The notes under the pieces are model-generated. The model saw only the letters and a program-made list of their open reading frames with translations, did no database searches and had not been told where the DNA came from. The position numbers and the translations under genes are program-made. A stretch of 64,000 nucleotides of DNA from Natronoglycomyces albus (GTDB lineage Bacteria; Actinomycetota; Actinomycetes; Mycobacteriales; Micromonosporaceae), in the NCBI RefSeq assembly GCF_016925535.1, contig NZ_CP070496.1, forward strand, positions 3,038,001 to 3,102,000. Reading direction: 5' to 3'. This document shows positions 1-64,000 of the stretch, piece by piece; within the stretch, counting starts at the first letter, position 1, and each line of letters opens with the position of its first letter.

Positions 1-102
1 CTCACGAGCGATGTGCGGAGCTATGGAGCTTCAGCCCGGGCGAACAAGCTAGCGTCCAAGGGCACAAGGCCCCCTTTCCCTAACCCAACGAGCTGACGTG
101 CG

Positions 103-1893
103 CTAGCTCAACGAAGCCGCGGCGGCATCTTCGTCGGCATAGCCCCACTCACCGATGTTGTACAGACCACGGTTGGACGAGCTGGGGTTGTCACGGACGT
201 TGACGAGGTTCTCGTCAGCCATGATGACCACAGGCTGGTCAACCAGAGGAAGCACGTAAGCTTCCTCAACCAGCAGCTCGATCGCCTCGTTGGTGTACGC
301 GGCTGCCTCGTCGATGTCGTTGGTCGTCAGGATCTTCTCGATGACCGCGTCCAGTTCCTCGTTCGAGAGGTCACCGAAGTTCGAACCCGAACCGGTGTAC
401 CACTGTTGCTGCGGAGCGGTCGCGAATAGCGGGCTGCCCGACCAACCGAAGACGATGAGGTCATAGGCACCCTCGGACAAGACTGGACCAAGGTCACCAG
501 CCGGGATCGAGTCCAGCGCCACGGTGATACCAATATCGGCCAGCTGCTGCTGGGTGATTTCGGCGATGTCCGAACGGATCGTGTCGTCCACGGCCGCGCG
601 GAAGTTAAACGTGACCTGCTCTCCCTCAGGAGTTAGCAGATTGTCGTTGGAGTCCCACTCGTAACCGGCGTCCGCAAGGATCTGCCGAGCCGCATCGTGG
701 TCTCCGGTCCCCTGCGTCGAGTTCGCGTAGGCGTCAAAGTGGTAAGGGCTGTCAGCGGAGAACGAGTGGTTAACCTTGCGAACCTGGTCGTCAACGGCCA
801 GGCCGAAAGTGCGGTCCACCATTCCTTGCACGTCGATCGCGGTGAAGACAGCCTTGCGCAGCTCGACATCAGACAGGAACTCATTGTTGGTGTTGATGTC
901 AATGTGCGTCCACGAGGGACCAGGGCCGGTGTGGTAGTTAACGCCATCCAGGGAACGAATGTTGTCCATCTGGTCGGGATCGATCGAAGCCGGGCTGGCC
1001 ATGTTCACCGAGCCTTGACGCAGCTCGGTCACGATCGACTCCACATCCGGAATCACCTGCAGTTCGACCTCATCAAGAGTGACCTCAACGTCGCCGACGT
1101 ACTCGGGGTTCGGCTCCAAAATCACGTACTCGCCAGCCGAGGCGTCACGGATCTTCATCGGACCGGCCGACCAGGTCGGAACATTGGTCGAGTGCCACAC
1201 GGCAGACTCGCCCATGACGTCCGGGTCGTCCATCCAATCCTCGAAACCTTCATTTTCGATGATGTGGGCGGGGTAGGACAGGATTGACTGGAAGGGCCAT
1301 TCCGGGTTGGCGTAGCCATCCACGTAGGTGACGGTGATTTCGTTGTCGCCAGTCTCGTCGATGGACTCGACGTTTCCGCCCCACGCGGTGGAAGCGGGCA
1401 TGCAGTCTTCCTGGTTGCAGTGGTCGGCGTTGCCTGACCAGCTGTACCAGTTGTAGATGAAGTCCTTGTAGGTGATCGGCGTGCCGTCACCCCAGTTGGC
1501 GTCGGGATTGAGGCTGTACTTCACCGTCAGCGGGTCCTCCGAGACCAGCTCAGGTTCGCCGGTGACGATGGCCGAGTTGTATCGCGGCGTGGTGTCAGGC
1601 AGGAACTCCAACGTATCCGGGTAGATCGCTCCGATGGCCTGCACGGCATAGACGTTACGGTCCGAGGCCCGGTTGGTGTTCCAACCGGTCCAACCGGAGT
1701 CGATGACAGCCGTGACTTTCCCGCCCTGCACTCGCTCGCCGGAGTTGCATCCATTCGGGTCATCCACACAGTCGTCGAAGCCGAAACTGTCGGAACTACT
1801 GTCGCCGTTTCCATTGCCGCCGCAAGCGGTCAGCGTCAGCACCGCCGCACATGCGACGGCAAGCCCCGAAAGGGACTTTCGTTTGATATTCAT
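103..1893 (-). CDS. Family-5 ABC substrate-binding lipoprotein, array member 1
   Basis: Predicted peptide-binding lipoprotein (SBP_bac_5 type) on the outer face of the membrane. The start is the ATG at 1893, preceded by GGAGGAC. A longer frame upstream has no ribosome site. The 596-residue product has a KRK-initiated signal peptide and lipobox LTAC (Cys24). A Gly/Ser/Asp linker follows, then the array signature FDDCVDDPNGCN (Cys42, Cys49). A second Cys pair occurs in DHCNQEDC after the YNWY.WSG motif, and the C-terminal signature is NVRDNPSSSNRGLYNIGEWG. It is about 50 residues longer than typical DppA/OppA. It is closest to member 2, with which it shares a 170-bp identical 3' end. No permease gene adjoins it in the window. 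The ligand is unknown; peptide is inferred from the family. Confidence 0.93.
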   Translation of the reverse strand: MNIKRKSLSGLAVACAAVLTLTACGGNGNGDSSSDSFGFDDCVDDPNGCNSGERVQGGKVTAVIDSGWTGWNTNRASDRNVYAVQAIGAIYPDTLEFLPDTTPRYNSAIVTGEPELVSEDPLTVKYSLNPDANWGDGTPITYKDFIYNWYSWSGNADHCNQEDCMPASTAWGGNVESIDETGDNEITVTYVDGYANPEWPFQSILSYPAHIIENEGFEDWMDDPDVMGESAVWHSTNVPTWSAGPMKIRDASAGEYVILEPNPEYVGDVEVTLDEVELQVIPDVESIVTELRQGSVNMASPASIDPDQMDNIRSLDGVNYHTGPGPSWTHIDINTNNEFLSDVELRKAVFTAIDVQGMVDRTFGLAVDDQVRKVNHSFSADSPYHFDAYANSTQGTGDHDAARQILADAGYEWDSNDNLLTPEGEQVTFNFRAAVDDTIRSDIAEITQQQLADIGITVALDSIPAGDLGPVLSEGAYDLIVFGWSGSPLFATAPQQQWYTGSGSNFGDLSNEELDAVIEKILTTNDIDEAAAYTNEAIELLVEEAYVLPLVDQPVVIMADENLVNVRDNPSSSNRGLYNIGEWGYADEDAAAASLS

Positions 1894-2078
1894 GTGTCCT
1901 CCATATGGTGCACGAGTGGAGGGTGCTAGGGCTTGAATCGGCCATGCGCGCCGTGCATGGTTCCCGATTCGTTCACCGGTTAGGTGGATGCTGTTGCCCA
2001 GTCGCCACTCGCGTTGAAAACTCACTGTGACACAAAGGTGAGCCAAGTTACCATCTACTGAGAACAAATGCAGCTCAT

Positions 2079-2097
2079 TCGTGACTGGGCCGTGATC
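2079..2097 (-). promoter_or_regulatory. Shared upstream motif of the SBP array, copy 1
   Basis: On the plus strand it reads TCGTGACTGGGCCGTGATC and fits TCGTGAY-N5-YGTKATS, a direct repeat of GTGAY/GTKAT with an 11-bp period. It lies 186 bp upstream of the member 1 start. It matches copies before members 2, 3, 5 and 7, so a common regulator is plausible. Its identity is unknown. Confidence 0.45.
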
Positions 2098-2375
2098 TAT
2101 TAATTGTCAAGAACTCGGGGCCTGAGCAGGGGTTTTGCCCGTTTAGTGTGGTAACGACCAGTAGCCGACTCATCACATATGCCCTTTTTTTCCGCATTCT
2201 GGGACGTCGATTCGCCCGCTATTAGTCCCGCTGGAACGGTTTCGCCCATACTGGCCGTCATCGACGTTCCCCGTCGAATGACCTTCTATGAAGGTGACAG
2301 GGCGAAATGGGTGCCGCTGCGAAATTTCCAATCGTCACACCTTTTTAGCGCTCCACGGCTAGCTGACACAAGAAT

Positions 2376-2399
2376 GGGTGGAAGGCATGCCTTCCACCC
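2376..2399 (-). terminator. Hairpin downstream of array member 2
   Basis: Perfect inverted repeat GGGTGGAAGG / CCTTCCACCC with a four-base loop, about 150 bases past the stop of member 2. No long T-run follows on the minus strand. Confidence 0.5.
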
Positions 2400-2551
2400 G
2401 TGGCCGGATATGGAAACCCGGCATCGAGTCGATCATCATCTAAGATGAAAGGTTTACCGGGCCCGCGCTGGACGCGATTGTCGGCTCACCGACCTACGTG
2501 CGGTTGAACCGGTGCGCCACCAGCCCGGGCCGAGACCAAGCTAGGAGCTGA

Positions 2552-4336
2552 CTAGCTCAACGAAGCCGCGGCGGCATCTTCGTCGGCATAGCCCCACTCA
2601 CCGATGTTGTACAGACCACGGTTGGACGAGCTGGGGTTGTCACGGACGTTGACGAGGTTCTCGTCAGCCATGATGACCACAGGCTGGTCAACCAGAGGAA
2701 GCACGTAAGCTTCCTCAACCAAAGCGGCGATCGCTTCGTTAACAAGATCGGCGGCCTCGTCAATGTTGTTGGTCGAGGTGATCTTCTCTACCGCCTCATC
2801 AACAGCGGCGGAAGACAGGTCGCCATAGTTCGACGATGACCCGGTGTACCACTGCTGCTGTGGAGCGGTGGTGAATAGCGGGCTGCCCGACCATCCGAAG
2901 ATGATGAGGTCATAAGCGCCCTCGGACGTCACCGAGCTGAGGTCACCGGCGGGAATCGACTCCAGCACAATGTCGATGCCGATCTCGGAGGCTTGCTGCT
3001 GGGCGATTTCGGCGATGTCCGAACGGATCGTGTCGTCCACGGCCGCGCGGAAGTTAAACGTGACCTGTTCCCCTTCAGGGGTCAGCAGATTGTCATTGGA
3101 GTCCCACTCGTAACCGGCGTCCGCAAGGATCTGCCGAGCCGCATCGGCATCCCCGGTCCCCTGCGTCGAGTCCGCGTAGGCGTCAAAGTGGTAGGGACTA
3201 TCGGCCGCAAAGGAATGGTTAACCTTGCGAACCTGGTTATCGACGGCTAGACCGAAAGTGCGGTCCACTATGGCTTGAACGTCGAAGACGGTGAAGACAG
3301 CCTTGCGCAGCTCCACGTCAGACAGGAACTCATTGTTCGTGTTCGCGTCAATGTGCGTCCACGAGGGGCCGGGCCCAGTGTTGTACCGAATACCGTCCAG
3401 GGAACGAATGTTGTCCATCTGGTCGGGATCAATCGAGGCCGGGCTGGCCATCTGCACCGAGCCTTGACGCAGCTCGGTCACGATCGACTCCACATCCGGA
3501 ATCACCAGAAGTTCGACCTCATCAAGAGTGACCTCCATGTGCCCGACATAGTCGGGGTTCGGCTCCAAAATCACGTACTCGCCAGCCGAAGCGTCACGGA
3601 TCTTCATCGGGCCCGAAGACCAGGTGGGGTAATTTTCCGAATGGTAAATCGCGGACTGGCCCATCACGCCCGGGTCGTCCATCCAGTCTTCGAAACCGGC
3701 TTCCTCGATGATGTGGGCGGGATAGGACAGCACGGTGTTGAACTGCCATTCGGGGTCGGCGTGGCCATCCACGTAGGTGACGGTGATTTCGTTGTCGCCA
3801 GTCTCGTCGATCGAGGCGACATTCCCACCGTACTTAGTCGAAGACGATAGGCAGTCTTCGACGGTGCAGTGGTCGGCGTCGCCCGACCAGCCGTACCAGT
3901 TGTAAATGAAGTCCTTGTAGGTGATCGGCGTGCCGTCACCCCAGTTAGCCTCGGGGTTGAGGCTGTACTTGACCGTAAGCGGGTCCTCCGAGACCAGCTC
4001 AGGATCTTCGGCGAAGATCGCGGGGTTGAACAGGGGCGTGCCATCAGGCTGGAACAAGACGTTCTCGGGAAACACCGCTCCCATCGCCTGCACGGCGTAA
4101 ACGTTACGGTCCGAGGCCCGGTTGGTGTTCCAACCGACCCAGGCCGAGTCGATGACAGCCGTGACCTTCCCGCCCTGCACTCGCTCACCAGAATTGCAGT
4201 TGTTCGGGTCATCCACGCAGTCATCGAAACCGGCTCCGTCGGCGCTTCCGTCGCCGTCGGTGCCACAGGCCGAGAGGGTCAAAGCAAGCGCCGCGGCGAT
4301 CGCCGTCCCCATCACGGACTTTCTTTTGCGAATCAT
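2552..4336 (-). CDS. Family-5 ABC substrate-binding lipoprotein, array member 2
   Basis: Predicted extracytoplasmic peptide-binding lipoprotein of 594 residues. The ATG at 4336 is preceded by GGAGGACAC, exactly as in member 1. The lipobox is LSAC (Cys24), the first Cys pair is in FDDCVDDPNNCN (Cys40, Cys47), and the second is in DHCTVEDC. It ends with the same NVRDN...RGLYNIGEWG signature as member 1. The last 170 bp (2552-2721) are identical by eye to 103-272 of member 1, and other long blocks are nearly identical. This points to recent duplication or gene conversion. The middle and the region before the C terminus (for example SSAAVDEAVEKITST) have diverged, so ligand specificity may differ. 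Confidence 0.93.
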   Translation of the reverse strand: MIRKRKSVMGTAIAAALALTLSACGTDGDGSADGAGFDDCVDDPNNCNSGERVQGGKVTAVIDSAWVGWNTNRASDRNVYAVQAMGAVFPENVLFQPDGTPLFNPAIFAEDPELVSEDPLTVKYSLNPEANWGDGTPITYKDFIYNWYGWSGDADHCTVEDCLSSSTKYGGNVASIDETGDNEITVTYVDGHADPEWQFNTVLSYPAHIIEEAGFEDWMDDPGVMGQSAIYHSENYPTWSSGPMKIRDASAGEYVILEPNPDYVGHMEVTLDEVELLVIPDVESIVTELRQGSVQMASPASIDPDQMDNIRSLDGIRYNTGPGPSWTHIDANTNNEFLSDVELRKAVFTVFDVQAIVDRTFGLAVDNQVRKVNHSFAADSPYHFDAYADSTQGTGDADAARQILADAGYEWDSNDNLLTPEGEQVTFNFRAAVDDTIRSDIAEIAQQQASEIGIDIVLESIPAGDLSSVTSEGAYDLIIFGWSGSPLFTTAPQQQWYTGSSSNYGDLSSAAVDEAVEKITSTNNIDEAADLVNEAIAALVEEAYVLPLVDQPVVIMADENLVNVRDNPSSSNRGLYNIGEWGYADEDAAAASLS

Positions 4337-4526
4337 GTGTCCTCCATAGCTATGCCAGGCGGGTGGACGGGGCTTTGCCACGACAGTGTTCGCCCAGAAG
4401 TGCTGTCGTGTTTCGCCTTCGACCTTTCGGGCCCAAGGCTGGCAGGCACCGCCTCCTGGCGTTACCGCCATCACTTTGTCACATCGGTGAGCCAAATTAC
4501 TGTGGCCGTCAGCAAACGCGACCTTT

Positions 4527-4545
4527 TCGTGATTGCCCCGTGATG
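4527..4545 (-). promoter_or_regulatory. Shared upstream motif of the SBP array, copy 2
   Basis: Plus-strand TCGTGATTGCCCCGTGATG, 191 bp upstream of the member 2 start, almost the same distance as for members 1 and 5. Confidence 0.45.
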
Positions 4546-4808
4546 TTGAGTTCCCACCTCAAAAACAGCATGCGGCCTGGAGAATATCCATTATCTACCG
4601 TTCTGCCCGATAGTTGATCACCCCTTTTTTCCGTATTTGACATATAAAATGATTAGTTGGCACAGGCGACCAGACGGTGACGGATTACTTCAGGTAGACC
4701 GCTGCTTTGAAGATCACCTTCGTTGTCAGTGGCACCCAAATTACTGTGCGGACTATGTCGCAAGTGGAATTGACGGTGAGTTGGACGTCTTAAGTTCTTG
4801 CCTGGGAC

Positions 4809-4848
4809 GGCTGTGGGGCACGACCGTTTTTGGTCGTGCCCCACAGCC
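4809..4848 (-). terminator. Hairpin downstream of array member 3
   Basis: A 17-bp perfect stem (4809-4825 with 4832-4848) and a six-base loop lie just past the stop of member 3. The stem is very stable, but no strong T-tail follows on the minus strand. Confidence 0.7.
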
Positions 4849-4866
4849 GTACGAGTTACGACAGTG

Positions 4867-6639
4867 TTACTCGGTGCCTTCGGCGTAGCCCCATTCGGCC
4901 ATGTTGTACAGCGCGCGGATTGAGGTGGCCCAGTTGTCACGAATGTTGACCAAGTCCGAATCCGCCGCAATCAGGACTGGTGCGTCGATAATCGGAAGCA
5001 CATAGGCCTCGTCGGTGACGGCGAGCACGGCCTCGTTGGCGCGGTCGGCGGCCTCAGCCAGATCCGTCGTGCTGCGGATGTTGCTGGTGAGCTCGTCGAC
5101 GAGTTCACTGTTGAGGTTTCCGTAGTTTGACGCGGAAGTGGAGTGCCAGTGGTTGTGCGGCTGCGCGGTGAAGCGAGGGTCAGTCGACCAGGAGTAGGTG
5201 ATCATGTCGAACTGACTTTCGTTGAGGACCGTCGCAAATTCGGTACCTTCGAAAGTGTTGACGTTAATATGGATGCCGATCACACTCAGGTAGTGCTGGG
5301 TGAGCTCGGCCATCGTGGTGCGCAACCGGTCTCCGGCCACCACCCGGAATTCCAGCTCCACCTCATCGCCCTCAGGGGTGAACAGGGTGTTTCCCTGGCG
5401 ATCCCAGGTATAGCCTGCCTCTTCCAGGATCTCCCGGGCTGCCATCTCATCGCCTGTTCCCTGCGGAGAGTCGGCGAATGCGTCGATGTGGAACTCGGAG
5501 TCGTTCTTAAAGGTGTGGTTGGTCTTGCGCTCAAGGCCCTCTACCGTCAGCCCAAAGGTGCGGTCGATCAGGTCCTCAACGTCAATGGCGGTGAAGACCG
5601 CTTTCCGCAACGCCGGATCCTGGAGCAGGTCGGATTGCATGTTGAAGTCGATATGAGTCCAGTTCGGACCGACAGATAGGAAGTGGTCGACGCCCTCGAT
5701 GAAGTCAATCTGGCCCACCGATTCGGGGTCAAGGTTTCCTGGCGCGAACCCTTGAACCGTCTCCTGCCGCATCTCAGTGATGATGGAGTCTTGGTCGTTG
5801 AAGACCTCGATGGTGATGGTGTCCAATGTGGGTTTGATCGAGCCGGCCCAGTCTGGATTTGGCTCATAGATGATGTAGCTGCCAGCCTCGGCCGATTGCA
5901 CCCGATAGGGTCCCGCAGTCCAGTCCAGCGGAATTGTGTCGGAGAAGTACCAAAAGGATTCGCCCATCACATCTGGGTCACTGGCCCAGTCCTCGAAACC
6001 ATTGGCCTCGGCAATATGTGCCGGGTAGCTGAGCACCATGTGGTACTTCCACTCCGGGTCAATGTAGCCGTCGTTGTAGGTAATGACGAAGGTGTTGTCA
6101 CCGGTCTGTTCGATGTCGGAGACGTTCGCGCCCCATGTGATAGCACTGGACTCGCAGTCCGCTGGCGAGCACAGCTCCTCGTTTCCCGAGCCTTGGTACC
6201 AGTGCCATAGAAAGTCGTCGAGTCCAATGGGAGTGCCGTCGCCCCAGTTGGCGTCAGGATTGAGTTGATATTGAACCTTCATCGGGTCTTCTTCGATCAA
6301 CTCCGGCTCTTCGGTGAGAATGCCGTCATTGATACGCCACTCGCCGTCAGGGTGCCACTCCCCTATCTTGGGTTGCTTGCCCGCTAGCACTTGCGCGAGC
6401 CCCACCGAACGGTCGGCGGTGGCCCACTCATTCCAACCGCCCCAACCAGCGTCTAGCGCCCACACGACGTCACCGCCCTGTCGGCGTTCCCCGGAGTTGC
6501 AGGTGGCTGGCTCGATCTCGCAATCATCGAAGCTACCGCCCATGCCTTGATTGGCGCCACCGTCACCGCAGGCCGTCGCGCCCATGGCCAGAGCGGCGAA
6601 CAGCGCCACCCCTGCGACGGCTTTAGGTTTGTTAAACAT
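4867..6639 (-). CDS. Family-5 ABC substrate-binding lipoprotein, array member 3
   Basis: Predicted peptide-binding lipoprotein of 590 residues. The ATG at 6639 has GAGGAG upstream; the in-frame extension to 6702 lacks a site. The lipobox is ATAC (Cys24), the first Cys pair is in FDDCEIEPATCN (Cys40, Cys47), and the second is in ELCSPADC. The C-terminal signature varies to NIRDNWATSIRALYNMAEWG. It is clearly more divergent from members 1 and 2 than they are from each other, with Trp-rich DAGWGGWNEW replacing the usual segment after the first Cys pair. It is flanked by its own upstream motif and its own hairpin, so it is probably transcribed alone. The ligand is unknown. Confidence 0.92.
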   Translation of the reverse strand: MFNKPKAVAGVALFAALAMGATACGDGGANQGMGGSFDDCEIEPATCNSGERRQGGDVVWALDAGWGGWNEWATADRSVGLAQVLAGKQPKIGEWHPDGEWRINDGILTEEPELIEEDPMKVQYQLNPDANWGDGTPIGLDDFLWHWYQGSGNEELCSPADCESSAITWGANVSDIEQTGDNTFVITYNDGYIDPEWKYHMVLSYPAHIAEANGFEDWASDPDVMGESFWYFSDTIPLDWTAGPYRVQSAEAGSYIIYEPNPDWAGSIKPTLDTITIEVFNDQDSIITEMRQETVQGFAPGNLDPESVGQIDFIEGVDHFLSVGPNWTHIDFNMQSDLLQDPALRKAVFTAIDVEDLIDRTFGLTVEGLERKTNHTFKNDSEFHIDAFADSPQGTGDEMAAREILEEAGYTWDRQGNTLFTPEGDEVELEFRVVAGDRLRTTMAELTQHYLSVIGIHINVNTFEGTEFATVLNESQFDMITYSWSTDPRFTAQPHNHWHSTSASNYGNLNSELVDELTSNIRSTTDLAEAADRANEAVLAVTDEAYVLPIIDAPVLIAADSDLVNIRDNWATSIRALYNMAEWGYAEGTE

Positions 6640-6805
6640 TGGTCTCCTCACATCATGGCCAGGAGCAGTTGGGGGAATTAAGGGTGTTCGTGACAGATTC
6701 ACGTTTCATGCCACACATAAGCACATATTGGCTTCCTGGCCGGAACGACCAGCTTGTCACAAATAGGCGCGATCTGACACGAGGGGATCTGCAAAAGGTG
6801 CCCAC

Positions 6806-6824
6806 TCGTGATGAAACCGTTATC
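6806..6824 (-). promoter_or_regulatory. Shared upstream motif of the SBP array, copy 3
   Basis: Plus-strand TCGTGATGAAACCGTTATC, 167 bp upstream of the member 3 start. It fits TCGTGAY-N5-YGTKATS at every fixed position. Confidence 0.45.
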
Positions 6825-7085
6825 AATGTGACTAATGAGCCCAATTGCGCACAGAAGATGTTTGAAGCCACCAATAGGGCATAGCGCCAGGTCAGTCGTC
6901 TGACACCACGTTACTCAAGGGCTCAGGGATCGATCACGCTCCCCAGTGGACCCACGAGATCGTTGAGCGCCTCCGGGCAACCTCCCACAGCGTAGCCACA
7001 TCACGACAGGCAAGAAAAGTGCGTATCGAGCGCAGACTCGATCGACGATTCACTTAATAGCGCCCATAGACAGTGGACATGACAA

Positions 7086-7122
7086 GGCTCCGGTGGTTCC
7101 CTTCTGAGGAACCACCGGAGCC
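7086..7122 (-). terminator. Hairpin downstream of array member 4
   Basis: A 15-bp perfect stem (7086-7100 with 7108-7122) and a seven-base loop, about 150 bases beyond the stop of member 4. Confidence 0.65.
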
Positions 7123-7275
7123 GATGCCATCGGGATGATGGAGATTTAGGCACACTCCACAGTCCTAAGCGGTCTAAGACTGCCCTAGCTGCGTTCAGAA
7201 GTCGTAGCGGTTGGCCCACTTCTTTGCGCGACACGAGGCGGAGTGTTCACTGTGTTCAGTTATCGAACTGTGAAC

Positions 7276-9039
7276 TCACTCGGAGCTCCAGCCCCACTCA
7301 TGGATGTTGTAGAAGGTGTTGAGGTTCGTCTGCGTGTTTTGACGCACGTTGACGAGGTTCTCGTTGATGACCAACAGCTCCGGGCTGTCCGACTGCGGCA
7401 GCACGTAGGCCTCGGCGACCACCGCTTCCACGGCGGCGTTCGCGCGAGCGGCGGCCTCGTCCATGTCGGCCGTCTCAAAGATCGAGTCGACCAGTTCGTC
7501 CACTGCCGAGGAATCCAGCTGTCCGTAGTTCGACGTCGAATCCGAACGCCACTGAGCCGACGGGTTGTTGGCGAACTCAGGCGAGCCGGTCCACTGGAAG
7601 TTAATGATGTCGAACTCGGCGTTGTCCAGCGTACGGCTGAAGTCCTCAACCGCGTAAGTGCTGATGGAAGCGTCGACACCGAGATCGATGAGGTACTGCT
7701 GTACCAGCTCGGCGGTGGTCTGCGCATCGGCACCAGTCGAAGGCACTCGATATTCCAAGGCCACTTCGACGCCGTCGGGAGTCAATAGTTGGTCGTCTTC
7801 CCAGGTGTAGCCAGCGTCCTCGAGAATCTCGCGGGCGGCCGCGGTGTCACCGGAACCGTGACCGGCCTGCGCGACGTAGTCAACGTGATAGTTGTCGTTG
7901 TCATTGCGGAACACGTGGTTGGTCTTAGGCTCAGCGGCCTCAAAGGTCAGACCAATGGTGCGGTCAATGACGTGTTGGACGTCGATAACGGTCAACACGG
8001 CGTGGCGCAAGGCCTCATCGCGCAGGAACTCGTTTTGGACGTTCAGCGTAAAGTGACGCCAAGCCGAACCGCCGGTGAGCGCGAAGTTCACTTCTTGGGC
8101 GCTCTCCAGGGTCTGGATGACCTCGGGGTCGTAACGGCCCATCGAGGCACCGTGCACCGAACCCTGGCGGATTTCGGTCACGATCGACTCTGGATCGTCC
8201 ATCGACTCAATGCGGATGCTTTGCGCCAGCGGACCGTCTCCGGTCCACTCTTCGTTGGGCTCCAACATGATGTAGTCGCCGATGACGCCGTCTGTGATGC
8301 GGTATGGCCCCGCGGAGTACTCCGGAACCGTGCCCGCGAAGTTCTCCAGGGACTCGCCCATGGCCACTGGGTCGCTCTTCCAGTCTTCGAAGCCATACTG
8401 CTCGGCCAGGTGAGCCGGGTTGGTCAAGACGACGGCGTATTTCCATTCCGGCGTCAGGTAACCGTCCCGGTAGACCACGTGAACCGTGTTCTCGTCGACT
8501 TCCTCGATGTCGGCCACGTTCGAGCCGTACACCGTGGTGCGCGGCTGGCACTGTTCATTGCACAGGTCCGAGTCGCCCGACCAGGCATACCAGTTGTAGA
8601 TGAAGTCGTCCGCGGAGAACGGCGTACCGTCGCCCCAGCCACCTTCGGGGTTGAGGTTGTACTCAACCGTGAGCGGCTCCTCGCTGACCAAGTGGGGTTC
8701 TTGGGTCAAGACATGCGGGTTGTGCTCCCATGAACCATCGGGAAGCCAAAACCCTACGGTCGGGAACACCGGCTGAATCGCCTGGCGCGTGTAGTTGTTC
8801 ATAGTCTCGGAGTGGACTTCCGACCAACCGGACCAGTCGCCGTCGATAACCCACACGATCTCTTTGTCGCCGGTGGCGTTGGGGTCAAAGTTGCAGTTGT
8901 TGGGGTCGTCATCGCAGTCTTCGAAACCACGGCTGGCGGAGTCGCCATCGGTTCCGCCGTTGCCGCATGCCGTGAAGGCCATAACGGCAGCGGCGCCCAT
9001 GGCAACCGACGCCATGAGCCGCTTGTTGTGAATTTTCAT
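7276..9039 (-). CDS. Family-5 ABC substrate-binding lipoprotein, array member 4
   Basis: Predicted peptide-binding lipoprotein of 587 residues. The ATG at 9039 follows GGGAGGAGC. The lipobox is FTAC (Cys25). The first Cys pair is in FEDCDDDPNNCN (Cys42, Cys49). The following segment, FDPNATGDKEIVW, differs from the SGER consensus. The second pair is shortened to DLCNEQC. The C-terminal signature is NVRQNTQTNLNTFYNIHEWG, where Arg-Asp becomes Arg-Gln. It shares WSEVHS with members 5 and 6. No copy of the 19-bp motif was found in its short upstream gap, so it may be regulated differently or read from the member 5 side. Confidence 0.92.
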   Translation of the reverse strand: MKIHNKRLMASVAMGAAAVMAFTACGNGGTDGDSASRGFEDCDDDPNNCNFDPNATGDKEIVWVIDGDWSGWSEVHSETMNNYTRQAIQPVFPTVGFWLPDGSWEHNPHVLTQEPHLVSEEPLTVEYNLNPEGGWGDGTPFSADDFIYNWYAWSGDSDLCNEQCQPRTTVYGSNVADIEEVDENTVHVVYRDGYLTPEWKYAVVLTNPAHLAEQYGFEDWKSDPVAMGESLENFAGTVPEYSAGPYRITDGVIGDYIMLEPNEEWTGDGPLAQSIRIESMDDPESIVTEIRQGSVHGASMGRYDPEVIQTLESAQEVNFALTGGSAWRHFTLNVQNEFLRDEALRHAVLTVIDVQHVIDRTIGLTFEAAEPKTNHVFRNDNDNYHVDYVAQAGHGSGDTAAAREILEDAGYTWEDDQLLTPDGVEVALEYRVPSTGADAQTTAELVQQYLIDLGVDASISTYAVEDFSRTLDNAEFDIINFQWTGSPEFANNPSAQWRSDSTSNYGQLDSSAVDELVDSIFETADMDEAAARANAAVEAVVAEAYVLPQSDSPELLVINENLVNVRQNTQTNLNTFYNIHEWGWSSE

Positions 9040-9185
9040 CGTGCTCCTCCCATAGGGGCTAATTCTGGAGTGGAAAAGGAGAGACTTTCGCATTTTGGGT
9101 TCGAGAGCAAACCCATTTCTTCGCAGCGCGGCTGAAGGAGAGTCGCCGAGACCGGCGCCGCGACCACAGTAGAGGTCTGGGGAGG

Positions 9186-9224
9186 CAGACGGGGACGGTC
9201 ATTAAATATGACCGCCCCCGTCTG
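9186..9224 (-). terminator. Hairpin downstream of array member 5
   Basis: Stem 9186-9202 with 9208-9224, 16 of 17 positions paired, with a TAAAT loop. A smaller hairpin (TAGGCCC / GGGCCTA, 9252-9269) lies between it and the stop of member 5. Confidence 0.65.
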
Positions 9225-9302
9225 TGTGTTCTCATGGCACTGACATCGCCGTAGGCCCGCAAGGGCCTAGTGCCAGTACCAGTTCAGGTGGCCCAAGGGT
9301 GT

Positions 9303-11069
9303 TTAGCCCTCTTCGGCCCAGCCCCACTCGGCGATGTTGTAAACACCGCGCTGCTGCGAGGCCCAGTTGTCGCGAACATTGACCAGGTCCTCGCTGATGA
9401 GGATCAGGGCCGGGGACGCGGCGATCGGCAGGACGTAGGCGCCCTCCTCGACCAGGATCTTGCCGGCTTCGTTGGCGTATCCGGCAGCTTCGTCGACGTC
9501 GGTGGTCGACAGAACCTGCGCGGCCAGCTCGTCGAAGTCATCGTTGGCCCAGCCACCGAAGTTCGAACCAGATCCACCGCTGAACAGCTGGGTGGGGCCG
9601 GTGGCGAAGGTCGGAGAACCGATCCACTGGAAGCTAACCACGTCGAACTGCTGCTCCATGAGCACCTCGGTGAGCTCACCGTCAGCAAAGCTGGACAGGC
9701 TCACGTCGATACCGATTTCGCTCAGGTAGGCCTGGAACAGTTCAGCGGTGGTCTGAGCGTTGTCACCCTCGGCGGGCAGACGGTACTCAAGCTCCACGGC
9801 GTCGCCGTCCTCAGTCGTCAGCGTGTCACCTTCCCAGGTGTAGCCAGCCTCTTCCAGGATCGCGCGAGCGGCCTCAACGTCACCGGTGCCCTGCGTGGAA
9901 CCCTCGTACAGGTCCACGAAGTAGTCCGGGTCGTCGTTACGGAAGAAGTGGTTCAAGGCGCGCTCGGCGTCTTCTTGGGTCAGACGCGTCGTGCGGTTGA
10001 GGATTTCCTCGATGTCAACGGCGGTCAGTACGGCCTTGCGCAGTTCCACATCGCTGAGGAAACGGCTCTCGGTGTTGAGGTCGAAGTGGCTCCAACCAGG
10101 TCCGGCCGCGACGTTGTAGCGGATGCCGTCAACGCCGTCCAGGGTCGAGATGTCGTCGGGGTCGAAACGGCCCGGCGTGGCGCCGTGGATCGTGCCCTGA
10201 CGCAGTTCGGTGATGATCGCCGAGGTGTCGGAGAACACTTCCATGCGGATGTTCGACAGCGTCGGCTGAACGTCGCCGGCGTATTCTTCGTTGATCTCGT
10301 AGGAGACGTAGTCGCCCATGTCGGCGTCAACGATCTTGTACGGACCAGCGGTGTACTCCGGAACAGTGTTCACGAAGTTGACCAGCGACTCACCCATGAC
10401 CTCAGGGTCGGTCTTCCAGTCTTCGAAGCCGTATTCCTCGGCCAGGTGGGCCGGGTTGGTCAGCACCGTGGCGACCATCCACTCGGGCGTCTGGTAGCCC
10501 TCGTTGTAGGAGATGACAATGGTGTTGTCTTCTTCACCTTCGGTGATGTCCTCTACGTGCGGGCCCCAGCCCAACGAGCGCGGCTCACACTGCTCGTCAC
10601 AGAAGTCTTCGTTGCCCGACCAGGCATACCAGTTGTAGATGAAGTCATCGAGCCCGATCGGCGTACCGTCGCCCCAGGTTCCCTCAGGGTTGAGGTGGTA
10701 CTGGACCTGCATCGGGTCTTCGTTGATGAGTTCCGGCTCTTGGGTGAGGATGTGGGTGTTGTAGTGGAAGTCGGCATTCTGGTCGAAATAGCCGATCCGC
10801 GGAGCCACCGGCTCCAGGACGTCACCGGCGGACTGGCCGTAGGCACCGTGTACCTCGGACCATGAGGCCCAGCCACTGTCCAGACCCCACACCAGCTCCT
10901 CGCCGTCGAATGCTTCGCCGGAGTTGCAGGTGGTCGGGTTCTCGTCACAGTCTTCGAAGCCGACTCCGGCGCTGCTGCCATTCGAGCCTGATCCACCGCA
11001 CGCTGACAACAGCAGCGCGGCGGATGCCGCGGCTGACACGCCGAGCACCGTCTTCTTCTTACGGAACAT
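9303..11069 (-). CDS. Family-5 ABC substrate-binding lipoprotein, array member 5
   Basis: Predicted peptide-binding lipoprotein of 588 residues. The ATG at 11069 follows GGAGGAAAATAC. The lipobox is LSAC (Cys24), the first Cys pair is in FEDCDENPTTCN (Cys41, Cys48), and the second is in DFCDEQC. The C-terminal signature is NVRDNWASQQRGVYNIAEWG. It is closest to member 6: both have VNFVNTVPEY.AGPYKIVDA and the same C-terminal WASQQRG. The predicted mature protein is strongly acidic. The 19-bp motif lies 190 bp upstream and a hairpin follows the gene, consistent with a single-gene transcript. Confidence 0.93.
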   Translation of the reverse strand: MFRKKKTVLGVSAAASAALLLSACGGSGSNGSSAGVGFEDCDENPTTCNSGEAFDGEELVWGLDSGWASWSEVHGAYGQSAGDVLEPVAPRIGYFDQNADFHYNTHILTQEPELINEDPMQVQYHLNPEGTWGDGTPIGLDDFIYNWYAWSGNEDFCDEQCEPRSLGWGPHVEDITEGEEDNTIVISYNEGYQTPEWMVATVLTNPAHLAEEYGFEDWKTDPEVMGESLVNFVNTVPEYTAGPYKIVDADMGDYVSYEINEEYAGDVQPTLSNIRMEVFSDTSAIITELRQGTIHGATPGRFDPDDISTLDGVDGIRYNVAAGPGWSHFDLNTESRFLSDVELRKAVLTAVDIEEILNRTTRLTQEDAERALNHFFRNDDPDYFVDLYEGSTQGTGDVEAARAILEEAGYTWEGDTLTTEDGDAVELEYRLPAEGDNAQTTAELFQAYLSEIGIDVSLSSFADGELTEVLMEQQFDVVSFQWIGSPTFATGPTQLFSGGSGSNFGGWANDDFDELAAQVLSTTDVDEAAGYANEAGKILVEEGAYVLPIAASPALILISEDLVNVRDNWASQQRGVYNIAEWGWAEEG

Positions 11070-11258
11070 GTATTTTCCTCCATTGTTGGGCCGGGCGGAT
11101 TTGCAAGGTAGCGCCGCACAATTTCGCTTGAACCCGGATATCATCCGCGCTCGTGTCACCTAGTCTCGCGACTGCGCAAGGGTATTCCCGGCCCTGTGGC
11201 CATAGCCTTACATAAACAAGTGCGTGGTGACAGTTACAGGTGGCGAACTGGTGCGTAC

Positions 11259-11277
11259 TCGTGATGCATTTGTTATG
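11259..11277 (-). promoter_or_regulatory. Shared upstream motif of the SBP array, copy 4
   Basis: Plus-strand TCGTGATGCATTTGTTATG, 190 bp upstream of the member 5 start. It overlaps an imperfect palindrome (GATGCATTTGTTATGCGTC). Confidence 0.45.
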
Positions 11278-11544
11278 CGTCACAACAAAGCAAAAAGTAG
11301 TCGGACCATATCATTGGGTTACCTGAATTTGGGTCACTTGAGCAGGGAAAATGCCGTGTCGCCGAAAAATGATGTGGTGGGCGGCATTCATTGGCGCAAT
11401 CACGAAAACTGTTCTCGATTAATCAGTCAAGTGTGTCGGGCGCCACACATAGCGCAAGCGCCTGACCACCACAACTAGGCGCACTCACATCGGTAGCACG
11501 AATCAATCGGCGACAATCAGCAACCGCCAATATGAAAACTCTAC

Positions 11545-11584
11545 GTTGGTGTTTCTCGCAGCCCTAGCCGCGAGAAACACCAAC
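11545..11584 (-). terminator. Hairpin downstream of array member 6
   Basis: A stem of 14-15 bp (GTTGGTGTTTCTCG with CGAGAAACACCAAC) about 80 bases beyond the stop of member 6. Confidence 0.65.
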
Positions 11585-11662
11585 CGCTTCTTAACCTATT
11601 CAGCCTACGACGGCATTGGCTTTTGTCGCGCACGTTGAACAATGCGGGCGACTGGCGAGGTA

Positions 11663-13423
11663 TCAAGCACTTCCCTCGTCAAGCCAACCCCATTCCTCAA
11701 TGTTGTATAGGCCTCTTTGCTGAGAAGCCCAGTTATCGCGCACGTTGACCAAGTCCTCGTGAACCATGACCAAGACCGGGTTATCGGTGATGGGAAGGAC
11801 GTAGGCCTCTTCGACCACCGCTTCCACCGCCGCGTTCGCCCGGGCGGCCGCCTCGTCCATGTCAGTCGTTTGCAGGACTGACTGAACCAGCTCATCGATG
11901 TTCTCGTTCTCCAAGTTGCCGAAGTTCGAGTTCGAGGTCGAATGCCAAAACTGGCTCGGGGCAGAGGCAAAGGTCGGTGAAGAGATCCACTGGAAGCCAA
12001 TGACGTCGAATTGCGCCCCCATCAAGACCTCCGTGAGGTCACTGGGCTCATACGTCACCAAGGTCACCTCGATCCCAATTTCGCCCAGGACGCTTTGGAA
12101 CAGCTCTGCCTGCACTTGAGAGTTAATGCCCTCAGTGGGAAGCCGGTATTCCAACGTCACCTGCTCGCCATCGGGGGTAAAGAGCTTGCCTTGCTCCCAG
12201 TAATAGTCGGCGTCTTCCAAAATCTCCGAAGCGAAGAAGACATCCCCCGAGCCCTGCCCAGTTGAGGTCACATAGTCGACGTAGTAGTCGGTTCGGGTCG
12301 GGAAGATGTGGTTGCCGCGAACCTCCACCTGGTCATGGCTGAGACGAACCGTGCGGTCGAGGACCTGCTCGATGTCGAACGCGACGAGTACGGCCCGGCG
12401 CAACTGCTTGTCTTGCAGGAACTGGTTGTTCATATTCAGGTCAATGTGGCTCCAGCCGGGCCCGGGGGCCACGTTGTAACGGAAGCCAGAGCTACTGCGA
12501 AGAGCCGAAATATCGTCGGGGTCGTGGCGACCCGGCGTCGCCCCGTGGACGGTCCCCTGCCGCATCTCAGTGATGATGGCGGAGGTGTCCGCGAAGTACT
12601 CCATCCGGATATTGGACAGCACCGGTTGCGTGTCGCCCAGATAGTCCTGGTTGATTTCGAACCGGACGTAGTCACCCATTTCCGCGTCAACGATCTTGTA
12701 GGGACCGGCCGAGTACTCGGGCACGGTGTTCACGAAGTTGACCAGCGACTCGCCCATGACCGTCGGGTCGGTCTTCCAGTCCTCGAAACCGTACTGCTCG
12801 GCCAAGTGAGCCGGATTGGTTAGCACGGCGGCGAACTTCCACTCCGGAGTGAGGTAACCATCGACATACCTAACGACGATCGTGCCCTCATCAGTCTCAG
12901 AGATCTGCTCAACATTGGGACCCCACGCCCCAGAACGCGGCGAGCACAGGTCCTGATCGCACATATCGGGGTCGCCAGACCACGCATACCAGTTGTAGAT
13001 GAAGTCGTCGAGCCCAATGGGGTTGCCATCGCCCCAGTTCGCGCCCTCCTTCAGGAAGTATTCGACCTCCATCGGATCCTCGTTGATCAGCTCAGGTTCC
13101 TTTTCAAAGAGAGCCGAGTTGAGAACCCATTCGCCATCGGGATGGAACGTACCGGTGCGGGGGAAGACTGGCGAAATCACGTCTCCAGCTGCCGCACCGA
13201 AGGACGAATGCACCTCTGACCAGCTATTCCAGCTGGCATCTAGAGCCCACACCACTTCCTCTCCGTCGCGACGGGGGCCGGAGTTGCATTCGGCCGGGAA
13301 ATCCTGACAATCATCGAAGCCCTGGCTGCGATTGTCATCTCCCGAGCCGCCACAGGCGGTCAGCATCAGCGCCGTTGATGCCGCAATCACCACGCCCGTA
13401 GCAAAATTCTTTTTAACGAACAT
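11663..13423 (-). CDS. Family-5 ABC substrate-binding lipoprotein, array member 6
   Basis: Predicted peptide-binding lipoprotein of 586 residues. The ATG at 13423 has GAGGAG upstream. The lipobox is LTAC (Cys24), the first Cys pair is in FDDCQDFPAECN (Cys39, Cys46), and the second is in DMCDQDLC. The C-terminal signature is NVRDNWASQQRGLYNIEEWG. It is a close paralogue of member 5, sharing long identical protein blocks such as PGRHDPDDIS versus PGRFDPDDIS. No 19-bp motif was found in its 548-base upstream gap. The ligand is unknown. Confidence 0.93.
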   Translation of the reverse strand: MFVKKNFATGVVIAASTALMLTACGGSGDDNRSQGFDDCQDFPAECNSGPRRDGEEVVWALDASWNSWSEVHSSFGAAAGDVISPVFPRTGTFHPDGEWVLNSALFEKEPELINEDPMEVEYFLKEGANWGDGNPIGLDDFIYNWYAWSGDPDMCDQDLCSPRSGAWGPNVEQISETDEGTIVVRYVDGYLTPEWKFAAVLTNPAHLAEQYGFEDWKTDPTVMGESLVNFVNTVPEYSAGPYKIVDAEMGDYVRFEINQDYLGDTQPVLSNIRMEYFADTSAIITEMRQGTVHGATPGRHDPDDISALRSSSGFRYNVAPGPGWSHIDLNMNNQFLQDKQLRRAVLVAFDIEQVLDRTVRLSHDQVEVRGNHIFPTRTDYYVDYVTSTGQGSGDVFFASEILEDADYYWEQGKLFTPDGEQVTLEYRLPTEGINSQVQAELFQSVLGEIGIEVTLVTYEPSDLTEVLMGAQFDVIGFQWISSPTFASAPSQFWHSTSNSNFGNLENENIDELVQSVLQTTDMDEAAARANAAVEAVVEEAYVLPITDNPVLVMVHEDLVNVRDNWASQQRGLYNIEEWGWLDEGSA

Positions 13424-13971
13424 CTGTTTCTCCTCATATGCGGAGCTAGCTGGCGCAAGCGCGCCGTAGCGCCCGTCGAAGACGGGGGTATGTCACCGGG
13501 GTCGGTCTAGCTCCACCGATAAGCCTGCCACCCAACGCGTCGGTAGCGCACGTTTGAACCGGCTCTGGTACTCCGTTGTAATACAGATGTGACCTGCGAA
13601 AATGTTCTCAATTCCGGGCAATTGAGCCATTGGAGAGTTATTCGACCATCCCAGTGCATAGCCATATCCGCCATTCGGTTGAGGAGACACTAGCCGATCG
13701 ACTAATAAGGTCGACTGCCCAAAAAAACGCTTTCGCCAGCCCTGTGATACCGAGGCGCAACCGTCGGTAGGCAAAACCGCGGATACATCGGCACGATGGC
13801 CCCAGATACTGGCTCACGCCCGGAGCAAAACCCACCCGAACCTAGATAAACCAAGGGCCCGAACACGTGGTGTTCGGGCCCTTGGGGCCGGCTTGAGCCG
13901 ACAGGCCAGCGAGCGATATCAAGTGACCGTCCAAGCAAAATTGCCCACAGCGGCACTCAAGGGGAGCGGAC
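13424..13971. other. Intergenic region between array members 6 and 7
   Basis: This 548-base gap holds the upstream region of member 6 and the terminator hairpin of member 7 (13851-13885). It lacks the 19-bp motif found before five other members, and I see no supported gene. Confidence 0.55.
13851..13885 (-). terminator. Hairpin downstream of array member 7
   Basis: A 16-bp perfect stem (13851-13866 with 13870-13885) and a three-base loop, about 90 bases past the stop of member 7. Confidence 0.65.
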
Positions 13972-15720
13972 CTATTGAGCCGCCAAGCCCCACTCGGCCA
14001 TGTTGTACATCGCCCGGCTCTGGGTGGCCCAGTTGTCGCGGACATTGACCAGTTCGTCATTGGCCATGATGATCACCGGCGTGTCGGTTATCGGCAGCAC
14101 GTAGTGATTCGTCACCGCCTGTTCCAGCGCGGCGTTAGCCAGCTGGGCCGCCTGGTCCATATCGGTGGTCTCCATGACCTCCTCAGCCAACGAGTCGAGC
14201 ACCTCATCGTCGAGACCGCCATAGTTCGAACCAGACTGTGAATGCCAGTACTGGTGGGCGTTTTGCGCAAACGTCGGCGACCCAGTCCATCCGAAGTAGA
14301 CCATGTCATAGTTCTGGCCCGACAGAACGTCACCAAGTTCACCGGTGGCGATCTGGTTGAGCTGGATGTTGATACCCAGGTCGCCCAGCTGCTGTTGGAG
14401 CAGTTCGCCGTAGGTCACGTTGATCGAGTTGTCGCCCCCAAAGCGGAATTCCAGCTCGACGGGTTCTCCATCGGGAGACAAGAGCGCGTCGTTGTTGTCG
14501 AACGAATAGCCCGCTTCTTCCAGAATGGACCGAGCGGCCTCGAGGTCACCGGTGCCCTGTGCGGTGTCAGACAGGTAGTCCTCGAAATAGTCGTTGTCGT
14601 TACGGAAGATGTGGCTAAGCTTGCGCTCCAAATCCTCCATGACCAAACGGTGTCCACGGTCAAGCATCGCCTCGACATCGATGGCGGTAAAGATGGCTTC
14701 CCGCAGCGCGTCGTCCGACAGGAACTCGTTGTTCATGTTCATGTCGATGTGATTCCAGGCCGGACCGGCCGAGACACGATAGTTGATGCCTTGAGTTCCC
14801 TGGAGCTGTTCCAACATGTCCGGGTCGACCGCCGAGGGCGAAGCGCCGTCAATGGAGCCGTTGCGCAGCTCGGTGATGATCGACTCGACCGACTCGATGC
14901 GCTGGAGCGTGATCTTGTCCAAAGTCGGCTGGATCGAACCGGCCCACTCCTGGTTGGGTTCCAAGATCACGTAGTCCGACACGGCGGCGTCAGTGATTTT
15001 GTACGGCCCTGCGGTCCAGGTCGGCACCGTCGAGACGAAGTGATTGACCGACTCTTCCATGGCAGAAGCGTCGTTCTGCCAGTCAAAGCCTTCCGCTTCA
15101 GCGATGTGGGCCGGGTGGGAAAGGACTTCCTGCATCATCCACTCTGGCGTCAGGAAGCCGTCGCGGTAGGTGACGATAATGGTCTGTTCGTTGTCACCTT
15201 CATCGATGGAATCGACGTTGGCTCCATACGAAGTCGCGGGCGGGACGCAGCCTTCACACAGGTCTTGGTCACCGGAGCGGGCATACCAGTTCCAAATGAA
15301 GTCGTCGACGTTCACGTTCGTGCCATCGCCCCATGTGGCCTCGGGGTTGAGGGTGTACTCGACCTGTAGCGGGTCATCCGAGAGCATCTGCGGCTCCTCG
15401 GCCAACAGGCCGTCGTTGTAGACGAAATCGCCTGCTTGGTTGAATTCGCCAACACTGGGCAGGGTCGCCAAGATCGCCTGGCGGGTGTAGACGCTGGAGC
15501 TTTCCGTACTGACCAAGCTCCATCCTTCCCAGCCCGAGTCGATGGCCCAGTTGATCTCGCCGCCGTCGCGGCGCTCGCCCTCGTTACAGGTGACCGGGTT
15601 GTCTTCGCAGTCTTCGAATCCGGCCCCGGCGGGGGTGGCGCTTCCGCCGCCGCAGGCGGTGAGGACTAGGGCCAGCGACGTGGCTGACACCAGTCCAAAT
15701 ACTGATTTCTTCATCAACAT
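13972..15720 (-). CDS. Family-5 ABC substrate-binding lipoprotein, array member 7
   Basis: Predicted peptide-binding lipoprotein of 582 residues. The first ATG (15720) lies four to five bases after GGAGGAG. A second ATG at 15714 is equally possible, giving 580 residues. The lipobox is LTAC (Cys23), the first Cys pair is in FEDCEDNPVTCN (Cys38, Cys45), and the second is compressed to LCEGC. The C-terminal signature is NVRDNWATQSRAMYNMAEWG, closest to member 3. As the first gene of the array in transcriptional order it has a long 650-base upstream region with one copy of the 19-bp motif 281 bp from the start. Confidence 0.92.
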   Translation of the reverse strand: MLMKKSVFGLVSATSLALVLTACGGGSATPAGAGFEDCEDNPVTCNEGERRDGGEINWAIDSGWEGWSLVSTESSSVYTRQAILATLPSVGEFNQAGDFVYNDGLLAEEPQMLSDDPLQVEYTLNPEATWGDGTNVNVDDFIWNWYARSGDQDLCEGCVPPATSYGANVDSIDEGDNEQTIIVTYRDGFLTPEWMMQEVLSHPAHIAEAEGFDWQNDASAMEESVNHFVSTVPTWTAGPYKITDAAVSDYVILEPNQEWAGSIQPTLDKITLQRIESVESIITELRNGSIDGASPSAVDPDMLEQLQGTQGINYRVSAGPAWNHIDMNMNNEFLSDDALREAIFTAIDVEAMLDRGHRLVMEDLERKLSHIFRNDNDYFEDYLSDTAQGTGDLEAARSILEEAGYSFDNNDALLSPDGEPVELEFRFGGDNSINVTYGELLQQQLGDLGINIQLNQIATGELGDVLSGQNYDMVYFGWTGSPTFAQNAHQYWHSQSGSNYGGLDDEVLDSLAEEVMETTDMDQAAQLANAALEQAVTNHYVLPITDTPVIIMANDELVNVRDNWATQSRAMYNMAEWGLAAQ

Positions 15721-16000
15721 CTCTCTCCTCCGAAAGTGAGCCGGGAGGCGAACGAGTCGACACGACGTTCTCGCGAGCCAATGCCCGCGCCAAACCTGGT
15801 CGCATCATTGAGACCAAGGCGAGGCTGGGCCATATGACACAGGACCATGACCGCACCCGGCCAGGTCATGGCCACGGATGGGGCATCGGGGTCCGGAGTG
15901 GGTGTCGGTCGACCGTTGGAGGTCGCCTTCCGGCGGTGTTGCGACCACCCTGACACATAAGTTGAGAACCCAGCCGCAACAATGTGGTTTCGTGGCAGCC

Positions 16001-16019
16001 TCGTGACAAAGATGTTATG
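16001..16019 (-). promoter_or_regulatory. Shared upstream motif of the SBP array, copy 5
   Basis: Plus-strand TCGTGACAAAGATGTTATG, 281 bp upstream of the member 7 start. It is the most distant of the five copies. Confidence 0.4.
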
Positions 16020-16153
16020 CGGCCTGTGAACTAGCCCTCATTCGAAAATTCCGCAATGGACACTTCGCTCTCTGCACTGAGATTCTGGAGCTCTATTGCC
16101 ATTGCCACCTCAATTCACCTCACATTTGCTCTTCTCTCCACTGTCCTCAGTAT

Positions 16154-16291
16154 TCACATAGTGCAGGTTCTGCACGTGCCTGACGGGTGGATGAATATGA
16201 CCTGCGTGGTGAGCTCGTCATCGGCCACCACGGGCGCAATCCCGTTGAACCAACCGATGAGAGGGCCAAGCTGACGTACCAGCCTTCTCAT
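16154..16291 (-). pseudogene. Doubtful 45-codon frame, possible truncated gene
   Basis: The frame has G+C-rich third codon positions, as real genes here do, and ends IFIHPSGTCRTCTM. The HP-x-G-x-C-x2-C pattern recalls the zinc-binding centre of bacterial deaminase-fold toxins, but a stop follows at once and no ribosome site precedes the ATG. It could be a remnant or a chance frame. I do not assign a function. Confidence 0.18.
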
Positions 16292-16379
16292 CGGGTATTC
16301 CAGTGGCCTAACAGAAGCTAAACGGTAGTAGAGGATTGATCTCTCAACCGGCACACCCAACCTGAAGGAGCAGTTGAGT

Positions 16380-17168
16380 ATGGCGAGTATTGGAATCATA
16401 GGAGTCGGCGAAATCGGGCGAGCCCTGGTCACTGGACTACAAGACACCAACTCCCCGCCCCATGTATGGCTTTCGCCTCGGAATGCGCCAACGGCCTCAG
16501 CGTTGTCAGCGCAATTCGAGGCGGTGCGGGTGTGCGCTGATAATCAGGAAGTGGTCGACCATTCCCAGATCGTCGTGATATCGGTGCGTCCATCGGACCA
16601 AGACGCAGCTCTAGACGGTCTGCGGATAAGTCGCGAGAAGACAGTAATCAATGTGATGGCCGGAGTATTCAACGACGACCTGCGTCGGAGGCTGTCCACC
16701 GAAGCGGCAATCGTGCGAGCCATACCGCTCCCGGCGGTGAGCCAATGCCAGGCCATCACCGTAGTTAGCCCATCGCATCCGCAGGTGAACGAGCTCTTCG
16801 ATCAACTGGGAGGTTCGTTGCCGGTCGCAAGTGAAGACGAACTCAATGTCTTCTCCGCGTTGACGGCAACTTTGAGCACTCAATACCGATACTTGACGAC
16901 CACTGCCGCATGGGCTGTCAGTCAAGGACTCTCAACTGAGGCAGCGGATCGTTACGTTCGCGGCCTCTTCCAGGGCATCGGCCGGGCGCTGGAGGACCGT
17001 AGTCACACCTTGGATGAACTCGCGGCTAGACATGAGACCCCGAACGGAATCAATCACCGAATCCGCACCACATGGTTTGACGAGGCCAATGTTGGCGCGT
17101 TGACCAGCGCTCTTGACGAACTACTGGCCTCCCTCTCCCCACCCAAACGAGGAACGACTTGCGACTAG
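16380..17168 (+). CDS. Pyrroline-5-carboxylate reductase-like NAD(P)-dependent oxidoreductase
   Basis: A cytoplasmic oxidoreductase of the ProC fold, 262 residues. The N-terminal Rossmann motif GIIGVGEIGRAL is clear, with a C-terminal helical dimerisation region. The ATG at 16380 lies nine bases after AAGGAG; an in-frame TTG at 16374 is too close to that site. True ProC enzymes carry an SGSGPAY motif and a TPGGT loop in the second domain. Here the matching parts read TATLSTQYRYL and ETPNGINHR, so reduction of pyrroline-5-carboxylate is doubtful and another substrate is likely. A short hairpin follows at 17194-17217. It stands alone between the SBP array and the kinase-like gene. Confidence 0.8.
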   Translation: MASIGIIGVGEIGRALVTGLQDTNSPPHVWLSPRNAPTASALSAQFEAVRVCADNQEVVDHSQIVVISVRPSDQDAALDGLRISREKTVINVMAGVFNDDLRRRLSTEAAIVRAIPLPAVSQCQAITVVSPSHPQVNELFDQLGGSLPVASEDELNVFSALTATLSTQYRYLTTTAAWAVSQGLSTEAADRYVRGLFQGIGRALEDRSHTLDELAARHETPNGINHRIRTTWFDEANVGALTSALDELLASLSPPKRGTTCD

Positions 17169-17478
17169 TGGGGGGTGATTACTGCCCCGGTACCCGAGGA
17201 TCAAGCCGGGTCCTCGGACTTGGACCGCAATCGCAAAATAAAGCAGGTGAGCGCCTCGGCAGAAGCATGTAACGGTTCTATGTACCCAGCTGGGGAATGC
17301 CTCGCGACTGACATGTCTTGCAGGTGAAAACCATGCTCACAGCTGAATCATGTAGCAGCTCCGGTGTGAGGCGGGACGGGATCAGAACTATCACCTCATG
17401 TGAGAGGCTGGCCAAAGCTCCTGTCACGGTGTCTCCTACGCGGTCGCACGAGGGGCGGGTGCCAGCCTGGAGGTAACG
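17169..17478. other. Intergenic region before the kinase-like gene
   Basis: This 310-base gap has a weak terminator-like hairpin (CCGAGGA / TCCTCGG, 17194-17217) after the reductase-like gene and presumably the promoter of the kinase-like gene. Nothing else is recognised. Confidence 0.5.
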
Positions 17479-18624
17479 TTGAAAAGCCCTGAGAAGTCGC
17501 GCCGCCCTCGTCTAGCCGCCCACGGAGCTGTTTCCACTTGGCTATCGCTATGCAGCGATCGCAAACTACGTGAGCTCGTGGACGCCGCCACACCGGTCGG
17601 TTCCGGCATCGGCGGGACGACTGTCCTGCTGGAGGTCGACCGAACCCCTGTCTTCGTCAAGCAGGTACGTCTGACCGATCTCGAACTACAAGCTGAGAAC
17701 GTTCACTCCACCGCAAATCTGTTCGAGCTACCGCTTTCGTGCCATTACGGCCTGGGCAGCATCGGTAGCCCCGGGTTTGGAGCGTGGCGGGAGCTGGCCG
17801 TACACACTATGACGACGAACTGGGTGATCGCGGGAGACTATGAGGGCTTCCCCTTGATGTACCACTGGCGGGTGCTCCCGGGCACTGGCGAGCCGCTTCC
17901 CGATGAACTGGCCGATGTGGAACAAGCTGTCGACTATTGGGGTGGTGGCCAGGGAATACGTCACCGGATCGAGGCTCTACAGGAATCCTCGGCGAGCCTC
18001 TTTTTGTTCCTGGAGTACTTCCCGCACAACTTGCATGACTGGCTGAGTGAACCGGTCAAGGCCGGAGACGAGGCTGCGGCGCGAGCCTGCGCCATGGTCG
18101 ACAGCGAGTTGGAAGCTGGCATCTCGTTTATGAACGCCCACGGGTTGCTTCACTTCGACGCCCACTTTGAGAACATCCTGACTGACGGCCAGCGGCTTTA
18201 CTTCGCCGACTACGGCCTCGCGATCTCCTCACGCTTCGAACTCGCCCCAGCCGAGGCCGACTTCTTTGCCCAACACCGCAGCTACGACCGGTGCTATACC
18301 GCCACCCACCTAGTAAACTGGCTGGCCGTGGCTTTGCACGGGCACGAACCGGAGGAACGCAGGGCGTTTGTGCGTTCCTGCGCCCAAGGGATGCCTGGGC
18401 CGGGAACTCCGCCGGCGATCGCGGCACTTCTCGTCCGTCACGCGCCAATCGCCGCCGTGATGGGAGATTTCTATCGCCAATTCCAACGGGAGGACCGGGC
18501 AACGCCCTACCCGCTGGAGGCAATCCGGCGGGTCGAAAAACCAGACGACGCGCCTGAGTCCACGAAGCCATATCAGGAGGCCTATGCAAAAGCGCACATT
18601 CAAGGCCCCAGAATGCGGAGTTGA
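17479..18624 (+). CDS. Atypical protein-kinase-like phosphotransferase
   Basis: A 381-residue protein with the fold signatures of eukaryote-like kinases or aminoglycoside phosphotransferases. They are a glycine-containing loop followed by VFVKQ (candidate ATP-contacting Lys), a catalytic-loop motif LLHFDAHFENIL (H-x-D-x4-N), and a DYG metal-binding motif (FADYGLA). No transmembrane or sensor domain is visible. The TTG start at 17479 is chosen because GGAGG lies about eight bases upstream. The last 15 or so codons (EAYAKAHIQGPRMRS) lie inside a repeat element shared with 23.7-23.9 kb, so the natural C terminus may have been replaced by insertion of the repeat. The substrate is unknown. Confidence 0.7.
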   Translation: MKSPEKSRRPRLAAHGAVSTWLSLCSDRKLRELVDAATPVGSGIGGTTVLLEVDRTPVFVKQVRLTDLELQAENVHSTANLFELPLSCHYGLGSIGSPGFGAWRELAVHTMTTNWVIAGDYEGFPLMYHWRVLPGTGEPLPDELADVEQAVDYWGGGQGIRHRIEALQESSASLFLFLEYFPHNLHDWLSEPVKAGDEAAARACAMVDSELEAGISFMNAHGLLHFDAHFENILTDGQRLYFADYGLAISSRFELAPAEADFFAQHRSYDRCYTATHLVNWLAVALHGHEPEERRAFVRSCAQGMPGPGTPPAIAALLVRHAPIAAVMGDFYRQFQREDRATPYPLEAIRRVEKPDDAPESTKPYQEAYAKAHIQGPRMRS

Positions 18625-18667
18625 GACAGGTAAACAAGCCGCGAAAGTGCCTTTTGCATAAGCCTCC
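18578..18667. repeat. Palindromic repeat element, copy A
   Basis: About 90 bp bounded by imperfect inverted ends (AGGCCTATGCAAAAG at the left, CTTTTGCATAAGCCT at the right). Internal blocks TTCAAGG and ACAAGCCGCGAAAG recur in copies B and C. It covers the last codons of the kinase-like gene. It resembles a non-autonomous MITE or REP-type element. No transposase is present nearby. Confidence 0.6.
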
Positions 18668-18740
18668 AGGCTGTTGACCTAGCCCGGCCCTCACCGGCCG
18701 CCGAGGCGGAGGCACCCCAAGGAAATTTGCGGGAAAAGCT

Positions 18741-20831
18741 CTAGCCGACGCCCATCTCCTGGGGCAACGACAGGGAGTGCACCAGGGTTAGGCGCGACAC
18801 CGCGCGGGTCACGGCCACATACAACAGGCGCAAACCAATACGTTCGACCGCAGCGATATGCGCGGGTTCCACAACCACCACATGATCGAACTCCAAGCCC
18901 TTAGCCACCGAGGCGGGAATAATCTCCACACGCTGCGTCTGTGCCAGCGTCGGACCCAACGCCTCGATCAGCGCGGGGACATCCGCATCGTGGGCGATGA
19001 CGCCCACCAGTCCTTCTTCGGCCAGCGCCTGGGTGATGGCTTGTTTGGCTCCCGTTAGCGGGTTTGGCGCGTGCACGTGGTCTAGTTTGCCGTCTCGGCG
19101 GATGGACTTCGCGGGTGCGACGTCGACGTCTAGGTGCGGCAGCATGTTGTTGGCCAATTCCACGATGGCCTCTGGTACGCGGTAGCCGATGGTCAGTTCG
19201 CACAGCTCGGCTTCGGGTTTGCCCAGGTGGCCGAGTAGTTCTTTCCAGCTGTGCGCCGCCCATGGAGTTGTGCCTTGGGCGAGGTCGCCGAGGACGGTGA
19301 TTGACCCGTGGGCGCTGCGGCGGGCGATGGCGCGGGCCTGCATTGGCGAGAGGTCTTGGGCTTCGTCGATGACGAGGTGTCCTGACAGGTTCGACCAGGT
19401 CAGGCAGGATTCGAGCTCGTCGAGGAGGACGATATCGGCTGCTGTGAGTTTGAGCGACCGGCCTGGCATGGCCAAGTGGTCTTGTTCGCTGGTGGTGAGT
19501 AGTCCTTCGCAGCATTGGGCGCGAAAGTCGCAGTCGGTGTAGAGGCGCCGTAGGACGTCTTTGGCTTTGAGGCGGGGCCATATGGCGTCGAGGAAGCCTT
19601 TGACGACGGGGTTACGGCCGATTTTGCTTTCCCATTTGCGGTCGGGTGACTGTCCGGTGCGTAGTTCGGCTTGGCGTCGGATGCCCGAGATGATGCCCTG
19701 TTTGAGGAAGTCGAGTCCGGCTAGGTAGGTCTGGTGCTCGTTGCCCGCGTCGGTGGCGAGGTCTGAGAGGAATTGGTATCCGAGTCGCCAGCGCCAACCT
19801 TCGTCGGAGATGACCATGCCTTCGGGTTCTTGGCCGATTTTTTCCAGTGCTGTGGGGACGGTGCTGACGTGGGACCAAACGGCGCGGCGGCAGATTTCGG
19901 CCATGCGCTCGTTGTGTTTGATGTATGCGGCCTCGGGTGTGTCGGTGTGTTTGGCGGCTTGGGTTGACAGCAGGGTGTCGATGGTGAGTTGGCGTACTGA
20001 TGCTTCGCCGAGAGTGGGGAGGACTTGGGAGATGTAGCGCAGGAAGTTTTCGTTGGGGCCGATGATGAGGAGGCCGTTTTTGGCTAGTTGTTCTCGGTGG
20101 GTGTAGAGCAGCCAGGCCGCGCGGTGTAGGCCGACGGCGGTTTTTCCGGTGCCGGGTGCGCCTTGGACGCATAGGGACGTGGAGAGGGCGCGGCGGATGA
20201 GTTCGTCTTGTTCGGGTTGGATGGTGGCGACGATGTCGCGCATGGGGCCGGTTCGGGGGCGTTCGATTTCGGTGGCGAGGATGTCGGAGGTGGCGTCGAT
20301 TCCGGCGGTGAGGTCTTCGTCTTCGAAGCCGGTGATGGTGCCGTTGCCGAATCCGAATCGGCGGCGTTTGAGTACGTCTTGGCGGTTGTGGACGGAGGCG
20401 CGGTAGTAGCGTTCGGCGACGCGGGCCCGCCAGTCGAGAACGAGGGGGTGGTAGGACTCGTCGCGGATGTGGCGGCGTCCGATGTGGTAGTCCTCGTCGG
20501 GGTTGGTTGGTTCTTCCCCCATCCACAGGCGTCCGAAGAATAGGGGGATGTCGGGTCGGTGGCGGAGGTCGGCCAGACGTTGGGCGCGGTGTTTTCCTAG
20601 CGCGAAGGCGACGGTGTCGTCTGAGGTGATGTCGGAGATGGCGAGGTTTTTGCTGCCTTCGGCGATTTCTTCGCTGGCGAGAGCGGTGAGGTGGTCGGTG
20701 GCCTCGTACATGTCGGCCATGGCGGCGGTGGCGCGTTCGAGGTGGGACCGTTCGGCGGCGAGTTCGTGTTCTAGGTCGGGCGCTGGTGACGGTTCGGTTG
20801 TGGATACAGGTGTGGACCCGGTTGAAGACAT
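18741..20831 (-). CDS. HelD-type superfamily 1 helicase-like ATPase
   Basis: A 696-residue UvrD/Rep-like ATPase. The ATG at 20831 is chosen because it follows AGGACA and begins a typical Ser/Thr/Pro-rich tail. A frame opening at 20927 has no site. The order is a helical N-terminal arm rich in Glu and Ala (about residues 20-100), Walker A GAPGTGKT, Walker B VIDEAQDLS, then helicase motifs KGLEFDHVVVVEP and LLYVAVTRA near the C terminus. Proteins of this family (HelD) bind RNA polymerase and free stalled complexes, and some protect against rifampicin. That role is inferred from family resemblance. The gene lies downstream of the MFS gene with a 210-base gap, so it is probably a separate unit. 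Confidence 0.85.
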   Translation of the reverse strand: MSSTGSTPVSTTEPSPAPDLEHELAAERSHLERATAAMADMYEATDHLTALASEEIAEGSKNLAISDITSDDTVAFALGKHRAQRLADLRHRPDIPLFFGRLWMGEEPTNPDEDYHIGRRHIRDESYHPLVLDWRARVAERYYRASVHNRQDVLKRRRFGFGNGTITGFEDEDLTAGIDATSDILATEIERPRTGPMRDIVATIQPEQDELIRRALSTSLCVQGAPGTGKTAVGLHRAAWLLYTHREQLAKNGLLIIGPNENFLRYISQVLPTLGEASVRQLTIDTLLSTQAAKHTDTPEAAYIKHNERMAEICRRAVWSHVSTVPTALEKIGQEPEGMVISDEGWRWRLGYQFLSDLATDAGNEHQTYLAGLDFLKQGIISGIRRQAELRTGQSPDRKWESKIGRNPVVKGFLDAIWPRLKAKDVLRRLYTDCDFRAQCCEGLLTTSEQDHLAMPGRSLKLTAADIVLLDELESCLTWSNLSGHLVIDEAQDLSPMQARAIARRSAHGSITVLGDLAQGTTPWAAHSWKELLGHLGKPEAELCELTIGYRVPEAIVELANNMLPHLDVDVAPAKSIRRDGKLDHVHAPNPLTGAKQAITQALAEEGLVGVIAHDADVPALIEALGPTLAQTQRVEIIPASVAKGLEFDHVVVVEPAHIAAVERIGLRLLYVAVTRAVSRLTLVHSLSLPQEMGVG

Positions 20832-21041
20832 GGTGGATTTGTCCTGACTAGAGCAGTGATTCTGACACGGCTCCACCGACCCCAGAATTGCTCGCGCGAC
20901 TTTGGTCGTGCCGGTATGAGTGGGCATTTCGCGAGATAGCGGGTTCGGCTCGGTGACCAGCGATCCAACTTAGTCGACAGTTATAGCGGTCGTCAAATCC
21001 TTTTTGGGATAGCGAGGGTTGGGATTGAGGTGGCGGTCGGT

Positions 21042-22367
21042 TTACTCAGGGGTGTTCGCGGTGGCGAATTCCTTTTGACGTCGTGCGATCTCGGAGCCAA
21101 CTGTTCGCAGTTTGTGGCGGCACCAGATCCCGGAGAGGATGAGTCCGACTGCGGCGGCCATGAAGATCGCGTCGATGCGTTGCACGTTCATGCCCCACCA
21201 TGTCAGGTTGAGGCCGGCGAGGATGGTTCCGGCGGCTGTGGTGCTGATGGCGATGCTCAGCAGGCCGGCTATGCGCACGGTGAGGCTGAATAGCGAGGTG
21301 ACTCGCCCTAGTTTTTGGCTGGGTACGAGTCGCACCATCATGGGGAAGGCGATCACGTTGAAGATCCCCATCGCGAAACCAAACCCGCCGTTGATCACTA
21401 GTGCGGTGGCCAGGTCGGGTGTCCGTGACAGGGCTAGCAGTAGCGCTCCGGCCGTTATCAATGCCAGGTAGAGCAGGGCGGGTGCTCGTTCGGTATCGGC
21501 TAGCCTGCTGCCGAGCAAGGACCCGGCGATGGAGCCGCCTCCGAATATCGCCACCATGATCCCGTACCAGTAGGCGGAGGAGTTTAGGTTTTCGAGGACG
21601 AAGAAGATTTGTAGTGTTCCCACCATGCTCATTGCGGCGGTGCCGATGGTTCCGGCCACGAATATGTCGCGTACGAAGCGGTCGCGGGTCACGCTGTGCC
21701 AGCCGTCGCGAAATTCGATCCCGAATGATGGCGGTGCGGAGTCGACGGGCTGGGGTTTTTCTTCCCAGCCGGAGGTTTTGCGGGCCGCGATAAGCATGAG
21801 GAAGGAGAATACGAATGACATGGCGTTGATGAGGAACGCGGCGGCCACTCCGGCTACGGCCATGACTGCGGCCGCCAAACTTGGTCCGGCCATCTGGGCG
21901 ATGTTGCCTTGGGTGTGCAGGTAGCCGGTGGCTCGCCCCAGTTTGTCGTCGGGGACGGTGTGCCGGATGGTGACAATTCGGGACGGCATGAGGAACTGTC
22001 CGGCGCCCGCGGTCACCATCGCCACCACGCAGATGAGCCCTATTAGCAGCCACATTGGTGTCGCCTCGGCCCATTGCCACAGGATGATGGCGGTGGCTGC
22101 CATGAGGCAGGCCATGATCGCGTCGACGGCCATCATCGTGCGCCATTTGTTCCACCGTTCGGCCAACACTCCCGCTATGGGGGCGACCACGATAGACACG
22201 GCGACCGACAGGATCGATATGAGGCCAATGACCATGGGGGCTTGGGTCATTCCGGCCAGCAGAACTCCACCGATCCAGATCCGCAGTGCGTTGGAGTTGA
22301 GCTGGTCGCCGGTGACGCTGAGTAGCCCACCGGCGAACATACGCCGGTAGGTGGCGTTTATGAGCAC
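21042..22367 (-). CDS. MFS transporter, EntS-like, probable exporter of the RiPP locus
   Basis: A 441-residue integral membrane protein of the major facilitator superfamily (MFS_3/EntS-like), with about 12 hydrophobic segments. The cytoplasmic loop LAERWNKWR after the second or third helix resembles MFS motif A. The GTG start at 22367 overlaps the maturase stop by ten bases, so translation is probably coupled. EntS-like members export siderophores and other small molecules, so export of the matured peptide is the simplest inferred role here; self-protection by efflux is also possible. No peptidase domain is fused, so leader removal would need another enzyme. Confidence 0.85.
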   Translation of the reverse strand: MLINATYRRMFAGGLLSVTGDQLNSNALRIWIGGVLLAGMTQAPMVIGLISILSVAVSIVVAPIAGVLAERWNKWRTMMAVDAIMACLMAATAIILWQWAEATPMWLLIGLICVVAMVTAGAGQFLMPSRIVTIRHTVPDDKLGRATGYLHTQGNIAQMAGPSLAAAVMAVAGVAAAFLINAMSFVFSFLMLIAARKTSGWEEKPQPVDSAPPSFGIEFRDGWHSVTRDRFVRDIFVAGTIGTAAMSMVGTLQIFFVLENLNSSAYWYGIMVAIFGGGSIAGSLLGSRLADTERAPALLYLALITAGALLLALSRTPDLATALVINGGFGFAMGIFNVIAFPMMVRLVPSQKLGRVTSLFSLTVRIAGLLSIAISTTAAGTILAGLNLTWWGMNVQRIDAIFMAAAVGLILSGIWCRHKLRTVGSEIARRQKEFATANTPE

Positions 22368-23701
22368 ACTTGCAGCCCGTTCATCTGGGCGATCAGGTCA
22401 AATCGCTCCTGCACGTTGAACTTGTAGGCGGGGCATGGTGGGTTTCCTTCGTCCCACTGTTTCGGGCAGGCCCCTCCACATACGGGCAGCATTTTGCAGG
22501 TGGCGCACCAGGTCTTGCCACTTTCGACTGTTTCGGTCCAGTCGTCGTAGGGTCCGACGGGTCGCACTGTCAGTGGTAGTAGTTGGACCTTGCCCAGTGA
22601 GTCGGCCATCTCATGCTTGGGCACGAGCGGATGTTCGGTGCAGGAGAAGACGTTTCCTGAGCTGGAGATGACTTCGGAGCGCAGTGCCGTCGCCGAGCAC
22701 ACGGTGCCGACGATGCTTTCGGGCAGGATCGACACGTGTAGTCCGTGGTCGATCATTCGCTCGTACCAGTCCAGTTGCAGCTTGGAGAATTCGGAGCGTT
22801 CCACTTCGATCGCGGAGACATCGTTGCCCCACGAGTAGACCGGGACGAGGTTGAAGTCCACTTGGTCTTGGAAGAACTCGTGTTCGGCCATGAGGTCGAT
22901 GTATTCATTGACCCATTCGCGGTTATTGACATCCACGTTGGTGCGCAGGCGGATGTGGAAGCAGCCGAGGTCGTCGTCTGCTAGGACCTGTTTCAGTACC
23001 GAGATGATGTGATCGAACGACCCTCCGCCTTTCTTGAGGGGGCGGTGGGTGTCGTGAATGCGGGCCGGTCCGTCCAGGGTGATTTCCAGGTGGGAGACCT
23101 GGCAATCCCGGATCAGTTCGCGGGCCTTGGCGTGTGTCAGCAAGCTGCCGTTGGTGACCATGGTGGCCTTGTAGCCTTTGCCGAGCCTTTCGCATTCGGC
23201 TATGAATTGGCGGCTGAGGTCCACCACGACGGGGTATCCGGCCATTGGTTCGCCGCCGAACCAGGAGATGTTCACCTTTTCGGTGGCTTCGTCGTTGATT
23301 CCGGCGAGTACTCGTTTGGCCACCGCGTCACGATGGCTGTCGGTGAGTTTGCCGGACTTGTGCAGCTGTCCGCAGTATGAGCAGCCCATATTGCAATAGC
23401 TGCTCGGTAGGAGAACGTAGTTGCGGAGGGCGAGGCTGCGGTTGGAGCGTCGTTGCCGGTTGAGCACGAAGTCGAGCTCATTGACCTCGGCGTCAACCAC
23501 CGCTTGAATCTCTCTCAAGTCGCTCAGGTGCTCTTGGGCGATGGCCTCAACGTGGCCATTTTCCAACTGCGCCACGACGTCGCTGGGGAAACAGGCGATG
23601 GTACCGGTCCGAGTCGCATAGATCATCCGGTAGTCGATGTCATCGTCGGCGCGATATTGAGATCCACTGGTGTGCAGATAGTCGCTAACTTTTAGTTTCA
23701 T
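22358..23701 (-). CDS. Radical SAM/SPASM peptide maturase
   Basis: A 447-residue radical S-adenosylmethionine enzyme predicted to modify the small Cys-rich peptide encoded just upstream. The [4Fe-4S] motif C-x3-C-x2-C is at residues 103-110 (CNMGCSYC). The GGEP motif follows (SWFGGEP). The C-terminal SPASM region has a full Cys set for auxiliary clusters, including GNVFSC, CATCKMLPVCGGAC and a later PPC. The N-terminal 90 residues are typical of peptide-modifying members and may bind the leader. SPASM enzymes of this type install thioether (sactipeptide, ranthipeptide) or carbon-carbon links. Which chemistry applies cannot be read from sequence alone. The ATG at 23701 lies 13 bases after GAGGAG, a longer gap than usual. 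Confidence 0.9.
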   Translation of the reverse strand: MKLKVSDYLHTSGSQYRADDDIDYRMIYATRTGTIACFPSDVVAQLENGHVEAIAQEHLSDLREIQAVVDAEVNELDFVLNRQRRSNRSLALRNYVLLPSSYCNMGCSYCGQLHKSGKLTDSHRDAVAKRVLAGINDEATEKVNISWFGGEPMAGYPVVVDLSRQFIAECERLGKGYKATMVTNGSLLTHAKARELIRDCQVSHLEITLDGPARIHDTHRPLKKGGGSFDHIISVLKQVLADDDLGCFHIRLRTNVDVNNREWVNEYIDLMAEHEFFQDQVDFNLVPVYSWGNDVSAIEVERSEFSKLQLDWYERMIDHGLHVSILPESIVGTVCSATALRSEVISSSGNVFSCTEHPLVPKHEMADSLGKVQLLPLTVRPVGPYDDWTETVESGKTWCATCKMLPVCGGACPKQWDEGNPPCPAYKFNVQERFDLIAQMNGLQVCS

Positions 23702-23729
23702 GAAAAATCAGACACTCCTCGCAGAGTAA

Positions 23730-23830
23730 GAGGCTTATGCAAAAGTGGGGTTCAAGGTAGCCGGGAACGAAGTGTCCGCCGAGTAAATGGGCCGACGCGA
23801 GCGAAGATGACTTCTATTGCATATGCCTTT
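23730..23830. repeat. Palindromic repeat element, copy B
   Basis: About 100 bp starting AGGCTTATGCAAAAG and ending TTCTATTGCATATGCCT, with TTCAAGG and GGCCGACGCGAGCG inside. It aligns with copies A and C. It lies directly upstream of the maturase gene, within the presumed transcript. Confidence 0.6.
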
Positions 23831-23834
23831 ATGC

Positions 23835-23932
23835 GGGTTATGCAATAGCGCGCGTTCAAGGCCGTACCAGGCGGTGCTTACACAGGAAAACGAGCCGACG
23901 AAAGCGGCGAAAATGCCTTTTGCGTGATCCTC
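23835..23932. repeat. Palindromic repeat element, copy C
   Basis: About 98 bp starting GGTTATGCAATAGCGCGCG and ending GCCTTTTGCGTGATCC, with TTCAAGGCC and GAGCCGACGAAAGCGG inside. It is arranged head to tail with copy B, four bases apart. Confidence 0.6.
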
Positions 23933-24043
23933 TATGAGAGTTGAGCCGGGGCAAATTGTATGTCATGGGTCGGCAGTTGCCATTTGTCAGTAGAGTGCAA
24001 AAATACTACTGCCGTGTTCGCTCTACGAAAGGGCGGCTGGAGA

Positions 24044-24077
24044 GCGACCCGGCTCATCTGTTCGACGGCCGAGTCGC
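24044..24077 (-). terminator. Attenuator-like hairpin after the RiPP precursor
   Basis: Stem GCGACCCGGC (24044-24053) with GCCGAGTCGC (24068-24077), ten pairs including one G-U, starting nine bases after the precursor stop. No T-run follows. In RiPP operons such hairpins often let the precursor be made in excess over the enzyme. Confidence 0.5.
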
Positions 24078-24085
24078 TGGGTCAA

Positions 24086-24184
24086 CTATTCGACCTGGCA
24101 GGAGCAGTTGCCGCCGTGGCAACCGCAGTTAACGCCACGGTTGCGGTTCTCGGGGTTAGTATTGGCGGCTTTCATCTTCAACAT
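24086..24184 (-). CDS. Cys-rich RiPP precursor peptide (candidate)
   Basis: A 32-codon frame starting at the ATG at 24184 with a strong site, GAGGAG, seven bases upstream. The leader-like N-terminal half is Lys-, Asn- and Arg-rich (MLKMKAANTNPENRNRG). The C-terminal half VNCGCHGGNCSCQVE holds four cysteines in two N-C-x-C units separated by HGG. A radical SAM/SPASM maturase and an MFS exporter follow on the same strand, and a hairpin lies just after the stop. This is the layout of sactipeptide/ranthipeptide-type loci. The peptide does not match any precursor class I can name. The alternative is a tiny metal-binding peptide, but the maturase makes a RiPP much more likely. Confidence 0.8.
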   Translation of the reverse strand: MLKMKAANTNPENRNRGVNCGCHGGNCSCQVE

Positions 24185-24297
24185 GATTATCTCCTCGAAG
24201 GTTGATTCACATCCCATGGCGGGTTCCATGGCATGTAAGTCAGGAGACTATAGTCCGGACGCACTCTTATCGCATATGTAACGCATAGCTTTCAGAT

Positions 24298-24318
24298 TGA
24301 AAATGATACCCATTAAGA
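24298..24318 (-). promoter_or_regulatory. Zur/Fur-like half site upstream of the RiPP precursor
   Basis: The plus strand reads TGAAAATGATACCCATTAAG. The left ten bases match the actinobacterial Zur-type half site TGAAAATGAT, while the right half is poor. It lies about 115 bases upstream of the precursor start. The match is suggestive only. Confidence 0.25.
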
Positions 24319-24510
24319 AATCTCCACATTAGCGGAGATTCACGGTACCAAAGTGACAGGGCGAGATCTCCATTCGCCGCAATTCACTCGCTTCATCGCA
24401 TTCACTACTTCGGTGAATTTGCTCCCCAAAGGCGCTCTATTCACCGTTGAAAAAGGACCATTCGCAGGGCAGTTTTAGAGCCAAGAGGGCTACTTTTACA
24501 GCGAGGCTTA

Positions 24511-24672
24511 GAGCTCCTATCAGGTTTCTCTTCCTACTGCGGTGGAGTGATGTCGCGCCTGGCCGCGTTGTCGGCCCTTGCCCATACCCGCTGGGTATGA
24601 ACAAGGGCCTCCGCCTCCCCACGCACTGACAGCACACCATCCTCGCCACGGAAACAAACCTGATAGGAGCTC
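24511..24672. repeat. 162-bp element with 17-bp perfect inverted ends
   Basis: GAGCTCCTATCAGGTTT (24511-24527) is the exact reverse complement of 24656-24672. Inside lies a second hairpin (CCCTTGCCCATACCC with GGGTATGAACAAGGG, two mismatches). It could be a structured RNA or a small MITE. No open frame inside is convincing. Confidence 0.5.
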
Positions 24673-24767
24673 TACGGGCCCCGCAAGGCCACTGGCCTCG
24701 ACGGCCCCACCGGTGAGTGGGCCACCGCGCGATCGAACCGCGATGCGGTCTCCATGAATCCACATAG

Positions 24768-24837
24768 CAAGAGATCCCCCGGTAACGCTCTGACTGGGTT
24801 GGAAAACCCGGTTAGAGCGCCTACGGAGGACCTCTTG
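24768..24837 (-). terminator. Long hairpin downstream of the opp operon
   Basis: A 15-bp inner stem with two G-U pairs (24786-24800 with 24805-24819) is extended by an imperfect outer stem (CAAGAGATCC with GGACCTCTTG). It lies about 65 bases past the oppF stop. Confidence 0.6.
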
Positions 24838-24903
24838 TCAATCAATGTCCCTTCGCGCACGGGGGCCCAGCTCACCCTGGCAAGGAATCGGCCTAAAGAG
24901 CCG

Positions 24904-25947
24904 CTAGACAATTTCCGCTTTGTCCTGCTGGATTTCCAATGTGCCCGAGGCAATGTCCTCGGCGAAGTGGCACGCCACTTTGTGAGGCGCGGCTTGTCCC
25001 GACTGGGCCTTATAGGACCGCAGCAAGGGCACTTCGGTCCTACACCGATCCTGCGCCCACGGACAGCGCGTGTGGAATCGGCAGCCCGATGGCGGATTAG
25101 CTGGTGATGGCAGGTCCCCTTGCAACAAGATCCGCTCGCGTCGATCTTCCACGTCCGGGTCCGGCACCGGGACAGCCGACATCAGTGAGCGAGTGTAGGG
25201 GTGCGCGGGCTCCGCGTAGAGCATGTCGGAGTCGGCTTCTTCGACCACCTGCCCCAGATACATGACGCCCACTTTGTCGGCGATGTGACGCACGACCGCC
25301 AGGTCGTGAGCGATGACGATATAGGCCACGCCGGTCTCCTCCTGAATCTCCTCCAGAAGGTTCAGGACCTGAGCCTGAATCGACACGTCCAGGGCACTGA
25401 CGGGCTCGTCGCAGATGATCAGGTCGGGGCGCAGCACGGTTGCCCGCGCGATCCCTATGCGCTGCCGCTGACCGCCGGAAAACTCGTGCGGGTAGCGAGT
25501 CAACGACGTGGAGGGCAGACCCACCGCGTCCAAGACCCCGTGCAGCATTTTGCGACGGGCGACCTTGCCTTTGGCCAGGCCATGGGCGATGAGCCCCTCG
25601 GAGAGAATTTCCTCGACACACTGACGCGGGTCGAGCGAACCCATCGGGTCCTGGAACACCATTTGTAGGCGCTGTCGCGACTTACGCATGTCCTCGGTCG
25701 ATAGGGCCGCCAGATCAACGCCGTCGAAGTACACATGGCCCGAGGTGATCTCGTTGAGTCGCAAAATAGCTCGCCCCAGAGTGGACTTGCCGCATCCGGA
25801 CTCGCCCACCAGCCCATAGGTCTGGCCGGGTTCCACTTCCAATGTCACCCCGTCGACCGCGCGGACGTGGCCGATCGTGCGCTCGATGAGAATGCCCTTT
25901 TTGATGGGAAAATGGACCTTGAGGTCCTCTACCTTCAGCAAGCTCAC
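24904..25947 (-). CDS. oppF: Oligopeptide ABC transporter ATPase (OppF/DppF type)
   Basis: The cytoplasmic ATPase of a peptide importer, 347 residues. Walker A is GESGCGKS, the signature is FSGGQRQRIGIARA, and Walker B is IICDEPVSALD. The C-terminal oligo_HPY region contains PAHPYTRSL and the Cys-rich CRFHTRCPWAQDRC...HKVACHF, which in this family can hold an Fe-S cluster. The GTG start overlaps the preceding ATPase stop as GTGA. It is the last gene of the five-gene operon and is followed by a long hairpin. Confidence 0.93.
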   Translation of the reverse strand: MSLLKVEDLKVHFPIKKGILIERTIGHVRAVDGVTLEVEPGQTYGLVGESGCGKSTLGRAILRLNEITSGHVYFDGVDLAALSTEDMRKSRQRLQMVFQDPMGSLDPRQCVEEILSEGLIAHGLAKGKVARRKMLHGVLDAVGLPSTSLTRYPHEFSGGQRQRIGIARATVLRPDLIICDEPVSALDVSIQAQVLNLLEEIQEETGVAYIVIAHDLAVVRHIADKVGVMYLGQVVEEADSDMLYAEPAHPYTRSLMSAVPVPDPDVEDRRERILLQGDLPSPANPPSGCRFHTRCPWAQDRCRTEVPLLRSYKAQSGQAAPHKVACHFAEDIASGTLEIQQDKAEIV

Positions 25948-27110
25948 GCCTCGGCCTCCTCATTGTCGTCGGTCGACTTCTCGTCCGAGTGACTTCCTGA
26001 CACCGCCTCGGCTGCGGTCTCCACCGTAGCCAGGTCGTCGGTGGGATTATGCGGTTGGGCTGGATTGACACAGCGGTGACGGTGCGGATAGTCCTTACCC
26101 GAACCTTCCCGCCCAGAACCGTAGGTGCTACCGATCTTGGCCGTGGCGTCCTTCTCCAGCTCGCCATAGGCGCCTAGCAAGACCAGCTCGGGAGTTCCCT
26201 GTAGACATTCCATTTCATAGCGGTCGCAGCGCGGCGCGAAGGCGCATCCGTCTCGCCAATCCACAATGTCGTTAATGGAGCCGCGAATGGGCTTCAGAGG
26301 TTCCCCCCGAGCCGAGTCCAGCCGAGGAATCGAACCCAGCAGGCCCGTGGAGTAGGGGTGTGTGGGCCGGTGGAACAGGTCACGCCGCTCGGCGGCCTCG
26401 ACCACTCGGCCCGCATAGAGCACATTTACCCGGTCGCACAATCCCGCGACCACACCTAGGTCGTGAGTGATCATGAGAAGCGCCGTGCCCTCTTGATCCA
26501 CTAGCTCTTTGAGAAGCTCCAGGATTTGCGCCTGAATGGTCACATCCAGAGCCGTGGTCGGCTCATCGGCGATCATGAGGCGCGGTGCGCAAGCGACGGC
26601 CATCGCGATGAGCGCACGCTGACGCATACCGCCGGAGAGCTCGTGCGGATACTCCTTGAGTCGCCGGGTCGGGTCGGGGATGCCGACCCGCTCCAGCAGG
26701 TGAGCTGCCTCTTTCTTGGCCTTCTCCCCCTTCAAGCCGCGGTGACGTTTGAGGATCTCAGTGACCTGTAGCCCGACAGGGACCACGGGGTTGAGCGACG
26801 AGAGCGGATCTTGAAAGATCATGGCCAACTCGGTGCCGCGCATATCACGTAGCCGACTGCGCGAGATCGACAGCAAGTCGGTTCCGTTGTAACTGACCTC
26901 GCCGCCAATGTCGACTCCGCGGCGAGGCAGCAAGCCCATGAGCGCCAACGACGTCACTGACTTTCCACAGCCGGACTCGCCAACCAAACCAACGACCTCG
27001 CCGGAGTCCACGTCGAACGAGACACCATCGACTGCGCGGTTGGGGGCTCGGTTCTTCTTCGTGAAGGCGACCGACAGCTCGTTTACTTCCAGCAGTGACA
27101 CGCCACTCAC
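25944..27110 (-). CDS. oppD: Oligopeptide ABC transporter ATPase (OppD/DppD type)
   Basis: The partner ATPase of the importer, 388 residues. Walker A is GESGCGKS, the signature is LSGGMRQRALIAMA, and Walker B is MIADEPTTALD. The C-terminal region has PTHPYSTGL and Cys residues in CAFAPRCDRYEMEC and HRHRCVNP, again compatible with an Fe-S site. A 45-residue acidic tail rich in Glu, Asp and Ser extends past the usual end. The GTG start overlaps the permease stop as GTGA, which indicates coupled translation. Confidence 0.93.
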   Translation of the reverse strand: MSGVSLLEVNELSVAFTKKNRAPNRAVDGVSFDVDSGEVVGLVGESGCGKSVTSLALMGLLPRRGVDIGGEVSYNGTDLLSISRSRLRDMRGTELAMIFQDPLSSLNPVVPVGLQVTEILKRHRGLKGEKAKKEAAHLLERVGIPDPTRRLKEYPHELSGGMRQRALIAMAVACAPRLMIADEPTTALDVTIQAQILELLKELVDQEGTALLMITHDLGVVAGLCDRVNVLYAGRVVEAAERRDLFHRPTHPYSTGLLGSIPRLDSARGEPLKPIRGSINDIVDWRDGCAFAPRCDRYEMECLQGTPELVLLGAYGELEKDATAKIGSTYGSGREGSGKDYPHRHRCVNPAQPHNPTDDLATVETAAEAVSGSHSDEKSTDDNEEAEA

Positions 27111-28075
27111 TTCCTCAACTTCGGATCTAGGGATTCACGCATCGACTCACCGAGCAAGGTGAAGCCGAGGGCCGTGATGATAATGGCGATGGCCGGGAAG
27201 ATGGCCATAAACGGCGCCGGTCCAATGAAGCGCTGCGCGTCGGCCAACATGCCGCCCCACTCGGGGTAGGAGATATCGGCCGAGCCCAAGCCAAGGTAGG
27301 ACAGAGCCGCCGCTTCGATAATGGCCGTGGCCAGTGTCAAAGTCGCCTGCACCAAGATCGGCCCCATCGAGTTGGGAAGCACATGGCTAAAGACGATCTT
27401 CGGGCGCTTCACTCCCAAAGAGACCGAGGCGGTCACATAGTCAGACTGCGATTGGGCGAGCATGGAACCGCGCAGCAATCGGGCGAAGATGGGAATTTGT
27501 GCCACACCTACCGCGATCATCACCGTCGTCAGGCTGGGCCCGAGAATGGCGGCGACCGAGACGGCCAGCAACAGGGCCGGCACCGACAGCATGATGTCGA
27601 CAATGCGCATCAGAAAGTTGTCGACCCGTTTGCCCCAGCGGCCGCCCAGTCCCGCGCATGCCCCGGCCGTACCGCCCAACAGGGCCCCGAACACGAGCCC
27701 CAGCAAGGTGGCGACGACTCCGACTAGCAGTGATTGTCGCGCCCCGACCAGCATCCGGGAAAGTAGGTCGCGCCCGGCATGGTCCAATCCCAGGAGGTTC
27801 TCCGCGCGCGGCCCGACGAAGATGTTCTGGTTGGGGAACACGTCGCCACGCCACAGCTGCGCGGTTGGGTCGTGTGGAGCGATCCAAGGAGCCAAGACCG
27901 CCAAGACAACGAAGATTCCCACGATAATCGCACCGGCGATCGCCATGGGGCTGCGCCGCATTTGTCGCATCGCCTCCACCCACAGGTTCGCACCCGCGGT
28001 GGCATCCTTGCTCGCCGATAGCTGAGCGAGCCGGTCGATCTTGTCTACTTTGTTTTGCTTCAATGTGGACATCAT
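27107..28075 (-). CDS. oppC: Oligopeptide ABC transporter permease (OppC/DppC type)
   Basis: An inner-membrane permease subunit of about 322 residues. I chose the ATG pair at 28075/28072, which comes two bases after the oppB stop. A longer frame to 28117 would overlap oppB by 40 bases. It has an N-terminal cytoplasmic stretch, one helix with PWIAPHDPTAQ after it, and five further helices. The EAA-type loop includes DYVTASVSLGVKRPKIVFSH. GLDHAGRDLLSRML is typical of the OppC family. Confidence 0.92.
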   Translation of the reverse strand: MMSTLKQNKVDKIDRLAQLSASKDATAGANLWVEAMRQMRRSPMAIAGAIIVGIFVVLAVLAPWIAPHDPTAQLWRGDVFPNQNIFVGPRAENLLGLDHAGRDLLSRMLVGARQSLLVGVVATLLGLVFGALLGGTAGACAGLGGRWGKRVDNFLMRIVDIMLSVPALLLAVSVAAILGPSLTTVMIAVGVAQIPIFARLLRGSMLAQSQSDYVTASVSLGVKRPKIVFSHVLPNSMGPILVQATLTLATAIIEAAALSYLGLGSADISYPEWGGMLADAQRFIGPAPFMAIFPAIAIIITALGFTLLGESMRESLDPKLRK

Positions 28076-28077
28076 GA

Positions 28078-29079
28078 TTACTGCACCCGCACTCTCGGGT
28101 CGAGGAGCGTGTAACACAGGTCCACCAACAAGTTCACGATGACGAACACCACCGCGATGAGGAGAATCGACCCCATGATGGCTTCGTAGTCGCGGGTTTG
28201 GGTGGCGTTGTATACGAAGGAACCCAGACCACCGAAGTTGAACACCGACTCGGTCAGGACCGCTCCGGCCAGTAGCGCCCCGGTCAACAGACCGGTCGCC
28301 GTGACCACCGGCAACATCGCGTTACGCAAGACGTGGCGGGTTTGAATGACGTGGGCCTTCAAACCTTTGGACTCGGCGGTGCGCACGAAATCCTCTCCCA
28401 GGGTTTCCAACACACTGGCACGGGTCATACGGGTGATGACCGCCAGCGGAATCGACGACAGGGCCAAACCGGGGAGAATCAAGTGTGTCAAGGCATCACC
28501 GGTGACATGGAATTCTCCGGTGATGATGGAGTCAAAGACTCGCAACCCGGTGATGTTCGTATACGACAACCCGGTCGTCAGACGTGAACCGGCGGGCAGC
28601 CAGCCCAGCTGAACGGCGAAGACTTCCTTGAGCATGAACGCCAGGAAGAAAACCGGGGTACAAATGCCCACGAGGGAACCGGCCACAGCTCCGAAGTCGA
28701 GGATTCCGCCGCGTTTGCGAGCGGCGAGGTACCCCAGCGGCACACCGACAAAGAAGGCGATGATCATGGCCATCATGGCCAGTTCGAACGTGGCTGGGAA
28801 ACGCTCGGCAATTTCGGTCGACACTTGGCGACCTTGCAGCGTCGTGCCCAGGTCAAATTGCAGCAGCCGCTGCATGAACAGCCCATATTGCAGCCAGATC
28901 GGTTCATTCAGACCGAGCGCTTCGCGTGCGGCCTCCCGGTCCGCCGCAGTGGCGTTGTCGGGCAAAAGCGCGTTTTCGGGTCCGCCGGGCAATGCCCTGA
29001 CCCACGCGAACAGCAGCACAGAGAGCCCAAACAATGTGGGAATGAGCTGCAATAGTCGTTTGACGATATATCGCAACAC
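28078..29079 (-). CDS. oppB: Oligopeptide ABC transporter permease (OppB/DppB type)
   Basis: An inner-membrane permease subunit of 333 residues. The GTG at 29079 follows AGGAC and gives the standard OppB opening MLRYIVKRLLQLIPTLFGLS. The EAA loop DFVRTAESKGLKAHVIQTRH precedes the conserved RNAMLPVVT. The C terminus DLCYTLLDPRVR is typical. It pairs with oppC, and the 464-base gap to the binding-protein gene suggests that gene can be expressed at a higher level. Confidence 0.93.
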   Translation of the reverse strand: MLRYIVKRLLQLIPTLFGLSVLLFAWVRALPGGPENALLPDNATAADREAAREALGLNEPIWLQYGLFMQRLLQFDLGTTLQGRQVSTEIAERFPATFELAMMAMIIAFFVGVPLGYLAARKRGGILDFGAVAGSLVGICTPVFFLAFMLKEVFAVQLGWLPAGSRLTTGLSYTNITGLRVFDSIITGEFHVTGDALTHLILPGLALSSIPLAVITRMTRASVLETLGEDFVRTAESKGLKAHVIQTRHVLRNAMLPVVTATGLLTGALLAGAVLTESVFNFGGLGSFVYNATQTRDYEAIMGSILLIAVVFVIVNLLVDLCYTLLDPRVRVQ

Positions 29080-29543
29080 CGTGAAGTCCTATTAGCTATC
29101 AGGCGTCGATCGAGCGGTACGTCGCGACGGGCGCGTGGGCGAACGAGCACATGTGAGGATGCTCCCCAGCGCCAATCTGCTACGTATCTCGACCAAGGTC
29201 TCGCCTTAAGGGTCCTGCGAACCCGCTGCATTCCATGACTTGCGGTTCATGGGTCCATAGCCGGTACGTTGTCGTAGATTCAGTTTCCGGGGCAGGAAGC
29301 GGGGTTCGACAGGGTTGTCAAGAGATGTCTCTCAAAAGCTCTCAAAGAGGTCGGGATATTCGGATGTGGTCTCAGGGTCGCTGGCTGAGCTATTGAAGCG
29401 ACCAGATCGGATGTGATGGTGATATTCGTGGGTAGTGGGGCCCAAGCACATTCGCTGAACCTGAGCCCCACAACCGGAGGTTTCATCGAGGTCGAACCCA
29501 AGCTGCTATCCGAAGCCCGGACTCGACCTATCTATGCGGTTGG
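29080..29543. other. Intergenic region between oppA and oppB
   Basis: This 464-base gap has no supported gene. It contains a modest hairpin (GTGGGGC 29435-29441 with GCCCCAC 29465-29471) that could limit read-through from the binding-protein gene into the permease genes. Confidence 0.5.
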
Positions 29544-31181
29544 TTACTTGAAGCTCACCTCGGCGAACATTTCCTGCGTCAGCTCGGAGATGTTCGGCGG
29601 GTTCACGTTGTCGGCGAAGACGATCGAGGGCGGCGACGAGGAGATTGGCAGCCCCGGCAGCTCATCCATGATCAAGACGTTCGCTTCTTGCAGCAACTGG
29701 GCACGAACGTCCGGGTCCGGCTCCGCGTCAACTTCGGCTAGCTTGTCGAAGACGTCGTCGTTGTCCATGCCGAATTCAGGCGTGTACGAGTCGAACCAGG
29801 TTCCCAGGAAGTTGTAACCCTCGTTGAAGTCGCCGGTCCAGCCCAGCAGGTACATCTCGCAGTCTCCGCCGTTGGCGGCGGGGATGTAGTCGTTCCACTG
29901 CATCGGGACCTCGACGATCTCGACTCCGACAGCTTCCAGGTCGCTCTTGATGGACTCGAAGATGTCCTGCACGCTGGGCATGTAGGGCCGCGAAATGTCG
30001 GTCGGCCAGCAGAATTCCAGGCTCAGGTCTTCGTGACCAGCGTCGGCCAGCATGCTCTGGGCGGTGTCGGGGTCGTAGTCGAACGTACGGACGTCCGGGC
30101 TCCAAGCACTCAGAGTGGAAGGCATGAACTGGGTCGCGACCTCTCCACCCTCAGGCAGGATTCGGTCGACGATGTCCTGGCGGTTGACAGCGTGGGCCAG
30201 TGCCTCGCGAACCTCAAGATCGGCCAGAGCTTCGTTGTCCTGCTGGAAGGCCAGGTACAGGATGTTAAAGACGCCACGGGCGGGAACCTGATAGCCGGCT
30301 TCGGCTAGCTCCACCGCGTGAGCGGGCGGAACCAGGTCGTATCCGTGGATCTCACCAGACTCCAGGGCCTGCTTGAGAGCGGTCTCGTCGTCGTAGGCCT
30401 TGAAGATGATCGATTCGACGCCAGCGGGCTCGCCCCAGTAGTCGTCAAAGCGGTCCAGCTTGATCTCGGCGGCCGAGTGGTCCCATTCGGAGTACTGGAA
30501 CGGGCCGGTTCCGGCGAGGACGCCGACTTCCTGCGTATAGGACGGAAGCGGGTCGCTGGAATCCTGCATTTCGGTGTCATCGATCTGCGCCAGGGAGTCT
30601 GGGCTGATGATTCCGAAGGTGGCCATGGAGAAGGCGCCCGGGTAGTTCGCGCTCACCTCGTTGAGCTCGATGACCACGTCGAGGCCGTCTGCGGTGCAGC
30701 CGGCGTAGTTGTCGCGACCACGGTCGGCGGCCGGGTCAGCGTGGCTACCGAACAGGTTGCCCCAGTAGTAGGTCACGGTGTTGGACTGCATTGGTTCAGG
30801 GAAGTTGTACCAACGGTCGAAGTTGGCACAGACGACATCGCCGGTCAGTTCGGCTCCATCGTGGAATACTACGTCCTCGCGCAGATTGAACGTCCATGTT
30901 AGACCGTCTTCGGTGACGTCGTAGTCTTCGGCTAGACCGGGCACGATTTCGTTTCCGCCGGACTCATGGTCCAACAGCGTGTCGAAAACCTGGCGGGTCA
31001 CACGGAAGGTTTCACCTTCAGAGGTGAATACCGGGTCTAGAGTGACCGGCTGCCCGTGGACACCGAAGATGAAGGTACCGTCTCCGTCTCCGCCGCCTGT
31101 ATCAGCGGTACACGCTCCAGTGGCTACCACTGCGCCGGCAGCGACCACTGCGAGCAGTTTCTTCGCAGTAAGTTTTTTCAT
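29544..31181 (-). CDS. oppA: Oligopeptide-binding lipoprotein of the opp operon (OppA/DppA type)
   Basis: An extracytoplasmic binding protein of 545 residues, the usual size for SBP_bac_5. The ATG at 31181 follows GAGGCG. The signal peptide ends in GACTADTGGG, with Cys24 as the likely lipidated residue. The mature protein starts FIFGVHGQPVTLDPVFTSEG, the standard DppA opening. It lacks the two extra Cys-pair signatures and the NVRDN...EWG ending of the seven-gene array, so it belongs to a different branch. It heads the operon with oppB, oppC, oppD and oppF on the same strand. The peptide or other ligand is unknown. Confidence 0.92.
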   Translation of the reverse strand: MKKLTAKKLLAVVAAGAVVATGACTADTGGGDGDGTFIFGVHGQPVTLDPVFTSEGETFRVTRQVFDTLLDHESGGNEIVPGLAEDYDVTEDGLTWTFNLREDVVFHDGAELTGDVVCANFDRWYNFPEPMQSNTVTYYWGNLFGSHADPAADRGRDNYAGCTADGLDVVIELNEVSANYPGAFSMATFGIISPDSLAQIDDTEMQDSSDPLPSYTQEVGVLAGTGPFQYSEWDHSAAEIKLDRFDDYWGEPAGVESIIFKAYDDETALKQALESGEIHGYDLVPPAHAVELAEAGYQVPARGVFNILYLAFQQDNEALADLEVREALAHAVNRQDIVDRILPEGGEVATQFMPSTLSAWSPDVRTFDYDPDTAQSMLADAGHEDLSLEFCWPTDISRPYMPSVQDIFESIKSDLEAVGVEIVEVPMQWNDYIPAANGGDCEMYLLGWTGDFNEGYNFLGTWFDSYTPEFGMDNDDVFDKLAEVDAEPDPDVRAQLLQEANVLIMDELPGLPISSSPPSIVFADNVNPPNISELTQEMFAEVSFK

Positions 31182-32089
31182 TTCATCGCCTCACAAGAGG
31201 GGGGTATGACGTCCGTCATGCATTGTGACCCTGACCTTAGTATTCACTCAGGTGAATGTGAACGCCTGGGGGGTAGGTGATGCATAACCGTGATTCTTAC
31301 CGTGGCCACCTCGTGACCCCCATCGCCTCATCCAAACCACGATCCATGACAAGACACCATAACCAGGAATTATGTAGTCACAGATCCTACACGCCCCAGT
31401 GATTTACATCATCATCATTGACAACAGTCGATACGCGACCGCTACCCACCGGGTCGCTTTTCACCCTACAGACTGCTCAATGAAATGCAATTGGGCATAG
31501 ACACATCGCTATGTCTCGATCCCTTAAATTGCTCGAATTGTCAAAGATGGGATAAATTCCCCATAATGCTATATATGTCTCGTGGTACTCAATAGTCTCT
31601 GCTCCTCGGCCGAGCGTGACGCTTCCCAAGCCTGCTAGCCCCTCATGCGACTCCAGTACGACCACGAAGGCGCGGGATTTCCCCTGCCGCGACATGACCT
31701 CCTCACGGGTTCCCCTGTCACTCCTTGATTCATCACAAATACAAATCAGTTGCGCTACTGCCACCGGCGTGCGAGGATTCAGACATGATCATTTAGAAAC
31801 GCCGTTCAGTGCTGGCAGAGCCCCAACCACGTGTCGGCCCCAGCACCCACATAAGCGTCCGTTCATTCACGCGCCTCTGCGAGGCTCACATCCGGCCGTT
31901 AGCCCAGTATTCTCCAGCCCGATACACATACGTGGCCCTTCAATGGAATATTGGCGGCGACCGCCGGGAGGAGACTCGGCGCCAGGACTACAATTCTGCT
32001 GCTACAGCAGGCGCGTTTTTATTTGATTCCAGCACCCAAAGGCAGCTAGTCGAGCCGCATCTGGGCCCGCTGGGTAGGGAGTCGCAGTT
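31182..32089. other. Intergenic region upstream of oppA
   Basis: About 900 bases. It holds the oppA upstream region (including GTGATGCATAACCGTGAT, 31277-31294, loosely like the SBP-array motif but with a 13-bp period), an A+T-rich stretch, and a possible gene remnant at 31477-31695. Nothing else is supported. Confidence 0.5.
31477..31695 (-). pseudogene. Possible truncated enolase-superfamily fragment
   Basis: A 72-codon frame from the ATG at 31695, with AGGAGG just two bases before it. The first 35 residues look coding (high third-position G+C). SRAFVVVLESHEGLAGLGSV and then GRGAETIEYHE resemble the N-terminal capping domain of mandelate racemase/muconate-lactonising enzymes (V-x-V-E-x-D-x-G-x-x-G-x-G). 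Codon use turns A+T-rich afterwards and the frame ends early. I read it as a decayed fragment at low confidence. Confidence 0.25.
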
Positions 32090-32332
32090 ATGCCGCAAGA
32101 ACCCACATCTGACCACCTGGCCAAAGGCCAGACCGCTGAACCAAAGTCCGAAAAGGACGACGACGCGGCACCGGCACAAAACCGCGCCGAGCGCCGTGCC
32201 GCCGCCCGCGGGAAATCCAAGGGCAAGGCCCAGGCCGCCTCTGCGGTCGGCAAGGGAGACACCAACAAAACTCACTTTGCCACCAAGCCAGCCGGAGGTG
32301 GGCCGAAGTTCATGCGCCGCAAAGCCTCTTAG
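32090..32332 (+). CDS. Small basic Ala/Lys-rich protein of unknown function
   Basis: An 80-residue hydrophilic protein with no signal peptide or membrane segment. It opens with an acidic and polar stretch (TEPKSEKDDDA), continues with NRAERRAAARGKSKGKAQAA, and ends HFATKPAGGGPKFMRRKAS. The ATG at 32090 has GGAG about ten bases upstream. Low-complexity basic proteins with an NRAERRA-type motif occur in other actinobacteria. RNA or DNA binding is possible from composition but not shown. A hairpin about 75 bases downstream (32409-32443) could end it. Confidence 0.6.
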   Translation: MPQEPTSDHLAKGQTAEPKSEKDDDAAPAQNRAERRAAARGKSKGKAQAASAVGKGDTNKTHFATKPAGGGPKFMRRKAS

Positions 32333-32408
32333 CATCGGCGCTGCTGTTGAGAATCCTCGAACCTCCGAGTCGAGGAGGACCATAGCCCACCGCGATGCCT
32401 AGTACAAA

Positions 32409-32443
32409 AGTCGGCACGATCGTCTTAGTCGATCGTGCCGACT
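32409..32443. terminator. Bidirectional hairpin between convergent small genes
   Basis: A 14-bp perfect stem AGTCGGCACGATCG / CGATCGTGCCGACT with a seven-base loop. It is flanked by an A-run on the left and ACTACTTTG on the right, so it can serve both flanking genes. Confidence 0.75.
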
Positions 32444-32780
32444 ACTTTGTTCGCACAATTTCGCAGGCGCACAGGCGCATACGTTCAGCAGGCCTTCGGA
32501 TCGCAAACTGCTCAGTAAGATGGCGCTCGCTGGACAGGAGCGTGACCTGCCTAGCGGACTGAGACTGTAATCGGGACGCCCGGTGAGCGTGGATGGCACC
32601 GCCTTCCACCACCAGTCCAACTAGCTCAGTCACTACCGAGGGAGCGATGCCGGGGTCGCTTTGGGCAATCTCACCGCTGCTACAGGCCGCCAGAAGCAGT
32701 GCGCTAGCGAAGGCAGCGATACCAATGCGCCAAGTGCTCTGATGGGTCCGCGCCGCAGGGAGAGGGACTCGTGAGGTCAT
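32442..32780 (-). CDS. Small lipoprotein of unknown function
   Basis: A 112-residue protein starting at the ATG at 32780, nine bases after AGGAG. Residues 1-32 form a signal peptide with hydrophobic core IGIAAFASALLLAAC and lipobox LAAC. The mature part is short, moderately basic and rich in Ser, Arg and Glu, with a Cys-containing tail (RLCACEIVRTK). No family is recognised. Its stop overlaps the bidirectional hairpin by two bases. It is probably a single-gene unit. Confidence 0.65.
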   Translation of the reverse strand: MTSRVPLPAARTHQSTWRIGIAAFASALLLAACSSGEIAQSDPGIAPSVVTELVGLVVEGGAIHAHRASRLQSQSARQVTLLSSERHLTEQFAIRRPAERMRLCACEIVRTK

Positions 32781-33187
32781 TATCTAATGCTCCTTTTTGG
32801 TCCTTCTCGATACCGTTGGCGCAGAAGAGAATGAGTGGCCTAACCTATTAGGTTTCGGGATAGACGGACAATTCGAATGCCCCTCATGCCGAGCCTGATG
32901 CCAGGGAACCGAATCCCGTTGCTGGCAATCGTGCACAGCAATCAGCCACCGCCAATGGGTTGGCTAAGTCCAACCGCTGGCTCGTGCCCGTGAACCCGTT
33001 GACTGGAGCACAGAATCGGGGCGCCCCGACGCACAACGCTCGGCTGGGTTTTCCAGCCGAGCGTTGTGCTATGCCAGAGGGATAGACCCGATCATCACTC
33101 AAGGCCTTCGTAGCGGGCCCTCGATCCAGGCCGGGTTCGTACCCCTCATGATCTATTGGTTGCTTTGCGGTGAAGGAAGACTGAGAA
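32781..33187. other. Intergenic region between the small lipoprotein and pruA
   Basis: This 407-base gap carries the pruA terminator (33031-33069) and the upstream region of the lipoprotein gene. I see no gene in it. Confidence 0.55.
33031..33069 (-). terminator. Terminator of pruA
   Basis: A 17-bp perfect stem (33031-33047 with 33053-33069) and a GTTTT loop, about 120 bases past the pruA stop. Confidence 0.75.
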
Positions 33188-34816
33188 CTAGCCCTGGTGC
33201 GGGTACTTGTACTCAGTGGGCGGGACGAAGTTTTCCTTAATGGAACGCGGAGAGACCCAGCGGACCAGGTTCTGCCACGAACCGGCCTTGTCGTTGGTGC
33301 CCGAACCACGGGAACCACCGAACGGCTGCTGACCAACGACAGCTCCCGTGGGCTTGTCGTTGATGTAGTAGTTGCCCGCGGCGAAACGCAACGCTTCACT
33401 GGTGCGGCCGATGACCTCGCGGTCAGTGGCGAACAGGGCACCGGTCAGCGCGTAAGGCGCGATGTCGGCGGCCTGGTTAACCACGGAGTCGAACGCATTG
33501 TCCTCGAACACGTGCACACCCACGATCGGACCGAAGTACTCGGTGTGGAAAAGCTCATGGGTGGGGTCTGAGCATTCGATGACCGTCGGGTCCACAAAGT
33601 AGCCCACCGAGTCATCGGCGGTTCCACCGGCGAGAACCTCGCAGGAGTCGTCCCCGGAGACCCGGTCGAACAGCGCGGTGTGCTTGTCGAAGGCGCGCTT
33701 GTCGATCACGGCACCGCCGAAGTTCGAAAAGTCGGTCGGGTCGCCATAGCTGACATCACGAGCCATCTGCACAACCTTGTCGCGTACGCCCGCTTCCCAC
33801 AGGGAACGCGGTACGTAGGAGCGAGAGACCGCCGAACACTTCTGGCCTTGGTACTCGAACGAGCCGCGCACAATCGCCACGGCCAGCTCATCGATATTGG
33901 CGCTCTCGTGGGCGATGATGAAGTCTTTACCACCGGTCTCACCCACCAGACGCGGGTAGGAACGGTAGTTGGCGATGTTGGTGCCCACGGTCTTCCACAG
34001 GTGCTGGAACACCGCGGTCGAACCGGTGAAGTGAACACCGGAGAGGTCCTTGTCGCTCATGACGACGTCCGAGATCTCCGGCCCCGGTCCGTGCACCATA
34101 TTGATCACGCCATCGGGCAGACCGGCCGCACGCAGAACCTGCATGGTGAAGTGGGCCGACAGCAACTGGGTCGAAGCGGGCTTCCACACGACCGTGTTCC
34201 CCATCAGCGCCGGGGACGTCGGCAAGTTACCGGCGATGGCGGTGAAGTTAAACGGCGTGACCGCGTAGACGAAGCCGTCCAGCGGACGGTGGTCGGTCCG
34301 GTTCCACAGGCCTTTCGAGGAGATCGCCTGCTTAGAGTAGATCTGCTCGGCGAAGTGGACATTGAACCGCAAAAAGTCGATCAGTTCGCACGCAGCGTCG
34401 ATTTCGGCCTGCATGGCCGTCTTCGACTGGCCCAAGATAGTGGCACCGTTGATCGTGTCGCGCCAGGGTCCGGCAAGCAACTCAGCGGCCTTCAAGAAGA
34501 TGGCCGCCCGGTCCTCGAAAGGCATCCGGCTCCAGGCCGGGGCGGCCTTCTTCGCGGCAGCCACCGCGTCGGCGGCCTGCTCGGACGTGGCGGCGTGGGC
34601 AACACCGAGCACGTGAGCGTGTTTGTGAGGCTGTACGACCTTAATCTCTTCGCCGCCACCGCGACGGTCCTTGCCGCCGATGTGCATGTCAAGCACGTGC
34701 TGGGTTTTGGCGAGCTCACCCAGGCGGTTGAGCAGACTGTCGCGCTCGGCAGATCCGGGTGCGTAGTCGCAGACCGGTTCATTGACCGGGGTAGGCACGG
34801 TGAAAAGCGCGTCCAT
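33188..34816 (-). CDS. pruA: L-glutamate gamma-semialdehyde (delta-1-pyrroline-5-carboxylate) dehydrogenase
   Basis: A cytoplasmic NAD-dependent aldehyde dehydrogenase of 542 residues that oxidises glutamate semialdehyde to glutamate in proline catabolism. Family features visible are FVYAVTPFNFTAIAGNLP, the catalytic Glu in LVGETGGKD, the catalytic Cys in GQKCSAVSR, and the C-terminal QQPFGGSRGSGTNDKAG. The ATG at 34816 has GAGGGAG upstream. No proline dehydrogenase gene adjoins it here, so the first step of the pathway must be encoded elsewhere. The full length matches monofunctional PruA enzymes of actinobacteria. Confidence 0.95.
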   Translation of the reverse strand: MDALFTVPTPVNEPVCDYAPGSAERDSLLNRLGELAKTQHVLDMHIGGKDRRGGGEEIKVVQPHKHAHVLGVAHAATSEQAADAVAAAKKAAPAWSRMPFEDRAAIFLKAAELLAGPWRDTINGATILGQSKTAMQAEIDAACELIDFLRFNVHFAEQIYSKQAISSKGLWNRTDHRPLDGFVYAVTPFNFTAIAGNLPTSPALMGNTVVWKPASTQLLSAHFTMQVLRAAGLPDGVINMVHGPGPEISDVVMSDKDLSGVHFTGSTAVFQHLWKTVGTNIANYRSYPRLVGETGGKDFIIAHESANIDELAVAIVRGSFEYQGQKCSAVSRSYVPRSLWEAGVRDKVVQMARDVSYGDPTDFSNFGGAVIDKRAFDKHTALFDRVSGDDSCEVLAGGTADDSVGYFVDPTVIECSDPTHELFHTEYFGPIVGVHVFEDNAFDSVVNQAADIAPYALTGALFATDREVIGRTSEALRFAAGNYYINDKPTGAVVGQQPFGGSRGSGTNDKAGSWQNLVRWVSPRSIKENFVPPTEYKYPHQG

Positions 34817-34951
34817 CGCTTAGCTCCCTCATAGGTTTGGCATCGTTGGCAATCGGAGGGGATCCCACGGGAGGTGGAGTCCACTACCTCCCGCATTTCA
34901 CGGGGCCGCAGGCCCGGCTACCCCCTGAGATACTCGGGTGAACTGGGTCGT

Positions 34952-35119
34952 TCACGTCGGCAAACGTCCCGGTGCGAACGCGGCGCGTGCCCGAGCGAAG
35001 GAGGCGGCGATCTGTGGGCCCGTGAGAGGTCCCCGCAACCCCTTCATCCTCGCATAACTCTCCTCAAGCTGCCTAGGTATGAGAGGAAGGTCGCGCCGGT
35101 TGCCCAATGTGTTGAGCAT
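34952..35119 (-). CDS. Possible 55-residue small protein
   Basis: A minus-strand frame from the ATG at 35119. The product opens MLNTLGNRRDLPLIPRQLE and contains LRGPLTGPQIAASFARARAAF, which looks protein-like and has G+C-rich third positions. The upstream site is weak (GGTCGGGG), and the frame occupies the promoter region of the divergent membrane-protein gene at 35143. It may be a real small gene read toward pruA or a chance frame. No function is assigned. Confidence 0.35.
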   Translation of the reverse strand: MLNTLGNRRDLPLIPRQLEESYARMKGLRGPLTGPQIAASFARARAAFAPGRLPT

Positions 35120-35142
35120 CCCCGACCACGTAGGCTGGCGTT

Positions 35143-36210
35143 GTGAGCAATGCCGATCCCACCGCAGGCGCCAACGATGCGACCATCGACGACGACAGCA
35201 CCTCCCCGAACGCACCCCAGGACTCACCTGGGCGAGTCTTGTCCCCGCTGACCGCCGGGGTTCTGACCATTATCTCCTTGGGCTGGCTAAGCCTCTACAT
35301 CGTCAGCCTCTACAACATGCTGGGGGCGGAGCTTTCGGTCAATCAAGGCGCGATCGTGCTCTTGGCTTTGAGTCTGTCGGGTTTCTTCCTAGGCGGTACA
35401 TATGCCGGGGCTGTGATGGGCCTCATTTGGGCCGAATGGCAGACCCACTCCAGCGGCCCGGTGTCATACATCCCCCGATGGCTTATGGCCATGCTCGGCG
35501 CGCTCATCGTCGCGATGATCACCTGCGTCACCGTGTTTCTGTTGTTCCTGGGGAACCCTGGTGCGGCCGGGTTGCTCTCAGGTGGCCTCGCCATCTCTAT
35601 CCTGCTAGGTGGCACGCTGGGCATTTTCCGCCGCCGCACCGCCATTGCCGCGGGGCTGGTGGCCTTTATCGCGCTGCTGATGCTGATGATCCTGCGCGGA
35701 TACGCGATGGACCCGATTTTCACCCTGTTCGAACAATTTGTCGAGGTTGACCGCGTCCTGGGCTACCAGATGTCGCAGATGCCGCTGAACCTCATCGGTG
35801 GCATTGCCTGCGGCATCGTCGCCTTCGCGTTCCTGCGCCTCACCCGCCTAAAGGCGAACCTGTGGACCTACATGGTGGCCGGGGCGATCCCGGGGCTCAT
35901 CTGGTTGGGCGCTGAGATCCTCAATCGCGTTGTCGGTTCGATGCTGCTGAACATGGTCACCAACCTGCACGTTCTAGACGTCGCCAATCGGCAGATGGCG
36001 CTTGAAGCCCAGTTCAATGGTGCGCTAACTGTGTTGTTCGCCGGGGCGACCACCGCCGTGTTGGCATTCGGCCTGCTCTTGTCCCATGACGAGGACAAAC
36101 CCACAGAGGACGAGGCCGACGATGAGACCAGCAGCAAGAACCCGGCTGACGATGATTCGCTAGCCTCAGCGACCGATGCGGAAGAACCCGCCTCACCGCC
36201 CAAAGAATGA
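35143..36210 (+). CDS. Multi-pass membrane protein of unknown function
   Basis: A 355-residue protein from the GTG at 35143. The N-terminal 30 residues and the last 45 are hydrophilic and acidic (EDKPTEDEADDETSSKNPAD). The middle has about eight hydrophobic segments, for example AGVLTIISLGWLSLYIVSLY and LMAMLGALIVAMITCVTVFL. No transporter or enzyme motif is recognised. It resembles lineage-specific actinobacterial membrane proteins. It stands alone, convergent with the accessory operon that follows. Confidence 0.7.
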   Translation: MSNADPTAGANDATIDDDSTSPNAPQDSPGRVLSPLTAGVLTIISLGWLSLYIVSLYNMLGAELSVNQGAIVLLALSLSGFFLGGTYAGAVMGLIWAEWQTHSSGPVSYIPRWLMAMLGALIVAMITCVTVFLLFLGNPGAAGLLSGGLAISILLGGTLGIFRRRTAIAAGLVAFIALLMLMILRGYAMDPIFTLFEQFVEVDRVLGYQMSQMPLNLIGGIACGIVAFAFLRLTRLKANLWTYMVAGAIPGLIWLGAEILNRVVGSMLLNMVTNLHVLDVANRQMALEAQFNGALTVLFAGATTAVLAFGLLLSHDEDKPTEDEADDETSSKNPADDDSLASATDAEEPASPPKE

Positions 36211-36265
36211 CGCGAATTCAAAAGTCCCCACTGGTGAGAACCCAGCTTGAGCGAGCCCGGGGAGT

Positions 36266-37015
36266 TCAATAGCGAGCAATGCTGTGATCGAGAACCGCCC
36301 GGTAGGCCTCATCCCGCACATCAGCCAGGAAAGCCACCACCCCGTCGCCAACAAGCGATGCGGGAACCTCGCCATCCATACGCAAACCGACCTGGACATA
36401 TAGGTTCGCTACACAACTGATCAAAAGGGCATCGACGGGATTAGGGCTCGTTCGGCCATCAATAAACAAATTTAGCGAAGCCCCCTGGAAGCCTATACTT
36501 TCATTAACCGCAGCCGTCGAAAGTGACCACTGCTCAAAGCCCGCCGAACGATACGGCTCAGGAATAGAGATCCTTGTACTGCGAATGTCGATCGAGGAAA
36601 CAGAGCTATGCATCCATTCGTCGACTCGGCCGTGTAGGTCATTGGAATCGCTTCGACACGGAGGGCCAAAGCTATTTGGCTCATACTGGTGTAGATGAAT
36701 CACGACGTTGATTAGTTCAGTTTCGTCGACCGCGAGTGCTTTCACTTCACAAGTGATACCTTCACCACCTTCGGTAGCAGCCGGAAAACCGTGGGTCCCC
36801 TCAACCTGTGCCCCAAGCAATGCATGCTCACCAACGTGCCCCCGCACTGCATCTGACTCGCACACCGATTCCGGAGGAATCTCCAAATAAAAACCCACCA
36901 AATCAGAGCGATCCTGCCATCGAATAAAGAAGAAAACGCCCACCATAGCCACCAAGCCAGCGACTACGCCCACGAACAAGAGCCATCGCGACGAAAACCC
37001 GAAACGAAACATCAA
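36266..37015 (-). CDS. Membrane-anchored hypothetical protein, last gene of an accessory operon
   Basis: A 249-residue protein with one N-terminal membrane helix (WLLFVGVVAGLVAMVGVFFF) and an extracytoplasmic domain of about 215 residues. The domain has at least four cysteines (SVCESD, ITCEVK, PPCRSD, ISCVAN), so disulfides are plausible. No family is recognised. The start overlaps the stop of the upstream gene by four bases. Base composition is closer to 50% G+C, lower than neighbours, which suggests transfer. It may be an immunity-like or cell-surface partner of the two upstream genes, but this is inference. Confidence 0.6.
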   Translation of the reverse strand: MMFRFGFSSRWLLFVGVVAGLVAMVGVFFFIRWQDRSDLVGFYLEIPPESVCESDAVRGHVGEHALLGAQVEGTHGFPAATEGGEGITCEVKALAVDETELINVVIHLHQYEPNSFGPPCRSDSNDLHGRVDEWMHSSVSSIDIRSTRISIPEPYRSAGFEQWSLSTAAVNESIGFQGASLNLFIDGRTSPNPVDALLISCVANLYVQVGLRMDGEVPASLVGDGVVAFLADVRDEAYRAVLDHSIARY

Positions 37016-38100
37016 AACCTCAACCCATAGCCAGGCACCAACGCCGCATAGCCCGGACCATCAGAGGAACCCAAACCTCCAAAAACCGAAAACTGTGCTG
37101 ATAGATCCTGCGCATTTTGACTACTTCTTTGGCTAAACAACTTGGTAACCTCCTCAAAAGCATCCACAATCTTTTTCCCCACTTCATCAAGAAGTGCCGG
37201 CTGAATATTCATATCGTACGGCTCCTCCGTGATCTCACCGTTAATCTCCGGTGACGATTCGACAGATTGCCGCATTTCCGAGAGAGCCCACGTAGAAATT
37301 CCGGCAACGGTACCGATGGCAGCCAGAAACACCGACAGGGGCGGAATTCCAAGAAACATGAGCGACCCAAGACCAGCCACCCCAGTAAGACCACCAATCG
37401 TCGCCAGATGATCAGGCGTTACCCCTCCGTCACTTAGTTCCAGATTCACCTGTCTAATGATTCGATCGAAATTCACTTTGAGGGCATCGTGGTTGGCTTC
37501 TTCGGCCATGAGCGCCACTGCCAATGTTTCATTAAGGTAGGTGTGGGCCACCATCGCTCCTGGCAAAGCAAATGAAAAATTTCGCCGGAATTCCTCGGCC
37601 GCATCCTGATTCCATTTGTCTTCAGAGGTGGCTTCGATGATGGCCCGAACCGCATCATCATTGATCACCTTCACATCGACTCCTTTGTCACGAACTGTCG
37701 CCAAGTCAGGCAGTCCTAGTTGATGGAGTTTACCGATCCGGTCAGTGAAATCTTGGCTCACAGCGGCGAGCTTACTTTTCATATACCGCATTTCTGGGGT
37801 AGGAGCGAGATAGGGTTCCGCGATATTCATAATTGCCGAAACCACATCAGAGGCATGCATCTGCGCATCAGAGTGAGTCCTCAGCTCTAGATCTTCCGGG
37901 AGCTGTCTCGGAATCCATCGCTGGAGTACTTCCGAGTATTTCGGTGCCTGAATCCAACCACCAGTAGATGAATCCGGGTTCATATACTCGTTTGGTATTC
38001 CTTTTAGAATATATTTGACTGCGTTGTTATAGAGAGGTTCGTGCAATCCTTGGATACCTTGTTTGAGCCGAAAACCAGAAGGCACGGTAAAATTTGACAT
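37012..38100 (-). CDS. Hypothetical protein with central hydrophobic hairpin, accessory operon
   Basis: A 362-residue protein with no signal peptide. The first 230 residues are soluble and mostly helical in composition. Around residues 235-285 two hydrophobic stretches (GGLTGVAGLGSLMFLG and SVFLAAIGTVAGISTWAL) could form a membrane hairpin. The C terminus is Gly/Ser-rich and ends in GYAALVPGYGLRF. No enzyme motif is recognised. It lies between a small helical protein gene and a membrane-anchored protein gene. The layout recalls type VII-linked or toxin-related loci, but I cannot assign it. Local G+C is low. Confidence 0.6.
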   Translation of the reverse strand: MSNFTVPSGFRLKQGIQGLHEPLYNNAVKYILKGIPNEYMNPDSSTGGWIQAPKYSEVLQRWIPRQLPEDLELRTHSDAQMHASDVVSAIMNIAEPYLAPTPEMRYMKSKLAAVSQDFTDRIGKLHQLGLPDLATVRDKGVDVKVINDDAVRAIIEATSEDKWNQDAAEEFRRNFSFALPGAMVAHTYLNETLAVALMAEEANHDALKVNFDRIIRQVNLELSDGGVTPDHLATIGGLTGVAGLGSLMFLGIPPLSVFLAAIGTVAGISTWALSEMRQSVESSPEINGEITEEPYDMNIQPALLDEVGKKIVDAFEEVTKLFSQRSSQNAQDLSAQFSVFGGLGSSDGPGYAALVPGYGLRF

Positions 38101-38172
38101 GGGAGTACCGATCTACAAGTCGAAGATAGCTAAAAAGGGCCCATACCGTCACTTTTAGAGTCCATCGTGTCG

Positions 38173-38568
38173 TCAAGTAGCGAAATCGGGCTCCGTATTC
38201 CCCGGATATGACGGTGGCTCTTCATCCCAAGGCGCACTCGAACCTTGACTCAAGATATCTTCTGCATATTCGTCGAAGATTTCCTGCAATTCACTTTCTT
38301 GCGTCCGAGCTTCCTCTGCCACATGCATAAGAAACTTACTGACGGCTCTAATATGAGCACTGGATTCATAAAGAATCTGGTAATAAAATTCGCTGCATTC
38401 AATCCAAGTCTGTTCGACTTCAGAATTGTGAGCGAAAACTGATTCGCGGCTGCGCGACGCTACTCCGACTTCATTTGCAATGTCGTCATAGAAGTTGGCT
38501 AGCCTTCGGATCTCGTTTTCAGCCACAGCTTCAAGTTCTGAGGGAATGATGACGCGGTCATTGGCCAT
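38173..38568 (-). CDS. Small acidic helical protein, WXG100/EspC-like candidate
   Basis: A 131-residue acidic protein. Residues 1-95 could form a helical hairpin with Trp55 (TWIEC) near the turn, as in WXG100 or EspC-like type VII secretion substrates, though a true WXG motif is absent. The last 30 residues are Pro- and Ser-rich and disordered (SSAPWDEEPPSYPG). It is the first gene of the low-G+C accessory operon, 72 bases before the next gene. It may be an export partner or chaperone for its neighbour; this is inference from size and position. Confidence 0.5.
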   Translation of the reverse strand: MANDRVIIPSELEAVAENEIRRLANFYDDIANEVGVASRSRESVFAHNSEVEQTWIECSEFYYQILYESSAHIRAVSKFLMHVAEEARTQESELQEIFDEYAEDILSQGSSAPWDEEPPSYPGNTEPDFAT

Positions 38569-38714
38569 TCGGGGTAAAGCCTTTCAAACTTCGGCACCGG
38601 TGGGTATACCAACGGCCTATGCGTTAACCACGGGGCTGGTCGGCGCTGGCGAGGGATTACAGATCACGTCCGCAATCGCGAACATCATGATTCTATCGCT
38701 CACTCGCCATTACG

Positions 38715-39248
38715 TCAGTTTTCGAAACGCTTCAGAATTTCAGCCAGCTCGGCCGGGTGATACCACTCCAGGTGATGTGCCTCAAGAGCTTCCACTATCG
38801 CGGTAGCCTCTTCGTCGCCTTCCATCGCCTGGGGCCATGCGGCCGCTGCTGCGGCTACGTCTTCGCTGGCGTCGGCCGAGTCCACATGGATCGCCGCGAC
38901 CTTGCGTGCCGGAATCTCACCGCTCACACGGACCCGACTGTCGCCCTCGCTCTCGGCCAGCACCGCAATCGCCTCGCCGGGAACGTCGGCGGCCACCACG
39001 ACGCGCAATCGCCGCTGGTTTGCTTGTCGGCTCAAGAGATCCAGCGCCCCCACCGAAGCGCGAGTAAAGGCGACGAATTCCAGATCTTCCTCGTTGGTGC
39101 CCTCCCCAACGAACTGGCGCAGCTGCGGCGTTACCGCGTGGGCTATCGCGGCCATGGGCAATGCGTCTGCATCGGCTTCGCGCAAAAGAGTGCCCGCCTC
39201 CAGCTCTCGCAGCGACGCCAAGGTTCCAGGAAGATAGATCCGTGTCAT
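38715..39248 (-). CDS. DUF6912-type hypothetical protein
   Basis: A 177-residue cytoplasmic protein opening MTRIYLPGTLASLRELEAG and containing DLEFVAFTRAS and RLRVVVAADVP. This pattern is common in actinobacterial proteins I associate with DUF6912. It has no catalytic motif I can name. The C-terminal part (HHLEWYHPAELAEIL) is conserved in such proteins. It sits just downstream of secA on the same strand, separated by the probable secA terminator. Function is unknown. Confidence 0.75.
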   Translation of the reverse strand: MTRIYLPGTLASLRELEAGTLLREADADALPMAAIAHAVTPQLRQFVGEGTNEEDLEFVAFTRASVGALDLLSRQANQRRLRVVVAADVPGEAIAVLAESEGDSRVRVSGEIPARKVAAIHVDSADASEDVAAAAAAWPQAMEGDEEATAIVEALEAHHLEWYHPAELAEILKRFEN

Positions 39249-39260
39249 AGAAAAAGCTTA

Positions 39261-39300
39261 ACGGTTGCCCCGCCACCGTTCACGGTGACGGAACAACCGT
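39261..39300 (-). terminator. Terminator of secA
   Basis: Outer stem ACGGTTG / CAACCGT with an inner stem CACCG / CGGTG, followed on the minus strand by TTAAGCTTTTTC. Confidence 0.6.
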
Positions 39301-39324
39301 CAAAAACACCTAAACTAGCTCGAG

Positions 39325-42252
39325 TTACTTCGCGCTGGGTGCCCCGTGACACCGCTTGAACTTCTTGCCTGAACCGCAGTGGCACGGGTCGTTACGTCCC
39401 GGCCCCTGGGAAGCCCGAGCTTGCTGCGGATTGGCCTGCTGGGCGGGCGGAGCCTGTCCACCACCGGCGGGCCCGGGGCGGCGACCAGCCCGGGCCGGAG
39501 TTACCGCCCGCCGGGAACCAGCGCGGACGGTCTTACGGGCCTCGCCCTTGGCGTTGTTGTTCCCGCGCAATGCGGCGGGCACTTCATCCTCGGCGTTGGT
39601 TTCCCGGACGCCAACGGCTCCGCCGGAACCGGCTTGACCATCGATGATCGGGGCCGAGTAGCGCAGCTGCTTGGGTTTGCTGACCGGTTCCAGTCCGCGG
39701 ATGTTGACTTCGGGTTCGTCTGCGGCCTCGGCGCCGGATTCTTCCTCGCCGTCCTTCTTCTTGGGCTTGATTTCAGCGTTGAAGAGGAAGCGCATGGTGT
39801 CTTCCTTGATGCCGTCGAGCATCACGCCGAACATGTCGAAGCCTTCGCGCTGGTACTCGATGACCGGGTTGCGCTGGGCGTAGGCGCGCAGATTGATGCC
39901 CTCTTTGAGATAGTCCATCTCGTAGAGGTGTTCACGCCATTTGCGGTCGATGACTTGGAGTAGCACGCGCCGTTCCAGGTTGCGGATGAGTTTCTCGCCA
40001 AACTCTTCCTCGCGCTCGGTGTAGTACTCGTGCGCGTCCTTCTGGATTGCCTCCAGCAGGGCCGGGGATTCGAGGTTTTCGATCCCGTCGGCGTCCTTGA
40101 TCACTTCTTCGGCGGTGATACGGATCGGGTAGAGCAGTTTGAGCGCGCGCCACAGTTCGTCCAGGTCCCAGTCCTCGGCGTAGCCGTTGGCGGTCGCACC
40201 GTGAACGTATGCTTCCAGTACGTCATCGACCATGTTGCGGATCTGCTCAGAGACGTCTTCTCCGGCCAGCACGGTGCGGCGCTCTTCGTAGATGACGTTT
40301 CGCTGCTTGTTCATGACCTCGTCGAACTTCAAGACGTTCTTACGGGTCTCGGCGTTGTGGCCCTCGATTTGGGACTGGGCGCTTTGGATCTGCTTGGAGA
40401 CCATCTTCGATTCGATCGGCACGTCGTCGGGGACGCGGAGCCGGTTCATCATGGCCTTGACAGCGTCGGCGTTGAAGCGGCGCATCAGGTCGTCCGATAG
40501 CGACAGGTAGAAGCGGCTGCGTCCGGGGTCGCCTTGACGCCCGGTACGTCCACGCAGCTGGTTGTCGATGCGGCGGGAATCGTGCCGCTCGGTTCCCAAC
40601 ACGTAGAGCCCTCCGAGCTCACGTACTTCGTCGCCCTCTTGGGCGCACAGCTCCTCGTATTTTTCGAGGGCGGCTTCCCACTCCTTGGCGTAAGTTTCCT
40701 CGTCGGCCTCGTCGATATTGCGGGCCCGTAGGTCAGCGGCGGCGTGGAACTCAGGGTTGCCGCCCAGCAGGATGTCGGTACCGCGACCGGCCATGTTCGT
40801 CGCGACGGTGACGGCGCCCTTTTGTCCAGCCTGGGCGATGATGTCGGCTTCGCGAGAGTGGTTCTTCGCGTTGAGGACATCGTGTTTGACACCGCGTTTG
40901 GTGAGCATCTGGGAGAGCATTTCGCTTTTTTGCACCGAGACGGTGCCCACGAGGACGGGCTGACCCATCTCGTGGCGTTCCACGATGTCGTCGACGACAG
41001 CGGCGAACTTCGCTTCTTCGGTCTTGTAGATGACATCGGGTTCGTCGACTCGGATCATCTCCCGGTGGGTGGGAATCGGCACCACACCAGTGTCATAGAC
41101 GCGCTGGAACTCGCCCGCTTCGGTCATGGCCGTACCGGTCATGCCCGAGAGAGTCTCATACATGCGGAAGTAGTTTTGCAGGGTCGAGGAGGCCAGTGTC
41201 TGGTTTTCCTGCTTGATCTCCACGCCTTCGAGGGCCTCAATGGCTTGGTGGATTCCCTCGTTGAAGCGGCGGCCGGGCAGGACACGTCCGGTGAATTCGT
41301 CCACGATGAGAACTTCGCCGGAGTCGGAGACGATGTACTCCTTGTTGCGGCGGAAGAGTTCCTTGGCCTTGATGGCGTTGTTGAGGTAACCCACCAGCGG
41401 AGTGTTGGAGGATTCGTAGAGGTTTTCGATGCCTAGCCAGTCCTCGACGTAGGCGACGCCCTCTTCGGTGACGGCGACGGTGCGTTTGGCGTCGTCAACG
41501 TCGTAGTGTTCGCCGGATTTCATCCGTCCGACGATTCCGGCGAATTCCTTGTACCAGCGGGGGGCGTGTTCGGCGGGTCCGGAGATGATGATCGGGGTTC
41601 GCGCCTCGTCGACCAGGATCGAGTCCGCCTCGTCGACGATGGCGAAGTTGTGACCGCGCTGTACCAGGTCATCCAGCGAGGAGGTCATGTTGTCGCGCAG
41701 GTAGTCGAAGGCGAACTCGTTGTTCGTGCCGTGCGTGATGTCGCAGTTGTAGGCTTCGCGGTGTTTGGCCGAGCCTTCGCCGGGCAGCACCACGCCCACG
41801 GTCAGTCCCAGGAAGCGGTGAATTTCGCCCATCCACTCCGCGTCGCGTCGGGCCAGGTATTCGTTGACCGTGACGATGTGGACGCCTTTGCCCGAAAGGG
41901 CGTTGAGATAGGCGGGGAGGGTCGAGACCAGAGTCTTTCCCTCACCGGTCTTCATTTCGGCGATATTTCCCAAGTGGAGGGCGGCACCACCCATGATCTG
42001 CACGTCGTAGTGACGCATGCCCCGCACTCGCCAGGCGGCCTCACGGACGGTCGCGAAGGCTTCGGGGAGCAAGTCGTCCAAGGTTTCGCCGTCGCCCAGG
42101 CGTTCCTTAAACTCGTCGGTCATGGCCCGCAGTTCGTCATCGGAGAGCTTCTTGAAGTCCTCTTCCAGGCTATTGACGGCCACGGTGATGGCTTTAAGCT
42201 TCTTGAGAATGCGGCCTTCACCGGCGCGCAATAGCTTTTCAAAGATGGCCAC
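39325..42252 (-). CDS. secA: Preprotein translocase ATPase SecA
   Basis: The motor ATPase of Sec protein export, about 975 residues. I prefer the GTG at 42252 ([13 protein letters not shown], the usual SecA opening), eleven bases after GGGAG. A TTG at 42270 would add six residues. Motifs are Walker [56 protein letters not shown] split over the second ATPase domain, and the C-terminal zinc-binding tail [17 protein letters not shown] Gly/Pro/Ala-rich linker precedes the zinc tail. The full-length zinc-bearing form marks this as the housekeeping SecA1-type protein. Confidence 0.97.
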
Positions 42253-42384
42253 GGAATTGTCAACTCCCAAAACATGCGGTCATAACGTCTCTGTGCGCAA
42301 TGGTGCCTGCGCGGGTACACAACTGCCAATGGTACTGCTTAATCCGGCTGGCTCCGATGCGGCGTAGGCCTCACTACTGAGCGT

Positions 42385-42830
42385 TCATAGGTCTTCTCGC
42401 TTCTGGGCGGCACCGTTGGAGGCCTTGGCCGTTTGGGTGCTGGTGTGCAGGGAATCGATGGCGGCCCGGGAAGACGAGCCCGCCTCGGTGACGTAGGCCA
42501 CTATGCGGATGTCGGAATCGGGCACGTGCAGAATTAGGCACTGGACCTCTACTGGCCCCAAACGCGGATGAATAATGCGCTTGCGCATGTCGCGTTGGCT
42601 TCTGACTTCGTGTTCGGCCCACAGCCGGTTGAACTGGCTGCTATCGCCTCGCAGGTCTTTGACCAGCTCGCGGAGCCGTTCGTCACCACTGCGGCGGGCA
42701 TAACTGGCACGCAAGTCGGCCACGCAAGCCCGGGCAAAGGTTGCCCCGCCGGGATCAGTCAGACGTTGCGGCGCGGTGGGGCCGCAGAAGAGGGCCCGCA
42801 ACAAGTTGGGGTGCTCATCGGGGCCCGAGA
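42385..42830 (-). pseudogene. 5'-truncated MmyB-type HTH regulator, ligand-binding part only
   Basis: The conceptual protein from about HPNLLRALF onward matches the MmyB-like ligand-binding domain of XRE-family regulators (features RRSGDERLRELVKDLRG, SSQFNRLWAEHEV, LGPVEVQCLILHVPDSDIR). The N-terminal helix-turn-helix, normally about 100 residues, is missing. The frame upstream of about 42830 runs into an oppositely oriented SDR gene that is also missing its 5' end. It looks like the product of a deletion that removed both gene starts. Confidence 0.75.
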
Positions 42831-43473
42831 CCCACAACGCGGCAAAGAGGCCCAGGCGGCCCTTCACAGCGAAGGCCTAGACGTCGCTCATCTGCACCTC
42901 GACGTCACCGACCCAAGCAGTATCGCTTCGGCGGCCCAAACTATCGCTAAACGCCATGGGCGACTTGACGCACTGGTCAACAATGCCGGGATCGCGCGGG
43001 GCCATGCTTCGAGGAACACAAGTCAGCTCACCGTCGAGCTTTTGCGCGAGGTTTATGAGACCAACGTATTCGGTGTCGTCGCCGTGACAAATGCCCTGAT
43101 TCCGCTGCTGCGGCAGTCGCGCTTTGCCCGGGTGGTCAACGTCTCCAGTGATGTCGGCTCGTTCGCGACCGTTCTGCGCGCCGACACCCCGCTGGCAGGG
43201 CTGCAACCGGCGGCCTATGGTTCGTCCAAGACCGCACTCAACATGCTGACGGTCTCCTATGCGAGGGAGTTTCCAGCTTCGGAGATCACCTTCAACGTCG
43301 TCACTCCGGGCTATTGCGCCACAGACCTCAATGGAAACACTGGGACACGCAGTGCGAAGCAGGGAGCCCAGGCGGCCGTGGATGTCGTCTTGAGCCTGGC
43401 CCCGCTCACAGGCACGTTCCGCAGTGACGGCACCATCGACTACTTGGATGCCGATGGCCAGGTCGACTGGTAG
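42808..43473 (+). pseudogene. 5'-truncated short-chain dehydrogenase/reductase
   Basis: From VLIGARDPQRGKEAQ (about 42811) the frame is a clear SDR, with DVTDPSSI, the NNAG motif (LVNNAGIA), the catalytic Ser region NVSSDVGS, and YGSSKTALN (Tyr-x3-Lys). The first beta strand and the TGxxxGIG cofactor loop, which should come just before VLIGARD, are absent. The open frame continues upstream only as the shadow of the opposite regulator. Without the cofactor loop the enzyme is probably dead. The intact pair of SDR and divergent MmyB-type regulator is common in actinobacteria. Confidence 0.75.
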
Positions 43474-43529
43474 TTCTACGCTGAAGAGTACGCATTGCGG
43501 CATTATGGGTCGGCGGCCATAATCGAGGC

Positions 43530-44675
43530 ATGGAACCCATGACTTTGAAGGTCGACGAGCTGATCATGCGCCCCTGGGAACTCGCCGACGTGCCCGCCCT
43601 GACCAAGGCATTTGCCGATCCGCAGGTGAAGAGGCACATGATGATGCCCCAACCGTGGACCGACGCCAATGGGCACAACTTCGTTCGTCAAAACGATTCA
43701 CGCTGGAACGCCGATAGCCCCCGGTGGGCCATCGTCGACAGCGACAACATATTGCTGGGCGGCGCGGGCATCACCCGGTTCCTCAACGACGAATATTCCG
43801 TCATGTACTGGACCGCCCCTGAGGCCAGGGGCCGCAATGTCGCCACCCGCGCTCTGCGCGAAGCCACCCGATTCGGCTTCGACCAGATGCGCTTGCATCG
43901 CCTCTGCTGGGACGCCATCGTGGGCAACCACCTTTCGCGCCTGGTGGCGTTGAAAGCCGGATACACGATGGAGGGCATTCAGCGCCAGGGCGGGAACCAA
44001 CGCGGGACGTGGCGCGACCTGTGGATGGGCGGCATTTTGGCCGGGGAGATTCGCGAAGCGGGCGAGCAGGTCGAAAACTACGCGATGCTGCGTCAACGTG
44101 CCGCTTTGTTCGACCTGGATGCCCCGACCATCGAGTTGGACAATGGCACTCGACTGCGCCCGTTTCACGAAGGCGACCTCGATGATCTGACCCGCGTATG
44201 CCAAGACCCCGAGGTACAGAAGTGGACGACGGTCCCGCGCGATTACCAACGCAGCGACGCCGACGACTTTCTGACATTCAGTCGTTCTCAATGGACGAAT
44301 GGCACTGGCGTGGACTGGGCACTGGCCGACCAGAACGACCGCTACTGCGGCACGGTGGGTTTGTCGATGAAAAGCTTCGACGCGACCCAGGCCCGGATTG
44401 GCTACTATGCGGCTCCATGGGCGCGAGGCAAGGGATGGATGGGCACGGCCCTGCAAGCGGCGATCGACTTCAGTCGTGACTCACTGGCGGCGACGACAGT
44501 GACATGGGACGCCTACGCCGGTAACGACGCCTCCTGGCACCTGGCCAAGAAGCTTGGCTTTGCCTGGGAGGGAGTCAAACAGCGGCGCTGGCGCCATGAA
44601 CGGTCGCAAAGGGTTGACATCTGGACTGCCTCACTGCTTCATTTATTGAATGTCATGGATGCAGCGCGCACGTGA
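43530..44675 (+). CDS. Tandem double GNAT N-acetyltransferase (RimJ/RimL-like), first of two
   Basis: A 381-residue protein made of two GNAT domains, at about residues 1-180 and 195-375. Each half has the acetyl-CoA binding region following a beta strand (WTAPEARGRNVATRALREA and YYAAPWARGKGWMGTALQAA), and each has a late N-x-x-S or N-x-A-S type motif (GNHLSRLVALKAGY, GNDASWHLAKKLGF). RimJ/RimL-like members acetylate protein N termini or small amines. The ATG at 43530 follows GAGG. It overlaps the next double-GNAT gene by 26 bases, so the two are likely cotranslated. The substrate is unknown. Confidence 0.85.
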   Translation: MEPMTLKVDELIMRPWELADVPALTKAFADPQVKRHMMMPQPWTDANGHNFVRQNDSRWNADSPRWAIVDSDNILLGGAGITRFLNDEYSVMYWTAPEARGRNVATRALREATRFGFDQMRLHRLCWDAIVGNHLSRLVALKAGYTMEGIQRQGGNQRGTWRDLWMGGILAGEIREAGEQVENYAMLRQRAALFDLDAPTIELDNGTRLRPFHEGDLDDLTRVCQDPEVQKWTTVPRDYQRSDADDFLTFSRSQWTNGTGVDWALADQNDRYCGTVGLSMKSFDATQARIGYYAAPWARGKGWMGTALQAAIDFSRDSLAATTVTWDAYAGNDASWHLAKKLGFAWEGVKQRRWRHERSQRVDIWTASLLHLLNVMDAART

Positions 44676-45696
44676 ATTTCGCGCGGAAACTGAAGCGTGT
44701 GCGCTGCGAGCGGCCGCCGACGACGCCGAGCTCGCGGCCATTCCCGCCAAGATGCGGCCCGATTCCCACTGCGCCACTCTGGTGGCGGTGCGCAGGCGTA
44801 AGGTCGTGGGCGCGCTGCAAGTGACGCAGCTGTGGGGTGCGGCATCGGTGCAGTTTTGGGTTCATCCGCAGTCGCGTGGCTCACGGCTAGCCGCTTCCAT
44901 GGTGCAGACGTTGGCCTCGGCGTTGTTCGCGTTCGGAGTGCATCGGCTCGAAACACGGGTTCCAGTCGCGCAAGTGGATGCGATTAGGGCCGCGATGCGG
45001 GCGGGCCTACGGCCAGAGAACCTGGCGCGGGGCGCTTTCGGGGGCGAGGACGGACTGACCTTGGCCCTGACGCGAGGTGACCGAGTGGGCCCGGCTCCCC
45101 GGATTCTGCCGGATCTGCCGGGCGGAGTTCTCAGCGACGGAGCGGTCTCGTTGCGAGCGTTGGACAATTCGGTGACCGATGCCTCTTACGCGAATCGTTG
45201 CCTGCCCGAATTTGTGGAGCAGGCCATGCCGCAAGTGGCTCCGACCTATGAGTCGATTAGGCGATTGTGCGATTTCGGCAGCGACGTCGATTGGCTGCGT
45301 GGAATTGCGGCCCGACTGGTGATTTCGTCCGATAAAGGCGGGTTTCGGTCTGACTATTGCGGATCGGTGAATGTCTACAACGTCTCCGCGCGCATTGGCG
45401 AGGCCATGATCGGATACGAGTTGTCGCCCGAGGCTCGCGGCAAAGGCTTGGCGACTCGGGCGGTGCGGCTGTTGTGCGATTGGATGTTTGACGACGTGGG
45501 CTTTGCGCGCCTTTCGGCGGGAACCGATGTGCACAACATCGTGTCGCAATCGGTTCTGCGTCGCAGCGGCTTTCGCCTGGAGGGCACGCTGCGCGGAGAG
45601 CTGCCAGGGCCCGGACTCACTCGGCGGGACATTTTGCGCTGGGCCAAGCTCAACCCGAAGGTGGAGACGAAGGCGACCGCCTTGGGGATGGGTTAG
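44650..45696 (+). CDS. Tandem double GNAT N-acetyltransferase, second of two
   Basis: A 348-residue protein with two GNAT-like halves. The first (about 1-150) is degenerate: WVHPQSRGSRLAASMV replaces the canonical Q/RxxGxG/A. The second (about 155-335) is intact, with YELSPEARGKGLATRAVRLL and VLRRSGFRLEGTLRGE. The ATG at 44650 lies inside the end of the upstream gene. Four GNAT domains in two overlapping genes suggest a heteromeric enzyme or paired activities. An alternative is that the degenerate half is only structural. Confidence 0.8.
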   Translation: MSWMQRAREFRAETEACALRAAADDAELAAIPAKMRPDSHCATLVAVRRRKVVGALQVTQLWGAASVQFWVHPQSRGSRLAASMVQTLASALFAFGVHRLETRVPVAQVDAIRAAMRAGLRPENLARGAFGGEDGLTLALTRGDRVGPAPRILPDLPGGVLSDGAVSLRALDNSVTDASYANRCLPEFVEQAMPQVAPTYESIRRLCDFGSDVDWLRGIAARLVISSDKGGFRSDYCGSVNVYNVSARIGEAMIGYELSPEARGKGLATRAVRLLCDWMFDDVGFARLSAGTDVHNIVSQSVLRRSGFRLEGTLRGELPGPGLTRRDILRWAKLNPKVETKATALGMG

Positions 45697-46406
45697 GCAT
45701 TCCGGCCGAGCCAATTCGGCCACGGCCCGATCTCTTCCAAGTGACCCGGAGTGGCTTCGTGCCTCCGGACGGCCACATCACCGCAGACGTTCAGGCTAAG
45801 GCTCATCCTCCACCTGCGGCACAGTATGCCCCGGTCAGGCACATGTGGTCGACCGCCGCGGGCCGCTATCGGCTCTGGTTGCGGATTTCAGGTTCCCATC
45901 CGAGTGCGTTTGCCCAAGGCACAGGGCCGGAAGCTGGGCCGCTTTCTTTGCCGGGGCTCATTCACTGGCGTGCGGGGTGATACAGGTTGCACGCGCTCGG
46001 TGAGCACACCTAGCGTGAAACTATTACACTTATCGGTGAGCCCGCAGGCCGGACTGAATGAAATACGGCACGTCAGACTACTGAAATCCCCAATGTCCGC
46101 ATTTGCGAGCAATGCCGTTATCGGTGGGTGCGTTCGGGGTTTGAGTGCGAATTACAGGCGTGAAATTAATGGCATAAAAGCCACAAAAGTCTCTGCTTCA
46201 GTCATCCTGACCCCAATACGACCGGGCGACAGAGAACGACAACTAGTGGCGCTCGGTGTCCATTTCCGACTTGGAGTAACGGCCCGGGAGCCTATGCAAT
46301 ACACGGCGGCCCATACAGCGCCAGACAAAGCTGTCAATGGCTGCAACCAAGTGACCCTCTTCATGCGTCACTTTTATAGACACCAAGACGACTTCTGAGG
46401 ACACCG
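45697..46406. other. Intergenic region upstream of the L,D-transpeptidase gene
   Basis: About 710 bases. A small hairpin (GGCCGA 45704-45709 with TCGGCC 45716-45721) follows the GNAT genes. The rest becomes A+T-richer toward 46000-46200 and has no convincing gene. It must hold the transpeptidase promoter. Confidence 0.5.
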
Positions 46407-47603
46407 ATGAAGCCACAGAAACCACACCTTCGCCTCCTGCCAGTGATAGCCCTGCCTCTGCTGGTTTTGAGCGCGTGTGGGTTCGGCACCGCGAACGCCG
46501 ATGCCACTATTCACCCTGCCCCCATCGAGCCCATCATCACGTTCGACAACGCCGCTGGCGAGGCGAGCGACAAAACCACCGTCAAGCTCAACGAAGAGGT
46601 CACGTTGTCGGTCGTCGATGGAGAATTCACCTCCGTCGAAGTCACCTCCGACCGCGGAACTGAGCTAGAGGGCGAGTTCAACGACGACAACACCGCTTGG
46701 GTCTCGACTGCCACCGTGGAAGCCGAGGCCGAATACTCCGTGGCGGCGTCAGCGCAGAGCCCGGACATGGAAGTGGACTTCGCGCAAAGCTTCCTCACCC
46801 CCGCTCCCGAGGGCTCAGCGTTGAAGGTCTCAGACGTGACACCCAATCTTGACGGGGAAGTCCTGGGCGTCGGCGCGCCCATCATCGTCACCTTCAATCA
46901 AGACGTGCCTGACCGTGGAGCCGTCGAGAGGCGTCTAGAGGTCTCCTCGGAGAAAGGCCACGAGGGCGCGTGGCGCTGGATGAGCGATAACCAGGCCATT
47001 TACCGCACGGCCGAATACTGGGACGCCTATCAAACCGTCACGTTCTCAACCACCTGGGAGGGCCAGAACCTCGGTGGTGACCTGTGGGGCGGCGAAAACT
47101 ACAGCACCGATTTGACGATCGGGGCCTCACAGCTGTCGGTCATCGACCCCTCGGCGCACACGATGACCGTCTCCATTGACGGCGAGGTCGCCCGCACATT
47201 CCCTGTCAGCGCGGGCAAAGCCACCACCACTGAATACACGACGGCCTCGGGTGAACACATGGTCATGGCCAAATCAGCCACTGAGCGGATGATCTCGCCT
47301 GGCCGCGACGAGGACGACCCGGAGTACTACGACGTCGAGGTGGACTGGGCGGTGCGCATCAATGCCACTGGTGAGTATGTGCACCAGGCGACGGCCTCGG
47401 CATCGGGGGTTCTTGGCCAGGCGAATGTGTCGCACGGGTGCGTGAACGCCTCGGCGGACGACGCTAAGTGGTTCTATGACATCGCCCAGCGGGGGGATGT
47501 TGTCGACGTCATCAACACCGATCGGCAGATGCCTTGGGACAACGGCTGGGGCTACTGGATCCTGTCGTTCGACGATTGGAAGGAAGGCTCGGCGCTAACC
47601 TAA
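46407..47603 (+). CDS. L,D-transpeptidase lipoprotein
   Basis: A cell-wall cross-linking enzyme of 398 residues, anchored outside the membrane. The signal peptide ends in lipobox LSAC (Cys24). Two immunoglobulin-like segments (about 40-250, of the type found in LdtMt2) are followed by a YkuD domain starting near LSVIDPSAHTMTVSIDG. The catalytic motif is SHGCVNAS, with nucleophile Cys and the upstream His. Tail residues WGYWILSFDDW are typical of actinobacterial Ldt proteins. It forms 3-3 links in peptidoglycan by family role. The ATG at 46407 follows GAGGA. A terminator lies about 105 bases downstream. Confidence 0.93.
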   Translation: MKPQKPHLRLLPVIALPLLVLSACGFGTANADATIHPAPIEPIITFDNAAGEASDKTTVKLNEEVTLSVVDGEFTSVEVTSDRGTELEGEFNDDNTAWVSTATVEAEAEYSVAASAQSPDMEVDFAQSFLTPAPEGSALKVSDVTPNLDGEVLGVGAPIIVTFNQDVPDRGAVERRLEVSSEKGHEGAWRWMSDNQAIYRTAEYWDAYQTVTFSTTWEGQNLGGDLWGGENYSTDLTIGASQLSVIDPSAHTMTVSIDGEVARTFPVSAGKATTTEYTTASGEHMVMAKSATERMISPGRDEDDPEYYDVEVDWAVRINATGEYVHQATASASGVLGQANVSHGCVNASADDAKWFYDIAQRGDVVDVINTDRQMPWDNGWGYWILSFDDWKEGSALT

Positions 47604-47710
47604 AGCCGAACCGGTGACTTCTGTTGCGATGCAACAATGTCCGCAGCCGCCGTAAGTGTCGGCTAGCTGACACTTCACAGCCGTAACGGATGTCGATTAC
47701 TGATCGTTAG

Positions 47711-47756
47711 GACCCCTGTCAGCACATTTTGCACAAGCAAGATGGCTACAGGGGTC
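47711..47756 (+). terminator. Terminator of the L,D-transpeptidase gene
   Basis: Stem GACCCCTGT (47711-47719) with ACAGGGGTC (47748-47756), followed by TCTTTTCG. Confidence 0.6.
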
Positions 47757-47899
47757 TCTTTTCGTCTGAGACCGTTCGCCTGCGTCGCCACCATCGACGC
47801 GGGCGAACACCCTCCAAAGGGCATCGACTACGGTCGCTGGGCTTGACGATTGTCAGTGACACTCCGGTCAGCCATGCGATACCAGCTGCCCACGTCGAT

Positions 47900-47941
47900 G
47901 CCCTCTACATTCTTAGCTCTCCCATGTGGAGGGCCCTTTTG
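47900..47941 (+). terminator. Orphan plus-strand terminator-like hairpin
   Basis: GCCCTCTACAT (47900-47910) pairs with ATGTGGAGGGC (47924-47934), ten of eleven positions, followed by CCTTTTG. No protein gene ends nearby on this strand. Confidence 0.45.
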
Positions 47942-48108
47942 CTACATGTGCTCCGCTGTCGCCAACCGGACTCAACTGACTGATGCCACCGCAGCGCGTC
48001 ACTCTTTCTTCTAGCGACACTTGAACAATCATTGTTGCGGTTCCGAATCGGCCCCTTTGCCTAAGCTTCCTGGAATGCCAAGCTGCCACGCTTTCTGACT
48101 TGACACAC

Positions 48109-48150
48109 AGTGGGGGTGCGACAGTTACGTAAAACTGTCGCACCCCCACT
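48109..48150 (-). terminator. Terminator of hpf
   Basis: An 18-bp perfect stem (48109-48126 with 48133-48150) and loop ACGTAA, about 40 bases past the hpf stop. Confidence 0.75.
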
Positions 48151-48188
48151 GCTGGGTCCGCCTCCGCGTATAAACGGAGAGCTTGAGC

Positions 48189-48821
48189 CTACATTTCGAG
48201 GCGGAGTATGCCGTAGTCGAACGCGTGGCGGCGGTAGACCACCGATGGTCGGCCACTTTCCTTGTCGTGGAATAGATAGAAGTCGTGGCCCACTAGCTCC
48301 ATGTTGTGCAAAGCATCGTCCACGGTCATCGGTTCACCCGAGTGCGACTTCTCCCGGACGATATGGCCCGGCTCGTGGTCCTCGACCAAATCTTCGAATG
48401 GATCAATGTCCTCAGAGATGAACCGGCCGGCGCTCGTTGGCTTCGGCGGCTTGTGCTCGGCTTCCAGCGGCGGGAGCGGCGGGGCATCCAGTACTTCGGC
48501 GGCGGTCCGCGATCCTCGCGAACGGCGGCGATCTGCCGCGCGCCGCAACCGATTACTCAGCTTGTTACAGGCTAGTTCGAAAGCGGTACGGAAATCGGCG
48601 TCGCTGGCCTCGGCCCGAATCACCGGCCCCTTTGAATGACAGGTGATCTCGACGCGCTGGGCATGATCGTGTTGGCGGGGGTTGGGCTCGTGATACAGCT
48701 CGACGTCGACATGGGTCGACTTACGGTTGTACTTGGCGATCTTGGATTCGAGTTTTTCCTCGACTAGGTCACGGAAGTGTTCTGGGACCTCGACGTTACG
48801 GCCCTTGATAATTATTTCCAC
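48189..48821 (-). CDS. hpf: Long ribosome hibernation promoting factor
   Basis: A 210-residue protein of the long HPF (RaiA/YfiA plus C-terminal dimerisation) type, which pairs 70S ribosomes into inactive 100S dimers in stationary phase. The N-terminal domain opens MEIIIKGRNVEVPEHFRDLV and contains the basic RRAADRRRSRG stretch. A Pro-rich linker follows, then the C-terminal domain (MTVDDALHNMELVGHDFYLF...VVYRRHAFDYGILR). The GTG at 48821 has GGGAGG eight bases upstream. Near secA, as in many actinobacteria. Confidence 0.95.
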   Translation of the reverse strand: MEIIIKGRNVEVPEHFRDLVEEKLESKIAKYNRKSTHVDVELYHEPNPRQHDHAQRVEITCHSKGPVIRAEASDADFRTAFELACNKLSNRLRRAADRRRSRGSRTAAEVLDAPPLPPLEAEHKPPKPTSAGRFISEDIDPFEDLVEDHEPGHIVREKSHSGEPMTVDDALHNMELVGHDFYLFHDKESGRPSVVYRRHAFDYGILRLEM

Positions 48822-49775
48822 TTCGGAACCTCCCAGGCAAACCCCCGATGTGCGGGGATCGTTGAAGAATAGAACTATGAGCTCGCCGGCTATGGGTTCG
48901 CGTTCTTGTGTTTGTCAGAATATGCGCCAGTCGCGTCCATAAGCGGGACTTGCCGAAATTGCGGCCATATTGCCGCCGAGGCGCAGCACCTGCCGCTGAA
49001 ACACACTGCGAATGCGGGGGCGAACCTTGTCCGGTCGCGGACCTGCGGGCGGTACCCGACGATGGCCTATCCGAAGCCGAACGTGCCTCGCGAACGCAAT
49101 GCTGCTGGAGAATGCCGCCAAATAAGAAAAACGAGCGTGAAACTCAAAGCCCAGGTGCTTCCAGGACGGAGGGTTGCGGCCAACAAGTCGCACGAACGTT
49201 GTCAGATCAGTGACATTCAAACTGGCGTTACGGAATGGGTTCACAACCTCCTCTCGCCTACGAATGTGGGTTCGTGAAACGGAACTCCCTGCGGTATACC
49301 GACTATTGCGGCCCTATCTGGGCTAGCGATACCTGGAGGGTGACACTCTAGGGGGTGGTTCCCCCAGCCCCATTCACGTCTGCGAAGGCGCCGATGCCCT
49401 CGATTGTTCGTCAATCGAAAAACCACCAGGGTCGACAAAGCCGCCAAGCGCGCGAATTGAGGTATCCGATCTAGACTCGGCCCCCGGAAGGTGGCGTTCC
49501 CATCGCCGTCCCTCCTTATGTTGCTCCGTAGTCCCAGGCGCTTGCCGCGCCCGATAGTCAGCTGGAGCTAGCAGTTGAGTCATATCGGCAGTGAGTGTGC
49601 CTTACCGTACGGTAACCCGTATCGGCGTGGTCGTCCCTTCTTCTCCCTACTCGTTACCGTTCCGAGATCTTGAGACTAGCGCGAAGTGAAGCGAAAGTCA
49701 CCCCTTCGGGCCTCACAAATTTCACGCAAAAGTCACCGGTGCTTTTCCTTCACTCGCAAAGCCCAAATGGGGGTT
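48822..49775. other. Long intergenic region between hpf and comF
   Basis: About 950 bases. Short frames near 48876-49213 encode Cys-pair fragments (CRNCGHIAAEA, CGGEPCPVADL) in different frames and may be a decayed gene. A perfect palindrome TTACCGTACGGTAA lies at 49602-49615. No intact gene is supported. Confidence 0.45.
49602..49615. promoter_or_regulatory. Perfect 14-bp palindrome, possible TetR-type operator
   Basis: TTACCGTACGGTAA is fully self-complementary and resembles TetR-family operators. No intact gene starts next to it, so its target is unclear. Confidence 0.3.
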
Positions 49776-50504
49776 TCAGCGCTGGTTGGAGCTTGTGCGC
49801 TGTTCGGGTGCGAGCCGGTTCGGAGCCGCCGCGAACGTGACCGCCGAGGCCACCTCGATCCCGGCGGCGCGAAGCGCGGCCGCCGCCGCGCTCAACGTCG
49901 CTCCAGTGGTCACCACATCGTCGACCAGAATCACTGCGCACCCGCCCAATACCCCGGCCGCCCGCGGCCGCAAGGACAGAGAATCGAAGGCCGCGCGTTC
50001 CCGCTGGGACAAAGAGAGCCCCACCGAGTCTGCCCGGCGAGACACCCTCAACGCCTGGTAACCGTGTAGGAAGACCTTCTGGGCCCGCAAGAGGCGCAAA
50101 AGAACCTCCATATGGTCAAACCCCCGCCGTCCCCGGGCTGCGGACGTCGATGGAATGCCCACCACGACAGGAGTGCGGCCGCTGCGGCCGATCTCCTCCT
50201 GCGCCAAGCGCAATGGCTGCGCCATTGCCTGGGCCAGACACGTGGCGAGCTCCCGGCGAGGAGTCTCCTTATACGCATTGAGGACCGCCGAGGCAGTGCG
50301 GTCATAGGGTCGGGCGGCTATGACAGGTGGACAGCGGAGCGACCTGGGCCCAGGAATGTAGACATGAGCTGTGGACACTTGGCGCTGGCACGGTGGACAC
50401 AGTCCGCCCCTGCTCGCTCCGTCCTCCTGGCATACCGCGCACGCGGCCGGGAAGAACAGCTCCAGCGTCGACTCCCAGGCCCGCCGCATTAGTGTCGCTC
50501 TCAT
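49776..50504 (-). CDS. comF: ComF-family phosphoribosyltransferase-like protein
   Basis: A 242-residue protein. I chose the ATG at 50504, 16 bases after the permease stop; another ATG at 50489 is possible, and the frame extending to 50606 is inside the permease gene. An N-terminal zinc-finger-like part has CAVC and CPPC. The C-terminal phosphoribosyltransferase domain has the PRPP loop VILVDDVVTTGATL. ComF proteins take part in DNA uptake in competent bacteria, but in actinobacteria the role is unknown. It is cotranscribed with a MacB-like permease and a fusion protein, an unusual pairing. Confidence 0.85.
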   Translation of the reverse strand: MRATLMRRAWESTLELFFPAACAVCQEDGASRGGLCPPCQRQVSTAHVYIPGPRSLRCPPVIAARPYDRTASAVLNAYKETPRRELATCLAQAMAQPLRLAQEEIGRSGRTPVVVGIPSTSAARGRRGFDHMEVLLRLLRAQKVFLHGYQALRVSRRADSVGLSLSQRERAAFDSLSLRPRAAGVLGGCAVILVDDVVTTGATLSAAAAALRAAGIEVASAVTFAAAPNRLAPEQRTSSNQR

Positions 50505-50520
50505 GGCCACATAACGAGCC

Positions 50521-51765
50521 TCAGCTGCGCAAGGTGACGGCCGGGGCGACCCGGCTGGCCCTCCACGCCGGGTAGACCCCCGCGATGACGCCCACCAAAG
50601 CCCCAATCACCGGGCCAGCCGCCAGCAACAACGGGTCAAACACAAGCTGCCAGTCGCGGAAGATGGACACGAAAACCGTGACATTGACCCCCAGAACCGC
50701 GCCCACAATCCCGCCAACGAGCCCAATGAAAACCGACTCCCACACGAACTGCATCGCCACGGCCCTCCGAGGCGCGCCCACCGCGCGGCGCAACCCGATT
50801 TCGGTACGCCGCTCCATCACCGAGACCAACGCGGTATTGGACACAGAAACCGCACCGATGACCAATGACACGGCGGCTAGCCCCAACAGAAGCGCTTCCA
50901 TTTCGTTCTCGACGCCTTGCCGGAAATTACGCAGGTCCGAAGGAACCGCCACTTGCAAACTCTCGGGGGCTTCGGGGTATAGCGCCAAGGGAGCCTGTTC
51001 GCCGACCTTGTCAGCTGCCCCGAGGTTGGTGCGAATGAACATCTCCGAGGAGCCAAAACCACTCGCCCCGGTCAAACAAGGTTCGGGCGGGATCGCGACA
51101 GAACCGGTGAACTTGGCTTCGCCCACCGGCGCGCGAAAGATACCGATAACGGTGTAGCCCTCGCCGTCAAGGAAGACCTTCGGCGATCCATCCAAACCGG
51201 TGAAACCCAAATCTCGCGCGATCGTGGACTCAAGCATGGCGACATTGTCCGATCGCTCCATATGCCCTTCGTCAAAGGCGCGGCCTTCCAAGACAGTGAA
51301 GTCATAGGCCTCAATCGCACCCGGCTCGACCCCAGCCACGGGAGCTGAGCGGCTGTAATATTGCTCGGCTGTACGAGAGATGGCCACGTCCTCGTTGGCA
51401 AAACACGTGAGCCCGCCCGAGGAGACCCCTTCGATACCACGAACACGTTGTGAGCCGTCCAGAGACGGGTTACCGCTGAACGAAGACGGGTAGGCGACAG
51501 TGACCTGAGTGGCCAGCGCTTCGTCAAAGCGTCCCGAGATGGCTGACTGGGCTGTTGTGGAGAGCCCAACGGTGGCTACGGTGGCGGCAATGCCCAAAGC
51601 GATGCCGGCTGCGGTGAGCCAAGCGCGTACGCTTCGGCCTCGCACAGAGGCGAAGGCCTCGTAGATGATGCCTAGCGTCGTGACTCCGAATCGACTGTCC
51701 TCACGGGTACCGACCGGCCGTTCCTCGGAGTTCTTCGATCGCCGTTTACCAAACGGAAGGCGCAC
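50521..51765 (-). CDS. MacB/FtsX-type ABC transporter permease
   Basis: A 414-residue permease with one N-terminal helix (AWLTAAGIALGIAATVATVGL), a large extracytoplasmic MacB-like periplasmic-core domain (about 80-270), and three C-terminal helices of the FtsX domain. The domain includes the ERRTEIGLRRAVGAPRRAV motif before the second helix. The GTG start overlaps the preceding stop as TAGTG, so the two are translationally coupled. A dedicated ATPase is not encoded next to it. It likely works with the upstream fusion protein in export or stress sensing. Confidence 0.9.
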   Translation of the reverse strand: MRLPFGKRRSKNSEERPVGTREDSRFGVTTLGIIYEAFASVRGRSVRAWLTAAGIALGIAATVATVGLSTTAQSAISGRFDEALATQVTVAYPSSFSGNPSLDGSQRVRGIEGVSSGGLTCFANEDVAISRTAEQYYSRSAPVAGVEPGAIEAYDFTVLEGRAFDEGHMERSDNVAMLESTIARDLGFTGLDGSPKVFLDGEGYTVIGIFRAPVGEAKFTGSVAIPPEPCLTGASGFGSSEMFIRTNLGAADKVGEQAPLALYPEAPESLQVAVPSDLRNFRQGVENEMEALLLGLAAVSLVIGAVSVSNTALVSVMERRTEIGLRRAVGAPRRAVAMQFVWESVFIGLVGGIVGAVLGVNVTVFVSIFRDWQLVFDPLLLAAGPVIGALVGVIAGVYPAWRASRVAPAVTLRS

Positions 51766-52976
51766 TAGTTCCCCCGGTCGCGGAATGCCACGATGACGCT
51801 GTCTCCAGCTGACAGATCGCCATCGACGAGTTCAATGACACCGGTTCCCTCGTGCTGCAACGTCACATTGACGGCGACGTCGCGGTCTGGTTCGCCTCCG
51901 TTGCGGACGGTGACTTTAGTGGTACCTGAGGTGTCGGTCCAGACCGCTGACAGGGGAACTATGAGGGAGTCCTCCTCGGAGCGAGCCCGGATGACGCGTA
52001 CCGCCTGGCTGTCGCCGGGGGTGAGGCTGTCGAACTCCTCGGAGTCGAATTCGAACACGGCCACGTTGCTCGAGCCGCCGGTCTCGCCCCACTCGTTGGG
52101 TTCCTCTTCCTCGCGCTCCTCGATCTCAAAGCCGGGGACTTCGACTCCGTCGAGTGGGCCAGAGCCGTAGATGAGTTCGGCGTCCTCGCCCACTGATAGC
52201 AGGTTCTGGCGGTCCTCGTCGTTGAGCTGTGCCTCGATCTGCCAGGTGCCTCCGACCAGCACCATGACGGTGCCGCCTTCGGGCAGTGGGGCGGCTAGGT
52301 CGGCCTCGATCGAGCCGACCTGAATGGGGAACTCTGGCACGAATGTCACCTCCCCAGCGGGCAACACCAGCACGTTTCCGGGGGCTGCTGGGTTGTCCTC
52401 ACCGACGCCGTCGCCCAGTTCGGGCATTCCTCCGGCGGGTCTAGTGGGAGCGGTGTAGCCACGCGCGTCATATAGTTGCCTGACGTCGTGGGCGGTGCGG
52501 GCGTCGAACGTACCGGTGACGGGCGTGCCGTAGAGGTAGGCGAGCGCCTGCTGGAGCTGTTTGACGTCGGGGCCCTCGGATTCGCCTTCGACGAGGTCGC
52601 GGTAGGCGGGGATCGCGCCGTTGAGGGCGATCAGCGGACGCCCGGAGATCTCCATCAAGACCGTGCCGTTGTTGACCTCGTCGCCGACTTCTAGGGGGAT
52701 TTTCGACGTAATGGCGACGTCGCCTTCGGCCATGTCTGGCTGCGCGATCACGTCGATGTCTCCGGTGCGCGTCGCGGTGCCGGAGATGGTGAACTCGTCG
52801 AGCAGCTGCCCGGATTCGACCTCGACGGTGATGATCGAGTCGTCGGGGGCTTCTGTCTCTTGGGCCAACTGCTCGGGGGTGCGCGCCTGGGAGGCGTAAT
52901 ACCAGGCTGTCGCTGTCGCTCCGGCGAGCAAAATTGCCAAAGCGGCCGATAGAATGTGGCTTTTTCTCAATTGCAC
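51765..52976 (-). CDS. Peptidoglycan-binding membrane fusion protein (MFP/HlyD type)
   Basis: About 403 residues. The GTG at 52976 is chosen because AGGAGG lies six bases before it; the longer frame to 53003 starts inside that site. The N-terminal membrane helix SAALAILLAGATATAWYYA anchors the protein. A fusion-protein beta domain follows, then a PG_binding_1-like segment (GPDVKQLQQALAYLYGTPVTGTFDARTA, in pieces), then barrel-sandwich and C-terminal beta parts (EVEVPGFEIEEREEEEP acidic linker). Such proteins link ABC permeases to the cell wall in Gram-positive bacteria. First gene of the operon. Confidence 0.88.
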   Translation of the reverse strand: MQLRKSHILSAALAILLAGATATAWYYASQARTPEQLAQETEAPDDSIITVEVESGQLLDEFTISGTATRTGDIDVIAQPDMAEGDVAITSKIPLEVGDEVNNGTVLMEISGRPLIALNGAIPAYRDLVEGESEGPDVKQLQQALAYLYGTPVTGTFDARTAHDVRQLYDARGYTAPTRPAGGMPELGDGVGEDNPAAPGNVLVLPAGEVTFVPEFPIQVGSIEADLAAPLPEGGTVMVLVGGTWQIEAQLNDEDRQNLLSVGEDAELIYGSGPLDGVEVPGFEIEEREEEEPNEWGETGGSSNVAVFEFDSEEFDSLTPGDSQAVRVIRARSEEDSLIVPLSAVWTDTSGTTKVTVRNGGEPDRDVAVNVTLQHEGTGVIELVDGDLSAGDSVIVAFRDRGN

Positions 52977-53247
52977 GGCGTTCCTCCTGCCACGGAAGCG
53001 CACGCGCCACCGCGATTAGTTGCACCCGAGGAATCTCGGTTCGATAACAACTCGTGGAGGACGGTCACTACTTGAGTCCTCAAGGGAGCAACTGGGGTTT
53101 GCGAAGGGGGTGGGCCCATGCGTCGGGAGCCTCAAACGCAGCTCTGTGGACGTAGGCCCACAGCTGACCCGCTTTCAACTCTAAAACAAGGGAGCAAGCC
53201 CGAGTGTGGCGAGTCACGTCGAGGCTGCCGCTGAGGGGGAGACAACG

Positions 53248-53964
53248 TCAGTTGGACAGTCCGATGGCCTTCATACGCTCAGCGTGATTGTTGGTGAGTC
53301 GTCGCAACAACTCCCCCACCGCCTGCAAGTCGCCCGCACCCAGAACAATCAAGTCCGTGAGCCCTTCGGAATCCGAGGCGGCACGCTGGGCCTGAGTCAG
53401 GGCTTCGCCCACCAGACGGCGGGCCCACAGAGCCAATCGCCCGGCCACGGCCTCGTCCTGGCTGATCGCAGCCTTGATTTCGCGCACGAGGAACTCCGAG
53501 TGCTTCTCATCGGGTAGAACCCCGCGCACAAGCTCACGGTCGGCCGGTTCCAGGAACTCCGCCACCTCGCGGTGGAAGTCGTAGGAGATCGCGTCGCCCA
53601 CGTATGCCTTGACGAGACCCTCTAGCCAATCGCGCGGAGCCGTCGAGTCGTGGAAATCGGTCACGGCGGTCATGAAAGGAGCCATTACCGTCTCCGGTTC
53701 GTAACCCAGTTCACGAATTCGGTCCGCCAGCGCGTTGTAGTTAGCAATCTCACTTGCCGCCAGTTGGGCCATCGCCGCCCGCCGTTCGACGTCTGGGGCC
53801 AGGCGGCTGTCTGCTGCCATCCGGTCAAAGGCCAATAGCTCCCCATACGCAAGCAGGCCAAGGAGTTCCACGACCGAGCGAGCGCTGGGAACGTAACCGT
53901 CTGGACCACCGGTTGACGCCACGTCGTCGGTGCTTTCGATGGAGGAGTTTTCTGTATCAGACAC
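53248..53964 (-). CDS. Ferritin-like (MiaE-like) fold protein
   Basis: A 238-residue protein with a disordered N-terminal tail and a four-helix ferritin-like domain. Candidate metal ligands lie in GELLAFDRM, ASEIANYNAL, DEKHSEFLV and NNHAERMKAIG (Glu and His). It resembles tRNA hydroxylase MiaE-like proteins that in mycobacteria sit back to back with a DEAD-box helicase gene (Rv3210c/Rv3211 arrangement), exactly as here. Function in actinobacteria is unproven. The GTG start at 53964 lacks a strong ribosome site. Confidence 0.8.
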   Translation of the reverse strand: MSDTENSSIESTDDVASTGGPDGYVPSARSVVELLGLLAYGELLAFDRMAADSRLAPDVERRAAMAQLAASEIANYNALADRIRELGYEPETVMAPFMTAVTDFHDSTAPRDWLEGLVKAYVGDAISYDFHREVAEFLEPADRELVRGVLPDEKHSEFLVREIKAAISQDEAVAGRLALWARRLVGEALTQAQRAASDSEGLTDLIVLGAGDLQAVGELLRRLTNNHAERMKAIGLSN

Positions 53965-54221
53965 GTCGGAAGGTTACCGCTTGCTGATCTTGCGGCAATC
54001 AGCGAGTACGATAGGTACGGGGTTCGAGCCCGGGCGAGACAGGCCCCTCGCCATGTCCGCCGAGTTGGCTCCCCGCGCAGTCTGGACGGTTGAAGAGTCG
54101 AAATGAAAACCAGGCTGCATGACCGAACATACTGCCAATAGACAGAGAGCTCGGCGATGAGCGCCACGAATGCTCTGGCGTCTGAGGACTGGAAGAACCG
54201 CTGCGGAAAGCGCAATCGCAC

Positions 54222-55922
54222 TTGAAGCGGCTGACAACGAACGTTGACCACGCCTTGACCAGAGACCACGGTGATTCCGCCGCAGCGGTGAAAGAAACTG
54301 TGAACAACGAAACTTCCCACAACACCAATCCCACGACCCCGACCACCAGCGAATCCGCATCTGAACCCGCCACCTCGGCCCCCGAGACCACTGTCGGTCC
54401 GACCTTTGCCGAACTAGGTGTGCGCGAGGAATCGGTGCAGGCGCTGGCTGAACTCGGCATCCACCACGCCTTTGCGATTCAAGAGTTCGCGATTCCGATC
54501 GGAATGCGCGGCTCCGACGTCATTGGGCGCGCGCCGACTGGCACCGGTAAGACCTTCGGGTTTGGCCTGCCGATGATCGACCGCATTCTCTCCGCTGAAG
54601 AGGGGGCTGACGGACGCCCACAGGGCCTCGTCCTCGTTCCCACTCGCGAGCTGGGGCTCCAGGTCGCCCGCGACCTGGAGAACGCTGGCAAGACCCGAAA
54701 CATCCGCGTGCTGCCCATTTACGGTGGCCGTGCCTACGAGCCGCAGATCAAGGCTCTCAAGACGGGCGTGGACATCGTCGTCGGTACGCCTGGACGTCTG
54801 CTGGATTTGTACAAGTCCAAGCACTTGCAGTTCGATGGCGTACACAAGGTCGTCCTAGACGAGGCTGACCGGATGCTCGACTTGGGCTTTGCCGACGATG
54901 TCGAGAAGATTCTGGGCATGCTGCCCGAAGACCGACAGACCATGTTGTTCTCGGCGACTATGCCGGACACGATTATGGGCCTGAGCCGTCGGCACATGTA
55001 CCGCCCGGTCACCGTCTCGGCCGATGTCGACCCGGCGGAGACCGACGCGAAGCCGAACACCGAGCAGTTCGTCTACCTCACTCACGCGCTCAACAAGGCC
55101 GAGGTGCTGGTGCGTCTGCTACAGGCGGAGGGACGCGGTCTGTCGATCGTCTTCTGCCGTACTAAGCGGGCCGCGCAGAAGCTTTCCGATGAGCTGGAGT
55201 TCCGCGGTTTCGCGGTGGGTTCGGTGCATGGTGACCTGGGGCAGAGCGCCCGGGAACGGTCGCTGCGTGCCTTCCGCTCCGGCAAGATCGATGTCCTAGT
55301 GGCGACCGATGTGGCCGCCCGTGGACTCGACGTCACCGACGTGACGCACGTGATCAACTACGACACCCCCGAAGAGACCGAGTCCTATGTCCACCGTATT
55401 GGTCGTACGGGCCGTGCGGGGGCCAAGGGTGTCGCTGTTACCTTCGTGACCTGGGAGGACCTTCCGCGCTGGAAGATCATCGCCAAGACTTTGAAGTTGG
55501 ATCTGGGCGACCCGGTGGAGACTTACCACACGTCCGACCATCTTTACTCTGACCTGAATATCCCCACCGACGCTGCCAATAAGGTGCTGCGCTCGGAAAA
55601 TGGTCGAACCGGGTTGGAGAGCGAAGCCGAAATCAAGGACGACGAGGAGAGCCCGCGTCGGGGACGCAATCGGCGTCGTCCCGCGCAGGGGCGATCGCGG
55701 ACCCGGGACAAGGGCCGCAGGGCCGAGAGTGGATCTGAGGCGACCAGCGACAACCGTTCGCGTCAGCGCACCCGCTCGGGTCGACCGAAGCGCGGCCAAG
55801 CCGCCGCTGAGGGAGGCTCGGCTCCGAAGAGCGCTGCCAGCGGAACGGGTAGTTCCGAGTCGCAAGGTTCGCGTCGCCGCCGTCGTCGACGGCGTCCCAG
55901 CGGCAGCTCCGAATCGGACTAG
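54222..55922 (+). CDS. DEAD-box RNA helicase
   Basis: An ATP-dependent RNA helicase of up to 566 residues. Motifs are the Q-motif region near GIHHAFAIQEFAIP, Walker A APTGTGKT, PTRELGLQ, GTPGRLLD, DEAD, SAT, ARGLD and HRIGRTGR. The C-terminal tail of about 110 residues is Arg/Ser/Gly-rich (RRRRRRRRPSG) and probably binds RNA. The start is uncertain: the frame opens at TTG 54222, but GTG codons at 54288 or 54300 are plausible because the N-terminal 60 residues are low complexity. It is divergent from the ferritin-like gene and likely acts in rRNA or mRNA remodelling. Confidence 0.93.
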   Translation: MKRLTTNVDHALTRDHGDSAAAVKETVNNETSHNTNPTTPTTSESASEPATSAPETTVGPTFAELGVREESVQALAELGIHHAFAIQEFAIPIGMRGSDVIGRAPTGTGKTFGFGLPMIDRILSAEEGADGRPQGLVLVPTRELGLQVARDLENAGKTRNIRVLPIYGGRAYEPQIKALKTGVDIVVGTPGRLLDLYKSKHLQFDGVHKVVLDEADRMLDLGFADDVEKILGMLPEDRQTMLFSATMPDTIMGLSRRHMYRPVTVSADVDPAETDAKPNTEQFVYLTHALNKAEVLVRLLQAEGRGLSIVFCRTKRAAQKLSDELEFRGFAVGSVHGDLGQSARERSLRAFRSGKIDVLVATDVAARGLDVTDVTHVINYDTPEETESYVHRIGRTGRAGAKGVAVTFVTWEDLPRWKIIAKTLKLDLGDPVETYHTSDHLYSDLNIPTDAANKVLRSENGRTGLESEAEIKDDEESPRRGRNRRRPAQGRSRTRDKGRRAESGSEATSDNRSRQRTRSGRPKRGQAAAEGGSAPKSAASGTGSSESQGSRRRRRRRRPSGSSESD

Positions 55923-56019
55923 TCGCGTTAACCTCAGCGTTCACCCATGCCTGCTGCCCAGTCTTTGGTTCACTCGTTGACCACTGCGGGCGGCTAGGTC
56001 AGGGAACATAAGTTTCAAC

Positions 56020-56054
56020 GGGCGCACCGCCGGGCCGAGCCCGGCGGTGCGCCC
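56020..56054 (+). terminator. Terminator of the DEAD-box helicase gene
   Basis: A 15-bp perfect stem GGGCGCACCGCCGGG / CCCGGCGGTGCGCCC with loop CCGAG. Confidence 0.7.
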
Positions 56055-56073
56055 GAGGGCTAAATTTTCGTAA

Positions 56074-56122
56074 CAACGCCAGCCGGCCAGTCGCCTATCG
56101 GGCGATTCACCGGCTGGCGTTG
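56074..56122 (+). terminator. Second hairpin after the helicase gene
   Basis: Outer stem CAACGCCAGCCGG / CCGGCTGGCGTTG and inner stem TCGCC / GGCGA. It may act as a back-up terminator. Confidence 0.45.
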
Positions 56123-56266
56123 TGGCGCATGTACCGTGATCGCACTCTGTGGGTAGATTTCATATCCGGCCACTGCGGTCGGGCATTGTTCGCTCATCAC
56201 GTGGGGCTCCCCCCATTCGCCCCGTTCGCTCAACTGCGATGGAGGCGCAAACGCTAGCCTGGAGGC

Positions 56267-56518
56267 ATGAGCGACGCCACGAACGCCGACGACTCGACAG
56301 AGGGGGCACAGTACCCTGGCCCGCCAGTTGGCCAACGCCCACCGCCTGGTTGGCAAGTCGAGCAAGTTCACCATCCGCAACAGCCGCGTTCTCTCCCGCC
56401 GCAAGACCACGCACAGATCAACGCCGCCCATGAGAGGGCTAGCCGGTTCACGTCGATCGTGGGCGGTTTGGGCATCATGGCGTTGCTGGTGTTGTTGATC
56501 GTCGGCAGCTGCGGCTAG
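56267..56518 (+). CDS. Small membrane protein of unknown function
   Basis: An 83-residue protein starting at the ATG at 56267 just after GGAGG. The N-terminal 60 residues are Pro/Gln-rich and hydrophilic. One C-terminal membrane helix (SIVGGLGIMALLVLLIVGSC) ends the protein. It faces the DUF2231 gene convergently with only a six-base gap. No family is recognised. Confidence 0.65.
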   Translation: MSDATNADDSTEGAQYPGPPVGQRPPPGWQVEQVHHPQQPRSLPPQDHAQINAAHERASRFTSIVGGLGIMALLVLLIVGSCG

Positions 56519-56524
56519 GTGGGG

Positions 56525-57091
56525 TTATTCGGTTCCCCACACCATCTCAGAGCCGGAGTGGCCCACTTCGAATACCATCCATCCACCGAGCCCGATGAGC
56601 GCGATGGCGATGATGCCAAGGACGATCATGATGATCCGGCGGCCCTTGTTCGCAGGGTCATCGGAGGTGCTTGGCCCATTGGGTTCACCGTTGGGGTCAA
56701 GTGGCTGCGTGTCCGCACCGCCGTTGGTGGCCGCCGCGTTGCGACGGGCTTTTTCCAGCACCCCGAATAGCCACAGGACGGGCGCGAGTCCCAGCAGAAT
56801 CCACAGCAGACGGTCTCCGTACGAGGCGTGATCAACGATGGCCTCGGGCCAGTTCCCGTCCGGAGTGAGGTGACGGCCGTCAGCCAGCTCGCGCCCCGAC
56901 CACACCGCACCGAATACAGCGGCGGGGGCCAGGATCGACAGGATGAACACGACCCAGCCGATGCGTCGCCGCAGCGGCGCGATGAGCAGGTACACCAGTG
57001 CGGCAATGAGCAGTAGCGGCACGAAAACTAGGGGCGCGTGCACGGCCAATGGGTGGATAGGCAAGTCCATGAAGGTAGTCATAGGGACCAT
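56525..57091 (-). CDS. DUF2231-type membrane protein
   Basis: A 188-residue protein with the DUF2231 opening LPIHPLAVHAPLVFVPLLLI and four hydrophobic segments. A Gly/Ser/Asp-rich loop separates the third and fourth (NGGADTQPLDPNGEPNGPS). DUF2231 proteins are membrane proteins, some linked to haem or redox systems; the role here is unknown. Starts at 57091 or the ATG at 57082. Confidence 0.85.
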   Translation of the reverse strand: MVPMTTFMDLPIHPLAVHAPLVFVPLLLIAALVYLLIAPLRRRIGWVVFILSILAPAAVFGAVWSGRELADGRHLTPDGNWPEAIVDHASYGDRLLWILLGLAPVLWLFGVLEKARRNAAATNGGADTQPLDPNGEPNGPSTSDDPANKGRRIIMIVLGIIAIALIGLGGWMVFEVGHSGSEMVWGTE

Positions 57092-57241
57092 TAAAACCTA
57101 GATTTGCCAGGCGGACATGCAGGGAGGCCAAGTAGATCCAGTTGGGTACCCGAAATGTTGACAAACCTGGTCCGGCGCGACTGGACCGCCTTCGCACCTC
57201 GGCCTGCGGAGAGTCCACGGTAGAGGAGGTGCGGGCCGCTG

Positions 57242-58510
57242 TCAGCGGACGACTTTGACGGGGGCGATCGCCTCGTCGGGGACCTCCAATGGCACCCAGT
57301 CCTCTCCAATGTCTGGCTGTATCCACCAAACTTCGGCCTCGTCGCGCGGCACGAAAATGGTCCATGGCTCCTGTTGAGAGGCGAAGATGCGCCCGCCGAT
57401 GTCTTCGTGGAAGTAGCTGGCTCCCCATTCGCGCTCCGCGTGGTCCCTATACAGGTCATCGGCAAAGGCGAATGCTTCGCCAATTCCAGCGATGTTGGGG
57501 TCTAGATGGGAGTGTCCCGGAGCCAGGCAGGCGTCGCGGTCTGATTGTGGGCCCCCGTACCGATCGCCTTCGCGCAGGTCCACAAGGCAGACGGGGGCGT
57601 TGCCGTCCTTGCCAGCGAACGCGACGACCTGTTCGAAGCCAGCCTGGGCCATTTCGGCTAGGTGATACCTCTCAAAGACAACCCCGCCTCGCAACTCCGA
57701 AGTCTCTAGGAGGGCTTGGGCGTGGCTGGCTCCGGTCTGGACCACGAGGGTCTCGTCATTCCATCCGAGGATGTCGTGTCCGATCGGCACTATCGCGTCA
57801 ACGTCGTTGATGTCTTCGGGTTCAGGCTCCTGAACGTAACTTTCGCGAATGATGTAGAGCCTTCGGTCATGCCCGAATTCGGTATCCTCGGTCAGCAGGA
57901 TCGACTGGTTCTCGGCGTTGACATAAGTGTGTTCGAAGGGGACCTGGAGCGGCAATATATAAGTCATCGGACCAAGCGCGCCGCGCCGGTGTACGACGGT
58001 CTCGCCCAGTTGCTCATCCATGGCGTAATAGGTGCCCTCGACATTAAGCGCGGCTGTGACGTGATCGGATATGGCCTCCAGGACCTCCCCTTGAGAGGTC
58101 TGAATCTCGACGGCATCTTCGTTTGCCACGAGCAGGTCCACCTGGAAGTCGGCCACGCTCACCGCATTGGGCCGCTCGGTTGCGGCGTGGCCGCCACCGG
58201 GTTCGGTCAGCTCCTGCACGATGTGTGTTGACACGACGCCCCCGATGGCCAGCACGCTCGCGGCCGCGCCTACAGCGGCAATCCGACGGCCCCGCCGAAT
58301 CCTGCGTCCACGGCGGATCGCGGTTGTGGCCACGTCGCCTGCGGGAACCCCACAGCTGGCCCTGCTGCTGAACTCACTGCGAAGCAACTCTTCCAGCCAC
58401 TGGTCGGAATCGGCAGGTTGGGAGGGACCGGCCTTTTCCCCAAAGCCACTGGTAACCCGTTCATCGGTCGATTTCCGGTGAAAGGGGTCGTTCGATGGTC
58501 GATCACTCAT
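57242..58510 (-). CDS. Membrane-anchored sigma-factor partner, putative anti-sigma-like protein
   Basis: A 422-residue protein. A basic cytoplasmic segment (RRGRRIRRGRRI) precedes a single membrane helix (AAVGAAASVLAIGGVVSTHI, about 78-97), and a large acidic extracytoplasmic domain follows, with no recognised enzyme motif. The gene overlaps the SigE-type sigma gene stop as ATGA. No zinc-binding H-x3-C-x2-C anti-sigma motif is visible. The cytoplasmic N-terminal 75 residues could still hold the sigma factor; this is inferred from position only. Confidence 0.7.
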   Translation of the reverse strand: MSDRPSNDPFHRKSTDERVTSGFGEKAGPSQPADSDQWLEELLRSEFSSRASCGVPAGDVATTAIRRGRRIRRGRRIAAVGAAASVLAIGGVVSTHIVQELTEPGGGHAATERPNAVSVADFQVDLLVANEDAVEIQTSQGEVLEAISDHVTAALNVEGTYYAMDEQLGETVVHRRGALGPMTYILPLQVPFEHTYVNAENQSILLTEDTEFGHDRRLYIIRESYVQEPEPEDINDVDAIVPIGHDILGWNDETLVVQTGASHAQALLETSELRGGVVFERYHLAEMAQAGFEQVVAFAGKDGNAPVCLVDLREGDRYGGPQSDRDACLAPGHSHLDPNIAGIGEAFAFADDLYRDHAEREWGASYFHEDIGGRIFASQQEPWTIFVPRDEAEVWWIQPDIGEDWVPLEVPDEAIAPVKVVR

Positions 58511-59133
58511 ACCTTCGCCCCCTGTTCTTCTTGGTCCGTTCCAAATAGCGCCCCGGCGCGTGACTGAAGTTTCTTTCGCAGCCCGCTTAGGCCCCGTGAG
58601 GCCTGGCTCTTGACAGTCCCGGTGGAGATGCGCAGAATTTCGGCGATCTGAGCATCTGACTTATTTTCGTAGTAGCGCAGAACCAGCACCGCGCGCTGAC
58701 GCTTGGGCAACTTGCGAATGTGCCGCCAAAGGGCTTCTCTGGCGGCGATCTGTTCGGCGAAGTCGTCGGTGTCGGCGCTGGCGCGGCCGCCGATGCGGTT
58801 GGTCTCGTTACTGGCAAGGTTGTCGGGCGCGGCCGGGGAGGTGATCTCGGAGTTGGGGACGGTGCCGTCAGTGGGAATTTCCTGATTAGAGCGCTTGCGC
58901 CACCAGGAGGCATTGGTGTTGTAGAGGATGCGGCGGGTATAGGCGTCGACGGATTCGACCTCGCGAATGCGACCCCACGCCAGGTAAGTCTTGGCCAAGG
59001 TTGTCTGCACTAGGTCCTCCGCTGTCGCCCAGTTTCCGGTCAGCAGGTAGGCAACGCGATGGAGTGAGGCTGAACGTGCAACCACAAACTCGCGGAACTC
59101 CTCGTCATGGGATGACGTTTTCTTGGCGCTCAC
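58507..59133 (-). CDS. SigE-family ECF RNA polymerase sigma factor
   Basis: A 208-residue sigma factor. The GTG at 59133 follows AGGAG, while an in-frame TTG at 59148 falls before that site. Region 2 is FREFVVARSASLHRVAYLLTG and ATAEDLVQTTLAKTYLAWG. Region 4 is LPKRQRAVLVLRYYENKSDAQIAEILRISTGTVKSQASRGL. The linker between them is unusually long and Ser/Thr/Asn-rich (about residues 90-130). This SigE subfamily is typical of actinobacteria. Its target promoters are unknown; the overlapping downstream gene is the likely regulator. Confidence 0.92.
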   Translation of the reverse strand: MSAKKTSSHDEEFREFVVARSASLHRVAYLLTGNWATAEDLVQTTLAKTYLAWGRIREVESVDAYTRRILYNTNASWWRKRSNQEIPTDGTVPNSEITSPAAPDNLASNETNRIGGRASADTDDFAEQIAAREALWRHIRKLPKRQRAVLVLRYYENKSDAQIAEILRISTGTVKSQASRGLSGLRKKLQSRAGALFGTDQEEQGAKV

Positions 59134-59407
59134 GCGTCTCCTAACCAACTACCTAGTAGACGTTGTGACGTCCGCATAACGTTGCGCGTTCGAAGGGCAA
59201 TTATTTTGCTTGGGATTTTCCTCGCGCAACGGGGAGATGGGGACCGTGAATCGCCGGCCCGGGGCCTTATGCGGGGGTATGCAACCGGAATTGTACCCAG
59301 GGAATCAAGGCGTGAAATAAGCCCGTCCTCTGGTGGTACCGGTCTCACCGCACTCGTGGAGTCCCCAGCGAGGAGCCGTCGAGGTAGCGGCCATCAGGGC
59401 GGACCGA

Positions 59408-59440
59408 AGGGGCCCGACCAAATAGTTTGGTCGGGCCCCT
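59408..59440 (-). terminator. Terminator of the PH-domain gene
   Basis: A 15-bp stem AGGGGCCCGACCAAA / TTTGGTCGGGCCCCT with a three-base loop, 34 bases past the stop. Confidence 0.7.
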
Positions 59441-59473
59441 CGGATCGTGATCTTTCGGATCGCCGGTGTCCTC

Positions 59474-60391
59474 TTAAGCGTCACCGCCGGTGCGGGCGTC
59501 ACGGCGCGAGGACGACTCTGGCTCAATCTCTACTTCTTCTTCCGAATCCCGTTCGTCGACGGCTTCGGGTTCGTACATTTCCTCGCAAATTTGCAGGTAT
59601 AGCTCGTTGGGGTTGGGCAAGTGCGCGATCTCGCGGAGTGCCTGGTCCTGACCGGCCGACTCGATGATGAACGTGCCGTAATTGAGCATGCGCCCCATGG
59701 GAGTCTGCTCGTACTTCATGTCAGTCACTCGCATAAGCGGCATCATGGCCACTTTTCGCGTGACGACACCGTTGATAAGCATGACACGCTTGTTGGTGAG
59801 GATAAAGCGGTCCATGTACCAGTCGATGAGTTTCCACCCGACGTAACCCAAGACAATCGCCCAGGTGATGAAGGTGATCGACAAGGCAAGCTCACGAGAG
59901 TCGGACTCCCATTTAAGGAACAGGCCCGAGACGAATCCCATGATGAAGGTGGATAGCGCGCCCAGGATGCACCAGGGCATGAGGTGGACCCAGTGCCGCC
60001 GCCACTCGCCTCGGTACTTTTCAGTGGGAAACAGGTACCGAGCGGAAATGGGTGATGGGGCGTCGGGGACGCGCGGGGCTTTGAGGCCGCTGAGCATTCC
60101 GGCTTCGGAGAAGCGCACTCCCCCAAGGATGCTCTGGGCGGTTTCGGGGAGTCCGCCGCTTTCAGGCGATGGCGGGCCTCCTGACGAAGTTCCGGGGCTA
60201 AAGGTGACGGGCGCTCCGGATTGCTGCGCGCTCGGTGAGTTCTCGGCACTGCCGCTCTGGGGGGCAGGGTCACCAGAACTACCGCTACCACCGATTACGG
60301 ACTCGGAACCGTCGGTGGAGGCGCGGGGATGTGGGGGGGTTAGCGGCTCGGTGTTCCTTTCCGCCGGGCCGCCTGCGCCTGCATCGGTCAT
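59474..60391 (-). CDS. PH-domain (bPH_2/YdbS-like) membrane protein
   Basis: A 305-residue protein. The first 115 residues are disordered and Pro/Ser/Gly-rich. Two membrane helices follow (VHLMPWCILGALSTFIMGFV and ITFITWAIVLGYVGWKLI). A bacterial PH-like domain comes next (YMDRFILTNKRVMLINGVVTRKV). The C terminus is very acidic (DSEEEVEIEPE). The start at 60391 lies four bases after the stop of the small upstream gene, so the two are cotranscribed. Function is unknown. Confidence 0.85.
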   Translation of the reverse strand: MTDAGAGGPAERNTEPLTPPHPRASTDGSESVIGGSGSSGDPAPQSGSAENSPSAQQSGAPVTFSPGTSSGGPPSPESGGLPETAQSILGGVRFSEAGMLSGLKAPRVPDAPSPISARYLFPTEKYRGEWRRHWVHLMPWCILGALSTFIMGFVSGLFLKWESDSRELALSITFITWAIVLGYVGWKLIDWYMDRFILTNKRVMLINGVVTRKVAMMPLMRVTDMKYEQTPMGRMLNYGTFIIESAGQDQALREIAHLPNPNELYLQICEEMYEPEAVDERDSEEEVEIEPESSSRRDARTGGDA

Positions 60392-60395
60392 CGCA

Positions 60396-60557
60396 TCAGC
60401 CGGTCACCAAGTTGGTGAAGAAGTTCGCGAAGCCGTTGGCGACGTCCATAATGCCGCCAGCTAGTGAACTGACGACGTTCCCCGCTTCATCGGGCCGGTA
60501 AGCAACGAAGAAGACCAGAAACGCTAGACCGCCCCAGGTCAGAATCTTTTTCAACAT
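60396..60557 (-). CDS. Small membrane protein preceding the PH-domain gene
   Basis: A 53-residue protein from the ATG at 60557, which follows GGGAGGGG. One membrane helix lies near the N terminus (ILTWGGLAFLVFFVAY), and an amphipathic C-terminal part follows (GGIMDVANGFANFFTNLV). The longer frame upstream lacks a site. Its coupling to the PH-domain gene suggests a shared membrane role. Function is unknown. Confidence 0.7.
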   Translation of the reverse strand: MLKKILTWGGLAFLVFFVAYRPDEAGNVVSSLAGGIMDVANGFANFFTNLVTG

Positions 60558-61000
60558 CTCTAGCCCCTCCCAGGGACCTGGCTGAACCTTTTGTCCGTCT
60601 CCAGGCGTGTGTGAGTTTATCGTACAAAAGCGATGCTGCATATAGATTAGCGGATAGTTCCCAACCACTCACGCCCTCAACGCTCCGGCCGTACCGAAAT
60701 AAACCGTAAATGGCGTGTCTTTCCAGGTGAGAACCGGTTTGTTGACTTTGCGCCCTCCCGTTTCAGGTCAGACGCGAAACCGCTAATCCGGCATCATCGT
60801 AATCTGCTCTTAGTGACGCAGAGTACCGCACGCTATGACGCTATGACCTCAGCTAAAGAGAACTTGCCACCCAAACTAGGCGTATCGTCGCCTATCCGAC
60901 AGGACGGTTGAGCTGTCAAACTTCACAGGCAATCTGTCGAGTAACCACGAAAAAGCGACAGGGCGCGAGAACAAGGGCACAGAAAGCCCTTCCCGACAAC
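60558..61000. other. Intergenic region between the PH-domain operon and the methyltransferase gene
   Basis: This 443-base gap presumably holds the PH-operon promoter. A weak six-pair hairpin (CTGTCG 60934-60939 with CGACAG 60956-60961) lies after the methyltransferase gene. Nothing else is recognised. Confidence 0.45.
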
Positions 61001-61699
61001 TCACAGGGCCCCATCGGCCCCATCGGCCCCACAGGCCCGCTCCGTTTCAAACACATGCTGGCGCACCCACGTATGCATGGCGATCCCCGACGCCACCCCG
61101 GCGTTAATCGAGCGAGTCGAACCAAATTGCGAGATTGAGCACACTTGCGAACACACCTCGCGAACGGCCTCAGAAAGGCCTGGCCCCTCCTGGCCAAAAA
61201 CCAGCACACTTCGACGCGGCAAAGACGCCGTCTCCAACGCCACCGACCCCGGCAAATTGTCGATACCCACCACCGACAACCCCTCCGAAGCCGCAAAATC
61301 GACGAAATCCTCCACCGTCGGATGGTGATGGACATGCTGATAACGATCAGTAACCATCGCCCCGCGCCGATTCCAGCGCCGCTTGCCGACGATATGCACC
61401 GCCTGGGCGGCAAAGGCATTGGCATTGCGCACGACCGTACCGATATTGAAATCGTGCTGCCAATTCTCAATCGCCACATGAAACTCATGCCGTGAAGAAT
61501 CCAAATCCTCCACGATCGCCTCCCGAGTCCAATACCGGTAACGATCGATGACATTGCGACGGTCACCACCGGCCAACAACTCACGATCCCAATGATCGCC
61601 ATCAGGCCACGGCCCCACCCACGGCCCCACCCCGATCGACGTCTCAAACGGATCAGGGGCGGCACCAGAAGTGGATTCAGGCTGAGTTGACTCGGACAC
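61001..61699 (-). CDS. TrmH/SpoU-family RNA 2'-O-methyltransferase
   Basis: A 232-residue SPOUT methyltransferase. The three family motifs are NIGTVVRNANAF, FGQEGPGLSEAV and SINAGVASGIAMH. It uses S-adenosylmethionine to methylate ribose 2'-OH in tRNA or rRNA; the target nucleotide is unknown. The N-terminal 60 residues are a Pro/Gly/Trp-rich extension. The C-terminal tail ends in a GADGADGAL repeat encoded by three GGCCCCATC-like units. The GTG start at 61699 has no strong upstream site. Confidence 0.88.
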   Translation of the reverse strand: MSESTQPESTSGAAPDPFETSIGVGPWVGPWPDGDHWDRELLAGGDRRNVIDRYRYWTREAIVEDLDSSRHEFHVAIENWQHDFNIGTVVRNANAFAAQAVHIVGKRRWNRRGAMVTDRYQHVHHHPTVEDFVDFAASEGLSVVGIDNLPGSVALETASLPRRSVLVFGQEGPGLSEAVREVCSQVCSISQFGSTRSINAGVASGIAMHTWVRQHVFETERACGADGADGAL

Positions 61700-61911
61700 A
61701 AAACCATGAAACCCGACGCATCAGAAGAAACTAAAGGCGGGTCGCCAATACAGACGCCCGTCACACCAGCGAAAACGGTTTCGGTTGGGCCGCGGACCTT
61801 GCCACATCCGCAACCCAACCGAAACCCGCACACTGAGAATAAAAGTCTGCACCCCGATGGCACACCAACCGGGCCAAACGCGCGGCGATCACGCCACCAA
61901 CGCACCCAGAA

Positions 61912-61951
61912 CCCCTCCGCAGTCGAGGGGACGCCAAAACAAGGCGCCGCC
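61912..61951. repeat. 40-bp direct repeat, copy 1
   Basis: CCCCTCCGCAGTCGAGGGGA and the next 20 bases recur at 62002-62041 with one difference. The period is 90 bp. Each copy contains a CCCCT...AGGGG inverted pair. Confidence 0.65.
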
Positions 61952-62001
61952 CACACGGTGCAACCGCACCGCACAACTGCCACGGGGACCCTGTAACTTT
62001 C

Positions 62002-62041
62002 CCCCTCCGCAGTCGAGGGGACGCCAAAACAGGGCGCCGCC
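62002..62041. repeat. 40-bp direct repeat, copy 2
   Basis: Matches 61912-61951 at 39 of 40 positions by eye. Only two copies are present, so it is not a CRISPR array. Confidence 0.65.
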
Positions 62042-62120
62042 TCGACTGCTACGGGGGAAACAGCCGAGGCGACGGACTAATAGTACCTATCGCAAGTTGA
62101 TCTTTGGACGGGCACCGCCC

Positions 62121-62147
62121 GAGATCCTTTAGGGCACAAGGGATCTC
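62121..62147 (-). terminator. Hairpin downstream of the copper ATPase gene
   Basis: GAGATCCTTT pairs with AAGGGATCTC (one G-U) around a seven-base loop, 20 bases beyond the stop. No T-run follows. Confidence 0.4.
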
Positions 62148-62167
62148 ACTGGGTGATACCTTCGTTA

Positions 62168-64000
62168 TCAGTCCTTAATGGATGCGATCGTTTTGGTGGC
62201 TTTCGGGGCCTCGGAATTCGCGTCTTCAGCCATGGGAGTGGCCTTGAAACGTTGCAGCCGAGAACTGTTAGCCACCACGGACAACGACGACAGCGCCATT
62301 GCCGCTCCCGCGATCATCGGGTTAAGCAAACCCGCGGCCGCCAAAGGCAGCGCAGAGGTGTTGTACGCGAAGGCCCACACCAGGTTTTGCTTAATGTTGC
62401 GCAAAGTACGTCGCGCCAACCGGATTGCCGTCACCGCAACTGTCAAGTCCCCTCGGACCAAGGTCATGTCGCTAGCAGCCATCGCCACATCCGTCCCCGT
62501 GCCCATGGCGATACCCAAGTCAGCCTGCGCCAAGGCCGCGGCGTCGTTGATGCCATCGCCGACCATGGCCACGACATGGCCCGCCTCCTGCAGCTCCTTG
62601 ATCTTCGCCATCTTGTCTTCGGGCATAACCTCGGCAATGACCTCATCAATGCCGACCTCCCGCGCCACAATCTGGGCCACCGTCTGGTTGTCCCCAGTTA
62701 GCAGGATCGGGCGCAAACCCAGCTTCTTCAGTTCCGACACGGCCACGGCGCTGGAGGGCTTAATGGTGTCGGCCACCGCGATCAAACCCCGGACCGCCCC
62801 TTCCCAAGCCACGGCAACCACAGTGGAACGATTACGTTCGGCCTCGCGCCGAGCCGCGACTAGGTCGGCCGTCAGCTCCTCGTCGCTGAACTGGCTGACG
62901 CGGCCAACCGTGACCCGGATTCCGTCCACCACTCCGGCGACTCCGTGCCCGGCGGTGTTATGGAAATCCTCGACCTCGCCCAGCTCGCCCAGCCTCTCGC
63001 GTGTCCCATCGGCGATGGCGCGGGCGATCGGGTGTTCGGAGGCGTTTTCGACGGCCCCGGCCAGGCGGAGTACCTCCTCGGTTGCGACACCGGCTGAGGG
63101 TATGACCTCTTGCAGACTCAATTCCCCGGTGGTGACAGTGCCAGTCTTGTCCAGCACGATCGTGTCCACCCGACGGGTCGACTCCAAGACTTCAGGCCCA
63201 CTGATGAGAATTCCCTGCTTAGCGCCGCGTCCGGTGCCGTTCATCAGTCCCAGCGGTGTGGCCAGCCCCAATGCGCAAGGGCAAGCGATGATGAGCACGG
63301 CAATCGCGGCGGTAACGGCGGGACCAAGACTGTCGAAGTACCACCAAGAGGCGAAAGTACCGATAGCCAAAAGAACCACTAGCGGCACAAAGACCGCCGA
63401 AATCCGGTCGGCCAGTCGCTGCACGTTCGCCTTGCCCGCTTGAGCGGCCTCGACCATGCGTGCCATCTGCGCCAGCTGCGTATCTGAGCCGATCTTTGTG
63501 GCGCGCACAACCAGACGGCCCGAAGAGTTGACCGTCGCGCCAACCACTTCATGACCTTCGGTCACCTCGACTGGGACTGATTCACCGGTGAGCATGCTTT
63601 CGTCGACCGCTGAGGCACCTGAGACGACAACTCCGTCGGTGGCGATGGCCTCGCCGGGACGCACGATGAACTCGTCCCCCACTTGCAGGTCACCAACGGG
63701 AACGCGAACCTCAACTCCGGCCTTGACGATGGCCACGTCCTTGGCGCCCAATTCCATGAGCGCGCGCAGGGCCTGGCCAGCCTTACGCTTCGAGCGGTAC
63801 TCGATGTAACGCCCCAGCAGAATAAAGGCGGTGATACCCGCTGCCGCTTCGAGATAGAGGTTGGCCGAAGCCTCTCCAGCCCCAATAGTGAAGCTAAACG
63901 GGTGCGTCATGCCGGGCATTCCCGCCATGCCCCAAAACAACGCGTACACAGACCAGCCGAAGGCGGCGAGTGTCCCCATCGAGACGAGGGTGTCCATGGT
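62168..64000 (-). CDS. copA: Copper-type P1B ATPase, 3' part (cut by window edge)
   Basis: At least 610 residues of a heavy-metal-translocating P-type ATPase; the gene continues past the right edge, so the N-terminal metal-binding domain and first helices are missing. Motifs are [11 protein letters not shown], the membrane CPC ([15 protein letters not shown]), phosphorylation site [17 protein letters not shown] and [10 protein letters not shown]. The CPC and the helices around [13 protein letters not shown] fit Cu(I) export ATPases. It expels copper from the cytoplasm by family role. The ATG at 63997 is internal, not a start. Confidence 0.92.

What the first reader, a model, noticed from the sequence alone, without database searches (positions are those of the whole stretch)
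103..15720. Seven tandem paralogous substrate-binding lipoproteins with no transporter genes
Seven 582-596 residue family-5 binding proteins occupy 15.6 kb, each apparently its own transcription unit. Such a run without any permease is unusual. They may share the OppBCDF complex encoded 9 kb away, act as sensors, or bind ligands for another purpose. The left edge of the window hides whether more members or a permease follow.
Basis: partly seen in the sequence, partly recalled or inferred. Interest (0 to 1): 0.7.

Follow-up and report, generated by a model that had tools for sequence, protein, structure and literature searches.

The report
Eight-binding-protein array feeding one importer
Next to a single nutrient importer, this bacterium carries eight related but diverged binding proteins in a row, seven of them closed off by terminator-like hairpins, so one import pump is probably served by many interchangeable capture proteins; the missing pump lay just outside the window.

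Summary
The seven tandem family-5 solute-binding lipoproteins are real, but the headline "no transporter genes" is a window-edge effect. The array runs on leftwards: an eighth binding protein (S0) and then oppB-oppC-oppD-oppF, all on the same strand, begin 0.8 kb and 3.1 kb beyond the window edge. The same locus in Glycomyces has up to five tandem binding proteins upstream of oppBCDF, and in Stackebrandtia and several other genera of the family one; eight is the most I found. Seven of seven upstream genes (S1-S7) are followed by an inverted repeat; S0, next to oppB, is not. Glycomyces shows the same pattern, 20 of 21 against 1 of 6. The paralogs differ more in the predicted ligand cleft than elsewhere; single-binding-protein orthologs do the reverse. 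Most likely eight separate capture proteins, plus two unlinked paralogs, serve one Opp importer and widen its ligand range, as shown for Pseudomonas DppA1-5 and proposed for Borrelia OppA1-5. Ligands and docking are inferred. A known kind of system, expanded unusually far.

The parts
13972..15720 (-). S7, family-5 solute-binding lipoprotein, 582 aa (most distal from oppB)
   Evidence: PF00496 164.8 bits; lipobox LTAC
13851..13885 (-). inverted repeat after S7, 16-bp arms, T-rich tail: probable terminator
11663..13423 (-). S6, solute-binding lipoprotein, 586 aa
   Evidence: PF00496 136.4 bits; 62% identical to S5
11545..11584 (-). inverted repeat after S6, 15-bp arms: probable terminator
9303..11069 (-). 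S5, solute-binding lipoprotein, 588 aa
   Evidence: PF00496 158.1 bits
9186..9224 (-). inverted repeat after S5, one mismatch, score 13: probable terminator
7276..9039 (-). S4, solute-binding lipoprotein, 587 aa
   Evidence: PF00496 150.8 bits
7086..7122 (-). inverted repeat after S4, 15-bp arms: probable terminator
4867..6639 (-). S3, solute-binding lipoprotein, 590 aa; folded (mean pLDDT 89.8), Z 42 to EppA
4807..4850 (-). inverted repeat after S3, 19-bp arms: probable terminator
2552..4336 (-). S2, solute-binding lipoprotein, 594 aa
   Evidence: PF00496 183.8 bits; 82% identical to S1
2376..2399 (-). inverted repeat after S2, 10-bp arms: possible terminator (the weakest of the seven)
103..1893 (-). 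S1, solute-binding lipoprotein, 596 aa. The array continues left of the window with S0 (G000:C1:3035458-3037197), oppB (3033918-3034940), oppC (3032987-3033943), oppD (3031881-3032984), oppF (3030834-3031880), all on the minus strand
   Evidence: PF00496 193 bits; left flank

Best explanation
This is one oligopeptide-type ABC importer (OppBCDF) with an expanded set of capture proteins. Eight lipid-anchored binding proteins (S0-S7) are coded in tandem upstream of oppBCDF, and two further paralogs (SX1, SX2) sit elsewhere without a permease. Each of S1-S7 is probably its own transcription unit closed by a hairpin; S0 has no such hairpin and may read through into oppBCDF (inferred). Each binding protein would trap its own range of ligands, probably peptides, and dock to the same OppBC pore, so that ligand range is set by which binding protein is made. 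The genes arose by duplication and diverged most at the ligand cleft. Shown: gene order, fold of one member, intact reading frames, hairpins, expansion in relatives. Supported but not proven: cleft divergence beyond background. Inferred: shared docking, ligand identity, separate regulation.
For: The left flank holds S0 + oppBCDF in line. Permease accounting: an OppB search of the genome returned 4 matches. The 3 besides this one each lie beside their own binding protein; a more diverged permease set at 1703414 also has its own. Of 15 PF00496 proteins, 8 are the array, 4 sit with their own permeases and 3 have none nearby, of which SX1 and SX2 are of the array's clade. Synteny: in 20 of 23 fetched loci the binding gene or genes lie directly upstream of oppB, with 1-5 tandem copies. 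Hairpins (score 10 or more within 200 nt of the stop): 7 of 7 upstream genes here, not S0; Glycomyces 20 of 21 inner against 1 of 6 oppB-proximal genes; 18 of 92 background ORFs. Cleft: array 38.6% identical in 21 cleft positions against 49.5% elsewhere; seven single-binding-protein orthologs 53.5% against 44.7%; difference test P 0.0013-0.0044 in three versions. dN below dS: 0.12/0.50 for S1/S2, 0.31/1.44 for S5/S6. Function of such sets: P. aeruginosa (PMC4206461, PMC12728205) and Borrelia (PMC5736914).
Against: No docking, binding or expression data. The cleft signal is modest: the array alone against random columns gives P 0.06, and the five-paralog arrays of three Glycomyces species show cleft and background about equal (differences -3.6, 0.0, -2.1). 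Two Glycomyces ortholog sets (slots 1 and 3) also show lower cleft than background identity (-6.3, -1.4). Cleft positions were transferred from EppA, only 27-28% identical to S3. Pairs of sequences are not independent, so the P values are rough. Promoters were not demonstrated. The S2 hairpin (score 10) is below the best of 100 base shuffles of its own stretch (13).
Confidence: 0.76

Rival explanations
1. Dosage: the copies are redundant and raise the amount of binding protein for one ligand class.
For: S1 and S2 are 82% identical and share 17 of 21 cleft residues (81%). Binding proteins are commonly made in excess over permease (general knowledge).
Against: Other pairs are only 42-62% identical and differ more in the cleft than elsewhere. 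Separately closed units would not be needed.
Confidence: 0.13
2. Some or all members are sensors or act outside transport, for example in signalling or scavenging, without using OppBCDF.
For: Two same-clade paralogs, SX1 and SX2, lie without any permease. LpqW, a protein of this fold, is among the structural matches; that LpqW has a non-transport role is recalled.
Against: The array is joined to oppBCDF in line, and relatives keep this order in 20 of 23 loci. No kinase or regulator lies within it.
Confidence: 0.07
3. The binding proteins serve the other OppBCDF at window 24904-29079.
For: Same chromosome region, about 9 kb away; cross-use between importers cannot be excluded.
Against: That operon has its own binding protein at 29544-31181, and its OppB is about 29-33% identical to the array's OppB. 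A dedicated OppBCDF adjoins the array.
Confidence: 0.04

Closest known systems
Borrelia burgdorferi OppA1-A5 with OppB1C1/OppB2C2/OppDF (PMC5736914, abstract and passages read)
   Same: Tandem binding-protein paralogs on the chromosome (three), two more elsewhere, one ATPase pair; the paper cites a promoter for each of the three genes and models different ligand cavities
   Different: Three tandem genes rather than eight; two permease pairs; mono-, bi- and tricistronic transcripts were seen there, whereas hairpins separate the genes here; unrelated lineage
Pseudomonas aeruginosa DppA1-A5 with DppBCDF (PMC4206461 abstract and one section; PMC12728205 abstract)
   Same: Several paralogs, four near the permease operon and one distant, feeding one permease, with distinct ligand profiles measured
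   Different: Five paralogs, interspersed with other genes; Gram-negative periplasmic proteins; ligands known
EppA, EDTA-binding protein of Chelativorans (PDB 6WM6/6WM7; PMC7312458, passages read)
   Same: Closest solved structure: Z 42 over 528 residues, 28% identity
   Different: Of its four EDTA-binding cations, those at R56, K470 and R480 are replaced in all ten paralogs, and an Arg at R74 remains in three of ten; an EDTA ligand is not supported
Mycobacterium tuberculosis OppA (Rv1280c)-OppBCD
   Same: Second closest structures, Z about 35; actinobacterial peptide importer
   Different: One binding protein per permease set (abstract start of PMC2923189 in listing)

Membership tests
Family-5 (SBP_bac_5, cluster C) solute-binding proteins | PF00496 match over the curated cut-off | tested here: met
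   S1-S7 136-193 bits; S0 154.9 bits
Family-5 (SBP_bac_5, cluster C) solute-binding proteins | Cluster C fold | tested here: met
   S3 model mean pLDDT 89.8; EppA Z 42, Mtb OppA Z 35, AppA Z 34. Only S3 was folded
Family-5 (SBP_bac_5, cluster C) solute-binding proteins | Lipoprotein signal with lipid Cys (Gram-positive type) | tested here: met
   Invariant A-C at positions 23-24 in all 10 paralogs; read from sequence, no signal-peptide predictor run
Opp/Dpp importer with several binding proteins | One permease-ATPase set adjoining several binding-protein paralogs | tested here: met
   S7-S0 then oppB, C, D, F in line; NCBIfam hits of the four subunits, all below equivalog cut-offs
Opp/Dpp importer with several binding proteins | All binding proteins dock to and deliver to that permease | not testable with these tools
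   Needs genetics or reconstitution
Opp/Dpp importer with several binding proteins | Distinct ligand ranges of the paralogs | tested here: inconclusive
   Cleft residues diverge; no ligands measured
Opp/Dpp importer with several binding proteins | Separate transcription of the paralogs | tested here: inconclusive
   Hairpins after 7 of 7 but no promoter signal above chance
Opp4A oligopeptide-binding equivalog (NF045467) | Score over the curated cut-off of 650 bits | tested here: not met
   69-95 bits in the four tested of eight
EppA-type aminopolycarboxylate-binding proteins | Cationic residues R56, R74, K470, R480 | tested here: not met
   Three of four positions lack a cation in all ten; R74 kept in three of ten

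The most novel reading that the evidence does not exclude
The site upstream of oppB in Glycomycetaceae is a place where hairpin-closed binding-protein cassettes are gained, lost and diverged repeatedly, so that one importer is re-specified by swapping cassettes. Two binding-protein lineages seem ancestral. Glycomyces expanded mainly one of them, while the window's genome lacks it and expanded the other to eight tandem copies plus two unlinked ones.
Probability: 0.4. Interest if true: 0.5.

Novelty: new variant of a known kind. Interest (0 to 1): 0.36.

Why it matters
One pump with many capture proteins is a known plan, but eight tandem, hairpin-separated paralogs is more than the three to five of the model cases I read. 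Related species carry 1, 2, 3, 4, 5 and 8 copies at what looks like one site, so the locus is a natural series for testing how binding-protein duplication widens an importer's range and how many binding proteins one permease can serve. It also warns that window edges can make an importer look like orphan receptors.

Tried and rejected
Rejected: 'no permease'; sharing with the window's Opp operon as the main explanation (it has its own binding protein); EDTA binding; assembly artefact or recent amplification as the general explanation (42-62% identity; only S1/S2 are recent). S1 and S2 resemble each other through the coding region only (flanks about 40%), and the last ~90 nt of coding sequence are identical, which may be gene conversion; not pursued.

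Led nowhere: Rfam over window and left flank, no match; sigma-70 promoter scan, below chance; shared upstream words, none in all eight, best 3-4 of 8 and partly ribosome-binding-site-like. The first hairpin count allowed loops up to 9 and no mismatch and missed those of S6 and S5; one search repeats it with loops to 12 and one mismatch, and its numbers are used. The tree with distant outgroups was badly rooted and was replaced. A PF00496 survey of 25 genomes of the order was cut off in the listing; among listed rows I saw no run longer than two outside the own genome, which is only a hint. Literature searches for such an array returned nothing on it; one search found no paper holding Glycomyces, oligopeptide, ABC transporter and substrate-binding together. 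Searches were used only as listings; of PMC6981132 (Devosia) I saw passages and took nothing.

Of the 23 named loci, 12 were used for the trees and 11 (ten Glycomyces loci and L046) were not; one search adds rows from L047, L050, L051, L053, L054, L056, L060, L061 and L062. The hairpin comparison used 6 of the 18 Glycomyces array loci that have oppB.

Full report
What is there. The window is G000:C1:3038001-3102000 of a 4.01-Mb genome. Seven minus-strand genes, S7 (13972-15720) down to S1 (103-1893), code for 582-596-residue lipoproteins of family 5 (PF00496, 136-193 bits). The left flank, read as L016, continues the row: S0 (579 aa; G000:C1:3035458-3037197), then oppB, oppC, oppD and oppF down to 3030834, the four overlapping or within 2 bp of each other and all on the minus strand. 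So the array has eight members and ends in a complete importer. The finding's own refuting condition is met.

Permease accounting. The genome has 15 PF00496 proteins. Eight are the array. Four sit beside their own permease genes: window 29544-31181, and near 3335603, 1702142 and 3565991. Three have no permease nearby: SX1 (526942-528720), SX2 (2260181-2261929) and one of another kind at 3790361. SX1 and SX2 are 43-50% identical to the array proteins and share their conserved cysteines. A search with the array's OppB gave four matches, the array's own and three others at 27-33% identity.

Relatives. 23 loci with public names were fetched. In 20 of the 23 the binding gene or genes lie directly upstream of oppB: 18 Glycomyces loci with 5 (7 loci), 4 (9), 3 (1) or 2 (1) tandem copies, and two Stackebrandtia loci with one. 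Of the other three, two end at a contig edge and one is a distant Geminicoccaceae match. In the genus of G011, which coincides in contig lengths and places with these Glycomyces records, I read from the places, over 22 genomes, tandem runs of 5 in seven, 4 in nine, 3 in one, 2 in two, 1 in two and 0 in one (matches at E 1e-100 or better; contig ends may shorten some). Another genus (G013) has two, and G022, G004, G347, G339 and G156 have one beside oppBCDF (G022 also has a pair without opp genes in the stretch fetched). A scan of 354 genomes of the family found relatives at E 1e-140 or better in 36. No genome searched showed as many as eight, but larger taxa were not surveyed fully.

History. 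A tree of 58 proteins puts the ten paralogs of this genome, the first and last slots of the Glycomyces arrays and one G013 gene on one side (92/86, not fully supported), and the middle Glycomyces slots with the other G013 gene on the other (99/98). The simple reading is an ancestor with two binding genes; Glycomyces then multiplied mainly one lineage, while this genome lost it and multiplied the other. Order among the ten is largely unresolved; only S1-S2 and S4-S5-S6 are firmly grouped. So S0, next to oppB, is not shown to be the ortholog of the oppB-proximal gene of Glycomyces.

Transcription units. Spacers between the binding genes are 263-905 bp, and 517 bp before oppB. In the 200 nt after each stop codon I sought inverted repeats (score: paired bases minus 3 per mismatch). 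S7 to S1 score 16, 15, 13, 15, 19, 10 and 12; S0 scores 5. Base-shuffled stretches averaged 5.1-5.5; their highest single values were 8-13, and S2 is the weak case, its score of 10 lying under its own shuffled maximum of 13. A weaker 8-point repeat lies 340 nt after S0. In six Glycomyces arrays, 20 of 21 inner genes but only 1 of 6 oppB-proximal genes score 10 or more; among 92 background ORFs of the genome, many probably inside operons, it is 18. Only S7 (and S2 loosely) has a T-run; that hairpins can stop transcription in actinobacteria without one is recalled, not tested. The pattern fits seven closed units and read-through from S0 into the importer.

Structure and ligand cleft. S3 folds with mean pLDDT 89.8; the nearest solved structures are EppA (Z 42, 28% identity over 528 residues) and M. 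tuberculosis OppA (Z 35). From the EppA paper I took 21 cleft-lining residues (PMC7312458, passages) and transferred them by alignment. In the array these positions are 38.6% identical against 49.5% for other aligned columns; in seven single-binding-protein orthologs 53.5% against 44.7%. The contrast is unlikely for random columns (P 0.0013, 0.0020, 0.0044 in three versions). Against this: the array alone is only borderline (P 0.06), Glycomyces five-gene arrays show no clear contrast, two of five Glycomyces ortholog sets also have lower cleft than background identity, and the sequences are not independent. S4, S5 and S6 share a cleft type (R at EppA 152, Q at 460, G at 415), and S0-S3 another (D at 415). 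EppA's EDTA-binding cations are mostly absent, so an EDTA ligand is not supported; the ligand class is most likely peptides, by kinship with OppA and AppA only.

Verdict. An importer with several binding proteins is a known kind. P. aeruginosa has five DppA paralogs for one DppBCDF with different measured profiles (PMC4206461, abstract and one section; PMC12728205, abstract), and B. burgdorferi has three tandem plus two plasmid-borne OppA, the tandem ones with individual promoters (PMC5736914, passages). This case is the same plan carried to eight tandem genes plus two unlinked paralogs, with hairpins between the units and a graded series in relatives. It is a good system for the question of how many capture proteins one pump can serve, but not a new mechanism.

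Noticed in passing
window 21042-24184 (-): Candidate RiPP cluster: a 32-aa Cys-rich ORF (24086-24184), a radical SAM/SPASM maturase (22358-23701; best NCBIfam TIGR04463, 192 bits, under its cut-off of 525) and an MFS-type exporter (21042-22367).
   Followed up: partly
window 103-291 and 2552-2740: S1 and S2 share near-identical 3' coding ends (189 nt at 96%, the last ~90 nt identical) with unrelated flanks: possible gene conversion.
   Followed up: partly
L024, L027, L036, L041, L043, L044 (middle array slots): Many middle-slot Glycomyces binding proteins begin MALTRRALGG, a twin-arginine-like signal (motif recalled), and lack the CxxxxxxCN motif of the window's paralogs; export by a different route would be odd within one array.
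   Followed up: no
window 103-15720, all S genes: All ten paralogs keep four extra cysteines besides the lipid one (S0 positions 38, 45, 155, 158); the second pair is also present in EppA as CxxC. Possible disulfides.
   Followed up: no
L016:5036-7006 (-): GGDEF diguanylate cyclase about 6 kb beyond oppF.
   Followed up: no
window 18741-20927 (-): HelR/HelD-like RNA polymerase recycling ATPase, 300 bits against NF041258, under its cut-off.
   Followed up: no
L016:9620-11956 (-): Three ORFs that read like NuoH, NuoC and NuoB of complex I, standing apart from a full nuo operon in the stretch read (my reading, no family search).
   Followed up: no

Follow-up and report, generated by a model that had tools for sequence, protein, structure and literature searches.

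A candidate minimal ranthipeptide-type operon with an Asn-x-x-Cys precursor peptide in Natronoglycomyces albus

The window, i.e., the analyzed stretch of 64,000 nucleotides from the 4.0 Mb genome of Natronoglycomyces albus, contains a locus that we read, with a probability of roughly 0.6, as a minimal ranthipeptide-type RiPP operon. As is characteristic of ranthipeptide loci, a short Cys-containing precursor is encoded beside a radical SAM/SPASM maturase. The core of the precursor contains two Asn-x-x-Cys units, the core motif by which streptococcal NxxC peptides are recognized. This motif appears to connect the precursor with a ranthipeptide type already described and predicts how the peptide is modified. 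The features on which this reading is based are as follows.

24203..24242, no strand: inverted repeat just upstream of the precursor ribosome site, 17-nt arms, 82% complementary, 6-nt spacer
24191..24196, minus: precursor ribosome-binding site GAGGAG (sequence, scored)
24086..24184, minus: 32-aa precursor peptide MLKMKAANTNPENRNRGVNCGCHGGNCSCQVE (frame and ribosome site, leader start, homologous frames in six loci); leader approximately residues 1-16, core approximately residues 17-32
24119..24130, minus: first of the two Asn-x-x-Cys units, N19-C-G-C22, with N19 as predicted thioether acceptor and C22 as predicted donor (motif also conserved in related loci)
24098..24109, minus: the other Asn-x-x-Cys unit, N26-C-S-C29, where a second ring is predicted (sequence, motif)
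24043..24078, minus: RNA hairpin 7 nt past the precursor stop, possible attenuator (fold z -4.3, inverted repeat I3)
22358..23701, minus: radical SAM/SPASM peptide maturase, 447 aa (Pfam, alignment, AlphaFold2, best PDB match CteB; NCBIfam below cut-off)
23432..23701, minus: maturase N-terminal domain, approximately residues 1-90 (model secondary structure, full-length structural match to CteB)
23372..23395, minus: radical SAM cluster motif C103-x3-C107-x2-C110 (invariant in 36 homologs)
22433..22699, minus: SPASM cluster ligands C335, C354, C399, C402, C408, C412, C423 (alignment)
21042..22367, minus: MFS exporter of 441 aa with a GTG start (scores above the gathering threshold for Pfam MFS_1 and MFS_3)

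The precursor frame and its nearest relatives

The precursor frame (24184-24086, minus strand) spans 99 nt, and GAGGAG lies six bases 5' of its ATG. An in-frame extension to 47 aa was rejected because the upstream start lacks a ribosome site. The leader begins with M-L-K-M. The window has 2,125 frames that run from start to stop with a length of 18-60 aa, and only the precursor starts with M-[ILV]-[KN]-[LM]. Of 954 distinct window frames, it is one of four that have N-x-x-C no more than ten residues from the stop. NCBIfam and Pfam contain no family that matches the peptide, and when the 32-mer alone was used as query in a protein search, only noise was returned outside its own genome. An earlier note on this DNA had likewise been unable to assign the precursor to a named class. 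This still holds at the family level, while the note had overlooked the Asn-x-x-Cys motif, which points to the ranthipeptide type.

The nearest maturases, with 51-54% identity, come from two further genera of the family to which N. albus belongs (L031, L032) and four Streptomyces genomes (L071-L074). Each of the six loci has a frame of 24-31 aa with a ribosome site, located 102-232 nt upstream of the maturase gene. The leaders of these precursors start with M-[I/L]-[K/N]-[L/M], and all six carry a C-terminal N-x-x-C; the sequences are MIKLATSNNATPAATGRGNGVCGAGCATQPN, MINLVTSTWNSDDFEMANDVKNVGCGSLC, MIKLTTSNSSSYVGEKNGVCGNGC (with H in place of N in L072), MIKLSTATPATGVMPLPPEKNGVCGNGC (GTG start) and MLKMSTATPTVGPIPPKQPSRNGVCGAGC. 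Several related precursors end with the Cys itself. Four Cys, two NxxC units and an extra tail Q-V-E set the window core apart from those of the relatives. A profile HMM built from the precursors of the six relatives did not rank the window precursor, whose tie to them thus consists of two short motifs and gene order.

Each of the six relatives has an MFS gene 3' of the maturase gene, with its start 12-89 nt beyond where the maturase match ends. In the window its GTG start at 22367 overlaps the end of the maturase gene by 10 bases. Only precursor, maturase and MFS gene are common to all seven loci compared; a shared peptidase, immunity gene or regulator was found in none of them. The position of the MFS gene suggests that its product exports the peptide. 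These results agree with the earlier note, which had described a 32-residue precursor with a strong ribosome site, an exporter overlapping the maturase by ten bases and a locus devoid of peptidase, immunity gene and regulator. They also lend support to its RiPP reading, which, according to the note, would be refuted if related genomes did not keep the small frame next to the maturase: such a frame is conserved in the six relatives.

The window locus is flanked by genes for an oligopeptide ABC transporter and a HelR-like protein. The latter, encoded at 18741-20927 directly after the MFS gene, resembles HelR/HelD-type RNA polymerase recycling helicases (300 bits, curated cut-off 1100) and was not found in the related loci. 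A gene for a BTAD-domain (SARP-type) regulator is located just upstream of the precursor in L031 (L031:6656-7510) and only there.

The maturase

Three radical SAM and seven SPASM cysteines are present in the maturase, and the complete cluster motifs announced in the earlier note are therefore in place. All ten are invariant in 36 homologs except for C412 and C423, each of which is at least 90% conserved. The AlphaFold2 model is confident (pLDDT 92.5). The best PDB match, both by sequence and by fold, is the ranthipeptide maturase CteB (SCIFF/thermocellin maturase, PDB 5wgg, 5why), which is matched over its full length including the N-terminal domain, albeit at 16% identity once the structures are aligned. 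The substrate of CteB, in which Cys is linked to Thr, is a 45-residue peptide with six Cys, whereas the window precursor has four Cys in 32 residues. In the model, the N-terminal approximately 90 residues show the order of strands and helices expected of a RiPP recognition element, and this domain is probably the leader-binding site. The Cys/Ser oxidase anSME is also among the best structural matches.

Comparison of the maturase with curated families, as proposed in the earlier note, yielded several matches, yet every cut-off was missed by a wide margin. The best NCBIfam model, TIGR04463 (rSAM_vs_C_rich, radical SAM/SPASM RiPP maturases), gave 192.3 bits against a cut-off of 525. It is matched by all 36 homologs and is not named in the literature searched. 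An annotated member of this family on a Methylomagnum plasmid differs from the window locus in residing beside a long precursor with Cys at every fifth position. The model for PapB, the freyrasin maturase, which acts on Cys and Asp side chains, matched significantly (NF047865, 81.9 bits, cut-off 340), followed by the models for QhpD (77 bits) and SCIFF/CteB (TIGR03974, 62.3 bits, cut-off 425). Sactisynthase models scored lower than these three, with 54 bits for RumMC and 39 bits for GggB.

The Asn-x-x-Cys motif in related loci

The Asn-x-x-Cys hypothesis was drawn from the first nine precursors and then examined in the remaining loci by a scripted scan for short frames with a ribosome site, located at most 450 nt upstream of the maturase gene and carrying N-x-x-C in their last residues. 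Such a frame is present in 25 of 34 loci, compared with 0.23 +/- 0.42 in shuffled DNA. None was detected on the other strand or downstream of the maturase gene, and N-x-x-C ranked first among 120 residue-spacing patterns. Two loci were added by hand, the window, where the precursor lies beyond 450 nt, and L063, where the ribosome site did not match. In L033 and L058, D-G-G-C takes the place of N-x-x-C. Two plasmid homologs provided further examples, L-N-G-N-C in Streptomyces sp. NBC_01281 and F-N-S-G-C-G in Rhizobium etli, and with the latter the motif extends beyond the Actinomycetota. Over 36 related loci, the tally is 29 with NxxC, two with DxxC and five without a candidate; related genomes are counted here as separate loci, and the tree places the motif in at least five lineages rather than in 31 independent ones. 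The five homologs without a precursor (L034, L057, L065, L067, L069) form a clade of their own. Within 1.2 kb upstream of these maturase genes no small Cys frame is recognizable, and the only small frames that they share lie inside the maturase gene.

The named genome collection was scanned once, with a single-sequence query, and the family is thus under-sampled. In 395 genomes drawn evenly from the class, no further relative was present at E<=1e-60, so the family is patchy. Phage records contained distant maturases only.

The two plasmid loci deserve a separate remark. In the Streptomyces plasmid (L086:4573-9358), an unannotated 33-aa frame precedes the related maturase gene, which is followed by genes for a methyltransferase, a SagB/ThcOx-type dehydrogenase and an MFS protein, a more elaborate version of the system. 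In the R. etli plasmid (L087:4671-9973), a gene for a 77-aa hypothetical protein with the motif comes before the maturase gene, and genes annotated as JmjC-domain and acetyltransferase proteins come after it.

Precursor types

The precursors fall into types that track the maturase tree, type I being that of the window. Type II precursors (23-24 aa) start with M-Y-D-D-A-L-V-T-T-T... and end with N-[VI]-x-C, and their loci also contain a divergent MFS gene and a gene for a small, apparently HTH-type regulator. In one pair of type II loci, precursor DNA is 83% identical compared with 58-63% in the flanks, and codon changes within the precursor are silent in six cases and lead to replacements in four. 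Coding constraint on the precursor is thus visible in this pair. The type I and II precursors of relatives that were tested matched no NCBIfam family. Type III precursors are about 60 aa long and end with V-N-G-G-C-x-E-x or nearly so, while those of type IV have a hydrophobic, signal-peptide-like start and N-F-x-C plus a short tail at the end. Signal-peptide-like precursors occur in L035, L046, L049, L050, L051, L053, L054, L064 and L070 with N-F-[AG]-C (N-S-G-C in L070); such an N-terminus is odd for a peptide that needs modification in the cytosol. Type V (L059, L075) comprises longer, aroma-sacti-like precursors related to StsA. That of L059 passes the domain cut-off of NF045560, set at 30 bits, and ends with N-N-N-L-C; the window precursor, unlike these, does not match the aroma-sacti domain model. 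Both type V loci encode a second large protein beside the maturase (L059:9963-12104 and L075), the start of which seems to resemble a RiPP-associated cobalamin radical SAM methyltransferase. Across at least five unlike leader types, Asn-x-x-Cys is the only common feature.

Predicted chemistry and alternative explanations

We propose that the maturase would bind the short N-terminal segment M-[I/L]-K-[L/M]..., probably via its own N-terminal domain, and abstract a hydrogen from the Asn of N-x-x-C. The thiol of Cys(+3) would be joined to this Asn, most likely at Cbeta as with NxxcB, and each ring formed would correspond to a loss of 2 Da. Because the window core has two NxxC units, up to two rings may form; Cys20 and Cys27 may be joined in a disulfide or keep free thiols. 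The MFS protein would export the product, and the leader would be removed by cell proteases encoded elsewhere.

The same pairing of Asn and Cys(+3) is also expected for a sactipeptide, in which the sulfur would be attached to the alpha carbon of Asn. Cbeta and Calpha bonds look alike at the level of sequence, type V precursors match an NCBIfam domain whose name implies alpha thioethers, and Asn16 is a Calpha acceptor in ruminococcin C1 (PMC12395415). We nevertheless regard a sactipeptide as unlikely. NxxcB from Streptococcus orisratti, the sole characterized N-x-x-C enzyme found in the literature searched, makes Cbeta bonds and links Cys23 to Cbeta of Asn20 (i to i+3; PMC8326336, PMC13361665). 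Asp, which replaces Asn in two related precursors, fits this linkage because it is the Cbeta acceptor in freyrasin (PMC11002830), and QhpD-like enzymes have been argued to be non-alpha (PMC11002830). Taken together, the NxxcB precedent, the Asp acceptors and the higher scores with PapB, QhpD and SCIFF models than with sactisynthase models lead us to favor a Cbeta over a Calpha bond with moderate confidence.

A radical SAM modification other than a thioether, such as epimerization, Cys oxidation or a change at a C-terminal Cys, with the Asn kept for binding or cleavage, is improbable. SPASM enzymes catalyze many reactions, and the structural likeness to anSME as well as the terminal position of Cys in several precursors could be understood along these lines. 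The constant spacing of Asn and Cys despite unlike leaders, however, points to a bond between the two, and the best match, CteB, is a thioether-forming enzyme. A cyclophane was dropped from consideration because the core lacks aromatic residues save for one His. Very improbable, finally, is that the 32-aa frame is not the substrate, being either a chance frame or unrelated to a maturase that acts on a peptide encoded elsewhere. It is separated from the maturase gene by 384 nt with a hairpin in between, it is missed by the HMM of the relatives, and five homologs have no recognizable precursor. Against this stand the similar frames at 102-232 nt in the six nearest relatives and the presence of both conserved motifs in the window frame, for which the probability by chance is small.

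The ranthipeptide reading of the window locus may be extended, tentatively and with rather less than even confidence, to the whole branch. An undescribed SPASM branch in Actinomycetota and at least one Rhizobium would link Asn (or Asp) to Cys(+3) by a thioether close to the C-terminus of the precursor; leaders would have changed freely, to at least five unlike types, some of them signal-peptide-like, and the four-residue target alone would have been kept. The window would then represent the smallest operon type, in a double-ring form. The recurrence of Asn-x-x-Cys beside related enzymes predicts the chemistry of an otherwise anonymous maturase branch down to the two side chains that are joined. 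Moreover, precursors of 23-32 aa escape gene finders, and they can be located by NxxC beside a maturase gene. An enzyme family that takes unlike leaders with a fixed core motif would, if this holds, lend itself well to studies of leader recognition and might serve as a tool for peptide stapling at N-x-x-C.

Comparison with streptococcal NxxC systems

The closest described counterpart is NxxcA/NxxcB from S. orisratti and S. porci (Caruso et al. 2019), and the NxxC literature found concerns streptococci. As described in PMC8326336 and PMC13361665, Asn is located three residues before Cys in the core and a radical SAM/SPASM maturase is encoded beside a short precursor; the likeness of the motif may be convergent. 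In contrast to the streptococcal systems, the window locus is actinobacterial and has a very short leader, two NxxC units and an MFS exporter, and Rgg/SHP quorum-sensing genes are absent from the neighboring genes checked.

RNA and DNA elements near the precursor

Promoter and terminator scans remained at chance level, and Rfam gave no match in 23600-24950. The inverted repeat at 24203..24242 is possibly an operator or a leader hairpin. Past the precursor stop, each of the ten precursor-maturase gaps of types I and II that were folded has a long stem in an equivalent position, with unlike sequences; z-scores for single gaps are modest (-0.4 to -2.9, compared with Markov shuffles), and conservation of the hairpin is thus suggestive only. 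Such stems are known to set the ratio of peptide to enzyme in RiPP operons. The hairpin behind the window precursor possibly has the same role and would probably allow the peptide to be made in excess over the enzyme.
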